Source of the DNA: Aliiroseovarius sp. F20344
GTDB taxonomy: Bacteria > Pseudomonadota > Alphaproteobacteria > Rhodobacterales > Rhodobacteraceae
Reading direction: 5' to 3'
Assembly (NCBI RefSeq): GCF_023016155.1
Contig: NZ_JALKBG010000008.1
Coordinates: forward strand, 932,501 to 996,500
DNA: 64,000 nucleotides
The notes under the pieces were generated by a model. The model searched no databases. It worked only from the letters and a program-made list of their open reading frames with translations, and had not been told where the DNA came from. Numbering within the stretch: position 1 is the first letter of the stretch; each line of letters starts with the position of its first letter. The translations under genes and the position numbers were made by a program. Positions 1-64,000 of this stretch are shown piece by piece.

Positions 1-2
1 TT

Positions 3-1868
3 TTTTCAGGGCTCGCAATTGATTTTATGCGGTATGAGCTGCACCGGACGCGCCTTCAAGCAACTTTGGATCGTGCAATCTTGGCTGCGGCCAATCCCGA
101 TCGCATTATTGCCGCTGAGGTTGGCCAAGAAGCGGCGCGTAAGGCCGTTGTGCTTGATTATTTCAAGCGGGCTGGTCTGGAAGATACCATCGATGCAAAT
201 TCTGTAACGGTTGAGATGAGCCAAGGGCAGAGCATTGTTGACGCCTCTGCATCTTTGAATATTACGACACCGTTCCTGAACTGGTCGGGTGTGTCCGAGC
301 TTTCTGCTCCTGCAGCGGGACGCGCGGAGAAGGGCGTGGCGCTTACTGAAATTTCACTTGTCCTTGACGTTTCGGGTTCGATGCGAGGGGACAAGCTGAC
401 GGAATTGAAGAAGGCGGCGATCGAATTTAGCAACCTATTGCTGTGTGATCCGGCAGACGCTTCAAAATCCACGGATTGTACTATCCCAGAACCTGATGTT
501 GCAAACGGGGTGTTTACGAAGACTTCGATCTCTTTGATACCCTATGCAGCCTATGTGAATGCGGGCGACGAGCTGTTGCAAGCATTTGATCCGGTTGGCG
601 CACATGCCCGCAACAACTGCGCAACGTTTTCAGAACAATCCTATGGAAAGATTGGTGTTATACCGACACCAGATGCGCTCGGTTTGGCGGCAATGTCCAA
701 TGAGGATAAACGCGATTTTCTGATGCATCAATCATCGGCAGCGATGATGGCTAGAAGCATCGGTTCTACGTCAGAAACAGGCGAAGTCTACAGAGAGAGC
801 ACATACCTACTTGATCGTACGCCTTGCTATCGGGCGTCAGATACATGGCGGAATGTCAGACCGTTCCAGCATTCCGCAGCCACTTTGAAAACTGCTGTGA
901 ATTTGCTGCAGGCTTCGGGAAACACCTCTATCGATGTTGGGCTGAAATGGGGCACAACCCTTCTGCATCCTGGCGCTGAGCCAGTTGTTGACGAGCTTAC
1001 CACTGGCCAGCCTGTACTAGATGCCGATGGCGATCCAGTACTTGATGGCACTGGTGCGCCGGTCATGACAACGCCGCTGATCCACGAGACCTTTAGAGGC
1101 CGTCCATATAACCCCAACAGCACGAGTTCGCGAAAAATTGTCGTTCTTATGACCGATGGGTTCAATACCTCCGCGATTGAGATGTCACCAGAAGTGCGCG
1201 CAGGGGATTCACCGTTTTGGGTAACCAAACCCTCAAAAATCAAGAGAATACATCGTGATAGCGGAGACGTTAGGCAACAGCGCGGCGGCAATGTGCTGTC
1301 AGTCTATGATTCGGATACAGAAAAGTATCAATGGCATTTTGTTCGCGAAGACAGTTATGGGGACATTAGGCAGGTCATAAAAACCGGAACGTCAAGTAAT
1401 CCCTTTACTAAAGATCACCCCTTCGGGACACTTCCTACGGATTGTTTTAATTCGGACAAGACTAGAAGATACTGGCGGGAAATCTGTGCAAACTATCCCG
1501 ATCCCACGGATCCGGCCGAACCCAGAAAACTCACATATGAGCAGTTTTGGGGGGAAGAGAACTATTATCCGAAGTTCCTAGAGAACCAGTTTCCTTGGAT
1601 TGAGAACGACGTAAGTCTGAAGGTGGGATCAACCGCTAAGAACACTCGGCTTCTTGCACAGTGTAGTGCTGCGGAATCGTCCGGAATTATCGTGGTCACA
1701 ATCGACATGTCCTCGGGCAATAGCACGATGGAATCCTGTGCTTCGACAGCGTCTCTGGATGGCAGTGCTATAGCGAAAAAACAGTATTATCCCGTGTCAA
1801 CGACTGACATTGCTGAAACCTTTAGGAAGCTTGCAAACGACATCAACAAGCTACGTCTAACGAAGTAA
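3..1868 (+). CDS. TadG-like pilus assembly protein with VWA domain (5' partial)
   Basis: Large Flp/Tad pilus-associated protein, probably exported or anchored in the inner membrane. The reading frame is open to the left edge of the window: codons before the first ATG at 27 read F-S-G-L-A-I-D-F and continue into RYELHRTRLQATLDRAILAA, which is typical of TadG just after its N-terminal membrane helix, so the true start lies upstream. A von Willebrand factor A domain is marked by the MIDAS motif DVSGSM at about 369-386 and by a second metal-loop-like VLMTDGFN at about 1144-1167. The insert between these is long and Cys-containing, as in other alphaproteobacterial TadG-like proteins. Two TadE-like genes follow at once, so the three form one locus. 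The tad ATPase and secretin genes are not in the window. The family call is firm; the exact role in the pilus is inferred. Confidence 0.85.
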   Translation, partial: FSGLAIDFMRYELHRTRLQATLDRAILAAANPDRIIAAEVGQEAARKAVVLDYFKRAGLEDTIDANSVTVEMSQGQSIVDASASLNITTPFLNWSGVSELSAPAAGRAEKGVALTEISLVLDVSGSMRGDKLTELKKAAIEFSNLLLCDPADASKSTDCTIPEPDVANGVFTKTSISLIPYAAYVNAGDELLQAFDPVGAHARNNCATFSEQSYGKIGVIPTPDALGLAAMSNEDKRDFLMHQSSAAMMARSIGSTSETGEVYRESTYLLDRTPCYRASDTWRNVRPFQHSAATLKTAVNLLQASGNTSIDVGLKWGTTLLHPGAEPVVDELTTGQPVLDADGDPVLDGTGAPVMTTPLIHETFRGRPYNPNSTSSRKIVVLMTDGFNTSAIEMSPEVRAGDSPFWVTKPSKIKRIHRDSGDVRQQRGGNVLSVYDSDTEKYQWHFVREDSYGDIRQVIKTGTSSNPFTKDHPFGTLPTDCFNSDKTRRYWREICANYPDPTDPAEPRKLTYEQFWGEENYYPKFLENQFPWIENDVSLKVGSTAKNTRLLAQCSAAESSGIIVVTIDMSSGNSTMESCASTASLDGSAIAKKQYYPVSTTDIAETFRKLANDINKLRLTK

Positions 1869-1908
1869 AACGTGAACGCGTAGAAGCTTGAGTGGAAAGA
1901 AACTGCAG

Positions 1909-2445
1909 ATGACAACACTAATGTCCAAAATGCGCCGTTTCATAATGTCGGCAGACGGGTCGACAACTATAGAATTTGTCATTTGGTTTCCGCTCTATAT
2001 GACACTTTTCTTAACCTCTTTCGAGCTGACCTATTATGGTTTTCGTTCTGTGTTTTTAGAGCGTGCAGTGGATATGCAGGTGCGTGAGCTCAGACTGGGG
2101 CAACGTCCTGCGGATCTTGACGAGCTTAAGGAAGAGATTTGTGAAAAGACGTTGATCGTATTCGGGGATTGCGAGCGGGAATTGACCGTCGATATTCGCG
2201 ACATCAGTACATCCACTTGGAATGTTCCTGAAGGTCCTCTGCCGTGTGTGGATCGCGCTGATGACTTTAAAGAGCCGGAGGATGTTGAATTCGGTCCCGG
2301 CGGCGCAGGGGACTTTTTGCTGCTTCGCGCCTGTTTTGTAACCGATCCATTGTTTTCGACGACGCCATGGATTTTGGGCCTTCCGCGTGACGCATCTGGC
2401 GGTATCGCCTTGGTTGCCGTCACCACATATGTGAACGAGCCTTAA
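1909..2445 (+). CDS. TadE-like pseudopilin
   Basis: Minor pilin-like protein of the Tad system. The N-terminus has a short basic leader followed by G-S-T-T-I-E-F-V-I-W-F-P and a hydrophobic segment to about residue 40. This is the TadE signature, in which the Glu follows the prepilin-peptidase-like site. The rest is a periplasmic domain with several Cys residues (around CEKT, DCER, LPCVD, RACF). I take ATG 1909, which is preceded by GGAAAG. A TTG at 1888 and an ATG at 1921 are in frame and cannot be excluded. It lies 40 bases after the TadG-like gene and 12 bases before the next TadE-like gene, so the three are probably co-transcribed. Codon use is visibly more AT-rich than in the genes further right. 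Confidence 0.8.
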   Translation: MTTLMSKMRRFIMSADGSTTIEFVIWFPLYMTLFLTSFELTYYGFRSVFLERAVDMQVRELRLGQRPADLDELKEEICEKTLIVFGDCERELTVDIRDISTSTWNVPEGPLPCVDRADDFKEPEDVEFGPGGAGDFLLLRACFVTDPLFSTTPWILGLPRDASGGIALVAVTTYVNEP

Positions 2446-2457
2446 GGGGACGCTGGT

Positions 2458-3147
2458 ATGTCAGAGATCTTTTCTAACAGAAGTGCGCGGAAAAGCCGAT
2501 TTGGTTCGGTTTCGCGACGCATGAAGGCGTTTCAACAGGAAGAACGCGGTTCGATCACCATTGAGAGCCTTATTATCCTGCCCCTTCTGTTTTCTGCATT
2601 GATGGCACTGTTCACGTATTATGATGCCTACCGAAAGCAGTCGCTTTCATTGCGCGCGAACTATGCGATCTCGGACTTTTTGTCTCGTGTTTACAAATAC
2701 GACAATACAACCGTTACGGGGTTGGACAACCTGTTCAGCTACTTGTCGAAAACAAGCGAAAAAAGCTGGATAAGGATCACCGTTGTTAAGTGTGATGTCG
2801 TAGATACCCAGTGCAACAATCCACTTGATCGCAAGCTAAAGTACATGAGCACTGACTCAGCGGCTAGTCCGGGTGAAGGCAGTGCAAAATACACTGATGA
2901 AGCCCAGATGATCAATGCTCTTGGCGCGAAGATACCCAATATGTACGAAGGCGAATACCTTTTCGTTCTGGAAACGAGCGCCAGTTATAGGCCCATTTTT
3001 CCTGGAAGCTGGACCGGAATATACTCGACTGACTTCAAGCAAAGTGTTGTGACCAAGTCTCGTGAATTCCAATTCTTGTGCTTCGAGGGGGAAGGTAAGA
3101 CTTGTGTAGATCCGAATGTCACTTTTGCTGGATCTACTTCAGGGTAA
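2458..3147 (+). CDS. TadE-like pilus assembly protein
   Basis: Second TadE-like pseudopilin, 229 residues. A basic N-terminus of about 30 residues precedes E-R-G-S-I-T-I-E-S-L-I-I-L-P-L-L and a membrane segment, again placing the conserved Glu directly before the hydrophobic stretch that prepilin peptidases recognise. The C-terminal domain is larger than in the upstream paralogue and has Cys at KCDVVDTQC and near the end (FLCFEGEGKTC). The start ATG is preceded by AAGGGGACG. It is the last gene of the tad group; a 130-base gap separates it from pirin. The Tad family call is good, but pilus function cannot be tested from this fragment alone. Confidence 0.8.
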   Translation: MSEIFSNRSARKSRFGSVSRRMKAFQQEERGSITIESLIILPLLFSALMALFTYYDAYRKQSLSLRANYAISDFLSRVYKYDNTTVTGLDNLFSYLSKTSEKSWIRITVVKCDVVDTQCNNPLDRKLKYMSTDSAASPGEGSAKYTDEAQMINALGAKIPNMYEGEYLFVLETSASYRPIFPGSWTGIYSTDFKQSVVTKSREFQFLCFEGEGKTCVDPNVTFAGSTSG

Positions 3148-3237
3148 TGCCGGTCGCTGCTCGCTATTAGCGTCTGTGCATATCTGAACGTACCAGTGTT
3201 CATCTGTGCAAGTTGCGCGTTTGTGCGCGGGTAACTA

Positions 3238-3268
3238 GCTTCCTTTCATACATGATGACAAAGGAAGC
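3238..3268. promoter_or_regulatory. 9-bp perfect inverted repeat before pirin RBS
   Basis: GCTTCCTTT at 3238-3246 and AAAGGAAGC at 3260-3268 are exact reverse complements separated by 13 bases. The right arm ends one base before the GAGGA ribosome binding site of the pirin gene (ATG 3278). It could be a dimeric repressor operator or an RNA hairpin that gates translation. There is no U-tract, so it is not a terminator. Confidence 0.5.
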
Positions 3269-3277
3269 GAGGATCTT

Positions 3278-4189
3278 ATGTCCATTCGGCCCGTTCTATC
3301 CGCCAATCCGTCTCAACCAACTTTAGAGGGGGCTGGGGTGCATTTGCACCGCGCGTTTGGGTTTCAGGAACCCGAGGCGTACGATCCCTTCTTGCTGTTT
3401 GATGACTTCCGCAATGATGATCCGCGCTTATCGGCGAAGGGCTTTCCTTGGCACCCACATCGCGGGATTGAAACCATCACCTACGTGTTGGCCGGTGAGG
3501 TCGAGCATGAGGACAGCTTAGGCAATAAAGGTGTTCTTGGCGCCGGTGACATCCAGTGGATGACCGCAGGTTCTGGCATCATGCATCAAGAGATGCCAAT
3601 CGCGAACCAACGCGGTCAGATGCACGGGTTTCAGCTTTGGGCCAACCTGCCGCGTGATCTTAAGATGACCTCCCCGAACTATCAGGATGTGCCAGCGGTC
3701 GAGATCCCTGTGATTGAAGAGGATGACGGCACCAAGGTCCGCGTGATTGTTGGCAACTTCTGGGGCCGCGCTGGCCCAGTCGATGGGATCGCTGCAGATC
3801 CGCTTTATCTGGATATCAGCGTGCCTGCAGGTGTGACCAAAACCTTCCAGGTCAACACCCGTCGACAGGCCTTTGCCTATGTTTTCGAAGGGGCAGGGGC
3901 ATTTGCTGACGCGGCGGTCCCGCAAGGAGTGCTGTTGGAAAAAGAAGTTGCTGGGCACGAGGTTAACATACGCGACCTCTCGGGCAACCGGACGGTGATC
4001 CGCTTTGGCGAGGGGGATGATGTGCGCGTACAAGCCGGACCAGAGGGGCTGCGCTTTCTTTTGGTGGCAGGTGCGCCAATCCGCGAACCTGTGGCGTGGC
4101 ACGGGCCGATCGTTATGAACACCAAAGACGAACTGCGCCAAGCCATGAGCGATCTGCGCAATGGAACCTTCATCAAACCCGCACATTAA
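3278..4189 (+). CDS. Pirin family protein
   Basis: Bicupin of the pirin family, 303 residues, the usual length. The N-terminal cupin keeps the metal site: H59 and H61 in W-H-P-H-R-G-I-E and H103/E105 in I-M-H-Q-E-M-P, matching the Fe-binding set of human pirin and of E. coli YhhW. The C-terminal cupin (residues about 170-290) is degenerate, as is normal for the family. Bacterial pirins have been reported as quercetin dioxygenases or as modulators of central metabolism, but the substrate here is not predictable. The gene stands alone, preceded by a perfect inverted repeat next to its RBS. ATG 3278 is supported by GAGGA six bases upstream. Confidence 0.92.
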   Translation: MSIRPVLSANPSQPTLEGAGVHLHRAFGFQEPEAYDPFLLFDDFRNDDPRLSAKGFPWHPHRGIETITYVLAGEVEHEDSLGNKGVLGAGDIQWMTAGSGIMHQEMPIANQRGQMHGFQLWANLPRDLKMTSPNYQDVPAVEIPVIEEDDGTKVRVIVGNFWGRAGPVDGIAADPLYLDISVPAGVTKTFQVNTRRQAFAYVFEGAGAFADAAVPQGVLLEKEVAGHEVNIRDLSGNRTVIRFGEGDDVRVQAGPEGLRFLLVAGAPIREPVAWHGPIVMNTKDELRQAMSDLRNGTFIKPAH

Positions 4190-4285
4190 AGGAAATGTCA
4201 CATTTGGTTTTGGTGATGTCGGTCATTGCATAAACCTGACGAATTGTTACAAGGGCAGCAATGCTGCCTTTTCGCTTGGGAAACC

Positions 4286-4744
4286 ATGGCCAAACTGCTC
4301 CGAATTATTGATCTGCCTCCGGTTTGGCTTCTCGCCATGACCGCGATCGCATTCGGGCTGGATCGTTGGCTGCCAGGCCTCGGATTTGGTTGGAATTGGT
4401 CCTATTGGTTGGGAAATGGACTGTTTGGGGCAGGGATCGGCGTGATGGTTCTTGCAGTGTGGGAATTCCTGCGCGCACGCACGACGCTTATCCCTCGTCA
4501 GACCCCTTCAACGTTCTTGCAGTCAGGCATCTACCGGCTGACCCGCAATCCGATCTATCTGGGCGATGCGCTGGTTCTGGGCGGACTGGTCTTTCGCTGG
4601 GACGTCTTACCGGCGCTGATCTTGGTGCCGGTCTTTATGAGAATCATCACAAGCCGCTTCATCATTGGTGAAGAGGCGGGACTGGCCGAGTTATTCGGTG
4701 ATGAGTTCCAAAACTGGGCCGCGACGGTACGTCGTTGGCTGTAA
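4286..4744 (+). CDS. Isoprenylcysteine carboxyl methyltransferase-like membrane protein
   Basis: Small integral membrane protein of the ICMT/PEMT-like methyltransferase superfamily, 152 residues with about four membrane segments. The diagnostic part is G-I-Y-R-L-T-R-N-P-I-Y-L-G (nt about 4528-4566), the conserved RNPxY(L/M)G loop that contacts S-adenosylmethionine in this superfamily, followed by a C-terminal E-E-A-x-L-x-x-x-F-G-D-E-F segment. A TTG at 4226 would add 20 non-conserved residues; ATG 4286 has GGGA upstream and puts the first helix at the N-terminus. The substrate is unknown (lipid or small-molecule methylation, or none). It stands alone between pirin and pntA. Confidence 0.8.
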   Translation: MAKLLRIIDLPPVWLLAMTAIAFGLDRWLPGLGFGWNWSYWLGNGLFGAGIGVMVLAVWEFLRARTTLIPRQTPSTFLQSGIYRLTRNPIYLGDALVLGGLVFRWDVLPALILVPVFMRIITSRFIIGEEAGLAELFGDEFQNWAATVRRWL

Positions 4745-4921
4745 TTTGCTGCAAAGCGGCATTGAACCGCGACCTGCTGTCGCGTATTGAAATAAAATTG
4801 TCGCAGCAAGCGTCGAAACGATAGCTTCTTGCGCAGTGGATGCGTATAGAATGCGCCATGAAGCCGCCGGGGCCGGGGGGGAGACCCCTCGTTCGGCACA
4901 CGACGGGAGAAGGAAGAGACT

Positions 4922-6493
4922 GTGAAAATCGGTGTACCCAAGGAAGTGTTCGAGGGCGAAAATCGCGTTGCGATGACGCCTGAAAGCGCCAAGATGTTGC
5001 AAAAGCTGGGCTATGACTGCGTGATCGAGACTAAGGCGGGCGCAAATGCCGGCTTCTCGGATGCGGTATATAAAGAAGCAGGTGTCGAGGTCGTAAAGAC
5101 CGCCGCTGCGCTTTGGAAAGCTGCTGACATCATCGCGAAAGTGCGTCAGCCCAATGATACAGAGCTGAAACGCCTGACCGCTGACAAGACGCTGATCAGC
5201 TTCTTCAATCCGGGCGGCAACGAGGACGGGCTTGAGAAGGCCAAGAAGTCCGGTGCCAGCGTGATTGCGATGGAAATGGTGCCGCGTATTTCGCGTGCGC
5301 AGAAGATGGATGCGCTGTCCTCGATGGCGAACATCGCAGGTTACCGTGCTGTGATCGAAGCGGGTAACAACTTTGGCCGTTTCTTCACCGGTCAGGTGAC
5401 CGCTGCTGGTAAGGTTCCGCCTGCCAAGGTTCTGGTGGTCGGCGCTGGTGTGGCCGGTCTGGCTGCCATCGGTACTTCAACCTCGCTGGGTGCGATCACC
5501 TATGCGTTCGACGTGCGACCCGAAGTGGCCGAACAGGTTGAATCGATGGGCGCCGAGTTCGTCTATCTGGACTTCGAAGAAGAACAGCAAGACGGCGCTG
5601 CCACCGGTGGTTACGCTGCTGTGTCTTCGCCCGAATTCCGCGAGGCCCAATTGGCGAAGTTCCGCGAGCTGGCTCCTGAAGTTGACATCGTCATCACCAC
5701 CGCGCTGATCCCGAACCGCGAAGCTCCTAAGCTTTGGCTTAAGGATATGATCGACGCGATGAAGCCGGGCTCGGTCATCGTTGACCTTGCGGCTGAAAAA
5801 GGCGGCAACGCCGAAGGCACCGTGATGGACGAGAAGGTCGTGACTGACAATGGCGTGACCATCATCGGCTACACTGACTTCCCGTCGCGCATGGCATCGC
5901 AATCCTCGAGCCTGTATGCCAACAACATCCGTCACATGATGACTGACCTGACGCCCGAGAAGGACGGCAAGGTCAATCACGACATGGAAGACGACGTGAT
6001 CCGTGGCGCGACCGTGACCCATGAAGGCGAAATCACCTTCCCGCCGCCCCCGCCGAAAGTGCAGGCCATCGCGGCCCAGCCGAAGGCCGAGGTCAAGCAA
6101 CTGACGCCCGAGGAAATCAAGGCACAAGAAGCCGCTGCGTTTAAAGCGCAGACCAAGCAGCAGGTAACTCTGCTGGCGGTTGGCGGCGCGCTGCTGCTGC
6201 TGTTGGGTCTTTATGCGCCTGCCAGCTTCATGCAGCACTTCATCGTGTTCGTTCTGGCCGTGTTTGTGGGCTTCCAGGTGATCTGGAACGTCTCGCATTC
6301 GCTGCACACACCGCTCATGGCTGTCACAAACGCCATTTCGTCGATCATCATTCTGGGTGCGCTGATGCAGATCGGATCGGGGTCCTTCCTCGTGATCCTG
6401 CTGGCCGCAGCCTCGGTCTTCATGGCCGGGATCAACATTTTCGGCGGCTTCCTCGTGACACGGCGCATGCTCGCCATGTTCCAGAAATCTTAA
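4922..6493 (+). CDS. pntA: NAD(P) transhydrogenase subunit alpha
   Basis: Alpha subunit of the proton-translocating transhydrogenase, which reduces NADP+ with NADH using the proton gradient. It is 523 residues and of the fused type, as in E. coli PntA: a soluble NAD(H)-binding domain I (Rossmann motif [11 protein letters not shown] near residue 172) joined by a charged, proline-rich linker (about 375-410) to membrane segments at about 415-520. The mobile-loop region Y-T-D-F-P-S-R is present. GTG 4922 follows GAAGGAAGAGA and the protein begins with the family's K-I-G-V-P-K-E. pntB follows after 13 bases, so the two form an operon. The call is secure. Confidence 0.97.
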
Positions 6494-6506
6494 GGGGGTA
6501 GGGATC

Positions 6507-7952
6507 ATGGAATTTGGTTTCACCACGGCTGCATATGTTGTTGCAGCAGTTCTGTTCATTCTCTCCCTTGGCGGTCTGTCGGGACAGGAAAGCGCGAAAC
6601 GCGCGGTATGGTACGGCATTGTCGGCATGGGACTGGCAGTTGTCGCAACGCTGATCGGCCCCGGTTCGGGTCTTTGGTGGCTGTCGATCCCGCTGATCGC
6701 AGCGGGCGGCGTCATCGGGTATCAGCTGGCCTCTAAGGTCGAGATGACCCAGATGCCCGAACTGGTCGCCGGCATGCACGCGCTGGTCGGTCTGGCCGCT
6801 GTGTTCGTTGGCTTCAACGCGCATTTCGAGATCGGCAATGCCGCTGAAGCACTGGCTGCTGGCGGCGATGCTGTCAAAGAGCTGGGCGCCTTCGGGAAGC
6901 TCATCGCCAAGAAATCCGCCGTTGAGATCAGCATCCTGTTGGTTGAACTGTCGCTGGGTGTCTGGATCGGTGCCGTGACCTTTACCGGTTCGGTTATCGC
7001 CTACGGCAAACTGTCGGGCAAAGTGACCTCGTCGGCTGAAAAGCTGCCCGGCGGTCACATGCTGAACGCGGGCGCGGCTGCGCTTTCGGTCATCTGTCTG
7101 ATTTGGTACCTGAACACGGCAGCCTTCCTGCCGCTGATCATCCTGACCATCGCGGCGCTGTTCATCGGATATCACTTGATCATGGGCATCGGCGGTGCCG
7201 ACATGCCGGTGGTTGTGTCGATGCTGAACAGCTACTCAGGTTGGGCGGCTGCGGCCATCGGCTTCTCGCTGGGCAACGACCTTCTGATCGTTGTGGGCGC
7301 GCTGGTTGGCTCGTCGGGTGCGATCCTGTCCTACATCATGTGTAAGGCGATGAACCGGTCGTTCATCAGCGTTATTTTGGGCGGCTTTGGTGGCGGGTCT
7401 GATGGTCCGGCCATGGAAATCGAAGGCGAACAGATCGCCATCGACGCCGAAGGTGTGGCTGCTTCGCTGGAAGAGGCCGACAGCGTGGTCATCATCCCCG
7501 GTTATGGTATGGCTGTGGCACAAGCCCAGCAGAACGTGGCCGAGCTGACCCGTCGTCTGCGCGCCAAGGGCAAGAATGTCCGCTTCGCGATCCACCCGGT
7601 TGCAGGACGTCTGCCCGGTCACATGAACGTGCTTCTGGCGGAAGCCAAAGTGCCTTACGACATCGTGCTGGAAATGGACGAAATCAACGACGACTTCCCG
7701 GAAACGGATGTCGCCATCGTCATCGGCTCGAACGACATCGTGAATCCGGCAGCCCAAGACGACCCCAACAGCCCCATCGCCGGCATGCCGGTTCTGGAAT
7801 GCTGGAAGGCCAAGCAGGTTTTCGTGTCGAAACGTGGTCAGGGTGCTGGATATTCAGGCATCGAGAACCCGCTGTTCTTCAAAGAGAACACGCGCATGTT
7901 CTATGGCGACGCCAAACAGTCGCTGGATACGCTGCTGACGCTGATCAACTAA
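6507..7952 (+). CDS. pntB: NAD(P) transhydrogenase subunit beta
   Basis: Beta subunit of the same enzyme: about nine membrane helices over residues 1-270 (domain II, proton channel) and a C-terminal NADP(H)-binding domain III with [14 protein letters not shown] near residue 330 and a G-S-N-D-I-V-N-P motif near residue 410. The 481-residue length matches the alphaproteobacterial form. The start is preceded by AAGGGGG. The gene ends 28 bases before a strong stem-loop terminator that closes the pntAB operon. Confidence 0.97.
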
Positions 7953-7975
7953 GCGCAGAGCGAATTGTGAAAAGG

Positions 7976-8004
7976 AAAACGCCCCCGGTTTCGGGGGCGT
8001 TTTT
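7976..8004 (+). terminator. Rho-independent terminator of pntAB
   Basis: The stem AAAACGCCCCCG, loop GTTT and CGGGGGCGTTTT run into a T-tract directly after pntB. The A-rich left arm gives a U-tract in the other direction as well, so it can also end the convergent gene at 8026. Confidence 0.9.
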
Positions 8005-8025
8005 CGTTTGGATAGGAAGAGCGGA

Positions 8026-10029
8026 TTAAAGCCCTGTGACCTCAAAGGCAGGGATCCAAGTGTAATGGGTCACGCCTTCGAAGCAATGGCTGGCAAAGCC
8101 TTCCTCTTCTCGTAGGCAACCCAGACCTGCCGCCCACCCGTCAACGCGATCTTCTTTGGGCAGGTCTTTCATCGCGTACCGGACCGCTATCGCCCCTTGC
8201 ATGTAATCGCCGGGGTCGTGGGTCAGGGTGATCGTAACTTCGGTATCCGACGTGACCTGAACCTGCTGAATGGCCAGCGGGTGTCTGGGGCCAATAATCT
8301 GAAACCCATAATTATCAGGCGGGGCAGGGAAGTGGTCGCTGTCGAGCGTCAAGGGCGAGGTGTTGTCGAAGCGGATCACAATCTCGCGGCCTGTAAGCTT
8401 TGCTGATACGAGTTTGGGACTGCAAAAGGGCTGCCCCTGTTCCAGCTTCCAAATCGCGCGGCCCAGATATTCGCCATAGAGCGCCTTGGCGCGATTGCTC
8501 CAATGTGTTTGGTCGAATAGCGGGTAAGGGTGCCGAGGCTGGACCAGATGAACGTTCTCAAACTCGTCTGCCAGATCCTGAAGGGCAAGCCTTACTTGCC
8601 AGTTTGAATCGCGGTAGGTTCCGGGCGATTGATCAAGAAGCCAGACAACCGGGGTTTCCAGATGTGCCACCCCGTCTTCAAGATCCGCAAAGAACGCATT
8701 CGCCATGTCTGCATAGTCCCGGCGCGTTGTGGCACGATCGGATTCCTGATGCGTCAGGGCGATGTAAATGACGTCTGTCGGAGCCCCTTGCTGCGCCGCA
8801 ATCTCAACCAGTTTTGCAGTCGTCGAGACAAGGTTTTTAAAGCACTGAGCGGGCTCATTCAGTTCGTTCTTATGAAGTCCTGGACGTCTTGAGGTTTGGG
8901 TGTTCCCAATAAACGCCTGCCCTCCGATCGCTTCGGACCGGACGATGAACTGCGGCCAGTCCTGCCCGTCAGGGATCTGTGACAGATACGAACTTGCCGC
9001 CACCCCAACAACTGACTGAAGTGGCAGGCGCGCAAATTCATCCAGAGGTACCAAATCGGTGATGTCTTCGTCTGGAACGGCCCCCATCAGCCCGCGTGAT
9101 CCGTTTCCATCATTTGGTGTCAGAATGTGATGACGGGTTTTGATGATGCCCGGGATGGGTCCGCCTGCAGGGTGAACGCCAGCGTTTGATTGGCCGGTGT
9201 GTATCAGCAGGATCGAACGATTGGTTATCGGTCGGACATATCCTTCTGGCGACAGGTAGCACCGTTGGACCTTGCCGTGGCCTGCATCGATCTGAAACTC
9301 TTTACGCCCGTTAACTGTCTGGCGATCTGTACTGGCTTCGGGGAAGTCACGATGGATTTGCGGGCGCTGCGTCTCAATCGCGGCTTTGGCGGCAAGACGG
9401 GCGTCACGTTTCGCGTTGGAGTGCCACAACGTCATAAACTTGCCCTGAGGTGGCAATTCATCCGTCACCCTATTTGCATGACCTCCAAGATCGCCATGCA
9501 GCGTTCCCAAATAGGCCGCCAGTCTGCTGTCATCTGTTGAAAACAGGCTGCCTGCAAACTGCAACGCGCGCTCGAAATTGCCCGCGTTATTGCGGGCGAA
9601 AAGCGTCAGCCCGGAAGATGCAAGGATTGCGCATTGCTCATAATCTGCGGGAACCGATGCAAGCAGAGGATTGATGTTGCCATCATGCGCAACCAGCAAA
9701 GCTGCGGAACGCATGCTTTTGGCCTGATCAAGCTCGCCTTCGATTTCCAAGATTTGGCACCACCCTTCAAGCTCCTCATCCAGAACAGGCACATTCGGAT
9801 CATCAAAATGGCGGTGATAAAAGGAAAGTTTGGTATCGCCCGCATCCTGTACTGTGATCAGAAACTCACTTGGCCCTAATTCATTGGTGGCTTGTGCGGC
9901 TTCATCTGTTGTGGCGAAACATCGTGTAAGCTTTTGAGGCCAGGCCACCAGCTGGTGGCACTTCGCCAAAATGCGATCCGGTTTTTCGATGCAGGAGTCG
10001 CTGAACAATTGAGAGGCGGGCGCGGTCAT
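8026..10029 (-). CDS. GQSN-type SGNH / sialate O-acetylesterase-like hydrolase
   Basis: A 667-residue protein whose second half looks like an SGNH-hydrolase of the sialate O-acetylesterase (SASA) type: S-I-L-L-I-H-T-G-Q-S-N-A-G around residue 265, where GQSN is the family's block I with the nucleophilic Ser, and D-Q-T-H-W-S-N-R-A-K-A near residue 515, the DxxH block with the catalytic His. The insert between them is long, and a beta-rich C-terminal module (about 540-660) follows. I do not recognise the first 250 residues, which have no obvious signal peptide or membrane segment. Neighbours give no pathway. It could act on O-acetylated sugars, but the substrate is a guess. It lies convergent to pntB with the terminator between them. 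Confidence 0.65.
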   Translation of the reverse strand: MTAPASQLFSDSCIEKPDRILAKCHQLVAWPQKLTRCFATTDEAAQATNELGPSEFLITVQDAGDTKLSFYHRHFDDPNVPVLDEELEGWCQILEIEGELDQAKSMRSAALLVAHDGNINPLLASVPADYEQCAILASSGLTLFARNNAGNFERALQFAGSLFSTDDSRLAAYLGTLHGDLGGHANRVTDELPPQGKFMTLWHSNAKRDARLAAKAAIETQRPQIHRDFPEASTDRQTVNGRKEFQIDAGHGKVQRCYLSPEGYVRPITNRSILLIHTGQSNAGVHPAGGPIPGIIKTRHHILTPNDGNGSRGLMGAVPDEDITDLVPLDEFARLPLQSVVGVAASSYLSQIPDGQDWPQFIVRSEAIGGQAFIGNTQTSRRPGLHKNELNEPAQCFKNLVSTTAKLVEIAAQQGAPTDVIYIALTHQESDRATTRRDYADMANAFFADLEDGVAHLETPVVWLLDQSPGTYRDSNWQVRLALQDLADEFENVHLVQPRHPYPLFDQTHWSNRAKALYGEYLGRAIWKLEQGQPFCSPKLVSAKLTGREIVIRFDNTSPLTLDSDHFPAPPDNYGFQIIGPRHPLAIQQVQVTSDTEVTITLTHDPGDYMQGAIAVRYAMKDLPKEDRVDGWAAGLGCLREEEGFASHCFEGVTHYTWIPAFEVTGL

Positions 10030-10213
10030 AAGTACTACTTGAGTTGTCGGTGCAGTTTTGCGTGCGTGGCTAAGGCTGGTGACATTGCCTCATTGCGAAA
10101 AGAGGGGATATTTGGCGTTAAGTCAACTGGTTGGAGTCAGTGGGCTTTCTGCTGATACAGCGGGGAATCGGTGTTCATATATCAGTGTGACCGCCCTGAG
10201 GCGTCGCTTCTTA

Positions 10214-11533
10214 CTAGAAATGCGCGCCCCACTGGGGATGAACGTCATCAATGATCAAAGCATGGGTGTGCCTGCGATGGCCTTTCAGATGCGGGTGGTT
10301 CAAAGGCAGGTTGTCATGAGTATGCGTTACCACAACCGGATCATCGGACGGCCAGAATTTGCGTGCTGTCGCGATGCCGATCGCCGCCAGAGCCGCCAGT
10401 ATGAAGAGGGTCGGCACCGCCCCCAATCCAGTCATGAGCCACCCCGACAATGGGTAAGTGACCAGCCAGCAGGCGTGGGACAAGGCGAACTGAGCGGCAA
10501 AAATGGCAGGCCGATCCTCGGTATGAGAGGACCGCGCCAAAAGACGCCCGGACGGCGTCATGACAGTTGAGTAGCCCAAACCAATAACCAGCCATGCAAT
10601 CAGCATGGATTGCCAGCTCAGTCCCCAGAAACTGATCACCGCACTAAAGCTCAGCAATGCCAGAACCATCAGGCTTGCGCCTGTCAGCATTAGGGGACGC
10701 TCGGCCCATTTGTTCAGAGCTTTGGGCAACAAAAGCGCCGCGGTCATACTGCCCAGTCCAAACGCAAACATGGTCCAGGCAAGGGCGGCCTCATTCAGAC
10801 CAAGTTGGGCGCGCACCAGAACAACCGAATTGACCAGCACCATGGCCCCCGCGCTTGATACCGCAAGGTTCAAACCCAAAAGCCCACGCAGGCGAGGGGT
10901 CGCAAGATAGATGCGGATGCCACGCGTGGTGCGATCTAAGAACCCATGCGAGGTGGCTGGCTTCGGATCGGGCAATCGCACAAGAACGATCAAAAGCGCA
11001 GAGAGGGCAAAGCCCACCACCGTACCCAGAAACAGGTTGCTGAAGCTCATGACCATCAGCATCAAAGCGGCAAGGGTCGGTGAGATGATGTTCTCTAGAT
11101 CATAGGCCAACCGGGACAGCGACAAGGCTTTGGTATACTCGGCCTCGTCCGTCAAAACGTCAGGGATGGTCGCTTGAAAGGCGGGTGTGAACGCGGCTGA
11201 GGCGGACTGAAGTAAAAAAACCAGCACATAGACCTGCCAGATCTGGGTCACGAAGGGCAGGCATAGCACCACGGCTGCCCGCACGAGGTTCAAACCCACC
11301 AGTAAGTTGCGCCGGTTCATCCGGTCGGCAAGCGCCCCCGCAATCGGGGCCAAGCCAACATAGGCCACCATCTTGATCGTGAAGATCGTGCCAAGAATTA
11401 TCGCGGCATTGGCACCCGCAAGATCAAAGGCCAAAAGGCCAAGCGCCACGGTTGAGAGCCCCGTGCCCAAAAGCGACACGACCTGCGCCAAAAACAAATT
11501 GCGATAGACGCGGTTTCCAAGAACACCCAACAT
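10214..11533 (-). CDS. MFS metal-efflux-type transporter with His-rich C-terminal tail
   Basis: Major facilitator of 439 residues with 12 predicted membrane segments and the loop-2 motif G-A-L-A-D-R-M-N-R-R. After the last helix comes a tail of about 40 residues with some eight to ten His in pairs and triads (T-H-T-H, N-H-P-H, H-R-R-H-T-H), as in NreB-type nickel exporters. The gene starts seven bases after a CsoR/RcnR-type metal sensor on the same strand, so the pair is almost certainly one operon. ATG 11533 leaves M-L-G-V-L-G-N-R-V-Y-R-N just before the first helix; a longer in-frame start at 11620 would lie inside the regulator. Export of Ni, Co or Cu is an inference from tail and context. 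Confidence 0.8.
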   Translation of the reverse strand: MLGVLGNRVYRNLFLAQVVSLLGTGLSTVALGLLAFDLAGANAAIILGTIFTIKMVAYVGLAPIAGALADRMNRRNLLVGLNLVRAAVVLCLPFVTQIWQVYVLVFLLQSASAAFTPAFQATIPDVLTDEAEYTKALSLSRLAYDLENIISPTLAALMLMVMSFSNLFLGTVVGFALSALLIVLVRLPDPKPATSHGFLDRTTRGIRIYLATPRLRGLLGLNLAVSSAGAMVLVNSVVLVRAQLGLNEAALAWTMFAFGLGSMTAALLLPKALNKWAERPLMLTGASLMVLALLSFSAVISFWGLSWQSMLIAWLVIGLGYSTVMTPSGRLLARSSHTEDRPAIFAAQFALSHACWLVTYPLSGWLMTGLGAVPTLFILAALAAIGIATARKFWPSDDPVVVTHTHDNLPLNHPHLKGHRRHTHALIIDDVHPQWGAHF

Positions 11534-11540
11534 CAACGGC

Positions 11541-11798
11541 TCACAGATATCGCGTGATGGCTTTAAGCTCGGCAACTGCGGGTGCAGTTTCGTCGCCAAG
11601 GCAATGATCCAGATGGTCATGAATTAGGGCCTGCTTCGTGTTGCGAATGGCGCTTTCAACAGCCTGCAACTGCTGCGCAAGGTCAACGCAAGGGCGGCCT
11701 TGCTCGATCATCTCGATCACTGATTGCAAATGCCCGTATGCGCGTTTCAGGCGTGCTGCGATTTTGGGGTGACTGCTGTGTGTATGTGGTTTGTCCAT
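11541..11798 (-). CDS. CsoR/RcnR/FrmR-family metal-responsive repressor
   Basis: All-helical DUF156-family repressor of 85 residues. It has an N-terminal His cluster (H5, H7, H10), the conserved R-L-K-R-A-Y-G-H-L patch and metal-site residues C37, H62 and C66. The spacings of 25 and 4 equal the Cu(I) site of CsoR (C-H-C) and the Ni site of InrS rather than the H-C-H-H of RcnR or the formaldehyde site of FrmR. ATG 11798 has an ideal GGGAGGA upstream; longer in-frame starts run into the neighbouring divergent gene. The downstream partner is a His-tailed MFS exporter. It probably represses its own operon through the G-tract inverted repeat at 11807-11831 and releases it on metal binding. Metal identity is open: Cu by fingerprint, Ni/Co by the exporter type. 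Confidence 0.85.
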   Translation of the reverse strand: MDKPHTHSSHPKIAARLKRAYGHLQSVIEMIEQGRPCVDLAQQLQAVESAIRNTKQALIHDHLDHCLGDETAPAVAELKAITRYL

Positions 11799-11806
11799 AT
11801 TTGGAT

Positions 11807-11831
11807 GGTATCCTCCCGGGGGGGATGTATC
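11807..11831 (-). promoter_or_regulatory. Probable operator of the metal sensor, overlapping its RBS
   Basis: GGTATCC (11807-11813), a C3G7 tract (TCCCGGGGG) and GGATGTATC (11823-11831) form an imperfect inverted repeat around a G/C tract, the architecture of CsoR/RcnR/InrS operators. Read on the minus strand, the GGGAGGA of the regulator's ribosome binding site falls inside it. Confidence 0.55.
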
Positions 11832-11925
11832 AACTGCGTTGCTTTGATGGGGCCAATGCTTCGACAATTCCTGATTGCGTGTCGGTTTCGCTTTATACTG
11901 CTCTGGCAAGGGGGTATGCGAAGCT

Positions 11926-12843
11926 ATGAACCCAAGACGCGGCATTTTTCTTAAGCTCGGATCGGTCTGTTTTTTCATGTCCATGCAGGCCATGGTGAAA
12001 GCGGTGACCATTGGCATTCCGCCGGGTGAGATCGTCTTTTTCCGATCAATCTTCGCACTTCCCGTGATTTTCGCATGGCTTGCTTACGAGGGCCGATTGC
12101 ACTCCGCCCTGCGCACCCGCCAGCCTTTGGCCCATGTCAGTCGAGGCACCGTCGGCGTGATGGCGATGGGGCTGAACTTCACGGCAGTTGGCTATCTTGC
12201 GCTGCCGGATATCACCGCGATTTTTTACGCTTCGCCCATCATCACCGTTGTGCTGGCCGCGATATTTTTGGGCGAACAGGTCCGTTTGGTGCGCGTGTCG
12301 GCCGTGCTGGCCGGGTTGTTGGGGGTCATGATCATAATGTGGCCGCAGCTGTCCGGCTGGGGATCTGGCGATGATCTGAAAGCCTTTGGGGCAATGCTCG
12401 CGCTTTGTGCGGCGTGTTTTGTAGCTGTGGCAAAAATCCTCGTGCGCATGCTGGTGGGGGTAGACCCGCCCTCGACCGTGGTGATTTACGCTTCACTGAC
12501 CGCGATCACGCTGTCGCTTTTGACCATTCCCTTTGGCTGGATCATGCCCACGCGGACAGAGTTCCTTTTGCTTCTAGGCGCTGGACTGGCCGGCGGAGTG
12601 GGGCAGCTTATGCTCACCACCGCTTACACCCACGCCGAAGCGTCAACGATTGCTCCGTTTGACTACTCCTCGATGATCTTCGCGCTGGCGTTTGGGTATT
12701 TGTTCTTTGGCGATCTGCCGACGATGCAAACCTTGCTGGGCGCAGCCATCGTTATCACCGCCGGGATGGTGATCATTTGGCGCGAGGGGCGGTTGGGCAA
12801 GCTCAGCTCAAAGGCGCGTTCGGTGCAGACGCCAAGCGGCTGA
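11926..12843 (+). CDS. EamA/DMT superfamily transporter
   Basis: Drug/metabolite transporter of 305 residues with ten membrane helices in two EamA repeats. Typical motifs are F-F-R-S-I-F-A-L-P in helix 2, A-I-F-L-G-E-Q at the end of repeat 1 and D-Y-S-S-M-I-F-A near the start of the last helices. ATG 11926 follows AGGGGG; the in-frame TTG at 11875 is unlikely. It is divergent from the metal-sensor gene and ends 170 bases before ftsW, with no functional link to division visible. The substrate cannot be predicted: such proteins export amino acids, guanidine-like compounds or nucleosides. Confidence 0.85.
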   Translation: MNPRRGIFLKLGSVCFFMSMQAMVKAVTIGIPPGEIVFFRSIFALPVIFAWLAYEGRLHSALRTRQPLAHVSRGTVGVMAMGLNFTAVGYLALPDITAIFYASPIITVVLAAIFLGEQVRLVRVSAVLAGLLGVMIIMWPQLSGWGSGDDLKAFGAMLALCAACFVAVAKILVRMLVGVDPPSTVVIYASLTAITLSLLTIPFGWIMPTRTEFLLLLGAGLAGGVGQLMLTTAYTHAEASTIAPFDYSSMIFALAFGYLFFGDLPTMQTLLGAAIVITAGMVIIWREGRLGKLSSKARSVQTPSG

Positions 12844-13013
12844 TTGCCGATTAGCTGGAAAACGGGTGTAAAATCACTGGAAATGTGGGGAAAACCCAAC
12901 TATCCTTGCCGCAAAGCTTCGCGTAAGACGGGCACACAGGCACTGGCACCAATAACCCGCAAAGGGATGGGCCGGTAATTACGAGCGGTACAGAAAATTG
13001 CAGGCGGTTATTC

Positions 13014-14183
13014 ATGACTGAGATGGTGTATGGCGCGATCCCCGCACAAAGCGGCGATCCCATTCTTCCCCGTTGGTGGCGCACAATCGACAAGTGGTCG
13101 GTCTCGTGCATCCTGATCCTTTTTGGCATCGGCATTTTGCTGGGGCTTGCGGCCTCACCACCGCTGGCGGAACGAAACGGTCTGGGATATTTCCACTATG
13201 TCGAGCGTCAGCTGATATTCGGTGTGGCAGCGCTGATCACCATGTTTGCCTTCACGATGATGACCCCGCAGATGGTGCGCCGGTTGGGCGTGCTTGGGTT
13301 CATCGTGGCGATGGTGGCCGTGATGCTTCTGCCGGTGCTGGGCACGGATTTCGGCAAAGGGGCCACGCGTTGGTATTCGCTTGGCTTTGCCTCGCTGCAG
13401 CCTTCAGAATTTCTTAAGCCCGGCTTTGTCGTGGTGTCGGCGTGGCTGATGGCTGCCAGTCAGGAAATAAACGGCCCGCCCGGACGCGCGATGTCTGCAG
13501 GGCTTGTCACTGTGATTGTTATGTTTCTGGCGATGCAGCCGGACTTCGGCCAATCTGCGCTGATCCTCTTTGGTTGGGGTGTCATGTACTTCCTGGCAGG
13601 TGCGCCGATCCTCTTGCTTGTGGGCGCGGCAGGATTGGTCGTTCTGGGCGGCACATTCGCCTATCACAACTCGCAACACTTCGCGCGCCGGATTGACGGG
13701 TTCCTGAACCCCGAGGTCGACCCAACAACCCAGCTTGGATACGCCACCAACGCCATCCGCGAAGGCGGCTTCTTCGGCGTTGGCGTGGGCGAGGGCCAAG
13801 TAAAATGGTCCCTTCCGGATGCGCATACAGATTTCATCATCGCCGTTGCGGCCGAGGAATATGGTTTGCTTCTGGTCCTGATTATCATCGCACTTTACGC
13901 AACCATCGTTGTGCGCAGCTTCCTGCGTCTGATCCGCGAGCGGAACACGTTCATTCGTCTGGCAGGCTCTGGTCTGGCAGCAATGTTTGGCGTGCAGGCG
14001 TTGATCAATATGGGCGTGGCGGTACGCCTGTTGCCCGCGAAAGGCATGACATTGCCCTTCGTCAGCTATGGCGGCTCGTCTTTGATCGCCGGGGGTATTG
14101 CACTTGGCATGCTTTTGGCTTTTACCCGCACGCGGCCTCAGGGTCGGATGCAGGACGTATTTGCAAATAGGCAAGTCAGATGA
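13014..14183 (+). CDS. ftsW: Lipid II polymerase / division protein FtsW
   Basis: SEDS-family septal peptidoglycan glycosyltransferase, 389 residues, ten membrane helices. Signature residues are [11 protein letters not shown] near residue 118 and F-L-K-P following Q-P-S-E. Near the end are [13 protein letters not shown] and P-F-V-S-Y-G-G-S-S, diagnostic for FtsW/RodA. The cytoplasmic N-terminal extension of about 25 residues is common in alphaproteobacterial FtsW. It overlaps murG by four bases (ATGA), so the two are translationally coupled. In many proteobacteria murD precedes ftsW; here an EamA transporter does. Confidence 0.96.
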
Positions 14184-15277
14184 CAACAGAACAACCGCTT
14201 CTTGTGATTGCTGCCGGTGGGACCGGCGGCCACATGTTTCCCGCGCAAGCACTGGCCGAGGCTATGCTGCGCAAGGGGTGGCGGGTGAAGCTGTCCACCG
14301 ACGCGCGCGGCGCACGCTATACCGGCGGTTTCCCCCATGTGGTTGAGATCGAGCAGGTCAGCTCTGCCACCTTCCAACGTGGTGGGATCTTGGCCAAAGT
14401 CTTGGTGCCGTTCCGCATTGGGGCGGGCGTTCTGGGCGCTGTCTGGAAGATGCGCCGCGACCGTCCGAAAGCGGTTGTAGGCTTTGGCGGTTACCCGACG
14501 ATCCCCGCACTTGGTGCGGCGAAACTTCTGGGCTTGCCGCGTATGATCCATGAACAAAACGGTGTGCTGGGGCGGGTGAACACCCTATTTTCGACCCGCG
14601 TGAACCGCGTGGCCTGTGGCACGTGGCCGACCGACCTTCCAGAAGGTGTGGACGGTGTCTACACGGGCAATCCTGTTCGCAGTGAAGTTATGGCCCGACA
14701 GGGCGCTGGCTATATCGCACCGGGCGATTATCCCATGTCGGTCCTTGTGATCGGCGGATCGCAGGGCGCGCGCGCACTTTCTGATCACGTGCCGGCCGCA
14801 CTTGCCAGCCTGCCCGAAAACCTGCGCCGCCATATCTCGGTCAGCCATCAGGCGCGGGATGAGGATATGGATCGGGTCAGCGCGTACTATCATGAGCATG
14901 GCATCCGCGCCGATGTGCAAAGCTTCTTCACCGACATTCCACGCCGTATGTCCGAGGCCCAGTTGGTGATCAGCCGGGCAGGGGCATCGTCTGTGGCCGA
15001 TATCTCGGTCATTGGGCGTCCGTCGATCCTGATCCCGCTACCCACCGCAACCGATGATCACCAATCCGCCAATGCGCGTGGGCTGGTGGATGCAGGCGCT
15101 GCAATTTTGCTGCCTGAAAGCATGTTGAATGCGCAAAGCTTGGCAGAACAGGTAGCCTTGGTTTTTGAAAACTCGGACGGGGCCGAGCAAATGGCACGCG
15201 CCGCGCTATCACATGGCCGCCCGGACGCAACGGGCGCGCTTGTAGCGTTGGTCGAGGATTTGGCCGCGCAAGGTTAA
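14180..15277 (+). CDS. murG: UDP-GlcNAc--lipid I GlcNAc transferase MurG
   Basis: GT28 glycosyltransferase that makes lipid II on the cytoplasmic face. It has the N-terminal glycine-rich loop [20 protein letters not shown] in the first domain, I-H-E-Q-N following, and a donor-binding C-terminal domain with I-G-G-S-Q-G-A-R and [10 protein letters not shown]. At 365 residues it has the normal length. The start overlaps the ftsW stop by four bases and murC follows directly. Function is secure. Confidence 0.97.
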
Positions 15278-15321
15278 TGGTTTCCTCGCTTCTCACGAGG
15301 ATGAATTTGAAAGGTTTTACG

Positions 15322-16719
15322 ATGAACGCAGCAGCCACCAAACTTCCTACGGAAATGGGTCGAATCCACTTCGTGGGCATTGGCGGAATTGGCATGTCGG
15401 GCATTGCTGAAGTACTGCTGAACCATGGCTATCTGGTGCAGGGGTCGGATCTGAAGGAAAGCAAGATCACCGATCGCTTGAAAAAGCTGGGGGCTGAGAT
15501 CTTTGTTGGCCAGCGGGCCGAGAACCTTGAAAATGCCGAAGTCGTGGTGATCTCCTCTGCCATCAAACCGGGCAACCCGGAATTGGATGCTGCGCGGGCG
15601 CGTGGTCTTCCCGTGGTGCGCCGGGCCGAAATGCTGGCTGAGCTTATGCGCCTAAAATCCAACATTGCAGTCGCAGGCACACATGGCAAAACCACCACCA
15701 CCACGATGGTGGCCGAGCTTCTGGTCAAGGGCGGTATTGACCCCACGGTGATCAACGGTGGCATCATCCACGCTTATGGTTCGAACGCCCGTATGGGGCA
15801 GGGCGAGTGGATGGTTGTGGAAGCCGACGAAAGCGACGGCACTTTCAACCGATTGCCCGCCACGATTGCCATCGTCACCAATATTGACCCCGAGCATATG
15901 GAACATTGGGGCGACTTTGACACGCTGCGCCAAGGCTTCCTAGATTTCGTCTCGAACATCCCGTTTTACGGTCTTGCTGTGTGCTGCACCGACCATCCCG
16001 AGGTGCAGGCGCTGGTGGGTAAAGTGACCGACCGCCGCGTCGTGACCTATGGCTTCAACGCTCAAGCTGACGTGCGCGCCGTGAACCTGACCTATAAGGC
16101 AGGTGTCGCGCATTTCGATATTGAACTGAACCACGAGGGCACGCGCATTGATGGCTGCACGCTTCCGATGCCGGGGGACCACAACGTCTCGAACGCGTTG
16201 TCCGCCGTTGCAGTGTCGCGCCAACTGGGCATGAAACGTGACGAAATTCGTGCCGCACTCGCCAGTTTCGGCGGCGTAAACCGTCGCTTCACCAAGGTGG
16301 GCGAAGTGAACGGCGTCACCATCATTGACGATTATGGCCACCACCCGGTTGAGATCGCAGCGGTCCTGAAAGCCGCGCGTCAGGCCACCGAAGGCCGCGT
16401 GATCGCGGTGCACCAACCGCACCGCTACTCGCGCCTGCATGATCTGTTTGAGGATTTCTGCGCCTGCTTCAACGAAGCTGACGTGGTTGGCATCGCCGAG
16501 GTCTTCGCCGCTGGGGAAGACCCGATCGAAGGCGCCTCGCGCGATGATCTGGTGGCAGGGCTGGTGCGTCACGGCCACCGTCACGCCATGGTCGTCGAAG
16601 ACGAAGACGCCCTGACTGCTCTGGTCAAAGAGCACGCAAAACCCGGCGACATGGTTGTCTGCCTGGGGGCAGGTACGATCAGCGCATGGGCGAATAACCT
16701 GCCAGGACGATTGGGATAA
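15322..16719 (+). CDS. murC: UDP-N-acetylmuramate--L-alanine ligase
   Basis: ATP-dependent Mur ligase adding L-Ala to UDP-MurNAc. It has the N-terminal UDP-binding loop [10 protein letters not shown], the P-loop [10 protein letters not shown] near residue 117, the central E-A-D-E-S-D-G-T-F metal region and a C-terminal domain with D-D-Y-G-H-H-P. I take ATG 15322 (465 residues, AAAGG eight bases upstream). In-frame ATGs at 15277 and 15301 would add residues not conserved in the family, although the first overlaps the murG stop. It belongs to the ftsW-murG-murC run. Confidence 0.96.
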
Positions 16720-16808
16720 TCACGCCTCACGCCACAGCGCGCTTGAACGCCTTGGTGATCCATGGTGATCTGCTGAAAACGCGCGCCAAACTGGCTTGAG
16801 GTGACATC

Positions 16809-18005
16809 ATGAAACCGGCCCCTCTTAAACGAAATCTCGGTCTTGGGCTTTTGACCATGTATGGCGTCGGCGTCATGGTTGGGGCTGGGATCTATGTCCT
16901 TGTCGGCGCTGTCGCGGCCGAGGCAGGTGTCTGGGCACCATTGGCCTTCTTGTTGGCAGGGCTGATCGCGGCACCGTCGGCGCTCAGCTATGCGGAACTC
17001 AGCTCGCGCATACCCGAAGCATCGGGCGAGGCTGCTTATGTTGAAAAAGGCCTGAACAGCCACCTTTTGGCTGTGTTGATCGGCCTTGCGATTGTGGTTG
17101 CAGGAACCGTGTCAGCTGCTGCGGTTCTGCGCGGCGGTGTCGGGTATCTGACCGCTTTGATCGATGTTCCCAGTGAATGGGCCATCTTTGGAATTGGGGC
17201 CGCTCTTACTTTGGTGGCCATCATCGGCGTGCTGGAAAGCCTCTCACTCGCCGCGCTATTTACGGTGATCGAGGTCATCGGCCTGATCGCGGTCACATAT
17301 GCCGGGTTCACAGCAGATCCGGTGGCCCAATTCGTGGACCTGCCTGAGATTTATTGGCCCGGTGTCGCGGGTGCCGCTGCATTGGCATTCTTCGCCTTCA
17401 TCGGGTTCGAGGACATGGTGAATATGGCGGAAGAGGCTAAGAACCCAACCCATGTGGTTCCCCGTGCCATTCTGATCGCATTGGTCATTACAACCCTGCT
17501 TTATGCGCTTGTGTCTTTCGCGGCGGTCCGTGCTGTTTCCGTCGACGCGCTTGCCAGTTCGGATCGTCCGCTGGTGCTCGTCTGGGAAAGTAGCTTCACC
17601 GCGTCCCCTGCGGTGCTGGGCGCCATCGCAGTCGTGGCGGCCCTGAACGGCGTGTTGGCGCAGATTGTCATGGCCGCGCGTGTTCTGTTTGGCCTTGGGC
17701 GTAGGGATAAGATCCTGTCTTTCTTCTACCGCGCGCATCCGCGGTTCGGCACTCCGGTGCTTGCCACGGTGCTTCTGGGCGTCGGGGTGATCTCTGCGGC
17801 GCTTATGTTGCCGGTGTCAGAACTTGCCACTGTAACCTCGACCGTTCTTCTAATCGTATTTGCTGTGGTGAACATCGCCCTGATCGCACTGAAGCGCAAA
17901 TCACCAGACGCGCCTTTCCGCACGGCTGGATGGGTTCCGTGGCTTGGGTTGATCGGGGCACTTCTGGCGCTTTCAGCCTCGTTCCTGACAGGAGCTATGA
18001 CTTGA
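16809..18005 (+). CDS. APC superfamily amino acid permease
   Basis: Amino acid/polyamine/organocation transporter, 398 residues, about 11-12 membrane helices. The first helix carries G-V-G-V-M-V-G-A-G-I-Y, the conserved substrate-backbone-binding kink of APC permeases, and helix 6 carries F-F-A-F-I-G-F-E-D. The protein is short for the family and ends soon after helix 12. It sits between murC and murB, 89 bases after murC, and overlaps the next small gene by four bases, so it is transcribed within the division cluster. A link to wall precursor supply (for example alanine uptake) is possible but unsupported. The substrate is unknown. Confidence 0.85.
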   Translation: MKPAPLKRNLGLGLLTMYGVGVMVGAGIYVLVGAVAAEAGVWAPLAFLLAGLIAAPSALSYAELSSRIPEASGEAAYVEKGLNSHLLAVLIGLAIVVAGTVSAAAVLRGGVGYLTALIDVPSEWAIFGIGAALTLVAIIGVLESLSLAALFTVIEVIGLIAVTYAGFTADPVAQFVDLPEIYWPGVAGAAALAFFAFIGFEDMVNMAEEAKNPTHVVPRAILIALVITTLLYALVSFAAVRAVSVDALASSDRPLVLVWESSFTASPAVLGAIAVVAALNGVLAQIVMAARVLFGLGRRDKILSFFYRAHPRFGTPVLATVLLGVGVISAALMLPVSELATVTSTVLLIVFAVVNIALIALKRKSPDAPFRTAGWVPWLGLIGALLALSASFLTGAMT

Positions 18006-18241
18006 GCAGGCCTTTGATTGTCGCGGCCCTGTGGGCCATTGCGGCGACGATTGTTGCATTGTTGCCCATGCGGATGCAGTTCCCGCCGGGGATCGTCCTG
18101 CTAATTTCAGCACCCATTCTGATTATCTGGATCGGGGCCACCCACGGTTGGTTTTGGGCTGCGATGGGATTGGCGGCGTTCCTGTCGATGTTTCGGCGCC
18201 CCCTTTGGTACTTGGCACGTAAAGCGGCAGGGCGGGTATGA
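18002..18241 (+). CDS. DUF2484 family membrane protein (first copy)
   Basis: Small membrane protein of 79 residues. The TTG start at 18002 overlaps the stop of the permease and has AGGAG at 17990-17994, a proper distance upstream. It has two to three hydrophobic segments: L-W-A-I-A-A-T-I-V-A-L-L-P, a second around I-L-I-I-W-I-G-A, and the C-terminal pattern F-R-R-P-L-W-Y-L-A-R followed by basic residues. It is homologous to the next gene along its length. The DUF2484 family is one I associate with the murC-murB interval of Rhodobacterales; its function is unknown. It ends in a four-base overlap with the second copy. Confidence 0.75.
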   Translation: MSRPLIVAALWAIAATIVALLPMRMQFPPGIVLLISAPILIIWIGATHGWFWAAMGLAAFLSMFRRPLWYLARKAAGRV

Positions 18242-18477
18242 CACTGTCGCTTATTCTAGCCTGTCTGTGGATCATCACAGCACAGATCATCGCGTTGACT
18301 CCGTCGCGCGATCACCATTGGCGGGTGGCTTACGTCTTGATTGCCGTGGGCATTCCGCTATTGGGTTACGTGATTTACGAGAATGGCCCATGGGTTGGGC
18401 TTTTGGTTCTTCTGGGGGCGATGTCGATCCTGCGTTGGCCCGTGATTTACCTGACCCGATGGCTGAAGAAGAGGTAG
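18238..18477 (+). CDS. DUF2484 family membrane protein (second copy)
   Basis: A 79-residue paralogue of the preceding gene, starting in an ATGA overlap. Shared positions include [11 protein letters not shown]-x-P-x-R at the N-terminus, a central helix with a conserved Pro and Gly, and [10 protein letters not shown] plus a basic tail. It is predicted to span the membrane two or three times. It ends four bases before murB, so translation of the permease, both DUF2484 genes and murB is tightly coupled. Function unknown; the placement suggests a role near wall synthesis, but nothing in the sequence proves it. Confidence 0.8.
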
Positions 18478-18481
18478 ACCC

Positions 18482-19414
18482 ATGGCGCGTCCTGACCAGA
18501 TAGACATTCGCGGCAGCCTGATGGCCGATAAAGAGCTGGCCGGGCTAACATGGCTGCGCGTGGGTGGGCCGGCGGACTGGCTGTTCATGCCAGCCGACGA
18601 AGATGATCTGGCGCATTTCCTGTCCGAACTTGATGCCGATGTTCCAGTTTTTCCGATGGGCGTTGGATCGAACCTAATTGTGCGGGATGGCGGTATCCGG
18701 GGCGTTGTGATCCGCATGGGACGTGGTTTCAATGGGGTCGAGATCGATGGGCAGACCGTCACAGCCGGGGTTGCCGCGTTGGATGCTCAGGTGGCCAAAA
18801 AAGCCGCTGCCGAAGGCGTGGACTTGACCTTTCTACGTACCATTCCGGGTGCGATCGGCGGGGCGGTTCGCATGAACGCTGGCTGCTATGGGTCTTATAT
18901 CGCTGATGTTTTCCAATCTGCGACGGCGATCACGCGATCGGGTGAGCGTGTGACGCTCACCGCTGAGGATCTGCAATTTCAGTATCGTCAAAGTGAGCTG
19001 CCTGAGGGCTGGGTTCTGACCCGTGCCGTTCTGATTGGCCCGTCAGGCGATCCTGATGCGCTGTCGGCGCGTATGGAGGCGCAGCTTGCAAAACGTGACG
19101 AGACTCAGCCGACTAAAGACCGCACCGCAGGTTCCACTTTCCGCAACCCGGCGGGGTTCAGCTCAACCGGTAAAGCGGATGACAGTCACGAGCTGAAGGC
19201 GTGGAAGGTAATTGACGAGGCCGGGATGCGCGGTGCCACACGGGGTGGGGCGCAGATGAATGAAATGCATTCCAACTTTCTGACCAACACCGGCGGAGCC
19301 TCCGCTGAGGACCTCGAAATGCTGGGCGAAGATGTCAGAAAAAAGGTTTACGAACACAGCGGCATAGAGCTAGTATGGGAAATTAAGCGCGTAGGCGAAC
19401 CGGCGGCGAAATAA
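18482..19414 (+). CDS. murB: UDP-N-acetylenolpyruvoylglucosamine reductase
   Basis: FAD-dependent reductase forming UDP-MurNAc. At 310 residues it is of the compact type II form. Motifs include L-R-V-G-G-P-A near residue 24, [12 protein letters not shown] in the FAD domain, [11 protein letters not shown]-x-M-N-A-G-C-Y-G near residue 118, and A-G-S-T-F-R-N-P, which contains the catalytic Ser. It follows the second DUF2484 gene by four bases. Confidence 0.96.
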
Positions 19415-19628
19415 GCCGGGCGCAACATCGCAAAAGACACGGCCAAAAAGGCCGGAAGACTGAGGGGTCGGGCAGGCCCTAATAACCGAAAACCAGACGC
19501 AGAAAACTGCGCAGATGATCGGTTCGGGGCGGTACGCCTCATGACATAAAACCGTGGTTACACGGATTAACGCCGGAAACGGCAGGGCATTTTGGTCGCG
19601 TTGCGATCGTGTATGAGGCATTACAGGC

Positions 19629-20543
19629 ATGTCGGAGCAGTCCGTCAGCAAAGTCGTCGTTTTGATGGGTGGCCCCTCGGCTGAGCGTGAAGTCTCGCTG
19701 AGTTCGGGGGACGAATGCGCCAAGGCTTTGGCGGGCGAGGGCTATGAGGTCGTGAAGATCGATGCGGGCCGTGATCTGGCTGAGCGTTTGAAGGCCGAAG
19801 CTCCTGACGTTGTGTTCAACGCTTTGCACGGACGCTGGGGCGAAGATGGCTGCGTACAAGGTCTGCTTGAGTGGCTGCAAATTCCCTATACACATTCTGG
19901 CGTTCTGGCGTCCTCACTTGCTATGGATAAAGAGCGCGCAAAGGACACGTTCCGTGCCGCCGGACTTCCGGTTGTTGCCAGCATTCTGGCGGAAAAGGAC
20001 GAGGTTCAGGCCCGCCACGTGATGGAGCCACCTTACGTGGTGAAGCCCTATAACGAAGGCAGCTCGGTCGGGATCTACATTGTCAGCGACGGGGCGAACA
20101 CGCCGCCGAAGCTGGCCGCAACCATGCCCGACACAGTGATGGTTGAAACCTATGCCCCAGGGCGCGAGTTGACGACCACAGTGATGGGCGATCGCGCGCT
20201 CGGCGTCACTGATATCATTACGGATGGCTGGTACGATTACGATGCGAAATACGCCGAAGGCGGCTCGCGCCATGTGATCCCCGCAGACATTCCTGCCGAG
20301 ATCGAAGCCGCCTGTCTGGACTTTGCCCTGCGCGCACATGAAGCGCTTGGGTGTCGCGGTGTAAGCCGCACCGATTTTCGCTGGGACGAGGACCGCGGGC
20401 TGGATGGTCTGATCATTCTGGAAACCAACACGCAGCCGGGGATGACGCCAACCTCATTGGCGCCAGAGCAGGGCGCGCATCTTGGCTATAGCTTTGGCCA
20501 GTTCTGCGCATGGATGGTGGAGGACGCGTCGTGCAGCCGATGA
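19629..20543 (+). CDS. ddl: D-alanine--D-alanine ligase
   Basis: ATP-grasp ligase making the D-Ala-D-Ala dipeptide, 304 residues (DdlB-like length). Visible are the N-terminal [14 protein letters not shown], the H-G-R-W-G-E-D-G loop, the ATP-grasp [13 protein letters not shown] and the C-terminal E-x-N-T-Q-P-G-M-T metal/substrate loop. A 214-base gap precedes it, so it may have its own promoter. Its end overlaps the ftsQ start, coupling it to ftsQ-ftsA. Confidence 0.96.
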
Positions 20544-21433
20544 CCTCTTCTCAGAACGATAGATCCGAAGCGCAGCGCCGCGACCCGGCGCCGTCGCGTC
20601 TGGCTTATAAAGCGCATCGTTTATGGCTGACGCCGGTGTTTCGCGCCTTCCTGCGTGTGGGGCTGCCGGTTTTTGCAATCCTGATGGCAACCGGTTGGTA
20701 TTTGGCGAACCCAACCAACCGCTATGCGATCGGTGAAAAGCTAACAAATATGAAACGGTCCGTGCAGGAACGTCCTGAGTTTCTGGTCAAGCTGATGGCC
20801 GTCGAGGGCGCAACGCCAGTTGTCGATAACGCGGTGCGCCAGATCCTTCCCATTGATTTCCCCATCTCAAGCTTCGATTTGGACCTGGAGCGGATGCGGG
20901 CTGAGATCATGAAGCTTGATGTGATTGAAGATGCGGATCTGCGCATCCGTCCGGGCGGCGTTTTGGAAGTGGCTCTGACGGAAAGACAGCCTGTGATCCT
21001 TTGGCGCCATGATGGTGTGCTGGACATGTTGGACGCGGGTGGCCATCGCGTCGCCAGCCTGTTGGATCGCAATGCGCGATCCGACCTGCCACTTATTACA
21101 GGGGCAGGAGCGTCTGATGCGGTGCCTGAAGCGCGTGCGCTTCTGGATACGGTCGGGCCTTTGCGTGGTGAGCTGCGCGGATTGATCCGCGTGGGCGAAC
21201 GTCGCTGGGATCTTGTCCTGAAAAGCGATCAGCGCATTTTGCTGCCCACGGAAGACCCGGTGGCGGCTCTTGAACAAGTTATTGCCTTGCATCAGGCACA
21301 AGACCTGTTTGGTCGTGACCTGAGTGTGATTGATATGAGAAACCCCCAGCGCCCCACGCTGCGTCTTGGTGACACCGCCATGAAAGAGCTGCGCCGCATG
21401 AACGGGTTCGAGATTGAAGAGGTGTCCCAATGA
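20531..21433 (+). CDS. ftsQ: Cell division protein FtsQ
   Basis: Bitopic divisome protein: a cytoplasmic tail of about 40 residues, one helix around [15 protein letters not shown], then a POTRA domain (V-x-x-D-x-x-I-R-R-P-G-G pattern near residue 140) and the FtsQ beta domain. I choose GTG 20531 because GGAGG at 20519-20523 lies seven bases before it; ATG 20540 is too far from that site. It overlaps ddl at its start and shares an ATGA with ftsA at its end. At 300 residues it is normal for alphaproteobacteria. Confidence 0.93.
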
Positions 21434-22764
21434 CCGATATCTACAGCCAGCAACGCGCGATGCGTGCAATGCGCGAAGCCGCCATGCAGCGCGGCGTCAT
21501 TGCCATTCTGGATATCGGCAGTGCCAAGATCGGGTGCCTGATCCTACGCTTTGACGGTCCAGAGCAGTTCCGCGACAGCGACGGTGTCGGATCCCTGGCC
21601 GGGCAAAGCGCGTTCCGTGTGATCGGTGCGGCCACCACCCGCTCGCGTGGTGTGCGGTTTGGCGAGATTGACGCCATGGCCGAGACCGAGCGCGCCATTC
21701 GTACCGCCGTGCAAGCCGCGCAAAAGATGGCCAACATCCGCGTGGATCACGTGATCGCCTGTTTCTCGGGTGCGAACCCGCGCAGCTACGGTTTGGATGG
21801 GGTTGTCGAACTCGATGGCCGCGCGGTGACCGAAGACGATGTGGCGCGCGTTCTGGCGGCATGCGATATGCCCGAGATCGGCGATGATCGCGAGGTATTG
21901 CACGCCCAACCTGTCAACTTTGCTTTGGATCATCGTTCAGGTCTGGGTGACCCACGTGGGCAAATCGGAAACCGGTTGGCCGCGGATCTTCATGTGTTAA
22001 CAGTCGACAGCGATGTCATTCAGAACCTGCTTTATTGTATCAAACGCTGCGATCTTGAGGTCGCAGGGCTTGCAAGCTCTGCCTATGTCTCGGGAATTTC
22101 GGCGCTGGTCGAAGACGAGCAAGAGCTTGGCGCGGCCTGTATTGATTTAGGTGGTGGTTCAACTGGGCTGTCTATCTTTATGAAAAAACACATGATCTAT
22201 GCCGACTGCGTGCGGTTGGGTGGGGATCATGTGACCTCGGACATCTCGAAAGGTCTCCAGGTTCCACTGTCTACGGCTGAACGGATCAAGACTTTCTACG
22301 GCGGCGTCATTGCCACCGGCATGGATGACCGCGAGATGATCGAGATCGGCGGAGACACCGGCGATTGGGAACACGATCGCCGTACCGTCAGCCGGGCCGA
22401 ACTGATCGGCATCATGCGTCCGCGCGTGGAAGAGATCCTGGAAGAGGTGCGTATGCGCCTTGATGCTGCTGGGTTTGATCATTTGCCCAGCCAATCCATT
22501 GTTCTGACAGGGGGCGGAAGCCAAATCCCCGGCTTGGACAGTCTTGCGCCGAAAATCCTGGGTCAGAACGTTCGCATCGGTCGCCCGCTTCGGGTGCAAG
22601 GCTTGCCACAGGCCGCCACCGGGGCAGGGTTTGCCTCGGCCGTCGGGCTTTGCCTGTTTGCAGCACACCCGCAGGACGAATGGTGGGATTTCGAAATGCC
22701 GGCAGAAAGCTATCCGGCGCGCAGCTTCCGCCGGGCCTTCAAGTGGTTCAAGGACAATTGGTAA
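21430..22764 (+). CDS. ftsA: Cell division protein FtsA
   Basis: Actin-like membrane tether for FtsZ, 444 residues. It has the phosphate-1 motif I-A-I-L-D-I-G-S-A-K-I-G near residue 24, phosphate-2 C-I-D-L-G-G-G-S-T and V-L-T-G-G-G-S-Q-I-P in the adenosine loop. The C-terminal amphipathic helix is basic and aromatic (R-S-F-R-R-A-F-K-W-F-K-D-N-W), the membrane-targeting sequence. The N-terminal extension before the first beta strand is longer than in E. coli. It is coupled to ftsQ by a four-base overlap and separated from ftsZ by 231 bases. Confidence 0.96.
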   Translation: MTDIYSQQRAMRAMREAAMQRGVIAILDIGSAKIGCLILRFDGPEQFRDSDGVGSLAGQSAFRVIGAATTRSRGVRFGEIDAMAETERAIRTAVQAAQKMANIRVDHVIACFSGANPRSYGLDGVVELDGRAVTEDDVARVLAACDMPEIGDDREVLHAQPVNFALDHRSGLGDPRGQIGNRLAADLHVLTVDSDVIQNLLYCIKRCDLEVAGLASSAYVSGISALVEDEQELGAACIDLGGGSTGLSIFMKKHMIYADCVRLGGDHVTSDISKGLQVPLSTAERIKTFYGGVIATGMDDREMIEIGGDTGDWEHDRRTVSRAELIGIMRPRVEEILEEVRMRLDAAGFDHLPSQSIVLTGGGSQIPGLDSLAPKILGQNVRIGRPLRVQGLPQAATGAGFASAVGLCLFAAHPQDEWWDFEMPAESYPARSFRRAFKWFKDNW

Positions 22765-22885
22765 GCCTCGCGCCAAACCGCAATATCCTGTACCTTCGGC
22801 GAAATCCTGCTGAAATTACCCTCATTTCCTCAATATTTTGCGGTTTCATGCCCCTTTTGGGCGTGACGACCCATGCATTTTTGAG

Positions 22886-22921
22886 TTAACATGGAAAAAA
22901 AGAGGCAGTTACCGGCGATTC
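22886..22921 (+). promoter_or_regulatory. Possible cell-cycle sites before ftsZ (TTAAC and GATTC)
   Basis: The ftsA-ftsZ spacer holds TTAACAT at 22886-22892, resembling one half of a CtrA box, and GATTC at 22917-22921, a GANTC target of CcrM methylation. In Caulobacter both CtrA and GANTC methylation act at ftsZ. A single half-site and one five-base word can occur by chance, so this is tentative. Confidence 0.25.
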
Positions 22922-22995
22922 AGTCGGAATAACAAACACAGCAGCCGCCTTCGGGGCACATCGAAGCGGCGAGGACCTAAACAGGCGGAAAAATC

Positions 22996-24654
22996 ATGAC
23001 TTTGAACCTTACCATGCCCGGTCAGGAAGAGTTGAAACCTCGTATCACGGTGTTCGGCGTAGGCGGTGCTGGTGGCAACGCTGTCAACAACATGATCGAG
23101 AAGGAACTCGAGGGCGTAGAATTTGTAGTGGCCAACACAGACGCGCAAGCTTTGCAGCATTCGCGCGCCAAAGATCGCATCCAGATGGGTGTGAAGGTGA
23201 CCGAAGGGTTGGGCGCAGGTGCGCGCGCAACCGTTGGGGCCGCCGCGGCCGAAGAAAGCATTGAACAAATCGTAGATCATCTGGCGGGGGCACATATGTG
23301 CTTCATCACCGCTGGTATGGGCGGCGGCACCGGGACAGGTGCAGCCCCGATCATCGCGCAAGCGGCCCGCGAACTGGGTGTTTTGACGGTGGGTGTTGTC
23401 ACCAAGCCGTTCCAGTTCGAAGGCGCCAAGCGTATGCGTCAGGCTGAAGAGGGCGTTGAAGCCCTTCAGAAAATGGTCGACACACTGATCATCATTCCCA
23501 ACCAGAACCTGTTCCGTCTGGCCAACGAAAAGACAACGTTCACCGAAGCGTTCTCGATGGCAGATGATGTGCTTTATCAAGGTGTTAAGGGCGTGACCGA
23601 CCTGATGGTTCGCCCCGGCCTGATCAACCTCGACTTCGCGGATGTTCGCGCTGTTATGGACGAGATGGGCAAGGCAATGATGGGCACCGGCGAAAGCACC
23701 GGCGAAGATCGCGCGGTACAAGCGGCCGAGAAAGCCATCGCCAACCCGCTGCTGGACGAAATCAGCCTGCGTGGCGCAAACGGTGTGTTGATCAACATCA
23801 CCGGTGGCTACGATCTGACTTTGTTCGAACTGGACGAAGCAGCCAACCGTATCCGCGAAGAAGTGGACCCGGACGCCAACATCATCGTTGGTTCGACCCT
23901 CGACGAAGGTATGGAAGGCGGTATGCGCGTGTCTGTGGTTGCCACTGGCATCGATGCATCAGAAGTTCCGATGGAAGTTCCAGTGCCGCGTCGTTCGCTG
24001 GCACAACCTCTGCAAGCACCGCATGACGTTGAGCAGAAGATGGAAGCCGAAGCCCCTGCTGCTGTTGCAGCCGCTGCCGAAATCGACGCAGCAATGCCTG
24101 TGACTGAAGAAGTGGCTGAAGCTCCGCAAGAGCCTTCGCTGTTTGCAGAAATGGAACAGCCTGCACCTGCAGCTGAGCCTGAAATGGACAACAGCTTCCC
24201 TGCTGAAACCGCAGGTGGCGACGTTCCTCCGCCGGTCTATCAGCCGCGTGAAGAAGAAGCGATTGAACAGGCTCCGGCTGCGGATCCACGCTTTGACAGC
24301 GAACCTGCCGTTGCACAGTTCGTAGCGCCCAAAGCGCCTGCACCGGGAACACCGTCGCCAGAAGCCATGGCCCGTCTGCAAGCTGCCGTGCAAAACCAGC
24401 CCCGCGCTGGCCAGCCTGCTCAGCCCGCAGCACCTGCACCGCAGACCGAAGTGCCCGCGGCTCAGGACAAGCCGCGTTTCGGGATCAACTCTTTGATCAA
24501 CCGGATGACGGGTTCGGGTGCAGCTGCGGATGGCGCCGCACGGTCGCAACCGCCAGTACACAGCGAACAGCCCGTTCAGCATCAAGCCCCCGCGGCTGAC
24601 CCTGAGCAGGAGAAAGTTGAAATTCCAGCCTTCTTGCGCCGTCAGGCAAACTAA
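22996..24654 (+). CDS. ftsZ: Cell division GTPase FtsZ
   Basis: Tubulin-like Z-ring GTPase, 552 residues. The globular domain (about 10-320) has [12 protein letters not shown], the tubulin signature [12 protein letters not shown] and the synergy-loop N-x-D-F-A-D-V. A disordered linker of about 200 residues rich in Ala, Pro, Glu and Gln follows, ending in E-I-P-A-F-L-R-R-Q, the conserved C-terminal peptide that binds FtsA and other partners. The long linker is typical of alphaproteobacteria. A 231-base spacer upstream and a terminator downstream allow separate expression from ftsQA. Confidence 0.97.
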
Positions 24655-25248
24655 GCCGGAATAAGCTCAAAGAAATCAGACCGCTGCGCAGAGATGTGTG
24701 GCGGTCTTTTTCATTTGATAGCGGGTTTTGTTGAAGAATTGTGGAGCAGATCCCCCCATTAACCTTCGTTTCGGAAATATCAGCGAAGGATTGCCCGTTT
24801 TTGAAATGAGGGAAGCGCAGATCGCCAAGGTCTCGATATTAGGTAGAAGTGTATTATAACAATGACTTATGTCGCGATGTGATCCTCTCAAGCGGTTTTC
24901 CGCCAAGCTGACTGCGCATGTTACAAACCGTTACAGAGGTTTGAATTGAGATTAATGCCTGACAAGCTTACCCAGTATTGCACCAGTCGAACGCGATTGG
25001 TGCGCACCCGAAGGGGCGGCGAAATCAGCGGGTTGGCCTGAGTCAACGAGATCCCGATAACCTGATTTATCCGCACGACAACAAGTCGATCCCCCTGATG
25101 GCGTGGTTGGCCCGGCCCCGTGATACTCCACGCGGGGGCGGACGACCCACAAAAGGCCCTAGAATGGGGCAGGGCGCAAAGACAATAACGCGGAGCCGGC
25201 CACAGGCCAGACTTCGCGACCGAACTGAGGCAAAGAAAGAGGCGTCAC
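24655..25248. other. 594-base intergenic region between ftsZ and lpxC
   Basis: After the ftsZ terminator, no convincing gene is seen. Open frames here lack family resemblance, plausible starts or codon bias. Structured pieces are GCGG-TTTT-CCGC (24893-24904), an imperfect CCTTCG...CGAAGG hairpin near 24775-24800, and a tandem GTTACA-N4-GTTACA repeat near 24919-24935. The last 250 bases probably hold the lpxC promoter and a long leader. A small RNA is possible but unsupported. Confidence 0.5.
24678..24712 (+). terminator. Rho-independent terminator after ftsZ
   Basis: AGACCGC (24678-24684) pairs with GCGGTCT (24701-24707) and is followed by a run of T interrupted only by one C. It lies 23 bases after the ftsZ stop. 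The 16-base loop is long but contains a self-complementary TGCGCA. Confidence 0.75.
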
Positions 25249-26169
25249 GTGCAAACCACTGTAGCCAGCACTGTCAGTTTCAATGGCACCGGATTGCATT
25301 CTGGTCGACCTGTGCGCATGAAAGTGCAGCCGGCCTCTGCAGAATATGGCATTTGGTTCAAACGCATCGATGTAGAAGATCGCGACAACATGATTGCCGT
25401 GCATTGGGAATCTGGTGTGCCGTCGCCCTTGTGTACCTTGATCCGCAATGAAGCCGGTGTCGAAGTACAGACCATCGAACATATCATGGCAGCCCTTGCA
25501 GGATGCGGCATTCACAACGCTCTGATCGAGATTGATGGCCCCGAAGTGCCGATCATGGACGGAAGCTCGTCCCGGTTTGTGGATGGATTGATCCGCGCGG
25601 GGCAACGCGAGCTGACCGCACCTGTCCGCGTGATTGAAGTGCTGAAACCCGTCGAATATCGCGAAGGCGATGCGTGGGCGCGTTTGGAGCCGTCGGATGG
25701 GTTCTATATTGATTTCCACATTTCATTTCCAGATGCCGCGATCGGCACGCAGGAACTAAGCTTGGACATGTCCAACGGCAATTTCGTGCGCGAGCTTTCG
25801 GATTGCCGAACCTTCTGCCGTCAGGCAGATGTGGATGCGATGCACAAGGCGGGATTGGCTTTGGGTGGTACCTATGAGAACGCCGTAGTTGTGGACGGGG
25901 ACGACGTCCTTTCGCCAGGCGGACTTCGCCGCATTGACGAGGCTGTTCGCCATAAGATGCTGGACGCATTGGGGGATTTGGCCTTGGCCGGGTCGCCTTT
26001 GCGGGCGCGATATACCGGTCACCGTGCAGGTCACGCCATGACGAACAACCTGTTGCGCACCCTGTTTGACACTCCGGATGCGTGGCGTCTGGTTGAATGT
26101 GACAGCTCAACCGCGCGCAAATTGCCGGGTGTGGGTGTGCGGTCATCAGACCTGCCCATGTCGGCCTGA
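25249..26169 (+). CDS. lpxC: UDP-3-O-acyl-N-acetylglucosamine deacetylase
   Basis: Zn-dependent deacetylase, the committed step of lipid A synthesis. GTG 25249 follows AGAGG and the protein starts Q-T-T-V-A-S-T-V-S-F-N-G-T-G-L-H-S-G. Zn ligands are in T-I-E-H-I-M-A-A-L (H near 79) and H-K-M-L-D-A-L-G-D-L (H and D near 236/240), with the conserved M-D-G-S-S loop and a C-terminal H in Y-T-G-H-R-A-G-H. At 306 residues it is of normal length. It sits after ftsZ as in many proteobacteria, but behind a very long spacer. Confidence 0.96.
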   Translation: MQTTVASTVSFNGTGLHSGRPVRMKVQPASAEYGIWFKRIDVEDRDNMIAVHWESGVPSPLCTLIRNEAGVEVQTIEHIMAALAGCGIHNALIEIDGPEVPIMDGSSSRFVDGLIRAGQRELTAPVRVIEVLKPVEYREGDAWARLEPSDGFYIDFHISFPDAAIGTQELSLDMSNGNFVRELSDCRTFCRQADVDAMHKAGLALGGTYENAVVVDGDDVLSPGGLRRIDEAVRHKMLDALGDLALAGSPLRARYTGHRAGHAMTNNLLRTLFDTPDAWRLVECDSSTARKLPGVGVRSSDLPMSA

Positions 26170-26378
26170 TCTGCATCGATTGTGACGCGCAAAAGGGGCA
26201 GAGGCTTCGGGCTGGCCCGAAGAACGGACCTTACAATGGGCGGGTTCTGGATAAACTCTTCGAACATTGGTGAAATTTGGTACGCAAACCATTTTGCCCT
26301 GAAAAATTCTGTGCTAGGAATTGCTGGAAGATGCCGAAATTATTTTATCGGCACAGAACAGTTGGGGTAACACCGGTT

Positions 26379-27299
26379 ATGATCCGCGTGAAATTGGGCA
26401 AAACCATCAGCTTTGCACTGGTATCTGGGTTGGTTCTTACCGGCTGCGGAGGTGGCTCTGGCAGCTTGGGATTCGGAAGCTTGGGTGGAAGCTCGGGATT
26501 CGGCGGCGATGGGACCGGTCCCGGAATCTTTGGCAGTCGTGTCGAAAAACGCCCCATTGATCAATGGAGCGCGGAAGAGATCTTCAAGCGCGGTGAATAT
26601 GATCTAGAGCGCGGGGACCCGTCGGAAGCGGCCAAATGGTTCGGCGAGGTCGAGCGCCTGTATCCCTATTCCGAATGGGCCAAGCGCGCTTTGATCATGC
26701 AGGCGTTCTCGCATCACAAAGACAAAGAATACGAATTGGCGCGCGCAAGTGCGCAGCGTTACATGGATTTCTATCCGGGTGACGAAGACGCAGCCTATGC
26801 TCAGTATCTTCTGGCGATCAGCTATTATGACCAGATCGACCTGATTGGTCGCGATCAGGGCCTGACCTATCAAGCACTTCAAGCTTTGCGCGTGGTGATC
26901 GAACGCTATCCTGATACGGAATACGCCAAATCGGCAATTCTGAAGTTTGATCTGGCCTTTGACCACCTTGCGGCCAAGGAAATGGAAATCGGTCGCTACT
27001 ATCTGAAACGCAAACACTACTCGGCTTCGATCAATCGTTTCCGTGTCGTAGTTGAGCAATTCCAGACCACCACCCACGTGGCCGAAGCTCTGCACCGCTT
27101 GGTTGAAGCATATCTGTCGCTTGGATTGGTGAATGACGCGCAAACTGCGGGTGCTATTCTTGGCCATAACTTCCAATCGACCGAATGGTATCAAGACAGC
27201 TATCGCCTGCTCACCAGTCGTGGTCTGAAACCGGAAGCCAAAGGCAACAGCTGGCTGCGTCAAGTACACCGCCAGATGATCAAGGGCGAATGGCTCTGA
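26379..27299 (+). CDS. bamD: Outer membrane assembly lipoprotein BamD
   Basis: Lipoprotein of the BAM complex, 306 residues. The signal peptide ends in L-V-L-T-G-C with the lipidated Cys at 23. Next comes a Gly/Ser-rich stretch of about 25 residues with an internal near-repeat (S-L-G-F-G-S-L-G-G-S-S-G-F-G), and then five TPR-like repeats beginning at W-S-A-E-E-I-F-K-R-G-E-Y, with the P-Y-S-x-W-A and Y-x-D-x-Y-P-G patterns of the BamD/YfiO family. ATG 26379 is chosen because it places the signal peptide at the N-terminus; an upstream frame to 26277 has no conserved sequence. It stands between lpxC and recN, a familiar alphaproteobacterial order. Confidence 0.95.
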   Translation: MIRVKLGKTISFALVSGLVLTGCGGGSGSLGFGSLGGSSGFGGDGTGPGIFGSRVEKRPIDQWSAEEIFKRGEYDLERGDPSEAAKWFGEVERLYPYSEWAKRALIMQAFSHHKDKEYELARASAQRYMDFYPGDEDAAYAQYLLAISYYDQIDLIGRDQGLTYQALQALRVVIERYPDTEYAKSAILKFDLAFDHLAAKEMEIGRYYLKRKHYSASINRFRVVVEQFQTTTHVAEALHRLVEAYLSLGLVNDAQTAGAILGHNFQSTEWYQDSYRLLTSRGLKPEAKGNSWLRQVHRQMIKGEWL

Positions 27300-27359
27300 T
27301 CGTGTCAGGCCGCATGGCCTGCACATCGGTTTGCAGGCTGAACGCTGACGGGGCATAGG

Positions 27360-29012
27360 ATGCTGCGGTCTCTCGACATTCGGGATATGTTGATCATTGA
27401 CCGGTTGGAGCTGGAGTTCCAACCGGGTCTAAATGTGCTGACCGGGGAAACCGGGGCAGGGAAGTCGATCCTTCTGGACAGTCTTGGATTTGTGCTTGGT
27501 TGGCGCGGGCGTGCTGATCTTGTGCGTGCTGGCGCTGAGCAAGGCGAGGTTGTAGCCGTTTTTGACCTGCCCGCATCCCACCCCGCGCGCGTCGCGTTGG
27601 ACGAGGCGGGCATCCCAGTAGAAGACGAGCTTGTACTGCGCCGCATCAACCGCTCGGACGGGCGCAAGACCGCTTGGGTGAACGATCGCCGTGCCAGCGG
27701 AGAGGTTCTGCGCGCTCTGTCCGATACACTGGTCGAACTTCACGGGCAGCAAGATGACAAAGGACTGTTGAACCCACGGGTTCACCGGCGTTTGCTGGAC
27801 GAATTTGCAGGGCTTGGCTCTGATGTAGATGGCGTGAAAGCGGCTTGGTGGTTGGTGGCCACCGCCAGCAAGGATCTGGATGCGTCGCGCGAACGGATGG
27901 CAGCCGCGCAGGCAGAAGAAGAGTTCCTGCGCCATTCGGTTGAGGAACTGGATACGCTCGACCCGCAACCCGGCGAGGATGCTGAATTGGATGCCCGCCG
28001 CCGTTTGATGCAAGCATCCGAGCGGATTGGGGAAGACATCTCGCGCGCGCATCAGGCTTTGGGTGTGGGCGACGGGGCCGAGGCACGGTTGGGTGACGCG
28101 TTGCGTTGGCTGGAAGGGGCCGCGGAACAGGCCGGTGACACGCTGGATGCCCCCATAGCGGCCCTTGGCCGTGCCCTTGATGAATTGGGGAATGCCGTGT
28201 CGGGAGTTGAGGCTGCGATGGACAGTCTTTCCTTCAACCCGCACGAGCTGGAGCAGGTCGAAGAGCGCTTGTTTGCAATCCGCGCAATGGCTCGTAAACA
28301 TCACACCACGCCTGATGAGCTGGGTGTTTTCGCTGGTGATCTTAGGGCGCGATTGACCGCTTTGGATGCTGGCGCGGACGAAATCAGTGGGCTTGAGGCG
28401 GCACTTGCGAGTGCACGAACGCAATATGATCGCGCTGCCACGGATCTGTCGAAGGCACGCCAAAAAGCGGCGCTGAAACTAGACAGCGCCATGGGGGCAG
28501 AGCTTGCCCCGTTGAAAATGGAACGCGCCGTTTTCACAACTCAGCTATCGCCATCTGACCCCGGACCCAACGGTATTGATGCGGTGACCTTCACCGTGGC
28601 CACCAACCCCGGTGCGCCATCTGGACCGCTGAACAAGATCGCATCAGGCGGGGAACTCAGCCGTTTTCTGTTGGCTCTAAAGGTTTGTCTGACCCGAGAT
28701 GCCACAGGGTTAACTATGATCTTTGACGAGATTGATCGCGGCGTGGGCGGGGCAACTGCTGACGCGGTTGGGCGCAGGCTGGCCGATCTGGCGGCGTCGG
28801 GCCAAGTTTTGGTCGTGACCCACAGCCCACAGGTGGCGGCCTTGGGCGGGCACCACTGGCAGGTCAGCAAATCGGTCACAGGTGGCATGACGCTTTCAAC
28901 GGTGTCGCCTTTAGATGCAGAGGAACGCGTGGACGAGATTGCGCGCATGATCTCGGGCGACACGATAACCGACGCGGCACGTGCAGCGGCGAAAGAGCTG
29001 CTGAGCGGTTAA
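27360..29012 (+). CDS. recN: DNA repair protein RecN
   Basis: SMC-like ATPase for double-strand break repair, 550 residues. The N-terminus reads L-R-S-L-D-I-R-D-M-L-I-I-D with Walker A G-E-T-G-A-G-K-S near residue 29, two coiled-coil arms in the middle (about 170-370), ABC signature A-S-G-G-E-L-S-R near residue 428 and Walker B M-I-F-D-E-I-D-R-G-V-G-G. It follows bamD by 60 bases. Its stop overlaps by four bases the stop of the gene on the other strand. Confidence 0.96.
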   Translation: MLRSLDIRDMLIIDRLELEFQPGLNVLTGETGAGKSILLDSLGFVLGWRGRADLVRAGAEQGEVVAVFDLPASHPARVALDEAGIPVEDELVLRRINRSDGRKTAWVNDRRASGEVLRALSDTLVELHGQQDDKGLLNPRVHRRLLDEFAGLGSDVDGVKAAWWLVATASKDLDASRERMAAAQAEEEFLRHSVEELDTLDPQPGEDAELDARRRLMQASERIGEDISRAHQALGVGDGAEARLGDALRWLEGAAEQAGDTLDAPIAALGRALDELGNAVSGVEAAMDSLSFNPHELEQVEERLFAIRAMARKHHTTPDELGVFAGDLRARLTALDAGADEISGLEAALASARTQYDRAATDLSKARQKAALKLDSAMGAELAPLKMERAVFTTQLSPSDPGPNGIDAVTFTVATNPGAPSGPLNKIASGGELSRFLLALKVCLTRDATGLTMIFDEIDRGVGGATADAVGRRLADLAASGQVLVVTHSPQVAALGGHHWQVSKSVTGGMTLSTVSPLDAEERVDEIARMISGDTITDAARAAAKELLSG

Positions 29013-30382
29013 GCCTGCGGCACCAGTTTGCCGGGGTTCAGGATGTTGTCGGGATCCAACGTGGCTTTGATATCGCCCATAATGGCCCAGCCGTCGCCGT
29101 GTTCTTCTTCCATCAAATGCAGTTTTCCCATGCCCACCCCATGCTCTCCGGTGATGGTTCCGCCAAGGGCCAAGGCGCGGCGGCTCATCCCTTCGGCAAG
29201 AGATTTTGCTTGTTCCATCTCATTGGGGTCGGCGGGATCAATCAGCAGAATGGCATGAAAATTCCCATCGCCCACGTGACCCAAAATCGGGCCGGGCAGG
29301 GAGGAGGCTTCGATCTCGGCCCGGGTGTCTTCAACAGCCCGCGCCAGTTGCGAGATCGGGACACAAATATCTGTCACCAAAGCATGCGCGCCGGGGCGTA
29401 GGCTTTGCACAGCATAAAAGGCGTGGTGGCGGATCTTCCAAAGCGCGTTCCGATCTTCAGTGTTTGAGGCATGCTCATATCCAGTCGCACCGAAGTCCTT
29501 GCTGATCTCGTCGAAGATAAGGCTGGCTTCGTCCACGACAGTTGGGCTGCCGTGGAATTCCACAAGAAGATGTGGGCACTCTTCCATCTCGGTCCCGGCA
29601 TATCCGTTGAAAGCGCACGCGGTGGCGTCGTCAACGAACTCGATCCGGGCCATGGGGATGCCCATCTGAATCACCTGCTGCACAGCCCCAACGGCGGATG
29701 CCATGTCGGGAAAAGCGCAAATGCCCGCGCGGATTTCTTCGGGCACGCCATGCAGTCGAAGCGTCAGTTCAGTGATGACACCAAGCGTCCCCTCGGACCC
29801 CAGAAAAAGTGCCGTCAGATCATAGCCAGACGAGGACTTGGCCGCCCGTGATCCTGTGCGGATGATACGCCCATCTGCCAATACGACGGTCATGCCCAGC
29901 ACATTCTGCCGCATCGATCCGTAACGCACGGTTGTCGTACCAGAGGCCCGCGTGGCTGCCATTCCGCCCAAGGTCGCATTTGCCCCCGGATCAACAGGGA
30001 AGAACATGCCAAGATCGCGCAAATCATGGTTAAGCTCTTCGCGGGTTAAACCGGCTTGTGCTTCGACAATCATGTCACCGGGATCCTGCCTGAGGATCTT
30101 GTTCATCCGCGTCATATCCAGACAAACCCCGCCTCTGGTGGCGCTGGTGTGCCCTTCCAAAGACGTGCCAGCCCCAAATGGGATCACTGGCAGTTTGGCC
30201 TGATTGCAGATCCTGACGATTTGGCTGACTTCGCTGGTATTCAAGGGCCAAACGACAATATCGGGGGGCGCGGGGGCAAAATATGTCTCTGAACCGCCAT
30301 GCTGTTCCAGAACAGGCTTGGACCGGCTGATCCGATCGCCTAGAAATGACGAAAGCTCGGTAAACGCGGTGTCGATGGCCAT
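29009..30382 (-). CDS. FAD-linked D-lactate dehydrogenase / glycolate oxidase-family protein
   Basis: Flavoprotein of the vanillyl-alcohol-oxidase (PCMH) fold, 457 residues. The FAD-binding part has P-V-I-P-F-G-A-G-T-S-L-E-G-H near residue 66, P-V-D-P-G-A-N-A-T-L-G-G-M near 129 and L-F-L-G-S-E-G-T-L-G-V-I near 192. The C-terminal FAD-oxidase domain has H-V-G-D-G-N-F-H and G-E-H-G-V-G, the substrate/metal His motifs of D-lactate dehydrogenase (cytochrome) and GlcD. No Fe-S domain is attached and no glcE/glcF neighbours are seen, so D-lactate or another 2-hydroxyacid is more likely than glycolate. GGGGAG precedes the ATG. It is convergent with recN and divergent from the ClC gene. Confidence 0.88.
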   Translation of the reverse strand: MAIDTAFTELSSFLGDRISRSKPVLEQHGGSETYFAPAPPDIVVWPLNTSEVSQIVRICNQAKLPVIPFGAGTSLEGHTSATRGGVCLDMTRMNKILRQDPGDMIVEAQAGLTREELNHDLRDLGMFFPVDPGANATLGGMAATRASGTTTVRYGSMRQNVLGMTVVLADGRIIRTGSRAAKSSSGYDLTALFLGSEGTLGVITELTLRLHGVPEEIRAGICAFPDMASAVGAVQQVIQMGIPMARIEFVDDATACAFNGYAGTEMEECPHLLVEFHGSPTVVDEASLIFDEISKDFGATGYEHASNTEDRNALWKIRHHAFYAVQSLRPGAHALVTDICVPISQLARAVEDTRAEIEASSLPGPILGHVGDGNFHAILLIDPADPNEMEQAKSLAEGMSRRALALGGTITGEHGVGMGKLHLMEEEHGDGWAIMGDIKATLDPDNILNPGKLVPQA

Positions 30383-30458
30383 CCCATTCTCCCCTGAAAA
30401 ACCGGAACAACTTATGGTAAATGACGGGCCTTGGGAAGGGTTCTAAGCGCGCAGTGCA

Positions 30459-32147
30459 ATGATAAAACAGTTAAAATTGATAGTGCTTGAACGCGTCCAA
30501 AACCTTGGCGGGAAAGCCAGGGATGCTTGGAGGCTTTTGATTGAAAAAGGCCCAAGCCAGATACAGTTTTGGCTGATTGCCTTGATCATTGGGGTGGCGT
30601 CGGGCGCTGCCGCTCTTGGCTTTCGCAAGGGGATCGAAACCTTGCAGGCCGCGCTTTACGGCACTGATGATCTGACGCGCTTGCACAGTTTTGCGGGCAC
30701 CTTGCCGTGGTATTGGATCTTGCTTCTGCCAACTGTCGGTGGATTGATTGTCGGTGTCATTCTGAATTGGTTTACCCATGACGGGCGCGTGCGTGCGGTG
30801 GCCGATGTTATCGAAGGGGCGGCCCTTTGGGAAGGGCGGGTCGAAAAGCGCGCGGGCCTTGGCTCGGCGCTTGCTTCTCTTGTGACCCTCAGCACCGGTG
30901 GATCAAGCGGTCGCGAGGGGCCTGTTGTGCATTTGGCGGCTGTGATCTCAAGCTGGATATCAGCGCGGATCAACGCCAATGGCATCACAGGGCGAGACCT
31001 TCTTGGCTGCGCGGTGGCAGGCGCGGTATCGGCAAGCTTTAACGCCCCCATTGCCGGGGCGCTGTTCGCCCTCGAAGTCGTATTACGACATTTCGCGGTG
31101 CATGCCTTTGCCCCGATCGCCATCGCTGCTGTGTCGGGCACGGTGATCAACCGCCTTGAATATGGCGATGTGACCGAGTTCATCCTGCCTGCCGAAGGAA
31201 GCTTGGCGTTCTATGTTGAACTGCCCGCATTCCTGCTCCTGGGATTGGTGTCTGGCGTGGTCGCCGTGATCTTGATGAAATCGATTTTCTGGGCCGAGGA
31301 TCTTGGCAACAGCGTGCAGGATCGCCTGCGCCTTCCGCGAGTCCTGCGCCCGGCTGTGTCTGGTTTCATGCTGGGCGTGATTGCAATCTGGTTCCCGCAT
31401 ATCATCGGTGTTGGGTATGAGACGACATCCGCCGCCCTGACAGGCAGCCTGACGGCAACGGCAGCCATTCTTTTTGTCGCGGTAAAGGTCGCAGCGGTTG
31501 CGATCACCATGGCGGGGCGCATGGGCGGCGGTGTGTTCTCACCCGCCCTGATGGTCGGTGCGCTGACCGGCCTTGCGTTCGGGATCATCGCAACGGCGAT
31601 CTTTCCTGACGTCTCTGGGTCCGAGACGTTATATGCGCTTGCTGGTATGGGCGCGGTGGCCGCAGCCGTTCTGGGAGCACCCGTTTCAACCACATTGATC
31701 GTGTTTGAACTGACCGGCGACTGGCAAACCGGGATTGCAGTGATGGCAGCCGTGTCGCTTTCGACCGCTCTGGCCAGCCAGATGGTGGATCGAAGCTTCT
31801 TCCTGACTCAGCTAGAGCGGCGCAATATCCATTTGGCGGCGGGTCCGCAGGCCTACCTTTTGTCCACCGTTCGTGTGACGCAGGTTATGCGTGGTCTTGA
31901 GCATGCTCGTGCAGCTGGAGAAGAGCATTGCTGGGAGCTAATCGAAGCTGGGATTTATGCCGATGGGAACACCACACTGGAAACCTTGATGCCTGTTTTC
32001 GAGCGGACAAATGAAAGGTTTATCCCAGTTGTCACTTTGGGTGGCGAGGGCGATCCGCCAGAGCTTTGGGGCGCTGTCTTCCATGTGGATGCGTTGAAGG
32101 CCTTCAACCGTGCTCTTGCGGATACCGCCGCCGAGGAGCACTCGTAA
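30459..32147 (+). CDS. ClC-family chloride channel / transporter
   Basis: Voltage-gated chloride channel family protein, 562 residues, with the ClC helix set over residues about 35-440. The selectivity motifs are visible: G-S-S-G-R-E-G-P-V-V near residue 148, containing the gating Glu of GREGP, and G-G-G-V-F-S-P-A-L near 350 (GxFxP). A cytosolic C-terminal tail of about 100 residues resembles a single, degenerate CBS-type region (M-R-G-L-E through V-F-H-V-D-A-L). It could be a channel or an H+/Cl- exchanger. It is divergent from the D-lactate dehydrogenase-like gene across a 76-base spacer and ends 20 bases from the convergent rsmA. Confidence 0.93.
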   Translation: MIKQLKLIVLERVQNLGGKARDAWRLLIEKGPSQIQFWLIALIIGVASGAAALGFRKGIETLQAALYGTDDLTRLHSFAGTLPWYWILLLPTVGGLIVGVILNWFTHDGRVRAVADVIEGAALWEGRVEKRAGLGSALASLVTLSTGGSSGREGPVVHLAAVISSWISARINANGITGRDLLGCAVAGAVSASFNAPIAGALFALEVVLRHFAVHAFAPIAIAAVSGTVINRLEYGDVTEFILPAEGSLAFYVELPAFLLLGLVSGVVAVILMKSIFWAEDLGNSVQDRLRLPRVLRPAVSGFMLGVIAIWFPHIIGVGYETTSAALTGSLTATAAILFVAVKVAAVAITMAGRMGGGVFSPALMVGALTGLAFGIIATAIFPDVSGSETLYALAGMGAVAAAVLGAPVSTTLIVFELTGDWQTGIAVMAAVSLSTALASQMVDRSFFLTQLERRNIHLAAGPQAYLLSTVRVTQVMRGLEHARAAGEEHCWELIEAGIYADGNTTLETLMPVFERTNERFIPVVTLGGEGDPPELWGAVFHVDALKAFNRALADTAAEEHS

Positions 32148-32167
32148 CCTACGACGTAACGATCACG

Positions 32168-33001
32168 TCAGAGTGCGCGTGACAGGGCGCAAAAGGCTTC
32201 GACATCAATCTCTTCCGCGCGGGAAGTGGGTTTGATCCCAACAGACGTCAACACATCTTCGATTTGGGGGTGCAGCCCTTTCAAAGACACCCGGAGCATC
32301 TTGCGACGTTGTCCAAAGGCCTTGGCGACAACGGCCTGAAGCTTTTTCGCGTCCGCCTCGAACCGCGGGGCGGGGAGCGCCTCAAAATGCACCACAGCCG
32401 AGTGGATTTTCGGAGGCGGTGTGAAGGCTTCGGGTGGCAGCTCCATAACCACGCGCGGTGTTGTGCGCCATTGGGACAGAACGGCCAGGCGTCCGTATTT
32501 CTTTGACCCGGGTTGCGCGACGATGCGTTCAGCCACTTCCTTTTGAAACATCAGCGTCAAGCTGGACCAAGCAGGCGGCCAACTTGGCGGTGTTAGCCAG
32601 CGGACCAAAAGCTCGGTCCCCACGTTGTAGGGAAGGTTGGCGACAATCCTGATCGGTGGTGTCAGGTGTTCAAGCGGATCCAGCTCCAGCGCATCGGCAT
32701 TCACAACTTCAAGCCGCCCCGGATAGGCCGCTTGGATTTCGGCCAATGGCGCCATGGCGCGGCTGTCTTTTTCAACGGCCAGAACTTTGCGCGCGCCTTC
32801 GACCAGCAAGCCTCGAGTCAAACCGCCGGGGCCGGGGCCAACCTCAAGCACATCACAGCCGGACAGATCCCCAGCTTGACGGGCAATCTTGGCGGTCAGA
32901 TTTAGATCCAGAAGAAAGTTCTGCCCCAGCGACTTTTTCGCCACCAACCCATGTGTGTTGATCACCTCGCGAAGCGGGGGAAGCCCGTCGATTTGACTCA
33001 T
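32168..33001 (-). CDS. rsmA: 16S rRNA dimethyladenosine transferase RsmA
   Basis: KsgA-type methyltransferase that dimethylates A1518/A1519 of 16S rRNA. It is 277 residues, with [12 protein letters not shown] near residue 22, SAM motif [12 protein letters not shown] and the catalytic N-L-P-Y-N-V-G. The C-terminal helical domain has F-G-Q-R-R-K-M-L-R. It is the last gene of the lptF-to-rsmA run and overlaps the pdxA stop by four bases, as in the classical surA-pdxA-rsmA order of proteobacteria. Confidence 0.97.
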
Positions 33002-34002
33002 GTTTGGCTCTCCTGTCGGCGGGCCAGGCCCATGTGATGGGCCATCCGCAACGCGTTGACCAGCGATGTGGCGTCTGCGGTGCCGGTTCCGGCGATGTCG
33101 TAGGCGGTTCCATGATCGGGTGATGTGCGCACGAAGGGCAGGCCAAGCGTGACGTTGACGCCTCCCGCGAAATCAATGGTCTTGATCGGGATCAGGGCCT
33201 GATCGTGATACATGCAGATGGCCGCGTCATAGCCTGCGCGTGCGCTGGCGTGAAACATCGTATCGGCGGGCAGGGGACCCAGAAGGTCCAGCCCTTCAGA
33301 ACGTAGATCATCCAGAAGGGGCGCAATCATTTCGATCTCGTCCATCCCCATCCCACCGCCTTCCCCCGCATGAGGGTTCAGACCAGCCACTGCAATGCGC
33401 GGCGCGGGAACGGCGAAGTCACGGATCAAGGCGGCATGAGTGGTGCGGATCACTTGTTCCAACCCGCCTTTTGAAAGCGCCTTTGGAACCTCAGACAGCG
33501 CGATGTGAATGGTTGCGGGCACGACGCGAAGTTCATCACATGCCAGCATCATCACAACATCCGCATCGTCCGCAAGATGTGACAGATACTCAGTGTGTCC
33601 GGGGAAAGCAAAACCGGCCCCATCCTTCAGCGCTTTTTTGTTGATCGGATTGGTGCAAACCGCCAGAGCCTGCCCGTTTTGGGCCATGTCCACGGCTTTC
33701 GCGATCACGTCAATCACAGCCTGTGCATGCTCGGCTTGCGCCACACCGGGCACGCGCGGAGTTTTGAAATCATGCGCCAGAATAGGAAGGGTCGTGGCCT
33801 CAAGGGCTTGATCCGGGTGGCTGATTTGAGTGAAAACCACGCCGTCAGGAAGGTGGCGCGGATCGCCGATCAGAAAAAAAGGGACCTCGCCACGTAGAAG
33901 GTCGAAAGCCTTAGCCGCGATCTCAGGCCCGATGCCGGCAGGTTCGCCCATGGTCAGCGCCACGGGCGGAACAGTGCCAGACACGCGGCGATCGCCGGTC
34001 AT
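32998..34002 (-). CDS. pdxA: 4-hydroxythreonine-4-phosphate dehydrogenase
   Basis: NAD-dependent enzyme of DXP-dependent pyridoxal phosphate synthesis, 334 residues. Motifs are [12 protein letters not shown] at the N-terminus, the metal-binding H-T-E-Y-L near residue 135, M-Y-H-D-Q-A-L-I-P near 275 and [13 protein letters not shown] near the end. It is coupled to surA and rsmA by four-base overlaps on both sides. Confidence 0.97.
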
Positions 34003-35312
34003 TGGGCGTCATATTCCTCGATGAAGGCAGCGGCGCGAAGCTCTTCCAGAAAGGCCAAGGAATAAGATTGCAGGCGCTGGTTTTGCAAACGCACGCGCAG
34101 TTCATCGCGGCTGACTTCCTCTGGCAAGTCTCGGCTGCGTGAGCAGAGCATCAGGAAAACAAGGTTTTGACCGTTGGCCGATGTCAGTGCGGTCGAGGCT
34201 TCTCCTTCGTCGAGCTGTGCAAGTTCGACTGCATAGCGCGTCGGAAGCTCTCCTATTGAAACGGCTTCACGCTGAATTTGCGCCTCGGTCGAGCCGGGGA
34301 AAAGTCCGTACAGGTCGTTACAGCTGTCTGCTTTGGAGCGAATTTCGGCGGCTTGTGTCAAAGCCTCTGCGCTGCGCCCTCCGGGGATTATTAGGGCCGC
34401 GTACTCGACCGTAACATCTGATGGGGTTGGGCGATCAAGCTCTTCAATTGCGCGCAGTTGGAAAACCGCCACGCCGTTTTTCACCGGAACGGGATCAGTT
34501 ACGTGGCCGGGCTCCAACGCAACAACTTGCGCGGCCACTGCAGGTGGTAGATTTGAGATTTCCATCCAGTTCAAACGGCCCGAACGTCCACGGGACGGGG
34601 CAACCGAAGATTGACGCGCAGCAGAGGCAAAAGCCCCCAGCGTCGTGATTTCGGACAGCTCAGAAGCGCGGGCGTTAGCGATCTGCATGGCTTCAGGATT
34701 CTGGGCGGGCAGAATGATTTCCGACAACAAAACGCGCACGTTTTGTCCGGGGGCTGTCAACGACAATTGGCGATCAATTTCATCTTCGGTCACGTTGATG
34801 CGACCTTTCCAACGTTCGCGCACAACGGTGCGCCATGCCAAACCGCCGGATACAAAATCGCGGAAGGTTTCGGGCGCGATGCCCGCCTGCGCGATGATCT
34901 TGTTGAACTCTTCCGCTTTCAGGTTGAAGCGCCCTGCAAATTCTTCCATCCCGGCCAAAACTTCTTCGGCAGTCACACTGACACCAGCGGTCTTAGCGGC
35001 TTGCCGTTGAAGGGCTTCGTCGGTCAGCTGTTTTTCGGCCAACTCGCGCAAATTTCCGGGGGCACGTAGAACCGTTAAGAACGCCATGCGTTGAGACAGC
35101 TCATAAGCCGTGATGACGCGCTCATTGACCTTCTTTATCGGGGCGAACAGATTTTGCGCCTGTGCCGGGGCAGTGCCCAATCCAGCCACAGACACCAACC
35201 CAAGCATGACGCCAGTTGCAGCGCAGGTCCAAGCCGAAGCGGTCGATTTGCGCGGCGTGCGCAGTGCTTTTGATTGGCGAAGAAATCCCATTGGTCTTTT
35301 CCTGTATCGCAT
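33999..35312 (-). CDS. surA: SurA-like periplasmic peptidyl-prolyl isomerase/chaperone
   Basis: Periplasmic chaperone for outer-membrane proteins. A basic N-terminus and a hydrophobic stretch end in A-P-A-Q-A-Q, a signal peptide. The SurA N-terminal domain (N-E-R-V-I-T-A-Y-E-L-S-Q-R-M) is followed by one recognisable parvulin (PPIC) domain around V-R-V-L-L-S-E-I-I-L to G-V-A-V-F-Q-L-R, containing G-R-S-G-R-L-N-W. The second half is divergent. Two starts are plausible: ATG 35312 (AGAGGA ten bases upstream, 437 residues), used here, and ATG 35291 (AGGA eight bases upstream). An ATG at 35375 inside lptD is unlikely. The position between lptD and pdxA supports the call. Confidence 0.9.
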   Translation of the reverse strand: MRYRKRPMGFLRQSKALRTPRKSTASAWTCAATGVMLGLVSVAGLGTAPAQAQNLFAPIKKVNERVITAYELSQRMAFLTVLRAPGNLRELAEKQLTDEALQRQAAKTAGVSVTAEEVLAGMEEFAGRFNLKAEEFNKIIAQAGIAPETFRDFVSGGLAWRTVVRERWKGRINVTEDEIDRQLSLTAPGQNVRVLLSEIILPAQNPEAMQIANARASELSEITTLGAFASAARQSSVAPSRGRSGRLNWMEISNLPPAVAAQVVALEPGHVTDPVPVKNGVAVFQLRAIEELDRPTPSDVTVEYAALIIPGGRSAEALTQAAEIRSKADSCNDLYGLFPGSTEAQIQREAVSIGELPTRYAVELAQLDEGEASTALTSANGQNLVFLMLCSRSRDLPEEVSRDELRVRLQNQRLQSYSLAFLEELRAAAFIEEYDAQ

Positions 35313-35362
35313 TAAGCTCGTATCCTCTGACCTTGGTCTATCGCGTTCAATTCGCTTTGTCT

Positions 35363-37516
35363 TTAGCTGCGACATTTATTTACCGTCGCGCCACGGCCAC
35401 TTCCGAAACCGATCAATTCGAATTGCAGACCAAAATCCGTTGTTGGCTCTACATTAATAGAGGTTGTGAAGCGACGCGAGAGGGAAAGATCAACCGAAAG
35501 GCACTCATTTCGGTATTCGACACCGAAACCTGCGCGCGTTGCCTGTTTCGCCTCGACGTCAAAGCTGCCATCTGCTGAAATCGTCCAAAAATCACCGACC
35601 CTCCAAGCGCTGTCCAAACGCAGCTCGTGGGTTGGTGTTGGGCGTTGCTCGGCCGTATCTTCGATGACCCAGATATGGGCTGCTCCAAGCTGGAAATTAT
35701 CCGTCAGCCAAGCGGCACGAGTTTCTGATTTGGTCAGTCCAAAATCATCATCCAACAAAGCACGTCCTTGGATCGAGAACTGCCCCCCGAGGTTGACCGA
35801 AGCCCCTAAAAGCCAATCCGATTGCTGACCCGCAAGGCCGGAGGCATCGGTGAATTGCCCCATGTCCACGTCACGGAACACGCGACCTGCGGCAAGCGTG
35901 AAGCCCCAACCAGACGGGGAGCTACGCGTCCAACTAAGTCCCAACGCCGCGCGTAGGCCCTCTTCGCGACGGTCGCTGCCGGGGAACCGGTTCAGATCAA
36001 ACAGATTGCCCTGATCAAATTCAACAAACTGGCTGTCTTCATTGGGGATGTTTGCCCCCACTTGTTCAGACCACGCAAGGGCTGCAACGGGCTCGAGGAT
36101 GTCCACGGCCCCGCTGCGAGAAACGCGTGACAAAGGCCAGCGCAGTGTCAAACCGGCCGAGGGCGTCGCAAAGCTTTGTTCCGTTTGATACCGGCTGTCC
36201 TGTTCGATCCAGTAGATATCCGCATCTAACGCAGCCTGTCCTTCGATCAGCAAACCAGCCGGGCCCATCCAGTCGCGTCGCCATTCCAATCCAGCCCCCA
36301 TCCGTGCGACGTCACGGCCCAGAATGTCCAGCTCGCTTTCACGGAAATGCGCTTGCCACGATAGGTTGGTGCGCAGTTCGCCCCCGACAAATCCACCGGG
36401 GTGAAAGCGGCGTTCGTAAAACGCGTCAATTTGGGCAAAGGGCAGTTGGTCCGAGATTGGCAGCTCGGACGCGCGCAACGTGTCATAGCGTGTGATCCCT
36501 GCAAACGCAAATTCATCACGGCGCGCCCGTATGACGGTGATGGCGTTACGCAAACGGTCCTGATCGGAATAGCCATAGTCCAGCAGATATCCGGGGTCCG
36601 AGACCTCCTGCAATTGGAAGGACAAGACGAAGTCCCGCGGCAACTGAAACTCGCCTTCGCCAAACACATAAAAGCGTGTTTTGTCTTTCAGAATGCTGTC
36701 GCGACTGATGGCGCCTTCTACAAACAGGTCTCCGCTGCGAAAGGCTTGTCGATACTTCAGTTCAAGCGTGCGGGTTTTGTCTGCGACGAAGGGGGACACT
36801 GTTAGGTCAGCGTGATCCCCCAGTTTCAGGAAGTACGGCGTGGCCAGGCCAAATCCCAACGTCGAGTTTGTGCGGATCTTTGGTGGCAGGAAACCTGTGG
36901 CACGTTTCAGCGTTGGATCAGGCAGGCGCAGGCGGGGCAGGTAGAAGATCGGAACATCCGCCACCCGAAGCTGCGCCCCGTGGAAGTAAAGCTGCTGTTC
37001 TGCCTCGTCATGGACAACACGATCTGCCCTGATTTGCCAAAGCGGGACTGGGTTTTTCTTGCAGACATGGCACGAGGACGCCACGACGCGGGACAGTTGC
37101 GTATAGCGGTCTTGAACGCGGTTGATCTGAGCCGCCGCAATCTGAAGCTGCTCATCTAAAACCAGCCGCGCGCTGGTCAGAATGCCATTGCGCAGGTCAG
37201 CGGACAGCTGCGCTTCTTCCGCAACCAAAATCGTGCCATCAGGCCGTGTGATCGTAATTGGGCCGGTGATGTTCAGCGTATCTGTTGCTTTGTCATAGCT
37301 GACGCGGGTCGCAGTCAGGCGAGAGCCGCCAAACAAGACAACCACATTGCCTTCTGCCACCAGCCCGCCATTTCCAACCACGCGCACGTGATCGGCAATC
37401 AGGCTGGCGGTTTGCGCGGTAGCCGAGCTGACTGGCAACGCAAGGGTCGCACCCGTGCAAGCCAATAAGGCCAGGGCCAAACGTCCTGCGCGCAGGTGCT
37501 TTGACAAACGTGTCAT
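35363..37516 (-). CDS. lptD: LPS-assembly protein LptD
   Basis: Outer-membrane LPS translocon, 717 residues. The signal peptide ends in S-S-A-T-A-Q. An OstA/LptA-like jellyroll (about 40-140) carries V-V-G-N-G-G-L-V-A-E-G-N-V, and the large C-terminal beta barrel starts at about residue 200 with L-R-L-P-D-P-T. Cys residues at 149 and 152 (C-H-V-C), 672 and 715 could form the interdomain disulphides known from E. coli LptD. ATG 37516 overlaps the lptG stop by four bases; the longer in-frame start at 37579 lies in lptG. Its substrate, LPS, is delivered by the LptF/LptG proteins encoded just upstream. Confidence 0.95.
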   Translation of the reverse strand: MTRLSKHLRAGRLALALLACTGATLALPVSSATAQTASLIADHVRVVGNGGLVAEGNVVVLFGGSRLTATRVSYDKATDTLNITGPITITRPDGTILVAEEAQLSADLRNGILTSARLVLDEQLQIAAAQINRVQDRYTQLSRVVASSCHVCKKNPVPLWQIRADRVVHDEAEQQLYFHGAQLRVADVPIFYLPRLRLPDPTLKRATGFLPPKIRTNSTLGFGLATPYFLKLGDHADLTVSPFVADKTRTLELKYRQAFRSGDLFVEGAISRDSILKDKTRFYVFGEGEFQLPRDFVLSFQLQEVSDPGYLLDYGYSDQDRLRNAITVIRARRDEFAFAGITRYDTLRASELPISDQLPFAQIDAFYERRFHPGGFVGGELRTNLSWQAHFRESELDILGRDVARMGAGLEWRRDWMGPAGLLIEGQAALDADIYWIEQDSRYQTEQSFATPSAGLTLRWPLSRVSRSGAVDILEPVAALAWSEQVGANIPNEDSQFVEFDQGNLFDLNRFPGSDRREEGLRAALGLSWTRSSPSGWGFTLAAGRVFRDVDMGQFTDASGLAGQQSDWLLGASVNLGGQFSIQGRALLDDDFGLTKSETRAAWLTDNFQLGAAHIWVIEDTAEQRPTPTHELRLDSAWRVGDFWTISADGSFDVEAKQATRAGFGVEYRNECLSVDLSLSRRFTTSINVEPTTDFGLQFELIGFGSGRGATVNKCRS

Positions 37517-38610
37517 CCGTCCTCCAGATGCAAAAGGATACCCATGGGCATCAGGATCGCCGCAATCGGGGGGGCCCATGCTGCCAGCAATATCGGGATC
37601 TGGCCGTTTTCACCCAGGATTTGCGCGAAGTTGCGGATGAAATACGCGCCGAAGCCCATCATCAACGCAAACAGCACCATTACACCGGTCCGCCCAAAAC
37701 GCGTATGACGCATGGTGAATCCAGCCCCGATCAGGACCATGGCGACCAAGAAGAACGGCATCGCCAGTTCCATATGCAACCAGACGCGATGCGCGCGGGC
37801 CGAAAACCCTGCGGCTTCAAGCTGCCGAATGAACTTGGGCAGGTCCCAAATTGGAATGGCGCTTGGCTTGCCGAAACTGTCGCGGATTTGTTCCAGTGTC
37901 AGGTTCGATGCCAACGTGAACATTGGGTATTCGATGGCCGTGGTTTCGGGATTGGCGTCACTGACCAAATCCCAGACCTTGGCCCCCCGAATGGCCCAGT
38001 AACCCGGTTCCAGCCGCGCACTGGCAGCCTCGATACGCAAGGTGGGTGGGCCTTCTGGTGCGAACGAAAAGAAAGTGACGTCAAACAGCTCGGTTCCTTC
38101 AAGGTTGGACCGATCTGCACGGATAACGGTTTGGCCCGTTTCATTGCCTTGACGCAACCACACGCCATCTGATGCAATCGACAAGACAGAGGCACCACCA
38201 CCTTCGTATTGAGCTGCGATACGCTCGTATTTCTTGGTGGTTCCGGCTGCAATCGGGTTGCCAATCGCCACCGCCAGAATGCCAAACAGGAACACTGTTA
38301 AAACAGGCGAAATCAGTGTCATCAGCGCTGATCTGCCTGCCGCACGTGTCACCACCATTTCCGAGCTGCGCGCGAGGCTGAGGAACATCCAGACGGTGGA
38401 TAAGATCACGATCAGGGGCAGAATGCGGTACATCCAGACCGGAGCGTTCAAAAGGGTCAGGCCAAGCACATTCGTGAACCCAACCGATGCGGCGTCAAAC
38501 TTGCGCATGCCTTCGACCATGTCCAGCAGAACAAAAATCATCGCAAGCACGAATAGCATGCTGAGAAAGGCGCGCAGGAAGCGGCGGGCGATATAGAGAT
38601 GCAGCCTCAT
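37513..38610 (-). CDS. lptG: LPS export permease LptG
   Basis: Inner-membrane permease of the LptB2FG exporter, YjgP/YjgQ family, 365 residues. Three helices at each end flank a periplasmic jellyroll (about 130-265). The N-terminus L-H-L-Y-I-A-R-R-F-L-R-A-F and the coupling-helix region L-A-R-S-S-E-M-V-V-T-R-A-A-G are typical. Being second in the lptF-lptG order and having this N-terminus, it is called LptG. Overlaps of four bases link it to lptF and lptD. Confidence 0.93.
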   Translation of the reverse strand: MRLHLYIARRFLRAFLSMLFVLAMIFVLLDMVEGMRKFDAASVGFTNVLGLTLLNAPVWMYRILPLIVILSTVWMFLSLARSSEMVVTRAAGRSALMTLISPVLTVFLFGILAVAIGNPIAAGTTKKYERIAAQYEGGGASVLSIASDGVWLRQGNETGQTVIRADRSNLEGTELFDVTFFSFAPEGPPTLRIEAASARLEPGYWAIRGAKVWDLVSDANPETTAIEYPMFTLASNLTLEQIRDSFGKPSAIPIWDLPKFIRQLEAAGFSARAHRVWLHMELAMPFFLVAMVLIGAGFTMRHTRFGRTGVMVLFALMMGFGAYFIRNFAQILGENGQIPILLAAWAPPIAAILMPMGILLHLEDG

Positions 38611-39770
38611 GCGTTGGCCTCGGTCATTTGGCGAGAGCGTTCCCGCAAGGTACGGCGTCGCCGGCGCAGGTCTGAAAAGGACGGTCTTGTGGCAAGAAAC
38701 AGCACCACAAGATTAAACACGACGCCCAAAGCTGTGGCGACATAAACCAGCCAGACGCCACCTTCTGTGCGTCGTGCCAAATCGAGCATGGTGTTGTCCA
38801 AGGATTGCAGCAATGCGACGGACGCAAGGGCCAGCACAACCTGGCGCCACAAGCCAAACCGACTGAAGCCAGCCACGATTAGCATGGAATACCCCGCCAT
38901 CGCCGTGACAATGGAATAGAGTGCCTGCGCATTCCGGAAGTGTCCTTCTGCCCGCAGAGCGCCACGCGTTTCGCCAAGCTCTTTCAAAGTGGCGGCCGGG
39001 GGATCAAGTAGTTCTGGCGTGTAGACCTGACTTAGACTACGAGCCCCTTCGGCTGTGCCCGACAATAGGGTTGCGATGTTATAAGTGAAATCCTCGAAAC
39101 CGGTGGTGGTTAGGCGCTGGCTTTCGGTGTTGATGACCTGAGCCAACCCGTCAAACATCACAAGGCGCGGACCAAGTTCTGTCTTCACGATCAAGGCACG
39201 GCGTGCGGTATAGGTATAGTGCTGCTCCTCATCGCGCTCATCTGACAGGAAGATGTCAAAAAGCTCGCCCGCCGGGCTAATTTCGCGGATGTAGAGCGTG
39301 ATGCCATCCGCCGGGTGAACAAATGATCCTTCAGTCAAGAAACGCGCGGTGACGTTCTCGGCAATCTCGGCCTGACGTTCTGCAAAGCGCAGTTGGCTCA
39401 TCGGAACAAGGATATGCGTCAGCACCAGCATGAAAAGGGCGGTCAGGACACCAAAGACCAATACGGGGCGGGCCAGCCGAAATGGTCCATATCCTGCTGC
39501 CTGTGCGACAACCAGTTCGCTTTCGGAATTCAAACGATTGGTGACCGAAACAGCTGCCGCGAACGAGGCGATCGGGATGATGAACACAATCACACCGGGC
39601 AAGATCATGGCCGAAAATTCAAGGAACACGAGCGCGGTTTGACCATTGGCGATCAGCTGGTCAAACAAGCGCACGGCCCGGTTCACCCAGAAGAGCATAA
39701 CCAGCACAAGCCCGTAAAAGCCGAACAGCACCACAAGCTGTGACAGCATATACCGGTCGAATCTGGCCAC
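38607..39770 (-). CDS. lptF: LPS export permease LptF
   Basis: Partner permease of LptG, 387 residues, same fold: D-R-Y-M-L-S-Q-L first helix, coupling helix S-E-L-V-V-A-Q-A-A-G near residue 85, periplasmic jellyroll in the middle and three helices at the C-terminus. The start codon is GTG (39768-39770), preceded by AGGGGG. It is the first gene of the six-gene minus-strand run. The 132-base spacer to divergent pepA must hold both promoters. Confidence 0.93.
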   Translation of the reverse strand: MARFDRYMLSQLVVLFGFYGLVLVMLFWVNRAVRLFDQLIANGQTALVFLEFSAMILPGVIVFIIPIASFAAAVSVTNRLNSESELVVAQAAGYGPFRLARPVLVFGVLTALFMLVLTHILVPMSQLRFAERQAEIAENVTARFLTEGSFVHPADGITLYIREISPAGELFDIFLSDERDEEQHYTYTARRALIVKTELGPRLVMFDGLAQVINTESQRLTTTGFEDFTYNIATLLSGTAEGARSLSQVYTPELLDPPAATLKELGETRGALRAEGHFRNAQALYSIVTAMAGYSMLIVAGFSRFGLWRQVVLALASVALLQSLDNTMLDLARRTEGGVWLVYVATALGVVFNLVVLFLATRPSFSDLRRRRRTLRERSRQMTEANA

Positions 39771-39902
39771 GTTTCCCCCTGAAAACCCAACATCTTGTGG
39801 TCTGGTTTCTAAACCATCCGAGGGACGGGGAAAACTGCTATCTGGTCAAAGTCGCAGCAGGCCGCTACCAATGGCAGAAACCCGCCAGAAAAAGGACCAA
39901 TT

Positions 39903-41375
39903 ATGACCTCTCCGATCCTTCCGAGTTTCACCGATATCAACCTTGATGCGATCGGTACGCATTCGGGCCGCGTTGTTGTGGTTTTGTCAGAGCCCGGAAA
40001 GCTGCACCCAGCAGCCCGGCGTGTAAACAAGCTGATGCGCGGTGCCCTTGTACGCTTCGCCGAAAGCGACGCCTTTGAAAAAATGAAGGATGGCGACACG
40101 CAGGACATCGCTTGGCCCACTGGGCTTCAGGCAGAGGCTGTTCAAGTTGTTCGCTTGTCGCCGCGTGCCGACGACGATGTTGCGCGTAAGGCGGGTGGAA
40201 CGATCGGCAAGGCCTTGTTGGGAAAAGATGTTTTGGTTCTGGCTGGGGCATTGAAATCAGCAGATGAACTGGCGTTGGGTGCCACGCTTCGCGCCTATGC
40301 TTTTGATGATCATCAGACGAATGAAGATGCGCCAGAGGGCGGCAGCTTGACGGTGATGGTCTCGAAACCAGAAAACTTTGAGACGACCCCAGACAACATC
40401 AAAGCGCTTTCGGAAGGTGTGTTCTTCACACGTGATCTGGTGAACGAGCCAGCCAATGTTCTTACCACCACGGAATTCGCCGAGCGTTTGATTGCACTTG
40501 GCGATCTTGGGGTGAAAGTAAAAGTTCTGGAAGAAGACGAGCTTGAAGCCCTTGGCATGCGCGCACTTCTTGCTGTTGGGCAAGGATCGGAAAGCCCTTC
40601 GAAAGTGGTCGTTATGGAGTGGCTGAAAGGCGAAAAAGGTGCGGCTCCGCTGGCGTTGGTTGGCAAGGGTGTCGTCTTTGATACTGGTGGCATCAGCCTG
40701 AAGCCGGGCGCGGGCATGGAAGACATGACCATGGATATGGGCGGCGCGGGCACCGTGTCGGGTGTTATGAAAACGCTCGCCTTGCGTGGGGCCAAAGCCA
40801 ACGTTGTCGGTCTGGTTGGACTGGTTGAAAACATGCCAGATGGGCGTGCGCAACGTCCCGGCGATATCGTGAAATCTATGAAGGGCGACACGATCGAGGT
40901 GATCAACACGGACGCCGAAGGTCGGCTGGTTCTGTGTGACGTGATGTGGCATGCGCAAGAAGCGTATAAACCCGCTGCAATGGTGGATTTGGCCACGCTA
41001 ACAGGGGCTGTCATCATCGGCCTAGGGCATGAAAACACTGGCGTTTTCTCGAATGATGACAAGTTCTGCAACGGTTTCCTGAAAGCAGCCAACGCCGAAG
41101 GTGAAGGTGCTTGGCGGCTGCCAATGGGACCTGGCTATGACAAGCTGATCAAGTCGCATAAGGCGGATATCAAGAATGTCGGTGGCCGTGCTGCCGGTTC
41201 GATTACGGCGGCGCAGTTTCTGGGCCGTTTCGTGAAAGAGGACCAGCCTTGGATTCATCTGGACATCGCCGGAACAGCGCAGCTGTCCGCCGAAAGCCCG
41301 CTGGCGCCAAAAGGGGCAACAGGCTGGGGCGTTTTGGCCCTGAACCGCATGGTGAAAGACCAGTACGAAGGATAA
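39903..41375 (+). CDS. pepA: Leucyl aminopeptidase
   Basis: M17 cytosol aminopeptidase, 490 residues. The catalytic domain has V-G-K-G-V-V-F-D-T-G-G-I-S-L-K-P near residue 258, D-M-G-G-A-G, and the signature N-T-D-A-E-G-R-L-V-L near 336, which supplies the two-metal site and catalytic Lys/Arg. It probably acts as a hexamer. AAAGGA precedes ATG 39903. holC follows after four bases, an adjacency common in proteobacteria. Confidence 0.96.
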   Translation: MTSPILPSFTDINLDAIGTHSGRVVVVLSEPGKLHPAARRVNKLMRGALVRFAESDAFEKMKDGDTQDIAWPTGLQAEAVQVVRLSPRADDDVARKAGGTIGKALLGKDVLVLAGALKSADELALGATLRAYAFDDHQTNEDAPEGGSLTVMVSKPENFETTPDNIKALSEGVFFTRDLVNEPANVLTTTEFAERLIALGDLGVKVKVLEEDELEALGMRALLAVGQGSESPSKVVVMEWLKGEKGAAPLALVGKGVVFDTGGISLKPGAGMEDMTMDMGGAGTVSGVMKTLALRGAKANVVGLVGLVENMPDGRAQRPGDIVKSMKGDTIEVINTDAEGRLVLCDVMWHAQEAYKPAAMVDLATLTGAVIIGLGHENTGVFSNDDKFCNGFLKAANAEGEGAWRLPMGPGYDKLIKSHKADIKNVGGRAAGSITAAQFLGRFVKEDQPWIHLDIAGTAQLSAESPLAPKGATGWGVLALNRMVKDQYEG

Positions 41376-41379
41376 TGCG

Positions 41380-41895
41380 ATGAACGACGCTGCGGAGACC
41401 GAGGTTGAGGAAAAGGGAAAAGGCGAAGTCTTTTTCTATCACTTAACTCGGGCACCGCTTGAAGCTGCCTTGCCAATGCTGCTTGACCGAAGCTTGCAGG
41501 CAGGGTGGCGCGTTTGCGTGCGTGGTCCAAACGAGGATCGCCTGAACTGGTTGGACGAGCGTCTTTGGCTTCATCCCGAGGACAGCTTTTTGCCACATGG
41601 TAGGGCGGGGAATGCGCAGGAGGCATCACAGCCGATCCTTTTGACAGGGTCTGACGACATTCCAAATGATGCCGATGCGCTGATGTCCATTGAAGGGGCC
41701 GAAATCTCGGAACCTGAGATGCGGCAGCATAAACGTGTCTTTGTAGTCTTTGACGGGAATGATCCGGACGCGGTGGCCCATGCGCGGACTCAGTGGATGG
41801 CTGTGAAACAGGCGGGCGTCACAGCGAAATACTGGAGCCAAGAAAGCGGTCGCTGGGAAATGAAAGCCAGCACAGAGCCGGACGCGAGCTCTTAA
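41380..41895 (+). CDS. holC: DNA polymerase III subunit chi
   Basis: Chi subunit of the clamp-loader-associated complex, which binds SSB, 171 residues. Characteristic are F-Y-H-L-T-R-A-P-L-E-A-A-L-P-M-L-L near the start, W-R-V-C-V-R-G, L-N-W-L-D-E-R-L-W and E-D-S-F-L-P-H-G. A second half with R-V-F-V-V-F-D-G-N-D-P follows. The acidic N-terminal tail of 15 residues is extra. It follows pepA by four bases and overlaps a convergent protease gene by four bases. Confidence 0.92.
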   Translation: MNDAAETEVEEKGKGEVFFYHLTRAPLEAALPMLLDRSLQAGWRVCVRGPNEDRLNWLDERLWLHPEDSFLPHGRAGNAQEASQPILLTGSDDIPNDADALMSIEGAEISEPEMRQHKRVFVVFDGNDPDAVAHARTQWMAVKQAGVTAKYWSQESGRWEMKASTEPDASS

Positions 41896-42473
41896 CGCGT
41901 CAGGACAAGTTTGTCGCGACGGATCTCAATCTTTTCAAAGCGTTGAAGGTAGTCATTGCCCAAAAGAGATCCCGGCATTTCCCCTTCGTTCACCCAAACC
42001 TCGACGCCGAAATCCTGAATGCCCAAAAGCTCGACCTTGGCGATGTTTGCAGGAGCGGTGCGAACCTCTCCATTTGCGCTCATCGCGCGGCCGTAGAACC
42101 GCAACGCGTTCATTTCGATGCCAATTCGGGCGGCATCTTCTTTGGTCAGGACAATGTTACTGGCACCCGTATCTACAACAAAATCAACGGGTTGCCCGTT
42201 CATCTTAAGGGTTACGTAGAAATGCCCGTCAAACGCGCGGGGCAAGACGATTTCGCCGGTGTCCTGCACAAGGCTTTGCCGTGGGGCGATGTCGTCACGC
42301 ACATCATTCCACAATCCAACGCCCGCCAAAACGCCAATAAATATCAATCCCCAGATCAGGGCGTGACGCAGGTTCTGGCCCAAATTGGCGCGCTGTTCAG
42401 CCACGAAATAGCCGCCCACTGCGGTCAGCAATAGGACGAGATAGGCAATTCTGGCGTAGTCGTCTCCGGTCAT
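41892..42473 (-). CDS. Membrane-anchored retropepsin-like aspartic protease (TIGR02281 type)
   Basis: Two N-terminal membrane helices (A-Y-L-V-L-L-L-T-A-V-G-G-Y and L-I-W-G-L-I-F-I-G-V) precede a periplasmic single-lobe aspartic protease domain with F-V-V-D-T-G-A-S near residue 97 and the C-terminal G-S-L-L-G-N-D-Y-L. This is the clan AA family that, as I recall, includes PerP of Caulobacter. It should act as a dimer, each chain giving one catalytic Asp. ATG 42473 starts the first helix but lacks a good RBS. A TTG at 42524, just after the marC stop, is an alternative that suggests translational coupling. It is the last gene of the ABC-F-marC run. The natural substrate is unknown. Confidence 0.82.
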   Translation of the reverse strand: MTGDDYARIAYLVLLLTAVGGYFVAEQRANLGQNLRHALIWGLIFIGVLAGVGLWNDVRDDIAPRQSLVQDTGEIVLPRAFDGHFYVTLKMNGQPVDFVVDTGASNIVLTKEDAARIGIEMNALRFYGRAMSANGEVRTAPANIAKVELLGIQDFGVEVWVNEGEMPGSLLGNDYLQRFEKIEIRRDKLVLTR

Positions 42474-42525
42474 GGGATAGATATAAGTACCCGTTATCAG
42501 AATGTCACCGGGGCAGGGTGCCAAG

Positions 42526-43146
42526 TCACCCCATTAGGCCGAAATCCCGCAGACCTTCCAGGACAAACTGCACCGCAAGAGCGGCCAGAAGCATACCCAG
42601 AAGACGCGTGACAACCTTGATGCCGGTTTCGCGCAAGAGGCGCTCCAGCAGAGGGGCTGCGTTGAATAGAACGAATGCGATCAGCAGAACCAGCGACATT
42701 ACAACCAAGGCCAGCCCGATACCTGCAATCCCATCGCCTTGGCCAGCTAGTAAGATCACGGTGGCAATTGCACCCGGTCCTGCGATCAGTGGCATGGCAA
42801 GGGGGAAGACAGATGGATCGTCGTCGCTATCCGCCTCTTCCGACTGGTCTTTGCGTCGTTGGGTGCGGCGTTCGAACAGCATGTCCAGCGCGGTCAGCAG
42901 CAACAGAATGCCGCCTGCAATTCTGAAGGCGGGCATTGAGATGCCAAGAAAGTTCAACACGCCTTCACCCAAAAAGGCGAAGAGCGTCAGAAGTACCCCT
43001 GCAATGGCACAGGCTCGAATGGCCACGCCCCGTCGTTTCGCCGTGCTCATCCCCCGCGTCAAAGCCATGAAAAGCGGCGCAATTCCGATCGGGTCCATGA
43101 CCACAAACAAGGTCACGAATGACGGGATAAATAGTTCAAATTCCAC
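42526..43146 (-). CDS. MarC family integral membrane protein
   Basis: Six-helix membrane protein of the MarC/YchE family, 206 residues. It has the N-terminal F-V-V-M-D-P-I-G-I-A-P-L-F and the repeat-related M-P-L-I-A-G-P-G-A-I-A-T in the second half. The loop between has an acidic insert (S-E-E-A-D-S-D-D-D). Despite its name the family is not linked to multidrug resistance, and its transport substrate is not established. It starts two bases after the ABC-F gene stop. Confidence 0.9.
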   Translation of the reverse strand: MEFELFIPSFVTLFVVMDPIGIAPLFMALTRGMSTAKRRGVAIRACAIAGVLLTLFAFLGEGVLNFLGISMPAFRIAGGILLLLTALDMLFERRTQRRKDQSEEADSDDDPSVFPLAMPLIAGPGAIATVILLAGQGDGIAGIGLALVVMSLVLLIAFVLFNAAPLLERLLRETGIKVVTRLLGMLLAALAVQFVLEGLRDFGLMG

Positions 43147-43148
43147 GT

Positions 43149-45005
43149 CTAAGCCTCTGCCTTTTCAAGTTTATCTTGTGCGCGAAGCCAGAGTTCCTCG
43201 GCGCGGTCCAGTGCTTCATGCACTTCGGCATGCTTCTTTTGCCAGACAATGACTTCATCCTTGCGCTCTGGCTCGTAAAGCTCGGGATCTGCCAACTTGG
43301 CGTCAAGCTTATCACGCATTTCTTCCAGCTTGGTCACTCGGGATTCAGCTTTGCGCAGATCGGCCCGCAGGGCCAGAATTGTGTCGCGATCCGCCCTTTT
43401 GGCTTTGGGCTTGGCAGGCTTCGCCTTTGCAGGTTTCTTATCCTCGTCCGATGACAAAAGCATCTTGCGATAGGTTTGAAGGTCTTCTTCGTACGGGGCG
43501 ACATGTCCGTTTTTCACCAACCACAGACGGTCCGCCACCATGGACAGCAAATGCATATCGTGGCTCACCAAAATCACCGCGCCGCTATATGCGGTCAGCG
43601 CATCCACCAGCGCTTCGCGGCTTTCAATGTCCAAGTGGTTGGTCGGTTCATCAAGGATTAGCAAATGCGGGGCAGGCAGAGTGGCCAGAAGCAGCGACAG
43701 GCGCGCTTTCTGGCCGCCCGACAGACGTCCAACTTCTGTGTCTGCTTGATCTGGCCCCAACCCAAAACTGGCGAGCCTTGCACGCAGCTTGGCTTGCCCT
43801 TCAGAGGCCCGTTCCCGCATCAAGTGCTGCAGGGGCGTTTCATCCACATAAAGCTCGTCCACCTGATGCTGGGCAAAGAAGCCGATGCGCAGCTTGTTCG
43901 AGGACACCATATTGCCCTCCATCAGGTCCAAACGACCTGACAGGAGTTTTGACAGCGTGGATTTCCCCTCGCCATTGCGCCCAAGCAGCGCAATGCGGTC
44001 ATCTTGGTCGATACGCAGGTTCAGATTGCGCAGAACAACGGTATCGCCATAGCCGACAGCTGCCTTTTCGGTGGCGATAATAGGGGGCGACAGTTCTTCT
44101 GGTTTGGGGAAGGTGAAGACGGTGCGCGCGGCATCTTCGGGCGCACGGATGGTTTCCATACGCTCCAGCGCTTTCACACGCGATTGCGCCTGTTTCGCCT
44201 TTGAGGCCTTGGCCTTGAAACGATCCACAAAGGCCTGCAAATGCGCCCGCTGCGCGTCTTGCTTCTTGGCTGCTGATGCCAACAGTGCCCGCTTTTGGGC
44301 GCGCTGCTTGGCAAACATGTCATAGGTGCCGGTGTAGTAAATCAGCCCCTTGTCTTCGAGGTGCAGAATGCCCCCGACCGAGCGGTTCAAAAGCTCGCGG
44401 TCGTGCGAAACGATCAGAACCGTGTGCGGGTATTTGACCAGATAGGCCTCAAGCCACAGCGCGCCTTCAAGATCCAGATAGTTGGTCGGCTCATCGAGCA
44501 GCAACAAGTCAGGCTCGGAAAACAGCACCGCCGCAAGCGCCACGCGCATACGCCACCCGCCCGAAAAGGCAGAGCACGGCATTTGCTGTTCGTCATGGGT
44601 AAATCCAAGACCCTTCAGGATCGAGGCGGCACGCGCCTCAGCCGACCAGGCATCAATATCAGACAGACGGGTCTGAACCTCGGCGATGCGGGTTGGGTCG
44701 GTGGCCGTTTCGGCCTCTTTCATCAGCGCATCGCGTTCCGTATCCGCGCGCAGAACCGTGTCGATCAGGGACACTTCATTGCCGGGAACTTCCTGGCTGA
44801 CACCGCCGATTTTCCAGCCCTTCGGCAGCGAAACACTGCCCGTGTCCAGCACCATCTCGCCGCGAATGACCTTGAACAAGGTGGTCTTGCCCGAGCCATT
44901 GCGCCCCACAAGGCCCACCTTGTGACCCGTCGGAATGGTGACCGAGGCGTTTTCAACCAAGGTGCGTCCAGAGATGGAATATGTGATGTCTGAGATTTTA
45001 AGCAT
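43149..45005 (-). CDS. ABC-F family ATPase
   Basis: Duplicated ABC ATPase without membrane domain, 618 residues, of the ribosome-associated ABC-F group and closest in layout to YheS/Uup. The first NBD has G-R-N-G-S-G-K-T-T near residue 37, signature F-S-G-G-W and L-L-D-E-P-T-N-Y-L-D. The interdomain linker is rich in Lys/Ala. The second NBD has G-R-N-G-E-G-K-S-T, L-S-G-G-Q and D-E-P-T-N-H-L-D. A basic Lys/Ala/Pro stretch and a C-terminal coiled coil (about 545-618) end the protein. ATG 45005 begins at the conserved M-L-K-I-S-D-I; longer starts are unlikely. Members resolve stalled ribosomes; the exact subfamily role is inferred. Confidence 0.92.
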   Translation of the reverse strand: MLKISDITYSISGRTLVENASVTIPTGHKVGLVGRNGSGKTTLFKVIRGEMVLDTGSVSLPKGWKIGGVSQEVPGNEVSLIDTVLRADTERDALMKEAETATDPTRIAEVQTRLSDIDAWSAEARAASILKGLGFTHDEQQMPCSAFSGGWRMRVALAAVLFSEPDLLLLDEPTNYLDLEGALWLEAYLVKYPHTVLIVSHDRELLNRSVGGILHLEDKGLIYYTGTYDMFAKQRAQKRALLASAAKKQDAQRAHLQAFVDRFKAKASKAKQAQSRVKALERMETIRAPEDAARTVFTFPKPEELSPPIIATEKAAVGYGDTVVLRNLNLRIDQDDRIALLGRNGEGKSTLSKLLSGRLDLMEGNMVSSNKLRIGFFAQHQVDELYVDETPLQHLMRERASEGQAKLRARLASFGLGPDQADTEVGRLSGGQKARLSLLLATLPAPHLLILDEPTNHLDIESREALVDALTAYSGAVILVSHDMHLLSMVADRLWLVKNGHVAPYEEDLQTYRKMLLSSDEDKKPAKAKPAKPKAKRADRDTILALRADLRKAESRVTKLEEMRDKLDAKLADPELYEPERKDEVIVWQKKHAEVHEALDRAEELWLRAQDKLEKAEA

Positions 45006-45140
45006 AGGAACCCACATGCCTGAGCATTGCGGGGGCGTCAATCGCGGCTTTTCAAAATGATCCGCCCATGGTACGGGGGCGGCAAATCACACGCGCATCA
45101 GGGCAGGGGTCTTGGTGCCACAAACGCAAAGAGGACCATC

Positions 45141-45563
45141 ATGGCCATTCAACGCACTTTCTCGATCATCAAACCCGATGCCACCAAACGCAATCTGACC
45201 GGCCAAATCGCCGCCAAGTTCGAAGAAGCTGGCCTGCGCATCGTCGCGTCCAAGCGCATCCAACTGACTTTGGCTCAAGCCCAGCAGTTCTACGGTGTAC
45301 ACGCGGAACGCCCGTTCTTTGGCGAACTGTGTGAGTTCATGATCTCCGAGCCGATCGTTGTTCAGGTTCTGGAAGGTGAAGACGCCATCGCGAAAAACCG
45401 CGAAGTTATGGGCGCGACCAACCCGGCCGAAGCTGCCGAAGGCACCATCCGTAAAGAGTTTGCGCTGTCGATCGGCGAAAACTCGGTTCACGGTTCGGAC
45501 GCCCCGGAAACCGCAGCAGAAGAAATCGCATTCTTCTTCTCGGGTCTGGAACTGGTTGGCTAA
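45141..45563 (+). CDS. ndk: Nucleoside-diphosphate kinase
   Basis: Housekeeping NDP kinase, 140 residues. ATG 45141 follows AGAGGACC and the protein reads [13 protein letters not shown]. The active-site His is in [11 protein letters not shown] near residue 117. Upstream codons in the same frame show no family resemblance. It is monocistronic between the divergent ABC-F gene and convergent DUF4112. Confidence 0.97.
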
Positions 45564-45565
45564 GC

Positions 45566-45961
45566 CTAAGTCGCTTTTATGAGTATTGAGCCGCCCGTAC
45601 TGTGATCAGCATGGGCGGTTTGCGTTTCAAGGTGGTCGCGCAATAGGCGCACATTACGTGTGTTGGCGTTCCACGCCATGTCAAATGCATCGCCGATGAC
45701 TGGAGTAAGCCCAATCACCACGTCGGCGGCCAGATTGAGCCCCATGCGCGCCAGTACAAGGTTCGGCGCCCCCAGTTTACGGGCTTCGTACATGATGTAG
45801 CCGCCGGGGATCAGAGACATAAAATCTCCTACCACGGGCGCAAGCCCCATGACTGCGTCCAGCCCAAATCTGAGCTCTGTTCCCGGAATGGGGATAAGGT
45901 TTTCCAGCCGGTAGGCTAGTTTTTCAAGTGATTTAAGCTTTTCGTCCCTGTTAATGTTCAT
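45566..45961 (-). CDS. DUF4112 domain protein
   Basis: A 131-residue protein of the DUF4112 family with the two matching motifs L-D-A-V-M-G-L-A-P-V-V-G-D and V-I-G-L-T-P-V-I-G-D-A-F-D, each at the start or end of a hydrophobic hairpin. This makes it a probable small membrane protein. The biological role of the family is unknown. It is tail to tail with ndk (two bases between stops) and not obviously in an operon. Confidence 0.85.
   Translation of the reverse strand: MNINRDEKLKSLEKLAYRLENLIPIPGTELRFGLDAVMGLAPVVGDFMSLIPGGYIMYEARKLGAPNLVLARMGLNLAADVVIGLTPVIGDAFDMAWNANTRNVRLLRDHLETQTAHADHSTGGSILIKAT
45591..45626 (+). terminator. Possible ndk terminator inside the DUF4112 3' end
   Basis: CCGCCC (45591-45596) and GGGCGG (45613-45618) are exact reverse complements with a 16-base loop, 27 bases after the ndk stop, followed by an interrupted T-run (TTTGCGTTTC). 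The hairpin lies within the last codons of the convergent DUF4112 gene. Confidence 0.35.
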
Positions 45962-46012
45962 GCTATTAACATAGAGGTGAGTGAGGCGCTTTTCAATAGT
46001 ATGGGACTAACT

Positions 46013-46345
46013 CTAAGTGGCTCGTATCCCAATCTCATTCAAAATCGCTTCCATCGTGTCTTCGGGGGGCTTGTTCTTAGAGGCCTCGGCTTTCAACGCA
46101 TCAAACCGTGCGCGTAGGGCGTCTTTTTCCTTGCCCTTGCAGTCATTCCAAGGACGGCCCTGCAAGCCCATAACCATGGCGTAATAGGCGATGAAATGCG
46201 GGCGGGAGCCTGTGGCCAGAAGGCGGCGATAGGCCTCGTCCGGCCCTAAGATGCGCAGCTCTTCGGCCGTATGAATGCCAGCGCGGGCGTAGACCGCGTC
46301 CGAGGCTTCGCCAAGATTTCGAATGGATGATACAGGATCGCTCAT
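46013..46345 (-). CDS. TfoX/Sxy C-terminal domain protein
   Basis: A 110-residue protein consisting of a TfoX C-terminal domain: I-R-N-L-G-E-A-S-D-A-V-Y-A-R-A-G-I-H-T-A near residue 7, a helix-hairpin-helix-like fold, then A-Y-x-x-L-L-A-T-G-S-R-P. A charged C-terminal extension follows. TfoX_C domains occur in competence regulators with a separate N-terminal domain, which is absent here, so a role in competence should not be assumed. It is probably monocistronic. Confidence 0.82.
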   Translation of the reverse strand: MSDPVSSIRNLGEASDAVYARAGIHTAEELRILGPDEAYRRLLATGSRPHFIAYYAMVMGLQGRPWNDCKGKEKDALRARFDALKAEASKNKPPEDTMEAILNEIGIRAT

Positions 46346-46399
46346 GCGCCGAGGTTAATCGGTACAATAAAATTCTTAAACCCGTCTCAAGCCCAAATC

Positions 46400-46549
46400 T
46401 TAAATGCTGGCCCAATCGGTAAATAGAACCGCCGGCTCTTTCGGCTCGTCCGTGCGGGTGCGATCCCGCTTGGGCGGTGCCTTGACATGCACGTAACGCG
46501 TGCCGCCAGACGGTGGTTTATGCTTTTCTTCGGTCTTTTCCCCAGCCAT
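46400..46549 (-). CDS. Small basic conserved-looking hypothetical protein (49 aa)
   Basis: Short gene encoding a 49-residue, charged protein: M-A-G-E-K-T-E-E-K-H, then G-G-T-R-Y-V-H-V-K-A-P-P-K-R-D-R-T-R-T-D-E-P, ending P-A-V-L-F-T-D-W-A-S-I. GGAG lies seven bases before the ATG. Strong GC3 codon use and the absence of another good reading in this spacer make it credible. No family recognised. It is upstream of and collinear with the TfoX_C gene, 54 bases away. Confidence 0.6.
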   Translation of the reverse strand: MAGEKTEEKHKPPSGGTRYVHVKAPPKRDRTRTDEPKEPAVLFTDWASI

Positions 46550-46809
46550 ATCCTTGCTCCGTTACTCATTAGGGGTGCGTAAAAATAAATGCACCAGTTT
46601 CCCCACAGGAGCCTTTCGGCCTTTACATGTTAACATATCGCCGCGCAATAATCGTAAAAATTTGAACACAAATTGTTTCCAAAGTGAAAAGGTGTGGCCG
46701 GGTTGCGACAAGCCGGTTGTCACGGAGCGCACGTGTTGTGAGGCGTGAGAATTTCATCGACGCGGAAAGATTCGGCTATAAGTCACTGATTGGAATGTAT
46801 TAACACGGC

Positions 46810-49800
46810 TTAGTAGTCGCGTTCATAGTAGATCCCGATCCCGGTATCCCCATCTGACCCCAAAGTGCCCCGCGCAGTCAGGGACGGCGTGATTGTCAGG
46901 TTCAAATTAACCTCGGCTTTGCCTTCAGCCCCAACAGTGACGTCCGTGTAGATGTTTTCCGAGATGTATTTGCCCGCCCGAACCGACGCAGCACCGGTTT
47001 CATCCGTCGTCACATCCAAATCATCCAACGCAAAATTGTTGCGCAGTTTGCCCAGTACGCCTTCGCCGCCTTTGCCCGCCAAGGTGCGGACCGCCGCTGC
47101 AAGGCGTAAAGCCTGAATGGCTGAGATCTGGGTGATGTCTTTGCCAAACAGCAAACGTGCCAGCACCTCGTCCTCTGGCAAGGCCGGGGATGAGGTGAAG
47201 CTGATCTCGGGCGATGAGGCTGGACCATCTACGCCGATATACACATCGGCGTCTTCAGCGCGGGCCTCGGCCAAGAAATGCAGATACGGATTGAAGTTGC
47301 CCTGCAGGCTTACATCCCCCTCGGTCAGGGTCAGGCGCTTGCCCAGAATGTCCAAACGGCCCCGGATCAGGTTAAACTCGCCCTGAGGGATCACGTTTGC
47401 ACTGTTGCCAGTGACGCGCAGTGCACCGCCAAGCTCTGCGTCCAGACCACGGCCCCGCACGAAGATCTGTCCGGGTGCGCTGAGCGTGATGTCGAGCGGG
47501 TAGGGGCGCCCGGGCGCTGCCGAGGCAGGTGGGACGATAAGCCCTGCGAACTTCCGTGTTTGACGCACCGATGCAGGTTCCCCCACATGGGCCAGCCCTT
47601 CCATCACGGGCAGGGTGCCTGCGGTGGTTTCCGGGACGCGAATTTCGGTGCGACCAAGGTTTAACGCCGCGCGCAGTGTTGCGCCGCCTTGTAGGGGGCC
47701 TTGTAACCCAGCGGTGCCGTTCATGGTGGTTTCAAACAGCTCTCCATCCGTTAGGCGAAGCTGATCCAGAAGGATGTCCAGATTTGCCTGCATCGGTGGG
47801 GCCAGCCCGATCGTACCTGTGGTTGAGACACGCCCACCCGCCGCGATCGAGCTTTGGATGTCCAGCGTGGCTTGGCCGCCTGACAGCGACACTTGTCCGC
47901 TGTTGATGTCGATGGATTGCTTCAAACGCGGCAGCGCGACGCGCGCATTCTGCGTGGCGATTGTCCCGCTCACCGAAGCCAGGGCCAAAGGCCCACGGAG
48001 TGTAAGGTCGTAGCTTGCCGTTCCGGTGGCGAGACGCGGTTTGATGGCCGTGTTCGCAAGCGCCAATGGGGCTGAGCCTGACAAGTCAAGATCCGCCTGC
48101 GATGCATCGGATTTCACAGACCCGGTTACCCGCGCGTTCACGCCTGCCGGGCCCGTTGCGTTAAGCGACAGACGCCAATCGTCACCGTCCAGCTGTGCTT
48201 CACCCTCGGCTTGGGCCGGACCCGACATGCCCTCTGCAAGTAGCCCAACATCAGTAAGGCGTGATTGGAATGCAATGCGCGTGCTGCCGTTCGAAGGCAG
48301 ACCTTCGGCATTTAAGTCCAATGCAGTGCTACGGAAGGACAAACGATCCAGAAGCACGGGCGCTTTGTCCTCCTCACGATGAGCAGCCAGCGAATAGGTG
48401 CTGGCGCCACGCAGTATCGCGTCAACTTGGGCGATGCCGGTGCCAATAGACTGTCCAGAGCCGTTTACGTCCATCGTGAACGCGCCGTGTTCAGGCTGCA
48501 TCTGGCCCTTTGCCTCAAAGGTTAGAGCCCCCGAAACTGGGCGTTTGGCAAGTCCACGATATGGGGCAAGCGATCCGATTTGCCCTTGGGCCGATCCCTC
48601 AACGTGATTGACCTGTCCGTCGGCCAATTTGATCAGTGCCGCAGCGTTGATGTTGGCGTCTCCGGGGGCGGTCATATCCGCATCCAACTGCCAGTCATCG
48701 CCTGTCTGCCGGGCTGTCGCGATCAGTTTAGCAGGCCCGCGCAAGGACGCATCGACCGCACTTGCGTCGGGAAGGTCCAAAGTAATCTTGGCGACCGAGG
48801 CATCGGTTTTCAGGTCCGCGGTTGCTGAAAGCTTTGCCTTCTCGGTGCTTAGATCAAACAGCGCGATCCGCGTGCCGTTGGTGTCTCTGATCGCTTCAAC
48901 GGCCAGCTTGCTTTGCCCGCCGATCAGCTGATCAAGCTCGGGTTGGTTCACACCGATACCTGAGCCGTCACCGTTCAGGCGGATGTCAAACGCCCCACCC
49001 AAGAGGTTGCTTTCGCCTTCTACATCCAAACCCACTTCGCCGGTCAAAGCGGCGCCGATTACGCCGGAGAACCGCGACAGGTCACGGGCAGACAGGCGCA
49101 ATCCATCGCTGCGCGCGATGATCCCGTCGGCGAAATCAGACAGGCTGAGCGCGCCAGTTAGGTCATAGTCCGTACCAGTAAGTTTCAGATCTGACAGGGC
49201 GAGCTTTTCATTATCTTGCCAATCAAACTGAACCTGTCCCAACACGTCAGATCCAACCGCTGCGGCCAGCTCCGGGCTTTGGGGGAGCACCCCAGCCACA
49301 TCAAACCCGACACGGCCATCAATCTGCGCAGGTGCCCCAGCTTTTCCGGCGCGCAGCACGCCCGAGCCATTCAGATTGGCAGCCTGAACTGTAAGATCCT
49401 CGCGCGTTAGGTCTTTCAAATTGGCGGTTGCGATCCACTGATCGCCAGTGCTGGCGTCAAAATCAACTTTCAGATCAACGGATGACACTTGCGTGCGATC
49501 ACCAGCGATTGGCAGATGTACCAGCCCGCCATCCTGGGACGCAATCTTCCCTTCAACGGCGACACGTTCAGGCCAACCCGCAGGGGACAGGACCAGATTG
49601 CCCTGAATATCCATGGAGGCAGACTGCAGCGAGAGAGCATCGATCCGGGTGGACCCATCAGCCTGTTGAACTGCACGCGCAGTCAGATCGACGGTCTCGC
49701 CAAAGAAACCGTGATAGTCGGGGTGGAGCAGGGCGGTGATATCGCCCGATAGATCGAGCGCGTATTGCCGTTCGGTAGCTGTTGTGGGTGTCGTGCCTTC

Positions 49801-50598
49801 AGTTTCTGTGCGTTCAAGAAGTGCGACTTTACCGGTCAGCCGATCCTGACCTGCGGTCGCTAAGGCGATGTCAGCTGTGAAGTCTGACAGGGGCCCTGTG
49901 CCCTCGACCGTCAGCCCCATCGAAGGTCTGTCTGGGATGCCCAACAGGTTTGCGGCAATCCCGTCAGCGGCCTCTTGCAAAGACAAGGACATCGACAAGA
50001 CCCGTTCGACATTGTCATAGTTTCCCGACATGCTCAGATCGCCTTTGGGACCGTCTAACCGCTTGATTTGCAGATCCGCTTCCCCTTTGCCCGAGGCCAA
50101 AGAGGCAGAGCCTTCAAGCGATATGGTGGCGGCCGCCCCGATGACAGTTTCGCCCAAGATAACGCGTTTGGCCCGAATGACGCCGATATTCAAAGAGACC
50201 GGAAGTTCGGGCAGAGAAAACTCGGTCGCTTCCGGGCTGGGCAGGCCGGGTTCTGGAATGGGGCGGCGCAGCAGATTGATCTCGTCCGCTTCCAACGCAT
50301 CGATTTTCACATTGCCGGTTAACAGCGCGCTGCGAGTCCATGTGAGCGTCAGGCCCCGCATGCTCAGCCAAATGCCCTCACCATCGGCAATGGTGATTTC
50401 GTCCACGGTTGCTTTCGAATTGAACGCGCCCTGAAATCCTGTGATCCGGATGTCGCGCCCGGTATCTGACAGGTTGTCTTCAAGAAAAGCTTGCAAGTAG
50501 CCGCGATCATCCTCGGATGTGGGGCTTGCGGATTGTGCCAAAGTTGCGACGGGAAGGAGAACAAGCACGATAAGCGCGAAGAATACACGTTGAATCAT
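46810..50598 (-). CDS. tamB: Translocation and assembly module protein TamB
   Basis: AsmA-like inner-membrane-anchored protein of 1262 residues. An N-terminal signal anchor (V-F-F-A-L-I-V-L-V-L-L-P) is followed by about a thousand residues of repeated beta strands and the conserved C-terminal DUF490 domain, ending in I-Y-Y-E-R-D-Y. Within it are D-I-T-L-S-A-P-G-Q-I-F-V-R-G-R-G-L-D-A-E and F-N-L-I-R-G-R-L-D-I, well conserved in TamB. It spans the periplasm and works with TamA; roles in autotransporter assembly and phospholipid transport are reported for the family. It starts two bases after the tamA stop. Confidence 0.95.
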   Translation of the reverse strand: MIQRVFFALIVLVLLPVATLAQSASPTSEDDRGYLQAFLEDNLSDTGRDIRITGFQGAFNSKATVDEITIADGEGIWLSMRGLTLTWTRSALLTGNVKIDALEADEINLLRRPIPEPGLPSPEATEFSLPELPVSLNIGVIRAKRVILGETVIGAAATISLEGSASLASGKGEADLQIKRLDGPKGDLSMSGNYDNVERVLSMSLSLQEAADGIAANLLGIPDRPSMGLTVEGTGPLSDFTADIALATAGQDRLTGKVALLERTETEGTTPTTATERQYALDLSGDITALLHPDYHGFFGETVDLTARAVQQADGSTRIDALSLQSASMDIQGNLVLSPAGWPERVAVEGKIASQDGGLVHLPIAGDRTQVSSVDLKVDFDASTGDQWIATANLKDLTREDLTVQAANLNGSGVLRAGKAGAPAQIDGRVGFDVAGVLPQSPELAAAVGSDVLGQVQFDWQDNEKLALSDLKLTGTDYDLTGALSLSDFADGIIARSDGLRLSARDLSRFSGVIGAALTGEVGLDVEGESNLLGGAFDIRLNGDGSGIGVNQPELDQLIGGQSKLAVEAIRDTNGTRIALFDLSTEKAKLSATADLKTDASVAKITLDLPDASAVDASLRGPAKLIATARQTGDDWQLDADMTAPGDANINAAALIKLADGQVNHVEGSAQGQIGSLAPYRGLAKRPVSGALTFEAKGQMQPEHGAFTMDVNGSGQSIGTGIAQVDAILRGASTYSLAAHREEDKAPVLLDRLSFRSTALDLNAEGLPSNGSTRIAFQSRLTDVGLLAEGMSGPAQAEGEAQLDGDDWRLSLNATGPAGVNARVTGSVKSDASQADLDLSGSAPLALANTAIKPRLATGTASYDLTLRGPLALASVSGTIATQNARVALPRLKQSIDINSGQVSLSGGQATLDIQSSIAAGGRVSTTGTIGLAPPMQANLDILLDQLRLTDGELFETTMNGTAGLQGPLQGGATLRAALNLGRTEIRVPETTAGTLPVMEGLAHVGEPASVRQTRKFAGLIVPPASAAPGRPYPLDITLSAPGQIFVRGRGLDAELGGALRVTGNSANVIPQGEFNLIRGRLDILGKRLTLTEGDVSLQGNFNPYLHFLAEARAEDADVYIGVDGPASSPEISFTSSPALPEDEVLARLLFGKDITQISAIQALRLAAAVRTLAGKGGEGVLGKLRNNFALDDLDVTTDETGAASVRAGKYISENIYTDVTVGAEGKAEVNLNLTITPSLTARGTLGSDGDTGIGIYYERDY

Positions 50599-50600
50599 GA

Positions 50601-52409
50601 TCAGAACGCCTGCCCGATACCAAGGTAGATCTGTATTCCATCGCCCGTGTCACCAGAAATCGGACCGGCCACATCCAAACGCAGTGGGCCAATCGGGGTT
50701 TTGTACCTTAACCCCAGCCCAGCCCCGGCATGCCAGCCCCCTTCACCAGCAAAAAGGCTGTCATCGCTGACATGCCCTGCATCTGCAAAGGCAACTAGGC
50801 CAATCGTGTCGGTGATTGTCGCCCGCAGTTCTGTCGACAGCGCCAGATAGGACTGCGCACCCCTTAGATCACCATTCCCAACCGGAATGCCCAAGGATTG
50901 ATAGGGTTGTCCACGTACCGAGTTCCCGCCACCCGAAAAAAACAGGTACTCCGGCGGGATGTCTTTGACATCGTCGGAATAGACAGTTCCGGCCTGCACC
51001 CGTCCAGCAACGACAAACCGATCACCTGTATCAAGTGCGCCATACGCGCGTGCATCCACAAATGCGCGCGCGCCGCTGCCACCATCATTGAGAGATAAGA
51101 ACGGCGTCACCTCGGCGCGGACAAAGCTGCCTGAGGTCGCGTCCAACAGATCATTGCGCCGATCCCACGTCAGACCAAGGGGCAGGGTCAGATGAAAGAA
51201 CTCACGGTCTCCGAACACGTCAGTTGTGTCCGAGTAATGAACGCCCACGCCAATCTCTCCGGTCAGTGTTTCTGAAAAAATCCGGGTCATCCCAACGCCC
51301 AGATCCACATTGCGCGAGATATAGGCCGGTTCATCTTCATAAGCGGCTGTGGCGAAGCCAAAGGCGGTTGTGTCAGGTCCGAAGGTTGCTGGCTGTTCCA
51401 AACGTGCGCCCAGACGATAGTCGATCCCACCGTGTTGCCCGCCAATGCCCGTTACTTCGCCATCCACACGGAAACGCTCGGCCCCTCCAAATAAGTTGCG
51501 ATGCATCCAGAACGCAGATACGCCGACGCCTTCAAGCGATGAAAGCTCTGCGCCGACGCCAAACCGTCTTGGTTTTTCATCGGCAAGTGCCAGCCCCACA
51601 TCAAGTGTGTTGTCCGGGTTCAGCGCGTCAGCCTCTTTCAGGGCAACGGATGAAAACGCTCCGGTACGACGCAGACGATTTGCGACAACCTCAAGCGCGT
51701 CGGGCGAGAATGTCGTCCCAGTGGGGAAGCCGGCGATCCGCGCAATACGATCAGATCGCACCGCGCTTGGCGTAGTTTGCGTCATTCGTCCAAAGAACGC
51801 CTTTGGGCCGGGCGAAAACTTCAAATCAGCGGACAATTGGCGGCGATTGTGGTCTGCGGTGATTTTTTGGCCGGTTAAGTTGGCTTTCGCGTGCCCTGCT
51901 TGTCGCCATGCAAGATGTGCAGCATCTGCGGCTGCTTGGATTTCTGTGCTTTTTGCTGCGGCACCGGATTTGAACCCGTCCGGCAGGGTGGTGCCGGGCG
52001 CAAGAGGAGCGACCCGTGCTTGACCAAAAGTGAAAGCGGGTCCCGGATCGACCGACACAGTGACCGTGTTGATCTGCTTGGGCAGGTTAAAAACCGGGAT
52101 CAATCCAGCCTCGCGCCCATCGACCTTCACGCTGACCACGCCACCATAATAGCCGTTCGCATACAGAATCTCGGTCAGGCGACCATATTCGGCAAGGGCG
52201 GCTGCCATCACGTCGCGCGGGTCCGTTTCACCGTCATTTTTAGCGGTTTGGACCAAAGACGCAGATTCAATGGCTGATTTCAGGTCGTCATTTAATCCTT
52301 GAACGGTGATCTCGACAGTCTCAAGCGCAAGCGCAGTCTGACCGCACACAGCCAGTGCTGTTGATAGGTAAATCCGTCGCCAATGCGGCGCCAAACTTGT
52401 CTTTCCCAC
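50601..52409 (-). CDS. tamA: Autotransporter assembly outer-membrane protein TamA
   Basis: Omp85-family barrel, 602 residues from the preferred start. The signal peptide ends near A-L-A-L-E-T. Three POTRA domains (about 28-260) precede a 16-strand barrel with the Omp85 motif G-G-x-N-S-V-R-G near residue 490 and final G-L-G-L-R-Y-K-T-P-I-G-P-L-R-L-D. GTG 52409 is chosen because AAGGA lies about nine bases upstream and it gives a normal signal peptide; a TTG at 52445 is also in frame. It forms an operon with tamB. Confidence 0.93.
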   Translation of the reverse strand: MGKTSLAPHWRRIYLSTALAVCGQTALALETVEITVQGLNDDLKSAIESASLVQTAKNDGETDPRDVMAAALAEYGRLTEILYANGYYGGVVSVKVDGREAGLIPVFNLPKQINTVTVSVDPGPAFTFGQARVAPLAPGTTLPDGFKSGAAAKSTEIQAAADAAHLAWRQAGHAKANLTGQKITADHNRRQLSADLKFSPGPKAFFGRMTQTTPSAVRSDRIARIAGFPTGTTFSPDALEVVANRLRRTGAFSSVALKEADALNPDNTLDVGLALADEKPRRFGVGAELSSLEGVGVSAFWMHRNLFGGAERFRVDGEVTGIGGQHGGIDYRLGARLEQPATFGPDTTAFGFATAAYEDEPAYISRNVDLGVGMTRIFSETLTGEIGVGVHYSDTTDVFGDREFFHLTLPLGLTWDRRNDLLDATSGSFVRAEVTPFLSLNDGGSGARAFVDARAYGALDTGDRFVVAGRVQAGTVYSDDVKDIPPEYLFFSGGGNSVRGQPYQSLGIPVGNGDLRGAQSYLALSTELRATITDTIGLVAFADAGHVSDDSLFAGEGGWHAGAGLGLRYKTPIGPLRLDVAGPISGDTGDGIQIYLGIGQAF

Positions 52410-52523
52410 ACCCAGGTTCCTTGTGAGCAATAAAGCTTCTAACAATCAATGAAAGCCTACCCGGTCGCTGGGTTGGGCACCACCGGAAACGCGTAGTCGG
52501 CAGCTTTCCGCCTTAAGCCTATG

Positions 52524-53294
52524 TTAGGTGCGCAAGGGGGCGTCGAACAAGCGACCGAATTGCGGCATCCTATCGTCAATTCCTGCCAGTCGCAGCATGT
52601 GCCATGTCAGGGCGATGTTGCTGGACAAGACCGGGATCCCCAGTTGGGCTTCCAGCATTGGGATCACTGACATGCAGCGCAGATTTGTGCAGGAGATGAT
52701 CAGTGCTTTACAGGGGGCATTTTCGGGTGCAGCTTTGGCCACACGTATGCTGGCGTCATAGATCGCGTCCTTGGTTATTCTGGCGACCACCCGATCATCG
52801 CTTTCCTCAAATGATCCGCCCGAAGTGATCGTGAAACCGGCGCTTTCAAGCTTCTCGCGCATGCGGTGCGAAACCTCGGGCACATAGGGGGTGACAAAGC
52901 CAAGGTTTCCAGCGCCAAGACTGTGGCCCGCTGCGATCATGGCCGCCAAGGGATCTGAGACCTTAACTCCGGGGCGCACGCTTTGAATGGCTTCGGCAAC
53001 CTTGTCTGATCCGATCACGGTCGAGGCCGACGTGCAGCCATAGCCAATCACGTCAAAATCGAGCGCGGGGGGCAGAAGCCGGGTTGAAGCAGGAAGATCA
53101 TCGAGCATTTGGATAAGCGTGTCCGGACGAATCTCCGTAACCATCGGAATGCGGCTGTGATAGCGCGCGACGCCCTCGATATCGGTGAGTTGGGCGAACT
53201 CCGCCTCTAGTGTCTCATCCGTTTCCAGAACGATCATGCCCAGATTGGCCCGCGTTCCAATGCCACCGTCTGTATCGAAGTCGAGTTTTAGCAT
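52524..53294 (-). CDS. Asp/Glu racemase-superfamily enzyme (maleate isomerase / EutA-like)
   Basis: A 256-residue enzyme of the maleate isomerase/arylmalonate decarboxylase branch of the Asp/Glu racemase superfamily. Two catalytic Cys are in place: C87 in G-Y-G-C-T-S-A and C202 in I-I-S-C-T-N-L-R. EutA proteins of ectoine-utilisation clusters are of this family. It is the last gene of the operon with M24, diaminopropionate ammonia-lyase and M20 genes (seven-base gap to M24), so it probably isomerises or racemises an intermediate of that pathway. A simple maleate isomerase role is less likely in this setting. Confidence 0.82.
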   Translation of the reverse strand: MLKLDFDTDGGIGTRANLGMIVLETDETLEAEFAQLTDIEGVARYHSRIPMVTEIRPDTLIQMLDDLPASTRLLPPALDFDVIGYGCTSASTVIGSDKVAEAIQSVRPGVKVSDPLAAMIAAGHSLGAGNLGFVTPYVPEVSHRMREKLESAGFTITSGGSFEESDDRVVARITKDAIYDASIRVAKAAPENAPCKALIISCTNLRCMSVIPMLEAQLGIPVLSSNIALTWHMLRLAGIDDRMPQFGRLFDAPLRT

Positions 53295-53301
53295 TTTTCC
53301 C

Positions 53302-54477
53302 TCAGATTACCGGAAGCTCGGCAGGCGCGCGGCGAGTCAGAAGTTTCGCCCCAGATGCACGCACAACAATGTTTTCTTCGTGGACCATAATGCGCCCGTC
53401 ACCATAAGAAAGCGACGGTTCAAGCGTCAGCACCATGTTCTCTTCTATGACAGTATCATCAAATGCAGCATGAGAGGGCCATTCGGTCAGCTGCATGCCC
53501 AGCCCATGCCCAAGTCGACCCACATCGCCACCCTGATCGTCCATCTCGGCGATGACAGATTGCATGGCCTGAAACAGCTCGGCGCATGTGTTGCCCGGGC
53601 GGGCGGCTTCGATCCCAGCCTCGGTGGCGCGCCAGAGAGTGTCATAAGCCCGTTTCGAAAGATCATCCGCCAGACCAATCGCCCAGTTGCGATCAAAGTC
53701 GCAGTAATAGCCATCCCACGTGGCACCCGTGTCCAGCATAAAGATATCCCCCTTCTGCAAAGGGCGCGGCGATGGCGGAGAGATCACGTCGTGATATCCC
53801 CCCTGATCAGCGCCGCCAACCAGATAGGGCACATCATCCGCCCCGTGATACATCGCTTCACGCCGAAAGAGCCGGAAGAGCTCTTCAAAGGGCAGTCCTT
53901 CACGCGCCAGTTTCGGGACTTCGGAAAACACGCGCGATCCGATGGCGCAGATATGAGAGAGCTTCTCGATTTCAGCCTCAGATTTCACCATACGCAAGCT
54001 GCGCACCAGCCCGGTGGCATCTTCAACTTCAAGGCCGGGAAGCCCCTCCATCAGGCGTTCATAATCCCCCAACGGCATGCGCAGCCCGGTTTCATGGCCT
54101 TTCAGAACGCCCAGACGCCCGCTGGAACTGGCCAGCGGTGACAGGAGGTCGGTCAGCAAACTAATGCCGTCATCAGTTGGGGCAGGGGCGCTCCAGGTGC
54201 GGACGTCGTCAATCCAAGTCTGACGCATAAGCGCCGCCCCGATTTCGGGGATCACGGCGATGGGTTTGCCCTGCGTGGGGATAAACAGGAACCACGGACG
54301 CGTGGGGCTTTGCCAAAAGAGCGTGTGGAAGCCGCTGAAATACCGGACCTCAGGCTCGGTCATTAACAGAATCCCGTCCAATCCCTGATCCGCCATTAGG
54401 GCTTGCGCATTGCGCGTGCGGGCTTTGAACTCCGACGCCGGGAAACCGCGTGTTGGAGCTTGGAGCACCTCAGACAT
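53302..54477 (-). CDS. M24 family metallopeptidase (Xaa-Pro peptidase / ectoine hydrolase-like)
   Basis: Creatinase/aminopeptidase-fold hydrolase, 391 residues: N-terminal creatinase domain (about 15-160) with Y-F-S-G-F-H, and C-terminal pita-bread domain. All five metal ligands are visible: the two Asp in L-D-T-G-A and C-D-F-D-R, the His in L-G-H-G-L-G, and the Glu of L-T-L-E-P and of V-H-E-E-N. It overlaps the ammonia-lyase gene by eight bases and precedes the racemase-family gene. Relatives include prolidase, creatinase and EutD/DoeA, which opens the ectoine ring. In this operon an amide- or amidine-hydrolysing step is more plausible than peptide cleavage. Confidence 0.85.
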   Translation of the reverse strand: MSEVLQAPTRGFPASEFKARTRNAQALMADQGLDGILLMTEPEVRYFSGFHTLFWQSPTRPWFLFIPTQGKPIAVIPEIGAALMRQTWIDDVRTWSAPAPTDDGISLLTDLLSPLASSSGRLGVLKGHETGLRMPLGDYERLMEGLPGLEVEDATGLVRSLRMVKSEAEIEKLSHICAIGSRVFSEVPKLAREGLPFEELFRLFRREAMYHGADDVPYLVGGADQGGYHDVISPPSPRPLQKGDIFMLDTGATWDGYYCDFDRNWAIGLADDLSKRAYDTLWRATEAGIEAARPGNTCAELFQAMQSVIAEMDDQGGDVGRLGHGLGMQLTEWPSHAAFDDTVIEENMVLTLEPSLSYGDGRIMVHEENIVVRASGAKLLTRRAPAELPVI

Positions 54478-55663
54478 GATTTGCCCCAGCCATGATCGCC
54501 TTAAAGATATCTGGGTCCGTTACGCCTTCTGATCCGATCAGCAACACGCGCGCGTTTCCGTCCAATCCCAATGCGTCTGACAGCACAGGATCTTGCCTTG
54601 CTGCGATCAACGCCGCCAATCCAGCGACAGCGCTTTCGCCAGCTTCGACGGCTATATCGCCAGTCTCACTATTGGCCAAAAGACGCACCGAGGGGGCGAC
54701 AATGCTGTCCGGAATGGTCAGAAAGTCGCTGCTTTCCTCTGCCAGAATTTCCCACGCCATTTCAGAGGGTTCGCCGCAGGACAGTCCAGCCATAATGGTC
54801 TCTTCCGCAATCTCGAATGTTGTGGGCTTCCCCTTCTTGGCGCTGTCGAACAAACACGCTGCCAACTCGGGCTCCACGATCACAACACGCGGGGCAGCAT
54901 CTTTGTAAAACTGCCGAAGACCCGCCGCGACCGAGGCCGCCAACCCCCCAACGCCACCTTGCAAGAAGACATGCGTTGGCGGCTTATCCAGAGTATTGCA
55001 GGCTTCGCGTGTCATCACGCAGTACCCTGCCATCACATCCCGCGGCGGCTCGGTATACCCCTCCCACGAGGTGTCCGAGACGACAAACCAGCCGTTTTCT
55101 TCGGCTTCAGACTTTGCCAGCAAAACGGACGCGTCGTAATCCCCTTCGATCCGGATGACATCTGCCCCCAGATCCCGCATAGCGCTGGCTCGGCCTTCGC
55201 TGACTTCGGCATGAATATAGATGCGGCACGGGGCACCAAAGCGCTGACAACCCCAAGCCAGGGATCGCCCGTGATTGCCATCGGTCGCTGAGACCAATGT
55301 GATCCCGGCGCAAGCCTCGCGATGTTCGCCATTGCGGATTTCTTCCAAGCTAACTGTGCGACCCAATTGGGCGCTCAGCTCACGCTGCAAAACCCGCAGC
55401 GCGGCATAGGACCCGCCAAGCGCCTTGAAGCTGCCCAGCCCGAAACGCGGGCCTTCATGCTTATAGTCGATCCGCGCCACGTTCAGGTCCTTCGCCAGAC
55501 CGGACAGTGACACAAGCGGGGTAGGGGCATAGCCTTCCCAAGCCATGATCTCGGCGCAGGCATTGTCGAAATCCTGTTCCGAAAGCACGCGAAACGCCGC
55601 TTGGGCGGGTTTTGGGCGTCCAGCGGTGTGCCGCAGTTTGGCCGCGGTGAATACGTCGTACAT
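54470..55663 (-). CDS. dpaL: Diaminopropionate ammonia-lyase
   Basis: Fold-type II PLP enzyme converting 2,3-diaminopropionate to pyruvate and two ammonia, 397 residues, the normal length for E. coli YgeX. The PLP Lys is K80 in G-L-G-S-F-K-A-L-G-G, and S-A-T-D-G-N-H-G-R-S-L-A-W shows the Asp and Asn characteristic of this subfamily rather than of threonine deaminase. A glycine-rich phosphate loop V-F-L-Q-G-G-V-G-G-L-A follows. ATG 55663 has AAAGGA upstream and lies two bases after the M20 stop. In E. coli ygeX also neighbours an M20 gene (ygeY), which supports a functional pairing. Confidence 0.92.
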   Translation of the reverse strand: MYDVFTAAKLRHTAGRPKPAQAAFRVLSEQDFDNACAEIMAWEGYAPTPLVSLSGLAKDLNVARIDYKHEGPRFGLGSFKALGGSYAALRVLQRELSAQLGRTVSLEEIRNGEHREACAGITLVSATDGNHGRSLAWGCQRFGAPCRIYIHAEVSEGRASAMRDLGADVIRIEGDYDASVLLAKSEAEENGWFVVSDTSWEGYTEPPRDVMAGYCVMTREACNTLDKPPTHVFLQGGVGGLAASVAAGLRQFYKDAAPRVVIVEPELAACLFDSAKKGKPTTFEIAEETIMAGLSCGEPSEMAWEILAEESSDFLTIPDSIVAPSVRLLANSETGDIAVEAGESAVAGLAALIAARQDPVLSDALGLDGNARVLLIGSEGVTDPDIFKAIMAGANHV

Positions 55664-55665
55664 GG

Positions 55666-56799
55666 TTAGTCCTTTCGCGGGGGCAGGCGATCCTGCACCA
55701 GTTTTGTCCAAAACTCAGCCCCAATGGGCAGAAGGTCGTCGTTAAAGTCGTAATCCGAAGAATGCAGAGGTTGGCCGTGGGGCCCGTCCGTTCCGTTGCC
55801 CATCAACAGAAAACAACCGGGAATGGCAGCTGTGAAATGGGCGAAGTCTTCGGAGAAGCTCATCGGTTGCCGATCCGGGATCACGGCGAGCTTTGCGGCG
55901 GTGGCCGCACGCACAACGGCTTCGGTCGGAGCATCTGCGTTGATCGTTTCAATGAACTCGGTCCGAAACGATACCGTCGCGGTGATCCCATGTGCTTTGG
56001 CGATGCCATCGGTGATTTGCTGCATCAGCATCTCGACCTTTTCCCGATCCTCGGGCGCGCGAGCCCTGACATCACCTTTCAGGATGGCTTGCCCCGGCAG
56101 CACATTGCGCTGCCCATCGGTCAGGAATTCAGTCACTGAAACGACCACACCTGCGCCGGGGGCCAGTTTGCGCGCCACAATCGTTTGCAGGGCCAACACC
56201 AGTTCTGCCCCCACGGTGATCGCGTCCACCCCAACCTGTGGCATAGAAGCATGCCCGCCCTGACCATGCACCGTAATTTCAAACAGGCTTTCACTGCTGC
56301 AAACCAAGCCCTTACGCGTCGACACCTCGCCCAATGGAGCGCCGGGCAGGTTGTGGATGGCATAGACTTCCTCCATCGGGAACCGGTCTAGAACGCCTTC
56401 GTCAATCATGGCCCGGGCACCCAGCCCGTGTTCTTCGTTGGGTTGGAAGAGGAAGACTACAGTGCCATCAAAGCCGCCTTCCGAGGCGAGTTTTTCTGCT
56501 GCCCCAAGGAGCATCGTCATATGCCCATCATGCCCACAGGCGTGCATGACGCCCGGGTTTTGCGACACATAATCGTGTGATGAGGCCTCGATGATCGGCA
56601 ACGCATCCATATCAGCCCGAAGCCCAATGGCGCGGTTGCTGGTGCCTTTTCGCAATATGCCAACGACGCCAACGCCCTCATGCACCTCGATCCCCAGATC
56701 ACGCAGATGTTTGGCGACAAGGGTCTTCGTGTTCTCTTCCTGAAACCCCAGCTCGGGCGCGCGATGGAAGCGTTGCCGCATCTTGGTCAAATGATCCAA
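55666..56799 (-). CDS. M20 family amidohydrolase (hippurate hydrolase-like)
   Basis: Metal-dependent deacylase of the M20/HipO-AbgA group, about 377 residues. Motifs are P-E-L-G-F-Q-E at the start, L-R-A-D-M-D-A-L-P, H-A-C-G-H-D-G-H with metal-binding Cys/His, Q-P-N-E-E and the dimerisation-domain G-G-H-A-S-M-P. The C-terminus holds S-E-D-F-A and M-G-N-G-T. I take TTG 56799, with AGGA eight bases upstream; ATG 56832 lacks an RBS and ATG 56781 would trim the first helix. It is the first gene of a four-gene operon and likely removes an acyl group to release the ammonia-lyase substrate. The acyl group is unknown. Confidence 0.85.
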   Translation of the reverse strand: MDHLTKMRQRFHRAPELGFQEENTKTLVAKHLRDLGIEVHEGVGVVGILRKGTSNRAIGLRADMDALPIIEASSHDYVSQNPGVMHACGHDGHMTMLLGAAEKLASEGGFDGTVVFLFQPNEEHGLGARAMIDEGVLDRFPMEEVYAIHNLPGAPLGEVSTRKGLVCSSESLFEITVHGQGGHASMPQVGVDAITVGAELVLALQTIVARKLAPGAGVVVSVTEFLTDGQRNVLPGQAILKGDVRARAPEDREKVEMLMQQITDGIAKAHGITATVSFRTEFIETINADAPTEAVVRAATAAKLAVIPDRQPMSFSEDFAHFTAAIPGCFLLMGNGTDGPHGQPLHSSDYDFNDDLLPIGAEFWTKLVQDRLPPRKD

Positions 56800-56926
56800 T
56801 TTTCCAATCCTTTTGACTCGTGTTGAATACATATTAGAAGGTCAATCAGGCTGGCACGCATCGAAAAAATCGTGCCTCATTACTAAAAAAATTGCAAAAT
56901 CGCGTTTGCAGGAGGTAATTGAGAGC

Positions 56927-57376
56927 ATGGACGACAAAGACCTACATATACTGCGCTTGGTGCAAGGCAATGCCCGCCTGACTGCTGAAGCGATCAGTGA
57001 AGCGGTGGGCCTTTCCCCCGCAGCGGTTCAAAAAAGGCTGAAGAAGCTGCGTGAGACAGGCGTGATCGAACGAGAAATTGCAGTCCTGTCCGCCACCAAA
57101 CTGGGGCGGGAATTAACGGTGGTTGTCGAAGTCATTCTGGAACGAGAAAACCGCCAGCAACTGGATGCGTTCAAGCGCAAAATGCGCAACGCCCCATCGG
57201 TGCAGCAATGTTATTATACGACCGGCGAAGCAGATTTTCTTCTGATCCTGAACGTGTGCGACATCAAAGAATATGAGGCGTTCACGCAAGCCTATTTCTT
57301 TGACGAATCGAACATCAGCCGGTTCAAAACTTCGATCGTCATGGATCGGGTGAAAAGCTCTTTGGACGTTCTGTGA
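56927..57376 (+). CDS. Lrp/AsnC family transcriptional regulator
   Basis: A 149-residue feast/famine regulator. The N-terminal winged HTH (M-D-D-K-D-L-H-I-L-R-L through E-R-E-I) has A-V-G-L-S-P-A-A-V-Q-K-R in the recognition region, and the RAM ligand-binding domain follows from about residue 60 (T-T-G-E-A-D-F-L-L-I). AGGAGG is 11 bases before ATG 56927; the earlier in-frame ATG at 56813 lies in the divergent gene. It is divergent from the M20-dpaL operon across about 127 bases and probably controls it in response to an amino acid such as 2,3-diaminopropionate (inference). A strong terminator follows. Confidence 0.92.
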   Translation: MDDKDLHILRLVQGNARLTAEAISEAVGLSPAAVQKRLKKLRETGVIEREIAVLSATKLGRELTVVVEVILERENRQQLDAFKRKMRNAPSVQQCYYTTGEADFLLILNVCDIKEYEAFTQAYFFDESNISRFKTSIVMDRVKSSLDVL

Positions 57377-57469
57377 GTCCGCGTGCAAATTTGAGGAAGA
57401 AACGACCAACGGCAGATTTCAAGGAAACTCTTCGGTTCAGAAGGTCTGAATCTGCATAAGTAGCCGCCA

Positions 57470-57511
57470 AAAACAAGAAAAGCGCTCCAGAAGGAGCGCT
57501 TTTCTTGTTTT
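57470..57511. terminator. Bidirectional Rho-independent terminator (19-bp perfect stem)
   Basis: A 19-base arm (57470-57488) with core AAGCGCTCC, loop AGAA and an exactly complementary arm (57493-57511), A-rich on the left and T-rich on the right, gives U-tracts on both strands. It separates the Lrp gene (+) from tRNA-Asn (-), which converge on it. Confidence 0.93.
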
Positions 57512-57532
57512 ATCAATCCCTTAGGGGATTTA

Positions 57533-57607
57533 TGGCTCCGGCGGTAGGGATCGAACCTACGACCAATTGATTAACAGTCAACTGCTCTACCGCTGAGCTA
57601 CGCCGGA
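57533..57607 (-). tRNA. tRNA-Asn (GTT)
   Basis: 75 bases including an encoded CCA. Acceptor TCCGGCG pairs with CGCCGGA, discriminator G. The D-arm is G-C-T-C...G-A-G-C, the anticodon loop CTGTTAA gives GTT, and the T-arm has GGTTCGATCC. It is transcribed towards the bidirectional terminator at 57470-57511. Confidence 0.97.
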
Positions 57608-57656
57608 ACATGTGGGGCGATATAGCAAGGGCGATTCAGGGCCGCAAGAGGCGAAA

Positions 57657-58583
57657 TTACTTTTTTTCGTCCGTCATTCGAAAAACGGCATTTGCCTCGA
57701 GCGTTGGGGTCGCGGTGACAATTCCGCGCGCGGCGAGGTCTATCAGATGTGCGAAGACGTTACGCTCGGCGGCGGGGATGAGGGCATCCGGTGTTTCATT
57801 GTAGATTGCGCTGGTGAGGGTCGGGACTGTTGCCTCGTCCAGCTGTGCCAGAGTGGCTTGAATTTCTGCCTCGCGAGTCAGGCGGTGGTTGATCAGCCAG
57901 TCCAGACGCTCTTTCGGGCGGTCGATGGGGTCACCATGTGCGGGGTAGTAGGCGCGGTCTGAGCGTGAGGCCAGTTTTCGGCAAGAGGCCATGAACGCGG
58001 TCAGATCCCCATCCGGCGGAGAGACCAGAGAGCTGGCCCATTCCATGATGTGATCGCCAGTAAATACAACGCCTTGTGCTGCAAAGCTCAGGTGATTAGC
58101 AAAGTGGCCTGGTGTCCATATTGCCTCGACCTCCATACCGCCAGCCATGAACTTTTCACCGTCGGCAAGACAGATGTCACATGTGAATTCAGCGTCCACA
58201 CCTTCACCGCCTGACGACAAGCCGCGCGCCACAAGATCGCGCATGACACTGCTGCGCCCGGACAAAGCATCGCCGTAGGCCAAGATCGGAGCGCCGGTTT
58301 CTTTGGACAGCACAGAGGCAAGAGGGGAGTGGTCCAAATGGGCATGTGTCACCAGAATCTGCGATATCCGCTCGTTTGGTCCAAGTCCGTTTAAGATTGA
58401 TGCCAAATGGTTCTTGTCGGCCGGGCCGGGGTCAATCACCGCGACGTCACCTTCACCCAGAACGAAGGTATTGGTGCCCCAATAGGTCATCGGCGAGGGG
58501 TTTGGAGCGATTATTCGGCGGATGCCGGGCTCCATTTGCTGCATAATGCCTGCAGGCGGGCGATTTGCGGGGTCCGATGCCAT
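57657..58583 (-). CDS. MBL-fold metallo-hydrolase (LACTB2-like)
   Basis: Metallo-beta-lactamase-fold hydrolase, 308 residues. Metal ligands are in T-H-A-H-L-D-H-S near residue 80, T-P-G-H-F-A-N-H near 160, F-T-G-D-H and Y-P-A-H-G-D near 215. A C-terminal winged-helix-like region (about 230-300) follows, as in LACTB2/RNase-type or hydroxyacylglutathione hydrolase-like members. AAGGAG precedes the ATG by eight bases. It is divergent from the histidine kinase gene across 87 bases. The substrate is unknown; nuclease or thioesterase activity are both possible. Confidence 0.88.
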   Translation of the reverse strand: MASDPANRPPAGIMQQMEPGIRRIIAPNPSPMTYWGTNTFVLGEGDVAVIDPGPADKNHLASILNGLGPNERISQILVTHAHLDHSPLASVLSKETGAPILAYGDALSGRSSVMRDLVARGLSSGGEGVDAEFTCDICLADGEKFMAGGMEVEAIWTPGHFANHLSFAAQGVVFTGDHIMEWASSLVSPPDGDLTAFMASCRKLASRSDRAYYPAHGDPIDRPKERLDWLINHRLTREAEIQATLAQLDEATVPTLTSAIYNETPDALIPAAERNVFAHLIDLAARGIVTATPTLEANAVFRMTDEKK

Positions 58584-58670
58584 GTTAGACGCTCCTTGGC
58601 TGCCGTTTGGTCATTCCTGACGCCGCACCCTTCGCTTGGCAAGCGCGTCGCCGCGTCATAGGGTCAGGCC

Positions 58671-60023
58671 ATGACGCAAAACAACCGCTCGAACAATGCA
58701 AACTGGCGCGATTTTCAATGGCTGAAGCAGTTTATGCCACGCGGGCTTTATGGCCGTGCGGCGCTGATTCTTCTGGCCCCGATTATCACGCTGCAACTTG
58801 TGGTGTCCGTGGTGTTTATTCAACGGCATTTCAACAGGATAACCGTTCAGATGACCGAATCTGTGGTCGCCGAAATCGCGCTTCTTGAGGGCGAGGTGAA
58901 CACGGCCATGTCGCAAGAGATTGCGGTGGAACAAGCCCGACGCATTGCCGCGCCTCTGTCTATGCGCGTGACGCTTCCGGCTGATCCAGTTGCAACGCAA
59001 GTCAGGTTGATGGATTTCACCGGTCCTCGGGTTTTGCGAACCATGCAGGCGGGCTTGCCGGGCCTGTTGGGCGTTGATTTGGAATCCGATCGGGAACGGG
59101 TGACGCTGTCACTTCCCACGCAGTTTGGAGTGATGCAGGTTGATCTTCCACGCCAACGTGTCTCGGCGACCAACCCGCACCAGTTGCTCGTCTTGATGGT
59201 TGTCACCGGGTTCCTGATGACGCTGATTGCCTATCTGTTTCTGCGAAATCAGCTGCGTCCCATCCGTCGCCTTGCCCGTGCGGCCGAGGCCTTCGGGAAG
59301 GGGCAGGTGGTGCCTTACAGGCTGGCAGGGGCAACAGAAGTGCGCGCGGCAGGGAAAGCGTTTTTGGACATGCGGTCACGAATTGATCGCCAGATCGAGC
59401 AACGCACGCTGATGCTGTCAGGCGTCAGCCATGATCTACGAACACCCTTAACGCGGCTCAAACTGGGCCTGTCGATGGTCGAAGACGATGCGCGTGAAGA
59501 TCTGGAGCGCGACGTTGATGATATGGAGCGGCTCGTCGATCGATTTCTGGGTTTTGCTCAGGCTGAAGCGCTGGAGGACGCGCCAGAGTCTGTCGATCCG
59601 ATCGCACTGGTGCATCACCTGGTTGAGAATGCGCAGCGTGCAGGCATGACGGTCGCGCTGGGGGAACTGGCGAACCCTGGTGAGCGTCCCCTTCGGCGTG
59701 CATCGCTTGAGCGTGCGTTGGAAAACCTTCTGGGCAATGCAACGAGATATGGTTCACAGGCGCGGTTTTCTTTGGTCACGGGACGCGGGGATCTGCGGTT
59801 TGTGATCGAGGATGATGGCCCCGGGATAGCGCCTGAGGATCGGGAAGAGGCCTTAAAACCTTTCGCCCGGCTGGATAAATCCCGCAACCAGAACAAGGGC
59901 TCAGGTGTGGGTCTTGGGCTTGCCATTGCCAATGACATCGCCCGCGGCCATGGCGGGCATTTGCGACTGGGTGAAAGCGCCGATCTGGGCGGTTTGAAGG
60001 TCGAGCTTGTTCTTCCGCTTTAA
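58671..60023 (+). CDS. Sensor histidine kinase, EnvZ-like, without adjacent response regulator
   Basis: Transmembrane kinase of 450 residues. TM1 is at about 22-45, a periplasmic sensor domain at 46-160, TM2 near 165-187 and a HAMP domain after that. The HisKA box has G-V-S-H-D-L-R-T-P-L-T-R-L near residue 254, the N box is L-E-N-L-L-G-N-A-T-R-Y-G, G1 E-D-D-G-P-G-I and G2 G-S-G-V-G-L-G-L-A-I-A. The arrangement is that of EnvZ-type kinases, which normally sit next to an OmpR-type regulator. None is seen here: upstream is a divergent MBL gene and downstream an aldolase-like gene. Confidence 0.92.
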   Translation: MTQNNRSNNANWRDFQWLKQFMPRGLYGRAALILLAPIITLQLVVSVVFIQRHFNRITVQMTESVVAEIALLEGEVNTAMSQEIAVEQARRIAAPLSMRVTLPADPVATQVRLMDFTGPRVLRTMQAGLPGLLGVDLESDRERVTLSLPTQFGVMQVDLPRQRVSATNPHQLLVLMVVTGFLMTLIAYLFLRNQLRPIRRLARAAEAFGKGQVVPYRLAGATEVRAAGKAFLDMRSRIDRQIEQRTLMLSGVSHDLRTPLTRLKLGLSMVEDDAREDLERDVDDMERLVDRFLGFAQAEALEDAPESVDPIALVHHLVENAQRAGMTVALGELANPGERPLRRASLERALENLLGNATRYGSQARFSLVTGRGDLRFVIEDDGPGIAPEDREEALKPFARLDKSRNQNKGSGVGLGLAIANDIARGHGGHLRLGESADLGGLKVELVLPL

Positions 60024-60098
60024 TCCGTACTGGTCGCAAACAGGCAAGAAACTGTGCCCCGTGCATTGTCTCCTACGGCTAAATTACAGGAGTTTCCT

Positions 60099-60854
60099 AT
60101 GACGCTGACCACGCCCGTGCCCAACATCGCCCATTGGAATGACCGCGTTGATATGGCGGCCGCCTTTCGCTGGACCGTGCGTCTGAATATGCACGAAGGG
60201 GTGGCGAACCACTTCAGCCTTGCCGTGAATGACAGCGGCACCAAGTTTCTGATGAACCCCAACCAGATGCATTTTGCCCGCATCCGGGCATCAGACCTCT
60301 TGGAAATCGACGCGGACGATCCCACTACTATGGATCGCCCTGACTCGCCGGACCCCACTGCGTGGGGGTTACATGGGGGGGTGCATCGGCATTGCCCACA
60401 CGCGCGCTGCGTGATGCATGTACATTCGATCCACGCAACGGTTTTGGCGTCTTTGGCGGATAGCAATCTGCCACCAATCGATCAGAATTGCGCGACGTTC
60501 TACAATCGCTATGTGATCGACGATGGCTATGGCGGGCTGGCGTTCGAAGATGAAGGCGCGCGCTGTGCCGAGATGCTGACGGATCCGAAGGTCAAGGTGA
60601 TGATCATGGGCAATCACGGCGTGCTGGTGATCGGAGACAGCGTCGCGGATACCTTCAACCGGCTTTACTATTTTGAACGCGCGGCCGAGACCTACATCCG
60701 TGCGCTGCAAACCGGCCAGCCCTTACGCGTGCTATCGGACGAGATTGCGGAGAAAACCGCGAAAGAGCTGGAAGAATACCCCGAACAGGGGGATCGCCAT
60801 CTGTCGGAACTGAGAGCTATTCTGGACGACGAAGGCAGCAACTACGCGAGCTAA
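60099..60854 (+). CDS. Class II aldolase/adducin domain protein
   Basis: A 251-residue protein of the class II aldolase/adducin head-domain family. It has N-H-F-S-L-A near the start, the Zn-ligand motif M-H-V-H-S-I-H-A-T near residue 108 and a late G-N-H-G-V-L-V-I-G with the third His. AGGAG precedes ATG 60099; an upstream in-frame ATG at 60054 is unlikely. It stands 75 bases after the kinase gene. Members act as sugar-phosphate aldolases, epimerases or decarboxylases; the substrate is not evident and no sugar-pathway genes are near. Confidence 0.85.
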   Translation: MTLTTPVPNIAHWNDRVDMAAAFRWTVRLNMHEGVANHFSLAVNDSGTKFLMNPNQMHFARIRASDLLEIDADDPTTMDRPDSPDPTAWGLHGGVHRHCPHARCVMHVHSIHATVLASLADSNLPPIDQNCATFYNRYVIDDGYGGLAFEDEGARCAEMLTDPKVKVMIMGNHGVLVIGDSVADTFNRLYYFERAAETYIRALQTGQPLRVLSDEIAEKTAKELEEYPEQGDRHLSELRAILDDEGSNYAS

Positions 60855-60905
60855 GCGTGTGCTTATGGCCTTCGCCGTTTGCTTTAATTATAAGGTGACC
60901 CAGTC

Positions 60906-61937
60906 CTAATCGACCTTAACCACCATTTTCCCGAAACTCTGACCAAGAAGCAGCTCGTTAAGCGCCTGGGGTGCATTCTCAAGCCCATCGACAACCTGTT
61001 CTTTGTATTTGACCTTTCCCTCGGCCAGCCACCCCGTCATGTCCTTAGCAAACTCTTGGTACGTGCTCAGGGGGAAGCTGTCGAAAATGATGAAGCCTTG
61101 CACCTTCACTTTCATCCTTAGAATCGTGCCCATGATGGCGGGGCCCATATCGGGACCATCGGGAAGACCGGTTAGGTTGTACCATGACACCACACCGCAA
61201 ACGGGCATGCGTGCGAAGGGGTTCAAAAGAGGCAACACACCATAAAGAACCTTGCCACCCACATTTTCGAAATAGACATCGATGCCATCAGGGCAGGCGG
61301 CGGCAAGCTGTTCAGCGAAGTCATCGGCCTTATGATCGATACAGGCGTCAAAGCCCAGATTGTTCACCACATGCGCGCATTTCTCTGCGCCGCCCGCGAT
61401 TCCCACCGTCCGGCAGCCTTTGATTTTTGCAATCTGGCCGACCGTGGCGCCAACTGGGCCTGATGCCGCAGCAACCACTACGGTTTCGCCGGGCTTTGGT
61501 TCGCCAATCTTCAATAATCCAGCGTAAGCAGTGTAGCCGGGCATGCCCAGAATACCCAATGACCATGAGGGGTTAGCGGGTGACGCGCCAAGGTTGATCA
61601 CTTCAGTCCCATCAGAAATTGCGTAATCTTGCCAACCGCTTCCCGCCAGAACGAAGTCACCAGCAGAAAAACCATCAAGATTTGAAGAAATCACTTCTGC
61701 AACGACCTGACCGGTCATCACTTCATCAATTTTCACAGGCTCAGCATAGGATTTCGCATCGTTCATACGTCCGCGCATATATGGGTCGAGCGACAGGAAA
61801 ACCGTGCGCAACAGCATCTCACCATCCTTCGGGGTGGGAACGGGGGTTTCCTCAAGGCGAAGCGTGTTTTTATCCGGAAGCCCATTGGGGCGCTCTGCCA
61901 AGACGATGCGGCGGTTGCTGGATGCGGTTTGTGGCAT
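60906..61937 (-). CDS. NADP-dependent oxidoreductase (CurA/PTGR-like MDR)
   Basis: Zinc-free medium-chain reductase of 343 residues, like E. coli CurA and leukotriene B4 12-hydroxydehydrogenase. It has F-L-S-L-D-P-Y-M-R-G-R-M near residue 48, V-V-A-A-A-S-G-P-V-G-A-T-V-G-Q as NADP-binding loop and D-V-Y-F-E-N-V-G-G near 224. It probably reduces the double bond of enones or aldehydes; the physiological substrate is unknown. AGGAG precedes the ATG. No operon partner: convergent to the aldolase-like gene. Confidence 0.92.
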   Translation of the reverse strand: MPQTASSNRRIVLAERPNGLPDKNTLRLEETPVPTPKDGEMLLRTVFLSLDPYMRGRMNDAKSYAEPVKIDEVMTGQVVAEVISSNLDGFSAGDFVLAGSGWQDYAISDGTEVINLGASPANPSWSLGILGMPGYTAYAGLLKIGEPKPGETVVVAAASGPVGATVGQIAKIKGCRTVGIAGGAEKCAHVVNNLGFDACIDHKADDFAEQLAAACPDGIDVYFENVGGKVLYGVLPLLNPFARMPVCGVVSWYNLTGLPDGPDMGPAIMGTILRMKVKVQGFIIFDSFPLSTYQEFAKDMTGWLAEGKVKYKEQVVDGLENAPQALNELLLGQSFGKMVVKVD

Positions 61938-62073
61938 GAAATGCTCCTGTCTGTGTGCCTGTAGTGTTAGCCGTTATGGGCCATCACTACGAGCGGATTG
62001 TCATCTATGCATTTGCCCCAACTGCGGAAAATGGCTCGCGAAACGTGCATAGCAGATAAACTTTAGGAAAAGA

Positions 62074-62149
62074 TGGTAGGCCCGGAGGGATTTGAACCCC
62101 CAACCAAAGCGTTATGAGCGCTCTGCTCTAACCGTTGAGCTACAGGCCC
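62074..62149 (-). tRNA. tRNA with CAT anticodon, probably tRNA-Ile2 (lysidine)
   Basis: 76 bases with encoded CCA. The acceptor is GGGCCTG/CGGGCCT, which leaves G1-U72 and U6-G67 wobble pairs. D stem GCTC/GAGC, anticodon arm GAGCG-CTCATAA-CGCTT, variable loop TGGTT and T-arm with TTCAAAT are standard. The anticodon stem start and TGGT variable region resemble E. coli Ile2 (ileX) more than elongator tRNA-Met (GGGTC), so I favour the TilS-modified isoleucine tRNA. Elongator Met cannot be excluded. Confidence 0.85.
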
Positions 62150-62273
62150 ACTGTTTCTCTCGGTGCGCCATAGCTAGCAAACTGGTGCGCAGCGTCAAGC
62201 GGGGCGTGGACTCTTAGCCTGCCTTAAGTTATCGGATGCGCAGATTTCTTTAGGCGCCATCCGGGGGATAGAC

Positions 62274-63323
62274 ATGAGCGACGGCAAGAACGGTATCACC
62301 TATGCGGATGCAGGCGTGGACATCGACGCGGGCAACGAACTTGTCGAGCGGATCAAACCCGCCGCAAAACGCACCAACCGTCCCGGTGTGATGGCAGGTC
62401 TGGGCGGCTTCGGCGCACTTTTCGATCTGAAAGGGGCTGGTTTCAACGATCCGGTTCTGGTTTCGGCCACGGACGGCGTTGGCACCAAACTGCGCATCGC
62501 AATTGACACCGGCAATGTGGACACAATCGGTATCGATCTCGTGGCTATGTGCGTGAACGACCTTGTGTGCCAGGGTGCTGAGCCATTGTTCTTCTTGGAT
62601 TATTTCGCAACGGGTCGTCTGGAGACAGACAAGGCCGCGCGGATCATCGAAGGTATTGCCAAGGGCTGCGAGCTGTCGGGCTGTGCGCTGATCGGTGGCG
62701 AAACGGCTGAGATGCCGGGCATGTATGAAGACGGCGATTTTGACCTTGCGGGCTTCTCGGTCGGCGCGATGGAGCGCGGCGAAGACCTGCCCAAAGGCGT
62801 GCGCGAAGGCGATGTGCTGTTGGGGCTGGCGTCAGATGGCGTTCACTCAAACGGCTATTCGCTGGTGCGTAAATTGGTCGAAGTCTCGGGCCTTGGTTGG
62901 GATGCGGAATGTCCGTGGGACGCAAAAATCACGCTGGGCGAGGCGCTGTTGGCGCCAACCCGCCTTTATGTTCGTCAGGCGCTGGACGCTGTGCGCGCAG
63001 GGGGCGTGCATGCTCTGGCCCACATAACGGGTGGTGGCTTGACCGAAAACCTGCCGCGCGTGTTGCCAAAGGGTCTTGCTGCGCTGGTGGATCTGGATGA
63101 ATGGGAATTGCCCCCTGTCTTCAAATGGTTGGCCGCGACCGGCAGTATGTCACAGTCAGAGATACTGAAGACTTTCAATGCAGGACAAGGCATGGTTTTG
63201 GTGGTGGACGCCAAAGCGGCCAATGACGTAGCCGAGCTGCTGACCAAAGCAGGCGAGCGCGTGACTCGCCTTGGCCGCATCCAGAAGGGCGAGGGCGTGA
63301 GCTATCTGGGAACGCTCGCGTGA
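62274..63323 (+). CDS. purM: Phosphoribosylformylglycinamidine cyclo-ligase
   Basis: AIR synthetase of purine biosynthesis, 349 residues. It has Y-A-D-A-G-V-D-I-D near the start, S-A-T-D-G-V-G-T-K, the ATP/metal loop [14 protein letters not shown] near residue 140 and [16 protein letters not shown] lies before the ATG. It overlaps purN by four bases. The 124-base spacer between the CAT-anticodon tRNA and the start must hold divergent promoters. Confidence 0.97.
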
Positions 63324-63925
63324 GCGATACCCCGAAGAAACGGGTTGCCATCCTGATCTCGGGGGGCGGCTCAAACATGGTGACGTTGGTTAACTCGATG
63401 ACCGACGATCACCCGGCACGGCCTTGTTTGGTGCTGTCGAACGTCCCAGACGCGGGTGGTTTGAGCAAAGCCGAAGCCATAGGAATTCCCACTGCTGTCG
63501 TCGATCATCGCGACTTTAAAGGTGATCGAGAAGGCTTTGAAAAGGCACTGAATTCCAATCTAGAAGCTGCGCAACCCGATATTCTGTGCCTTGCAGGGTT
63601 CATGCGTATTCTGACGCCCACTTTCACCGGTCATTGGGCTGGGCGCTGCCTGAATATCCATCCGTCGCTTTTGCCGAAATACAAAGGCCTGCACACACAT
63701 CAACGCGCGCTGGATGCACAAGATGCCGAGGCAGGCTGTTCCGTGCATGAAGTCACGGCTGAACTGGATGGCGGCCCGATCCTTGGTCAAGCGCGTGTAC
63801 CTGTCGAGGCAGGCGATACCGCAGACAGTTTGGCCGCGCGCGTGCTGGTGCAGGAACACATCCTTTATCCTGCTGTACTACGACGGTTTGCTGACGGGGA
63901 CAGAACGCCCATTTTGTTGCCGTGA
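63320..63925 (+). CDS. purN: Phosphoribosylglycinamide formyltransferase
   Basis: GAR transformylase using 10-formyl-tetrahydrofolate, 201 residues. It has [12 protein letters not shown] near the start, the folate/catalytic region L-A-G-F-M-R-I-L near residue 90, catalytic His in [11 protein letters not shown] and Asp in G-G-P-I-L near residue 145. The start is a GTG/ATGA-type overlap with purM (63320-63323). The remaining 75 bases to the window end show no complete gene. Confidence 0.96.
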
Positions 63926-64000
63926 AGCTGGCTGTTTGGAACTTGCGCGACGCAGGCTTCCCTTTCGCAGGAAATCCTCGTAAACCCGTGCGAAGCCCTA

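Follow-up and report, generated by a model that had tools for sequence, protein, structure and literature searches.

Among described systems, those that come closest to the locus reported here are the eutABCDE-asnC/doeABCDX clusters for ectoine catabolism, whose family set and regulator type run parallel to it in the portion of the published description used here (PMC5924519), and the E. coli pair formed by the M20 enzyme YgeY and the 2,3-diaminopropionate (DAP) ammonia-lyase (DAPAL) YgeX, which according to an excerpt of PMC12507026 converts 3-ureido-2-aminopropionate to pyruvate. In the open-access literature we found no paper on the present gene set.

The window, which is the whole 64-kb stretch of DNA analyzed here, carries four minus-strand genes and a divergent Lrp/AsnC regulator gene (Table 1), and the open reading frame coordinates agree with the originally described small gaps and overlaps of 2, 8 and 7 bases: with the DAPAL start placed at the ATG at 55663, the M20/DAPAL, DAPAL/M24 and M24/EutA-like junctions measure +2, -8 and +7 bases. 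The longest DAPAL frame (54470-55711, minus strand) opens with a TTG at 55711, the ATG being the likely start, and the longest Lrp frame (56813-57376, plus strand) opens with a TTG at 56813; for Lrp the ATG at 56927 was taken as the start because relatives' Lrp proteins, such as that of L040, open likewise (MDDKDLHIL...). Eleven proteins between 46810 and 61937 were scanned with NCBIfam profiles. Gene calls in relatives' loci came from a simple in-house caller. The flanking genes resemble those for TamB, TamA (below cut-off), an MBL-fold protein, a histidine kinase, an aldolase-type protein (PRK07490) and an NADPH-dependent reductase, and among these 11 proteins there was no match to EutC, DoeC or DoeD, nor to a hydantoinase, carbamoyltransferase or purine enzyme.

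Table 1. Predicted features of the operon and its divergent regulator (window coordinates)
Feature	Coordinates	Strand	Basis
EutA-like two-cysteine enzyme, Asp/Glu racemase superfamily (Cys87, Cys202)	52524..53294	-	Profile scores, conserved residues
M24 pita-bread metallohydrolase; ligands D249, D260, H324, E353, E367; Arg60-Pro61 loop	53302..54477	-	Profiles, alignment, AlphaFold model
2,3-Diaminopropionate ammonia-lyase, DAPAL (dpaL)	54470..55663	-	Profiles, motif
M20 aminoacylase/amidohydrolase; nearest named NCBIfam family DoeB2 (below cut-off)	55666..56832	-	Profiles, motif
Predicted Lrp operator, divergent intergenic region	56876..56898	-	Site-matrix match
Lrp/AsnC regulator	56927..57376	+	PF01037 + PF13404; start from relatives

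The lyase passes the profiles NF006058 (471.6 vs cut-off 276) and TIGR01747 (284.1 vs 274) and stays under the cut-off of the narrower TIGR03528 (319.4 vs 532.25). It carries the motifs FKALGG and TDGNHGR, and its Lys96, Asp144 and Asp213 (long-frame numbering) align with Lys77, Asp120 and Asp189 of E. coli DAPAL, the first two of which are named as potential catalytic residues in the consulted part of PMC4000059. The lysine and both aspartates were kept in 60/60 distinct type-1 DAPAL rows, supporting the original assignment of a probable true diaminopropionate-type lyase. A second group of lyases found near related M24 genes, which we call PALP2-type, has Ala at the position of the DAPAL Asp in 30/30 distinct rows (SAGNHG motif), and two scanned members score just under the DAPAL cut-off (254.8 and 267.3 vs 276).

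The M24 protein (PF00557 and PF01321) retains five metal ligands (D, D, H, E, E) and Arg60, all of which are conserved in 116/116 distinct M24 rows. Four EutD proteins that score above their family cut-off lack these ligands, and the window M24 reaches only 46.3 against the cut-off of 613 on the EutD/DoeA ectoine hydrolase model TIGR02993; an EutD-class gene elsewhere in the same genome scores 576.9, just under that cut-off. Because the metal ligands absent from the four EutD proteins are kept, we conclude from the sequence comparison that the window M24 is a metallohydrolase and not a EutD-type amidine opener, and the EutD-like opening of an amidine ring that had been proposed as one option for it is disfavored. 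In a structure comparison, its AlphaFold model (pLDDT 87.9) gave Z-scores of 38.7 with Xaa-Pro dipeptidase, 38.2 with EutD and 35.5 with creatinase 1CHM, at 18-28% identity to these structural relatives, and its Arg60-Pro61 loop resembles that of creatinase-type proteins. Creatine was rejected as a substrate, since the metal site is unlike that of creatinase-type proteins. We note that, on visual inspection of the 1CHM alignment, some other loci were seen to carry creatinase-type genes, and that the one of these that was scanned was not named creatinase by NCBIfam.

The M20 protein (PF01546 and PF07687) exceeds the TIGR01891 cut-off (299.8 vs 153.75), and its motif MHACGHDGH occurs in 61/61 rows, 54 of these distinct. 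It is not of the carbamoylase type (24.2 bits vs 204 for TIGR01879; 26.6 vs 321 for the YgeY model). The M20 deacylase had been taken to set the locus apart from ectoine clusters, a distinction that holds in part: its best NCBIfam match is DoeB2, N-acetyl-diaminobutanoate deacetylase (NF038260), so M20 enzymes do have a place in ectoine annotation, although the score lies under the equivalog cut-off (328.7 vs 550). The EutA-like protein falls below the EutA equivalog TIGR02990 (179.1 vs 318), passes PF17645 (Amdase, 71.1 vs 25.9) and is just under PF01177 (30.1 vs 31). Cys87 is present in 114/114 distinct rows and Cys202 in 113, with one gap, and the keeping of both EutA cysteines agrees with the predicted racemase-family member of the set. 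AMDase has one such cysteine, and AMDase-type decarboxylation by the EutA-like protein is disfavored, since two are kept.

The regulator combines an AsnC-type helix-turn-helix (PF13404, 52.6 vs 27) with a ligand-binding domain (PF01037, 60.1 vs 25). For an operator matrix, the upstream regions of 28 relatives were inspected by eye and gave 15 sites, the other 13 regions being incomplete or having no clear site; the window site was left out. The operator-like site in the gap between Lrp and M20 was the best match on both strands of the 64 kb (21.6 bits, next 18.0). Among the loci used for testing, the top-scoring site was upstream of M20 in L168, L181 and L163 (weak in the last, at 14.3), near where M20 begins in L140, and elsewhere in L089. 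The original inclusion of the Lrp/AsnC regulator in the set is borne out insofar as a putative operator precedes its gene.

A gene-neighborhood check, as had been suggested, showed that the set recurs. At identity thresholds of >=56% for type-1 DAPAL and >=64% for M24, 20 of 295 family genomes carried both genes, 3 DAPAL only, 7 M24 only and 265 neither (Fisher p = 2.8e-22, relatedness ignored); M24 lay within 5 kb of 17/23 type-1 DAPAL genes in these genomes, with none that close to the other 6, and PLP rows at 45-55% identity had M24 within 5 kb in 3/22 cases among the matches listed. Neighbors were sought with fixed queries at E <= 1e-15 and, therefore, other neighbor types may be missed. 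Among 80 named loci, the best 80 of at least 519 confirmed relatives chosen by M24 similarity, all four enzymes occurred together in 29, a PALP2-type lyase lay near M24 in 13 (with M20 also in 11 of these), and the fixed queries found no PLP lyase near M24 in 18 (some at contig ends), no M20 in 35 and no EutA-type gene in 14. The order and linkage recur in Rhodobacterales, Stappiaceae and a Thioglobus-type gammaproteobacterium. Because the four genes co-occur, the prediction is not undercut by rarity of the combination. We note that the named loci overlap other relatives' genome sets; the locus sets are therefore not additive, and motif rows were recounted without repeats.

A betaine-type locus, with an FAD-GcvT demethylase and often PhyH, lies next to DAPAL and M24 in 7 of the same best 80 of at least 519 loci, and an EhuB-like importer is found in 6 of these 7. 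This joining is a new observation, absent from the original prediction. Over 160 loci searched, the EhuB-like binding protein occurred in 7, with DAPAL present in 6 of them; the importer scores 176.3 bits against a cut-off of 190.9, and a Glu of EhuB, which presumably has a functional role there, is Ile or Val in relatives. The window's genome holds a second M24 (72% identical) in a betaine-type locus (L039) without a DAPAL match, and Lrp control of that locus was set aside, its best operator score being 12.3 bits. Next to the second M24 lies an OpuAC protein that resembles RnDmpX and, by eye, keeps four cage tryptophans and Tyr200 with Gly for Ala153 (residues in PMC10030565), yet the window operon has no link to DMSP, which was rejected as the substrate. 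The operon contains no transporter; uptake of the precursor is therefore probably encoded elsewhere in the genome. Because the co-located importers of some relatives are of ectoine/betaine type, the likely precursor is a DAP derivative that is zwitterionic and resembles an osmolyte.

The order and tight packing of the genes, their recurrence as a group, the intact catalytic motifs and the operator-like site are properties of the sequences, and for the operon's function we lean, at roughly even confidence, toward Lrp-controlled nitrogen scavenging in which a precursor passes through DAP and ends as pyruvate and ammonia. M24, as a metallohydrolase, and M20, as an aminoacylase-type enzyme, would strip a small, carboxylate-bearing precursor of its N-linked amide or acyl groups and free DAP, which the PLP lyase would split into pyruvate and two molecules of ammonia; the EutA-like enzyme may invert a stereocenter of the precursor or an intermediate, making both isomers usable, and Lrp may sense substrate or product and switch the operon. 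The scheme originally proposed thus gains from the co-occurrence, the DAPAL motif, the EutA cysteines and the operator, and loses its EutD-like opening step; PALP2-type lyases beside M24 in 13 of the best 80 of at least 519 loci also weigh against it. Counted likewise against the scavenging explanation are the loci of that sample without a PLP lyase, M20 or EutA-type gene, the 6/23 type-1 DAPAL genes without M24 within 5 kb, and the second M24 locus.

The PALP2-type lyases speak for an alternative that we consider possible, at a minor likelihood: M24, EutA and M20 would form a general unit for N-substituted β-functional amino acids in which the PLP enzyme is interchangeable, DAP is one of several ends and other lineages use a serine/threonine-dehydratase-like finisher. 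Besides their Ala substitution and near-cut-off scores next to M24 and EutA genes, a PALP2-type PLP gene lies within 5 kb of 88/121 M24 genes below 64% identity in the family genomes, and on a quick-method M24 tree of 77 rows (75 of the 80 named loci, the window and L039), on which supports are modest, 11/12 PALP2 rows fall among DAPAL rows at forks with 81-89% support and 4 DAPAL/PALP2 changes are needed. Against this, the window branch keeps DAPAL with its full motif, and the DAPAL-M24 linkage is close. Ordinary peptide scavenging, with an Xaa-Pro-type dipeptidase, a hippurate/aminoacylase-type amidohydrolase, a lyase and a racemase behind a common promoter and no single pathway, would suit the best PDB relatives of M24 (dipeptidases and prolidases) and of M20 (generic amidohydrolases), but is made very unlikely by the recurrence of order and linkage in the groups named above and by the invariant creatinase-like Arg60 loop, which would be unusual for a general dipeptidase.

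We rate as similarly improbable a carbamoyl-DAP route (albizziin, 2,3-diureidopropionate), which would be an aerobic counterpart to the uric acid pathway in E. coli. The pairing of M20 with DAPAL matches YgeY with YgeX in the excerpted account (PMC12507026); the window M20, however, is not of the carbamoylase type, and the separate clusters of DAPAL with a carbamoylase-family amidase in other family genomes fit such a route better. Least probable is a remodeled ectoine/hydroxyectoine operon in which EutA, an EutB-like lyase, an EutD-like M24, an EutE-like deacylase and AsnC act on ectoines. The parallel families and regulator type (PMC5924519, in the portion used), the EhuB-like importer of some relatives and the proximity of M20 to DoeB2 all point that way, but each of the four proteins scores under its ectoine equivalog cut-off, M24 keeps the metal ligands absent from four EutD references, the partner genes EutC, DoeC and DoeD are unmatched among the 11 scanned proteins, an EutD-class gene sits elsewhere in the genome and the relatives' importer lacks EhuB's Glu; on the first four of these grounds we rejected it.

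We read the set as a new variant on the eut theme, one that would serve an acylated DAP osmolyte that may also be N-methylated. A fuller version, which we regard as unlikely, makes the module the pathway core for a betaine-like marine osmolyte not yet described, DAP with acyl and N-methyl groups: import through an aromatic-cage EhuB-like/OpuAC ABC system, N-demethylation by PhyH or a Rieske oxygenase with the FAD-GcvT dehydrogenase, stripping by M24 and M20, and cleavage by DAPAL to pyruvate and ammonia, with the window's genome holding the pathway in two pieces, which would be the window operon and G000:C6:65500-84500. We know of no natural marine acyl-DAP osmolyte and, to our knowledge, a DAP-containing compound has never been measured in the sea. 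Marine bacteria recycle dissolved nitrogen via small osmolytes, many of them without an identity. A regulated operon that recurs and encodes a DAPAL-type lyase is a pointer to some marine DAP-containing compound and offers a defined genetic handle for finding it, and the metal site, kept in this M24 but altered in EutD, shows that eut-like sets cannot be annotated as ectoine genes by family name alone.

Compared with known systems, the operon shares with ectoine/hydroxyectoine catabolism a EutA-type enzyme, a PLP lyase, M24, a deacylase and Lrp/AsnC, as well as an EhuB-like importer in some relatives, and departs from it in having DAPAL in place of EutB, in the kept M24 metal site and in the sub-cut-off scores of all four enzymes. 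With the E. coli reductive uric acid cluster, as far as the excerpt of PMC12507026 describes it, it would share the logic of an M20 enzyme that unmasks DAP and a DAPAL that yields pyruvate; the window M20 belongs to another subfamily, and the window adds M24, the EutA-like enzyme and Lrp. Clusters of DAPAL, carbamoylase and nitrilase-family amidase (L110-L114) likewise place DAPAL with an M20-type hydrolase in 4/5 cases. Their DAPAL, however, is only 46-53% identical to that of the window, the M20 of L111, the one scanned, is of the carbamoylase family (402.9 vs 204) with relatives in L110, L113 and L114, and the mapped stretches hold no M24 or EutA-like gene of the window kind, a distant M24 (26%) lying 8 kb off in L111. 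With creatinase and prolidase the window M24 shares the pita-bread fold, prolidase-type metal ligands and a creatinase-like Arg-Pro loop, and it is the combination of metal site and Arg loop that sets it apart from the aligned creatinase-type proteins.

The module has the layout described for it originally, every coordinate proving correct (see table). On the minus strand of the 3.36-Mb genome, the order M20 deacylase, 2,3-diaminopropionate (DAP) ammonia-lyase (DAPAL), M24 hydrolase and EutA-like protein is closed by junctions of +2, -8 and +7 bases, with DAPAL starting at an ATG at 55663, and the Lrp/AsnC gene is divergent from the four enzyme genes. DAPAL scored above named family cut-offs and M20 above that of a broad amidohydrolase model only, while no module protein reached the EutA, EutD or DoeB2 equivalog cut-offs and no further ectoine gene was found among the flanks (11 proteins scanned from 46810 to 61937, module included).

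Coordinates of the module and of compared loci
Feature	Location	Strand
Window	G000:C8:932501-996500
EutA-like	52524-53294	minus
M24	53302-54477	minus
DAPAL	54470-55663	minus
M20	55666-56832	minus
Predicted Lrp operator	56876
Lrp/AsnC	56927-57376	plus
Type-2 locus	L118:2107-12328
M24p and SoxB/SoxA/SoxG locus	L096:11122-19499
RnDmpX-like binding protein locus	L039:2807-6010 (G000:C6)
Separate DAPAL cluster	L111:7012-11539
M19/DUF3726 set	L076:2732-7079
Second eut-like locus	L205:7432-16338 (G000:C8)

Across the family, M24 was found in 147/295 genomes (E <= 1e-60), DAPAL or DAPAL-like proteins in 150/295 (E <= 1e-40) and EutA-like proteins in 85/149 (E <= 1e-20). Linkage was counted on 149 M24 and 150 PLP rows, weaker PLP rows falling outside. 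Among the matches listed, type-1 DAPAL (at least 56% identity to that of the window) occurred in 23 genomes, with M24 within 5 kb in 17; the 28 M24 rows of at least 64% identity lay beside type-1 DAPAL (16), another PLP gene (4) or neither (8), and the 121 rows below 64% beside another PLP gene (88), type-1 DAPAL (1) or neither (32). An EutA-type gene was also present in many mapped M24/PLP units. Therefore, M24 often goes together with a PLP lyase and EutA in the family, and the DAPAL version forms one branch of this theme. A profile scan for M24 over 84,980 species, one genome each, gave at least 519 confirmed relatives, and among the best 80 retained the nearest named ones were Aliiroseovarius (up to 85% identity). 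Most of these loci came from Rhodobacterales; Stappiaceae, Granulosicoccaceae, Thioglobus, SAR116 and a small number of other groups supplied the rest. Within 6 kb of M24 (8 kb for M20) we found EutA-type genes in 66/80, DAPAL in 49/80, PALP2 (a PLP lyase without the DAPAL Asp) in 13/80, M20 in 45/80, Lrp in 43/80 and all four enzymes in 29/80, shares valid for close relatives only because the loci were chosen by M24 similarity; the Granulosicoccaceae loci among them had no DAPAL match around M24.

Active-site motifs were counted over distinct rows, the raw rows including some repeats. In type-1 DAPAL, the Lys, the Asp of TDGNHGR and a second Asp were all retained in 60/60 rows, as they were in 7/7 rows of lower-identity DAPAL, whereas PALP2 carried Ala for the first Asp in 30/30 and kept Lys and the second Asp. 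EutA-like Cys87 was present in 114/114 rows and Cys202 in 113, the remaining row having a gap, and the M20 motif MHACGHDGH in 61/61 rows (54 distinct). M24 D249, D260, H324, E353, E367 and Arg60 were invariant in 116/116 rows. The original prediction let M24 open or hydrolyse an amide or amidine ahead of M20 and the lyase; ring opening is disfavoured, since M24 retains its metal ligands whereas four EutD proteins above the curated cut-off carry other residues there. Creatinase-type proteins of the compared loci have an Arg-Pro that aligns with Arg60-Pro61; we presume this loop to have a role in such enzymes. The M24 model (pLDDT 87.9, with low confidence at 319-325) was nearest to Xaa-Pro dipeptidase (Z 38.7), tied with EutD (38.2), then creatinase (35.5).

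From family logic and motifs, the best-supported reading is that the module would be a catabolic set unmasking DAP, as originally proposed; what speaks most against a pathway dedicated strictly to DAP is the swapping of PLP partners. In a 77-row M24 tree built by a quick method, 11 of 12 PALP2 rows fell among DAPAL rows, with four DAPAL/PALP2 changes, and all betaine-type rows except L198 fell within one 23-row branch mixed with DAPAL rows, many relevant forks having 81-93% support, short of the level starred in the tree. Either DAPAL and PALP2 can both act on one end product, or the M24-EutA-M20 unit may serve more than one amino acid. Type-2 loci (PALP2a-M24-EutA) occur in L118 and other family genomes; that of L118 also holds a creatinase-type M24 and a polyamine-type ABC system (both by eye), whose binding protein had no NCBIfam match.

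A second M24 of the window's genome (72%) lies at the betaine-type locus L039, together with another EutA-like gene (45%), an OpuAC-type binding protein and ABC partners (partners by eye), two PhyH dioxygenases, a FAD-GcvT dehydrogenase of dimethylglycine/sarcosine type and a GntR-family regulator. In 10 of the best 80 of at least 519 loci, such a dehydrogenase (≥70%) stood no more than 8 kb from M24; seven of the 10 also hold DAPAL (L140, L163, L167, L168, L172, L177, L181), and four of the seven have PhyH1. L089 carries the same union. The DAPAL module and the betaine-type locus are thus two halves joined in some relatives. Type-1 DAPAL was present in 4/6 genomes with a ≥78% dehydrogenase versus 23/295 overall (p = 3.9e-4, genome level), and that dehydrogenase was absent from 19/23 type-1 DAPAL genomes. 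Neighbours in L096, the same stretch as L140, include a GbcA-like Rieske protein, which scores 134.7 bits against a cut-off of 670, and SoxB (602.9, over 529.45); adjoining SoxB/SoxA/SoxG and the Rieske gene are a creatinase-like M24 without metal ligands (M24p) and another EutA-like protein.

Some relatives have an imperfect palindrome in the Lrp-M20 gap, from which we built an operator matrix (15 sites picked by eye from 28 relatives' regions, the window site left out). Its top match in the 64-kb window, at 56876, scored 21.6 bits (runner-up 18.0), and sites preceded M20 in L168 (21.2), L181 (22.3) and, weakly, L163 (14.3); L089 had none upstream of M20. For the window organism we only infer the betaine link, because its operon is not joined to any betaine-type locus and a good Lrp site is lacking in L039. 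This link is new and sharpens the substrate question.

Several other loci drew attention. The L039 binding protein is close to DMSP-binding RnDmpX (7YLE, E 8e-121), its ABC system adjoining the M24, PhyH, EutA-like and FAD-GcvT genes; Ruegeria pomeroyi dmpXWV shows no co-location with known DMSP catabolic genes (PMC10030565). L205, in the window's genome, is a second eut-like locus: its EutD-class M24 (576.9 bits, cut-off 613) is accompanied by an acetylornithine-deacetylase-type M20 (465.4 vs 412), by a protein of class III aminotransferase type (829.7 vs 687) and by a further OpuAC-type ABC system (by eye). Family genomes also hold a separate DAPAL cluster (L110-L114, 46-53% to the window DAPAL), with a carbamoylase-family M20 amidase in 4/5, a nitrilase-family amidase in 5/5 and a TRAP system (in L110 instead an ABC system of another type, by eye). 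This cluster suggests an aerobic route for carbamoyl-diaminopropionate; L115 has neither amidase. An M19 dipeptidase, a 557-aa protein without Pfam match, DUF3726 and an Ldh_2 dehydrogenase recur beside M24-EutA units in L076, L059, L060 and L088, and in part in L049, L191 and L192.

An EhuB-like binding protein occurred in 7 of 160 searched loci, six of them with DAPAL; in the single case scanned, its score was 176.3, below the EhuB cut-off (190.9). At the positions of EhuB Phe24, Tyr60, Phe80 and Arg85 it retains Trp, Trp, Tyr and Arg, with Ile or Val in place of Glu21, the residue types matching the aligned EhuB sequence at an offset of one; we take these five residues to have roles in EhuB. 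Because the aromatics and Arg are retained and Glu21 is replaced, the comparison with EhuB favours a quaternary-amine carboxylate as the probable ligand over a cyclic amidine with a ring NH.
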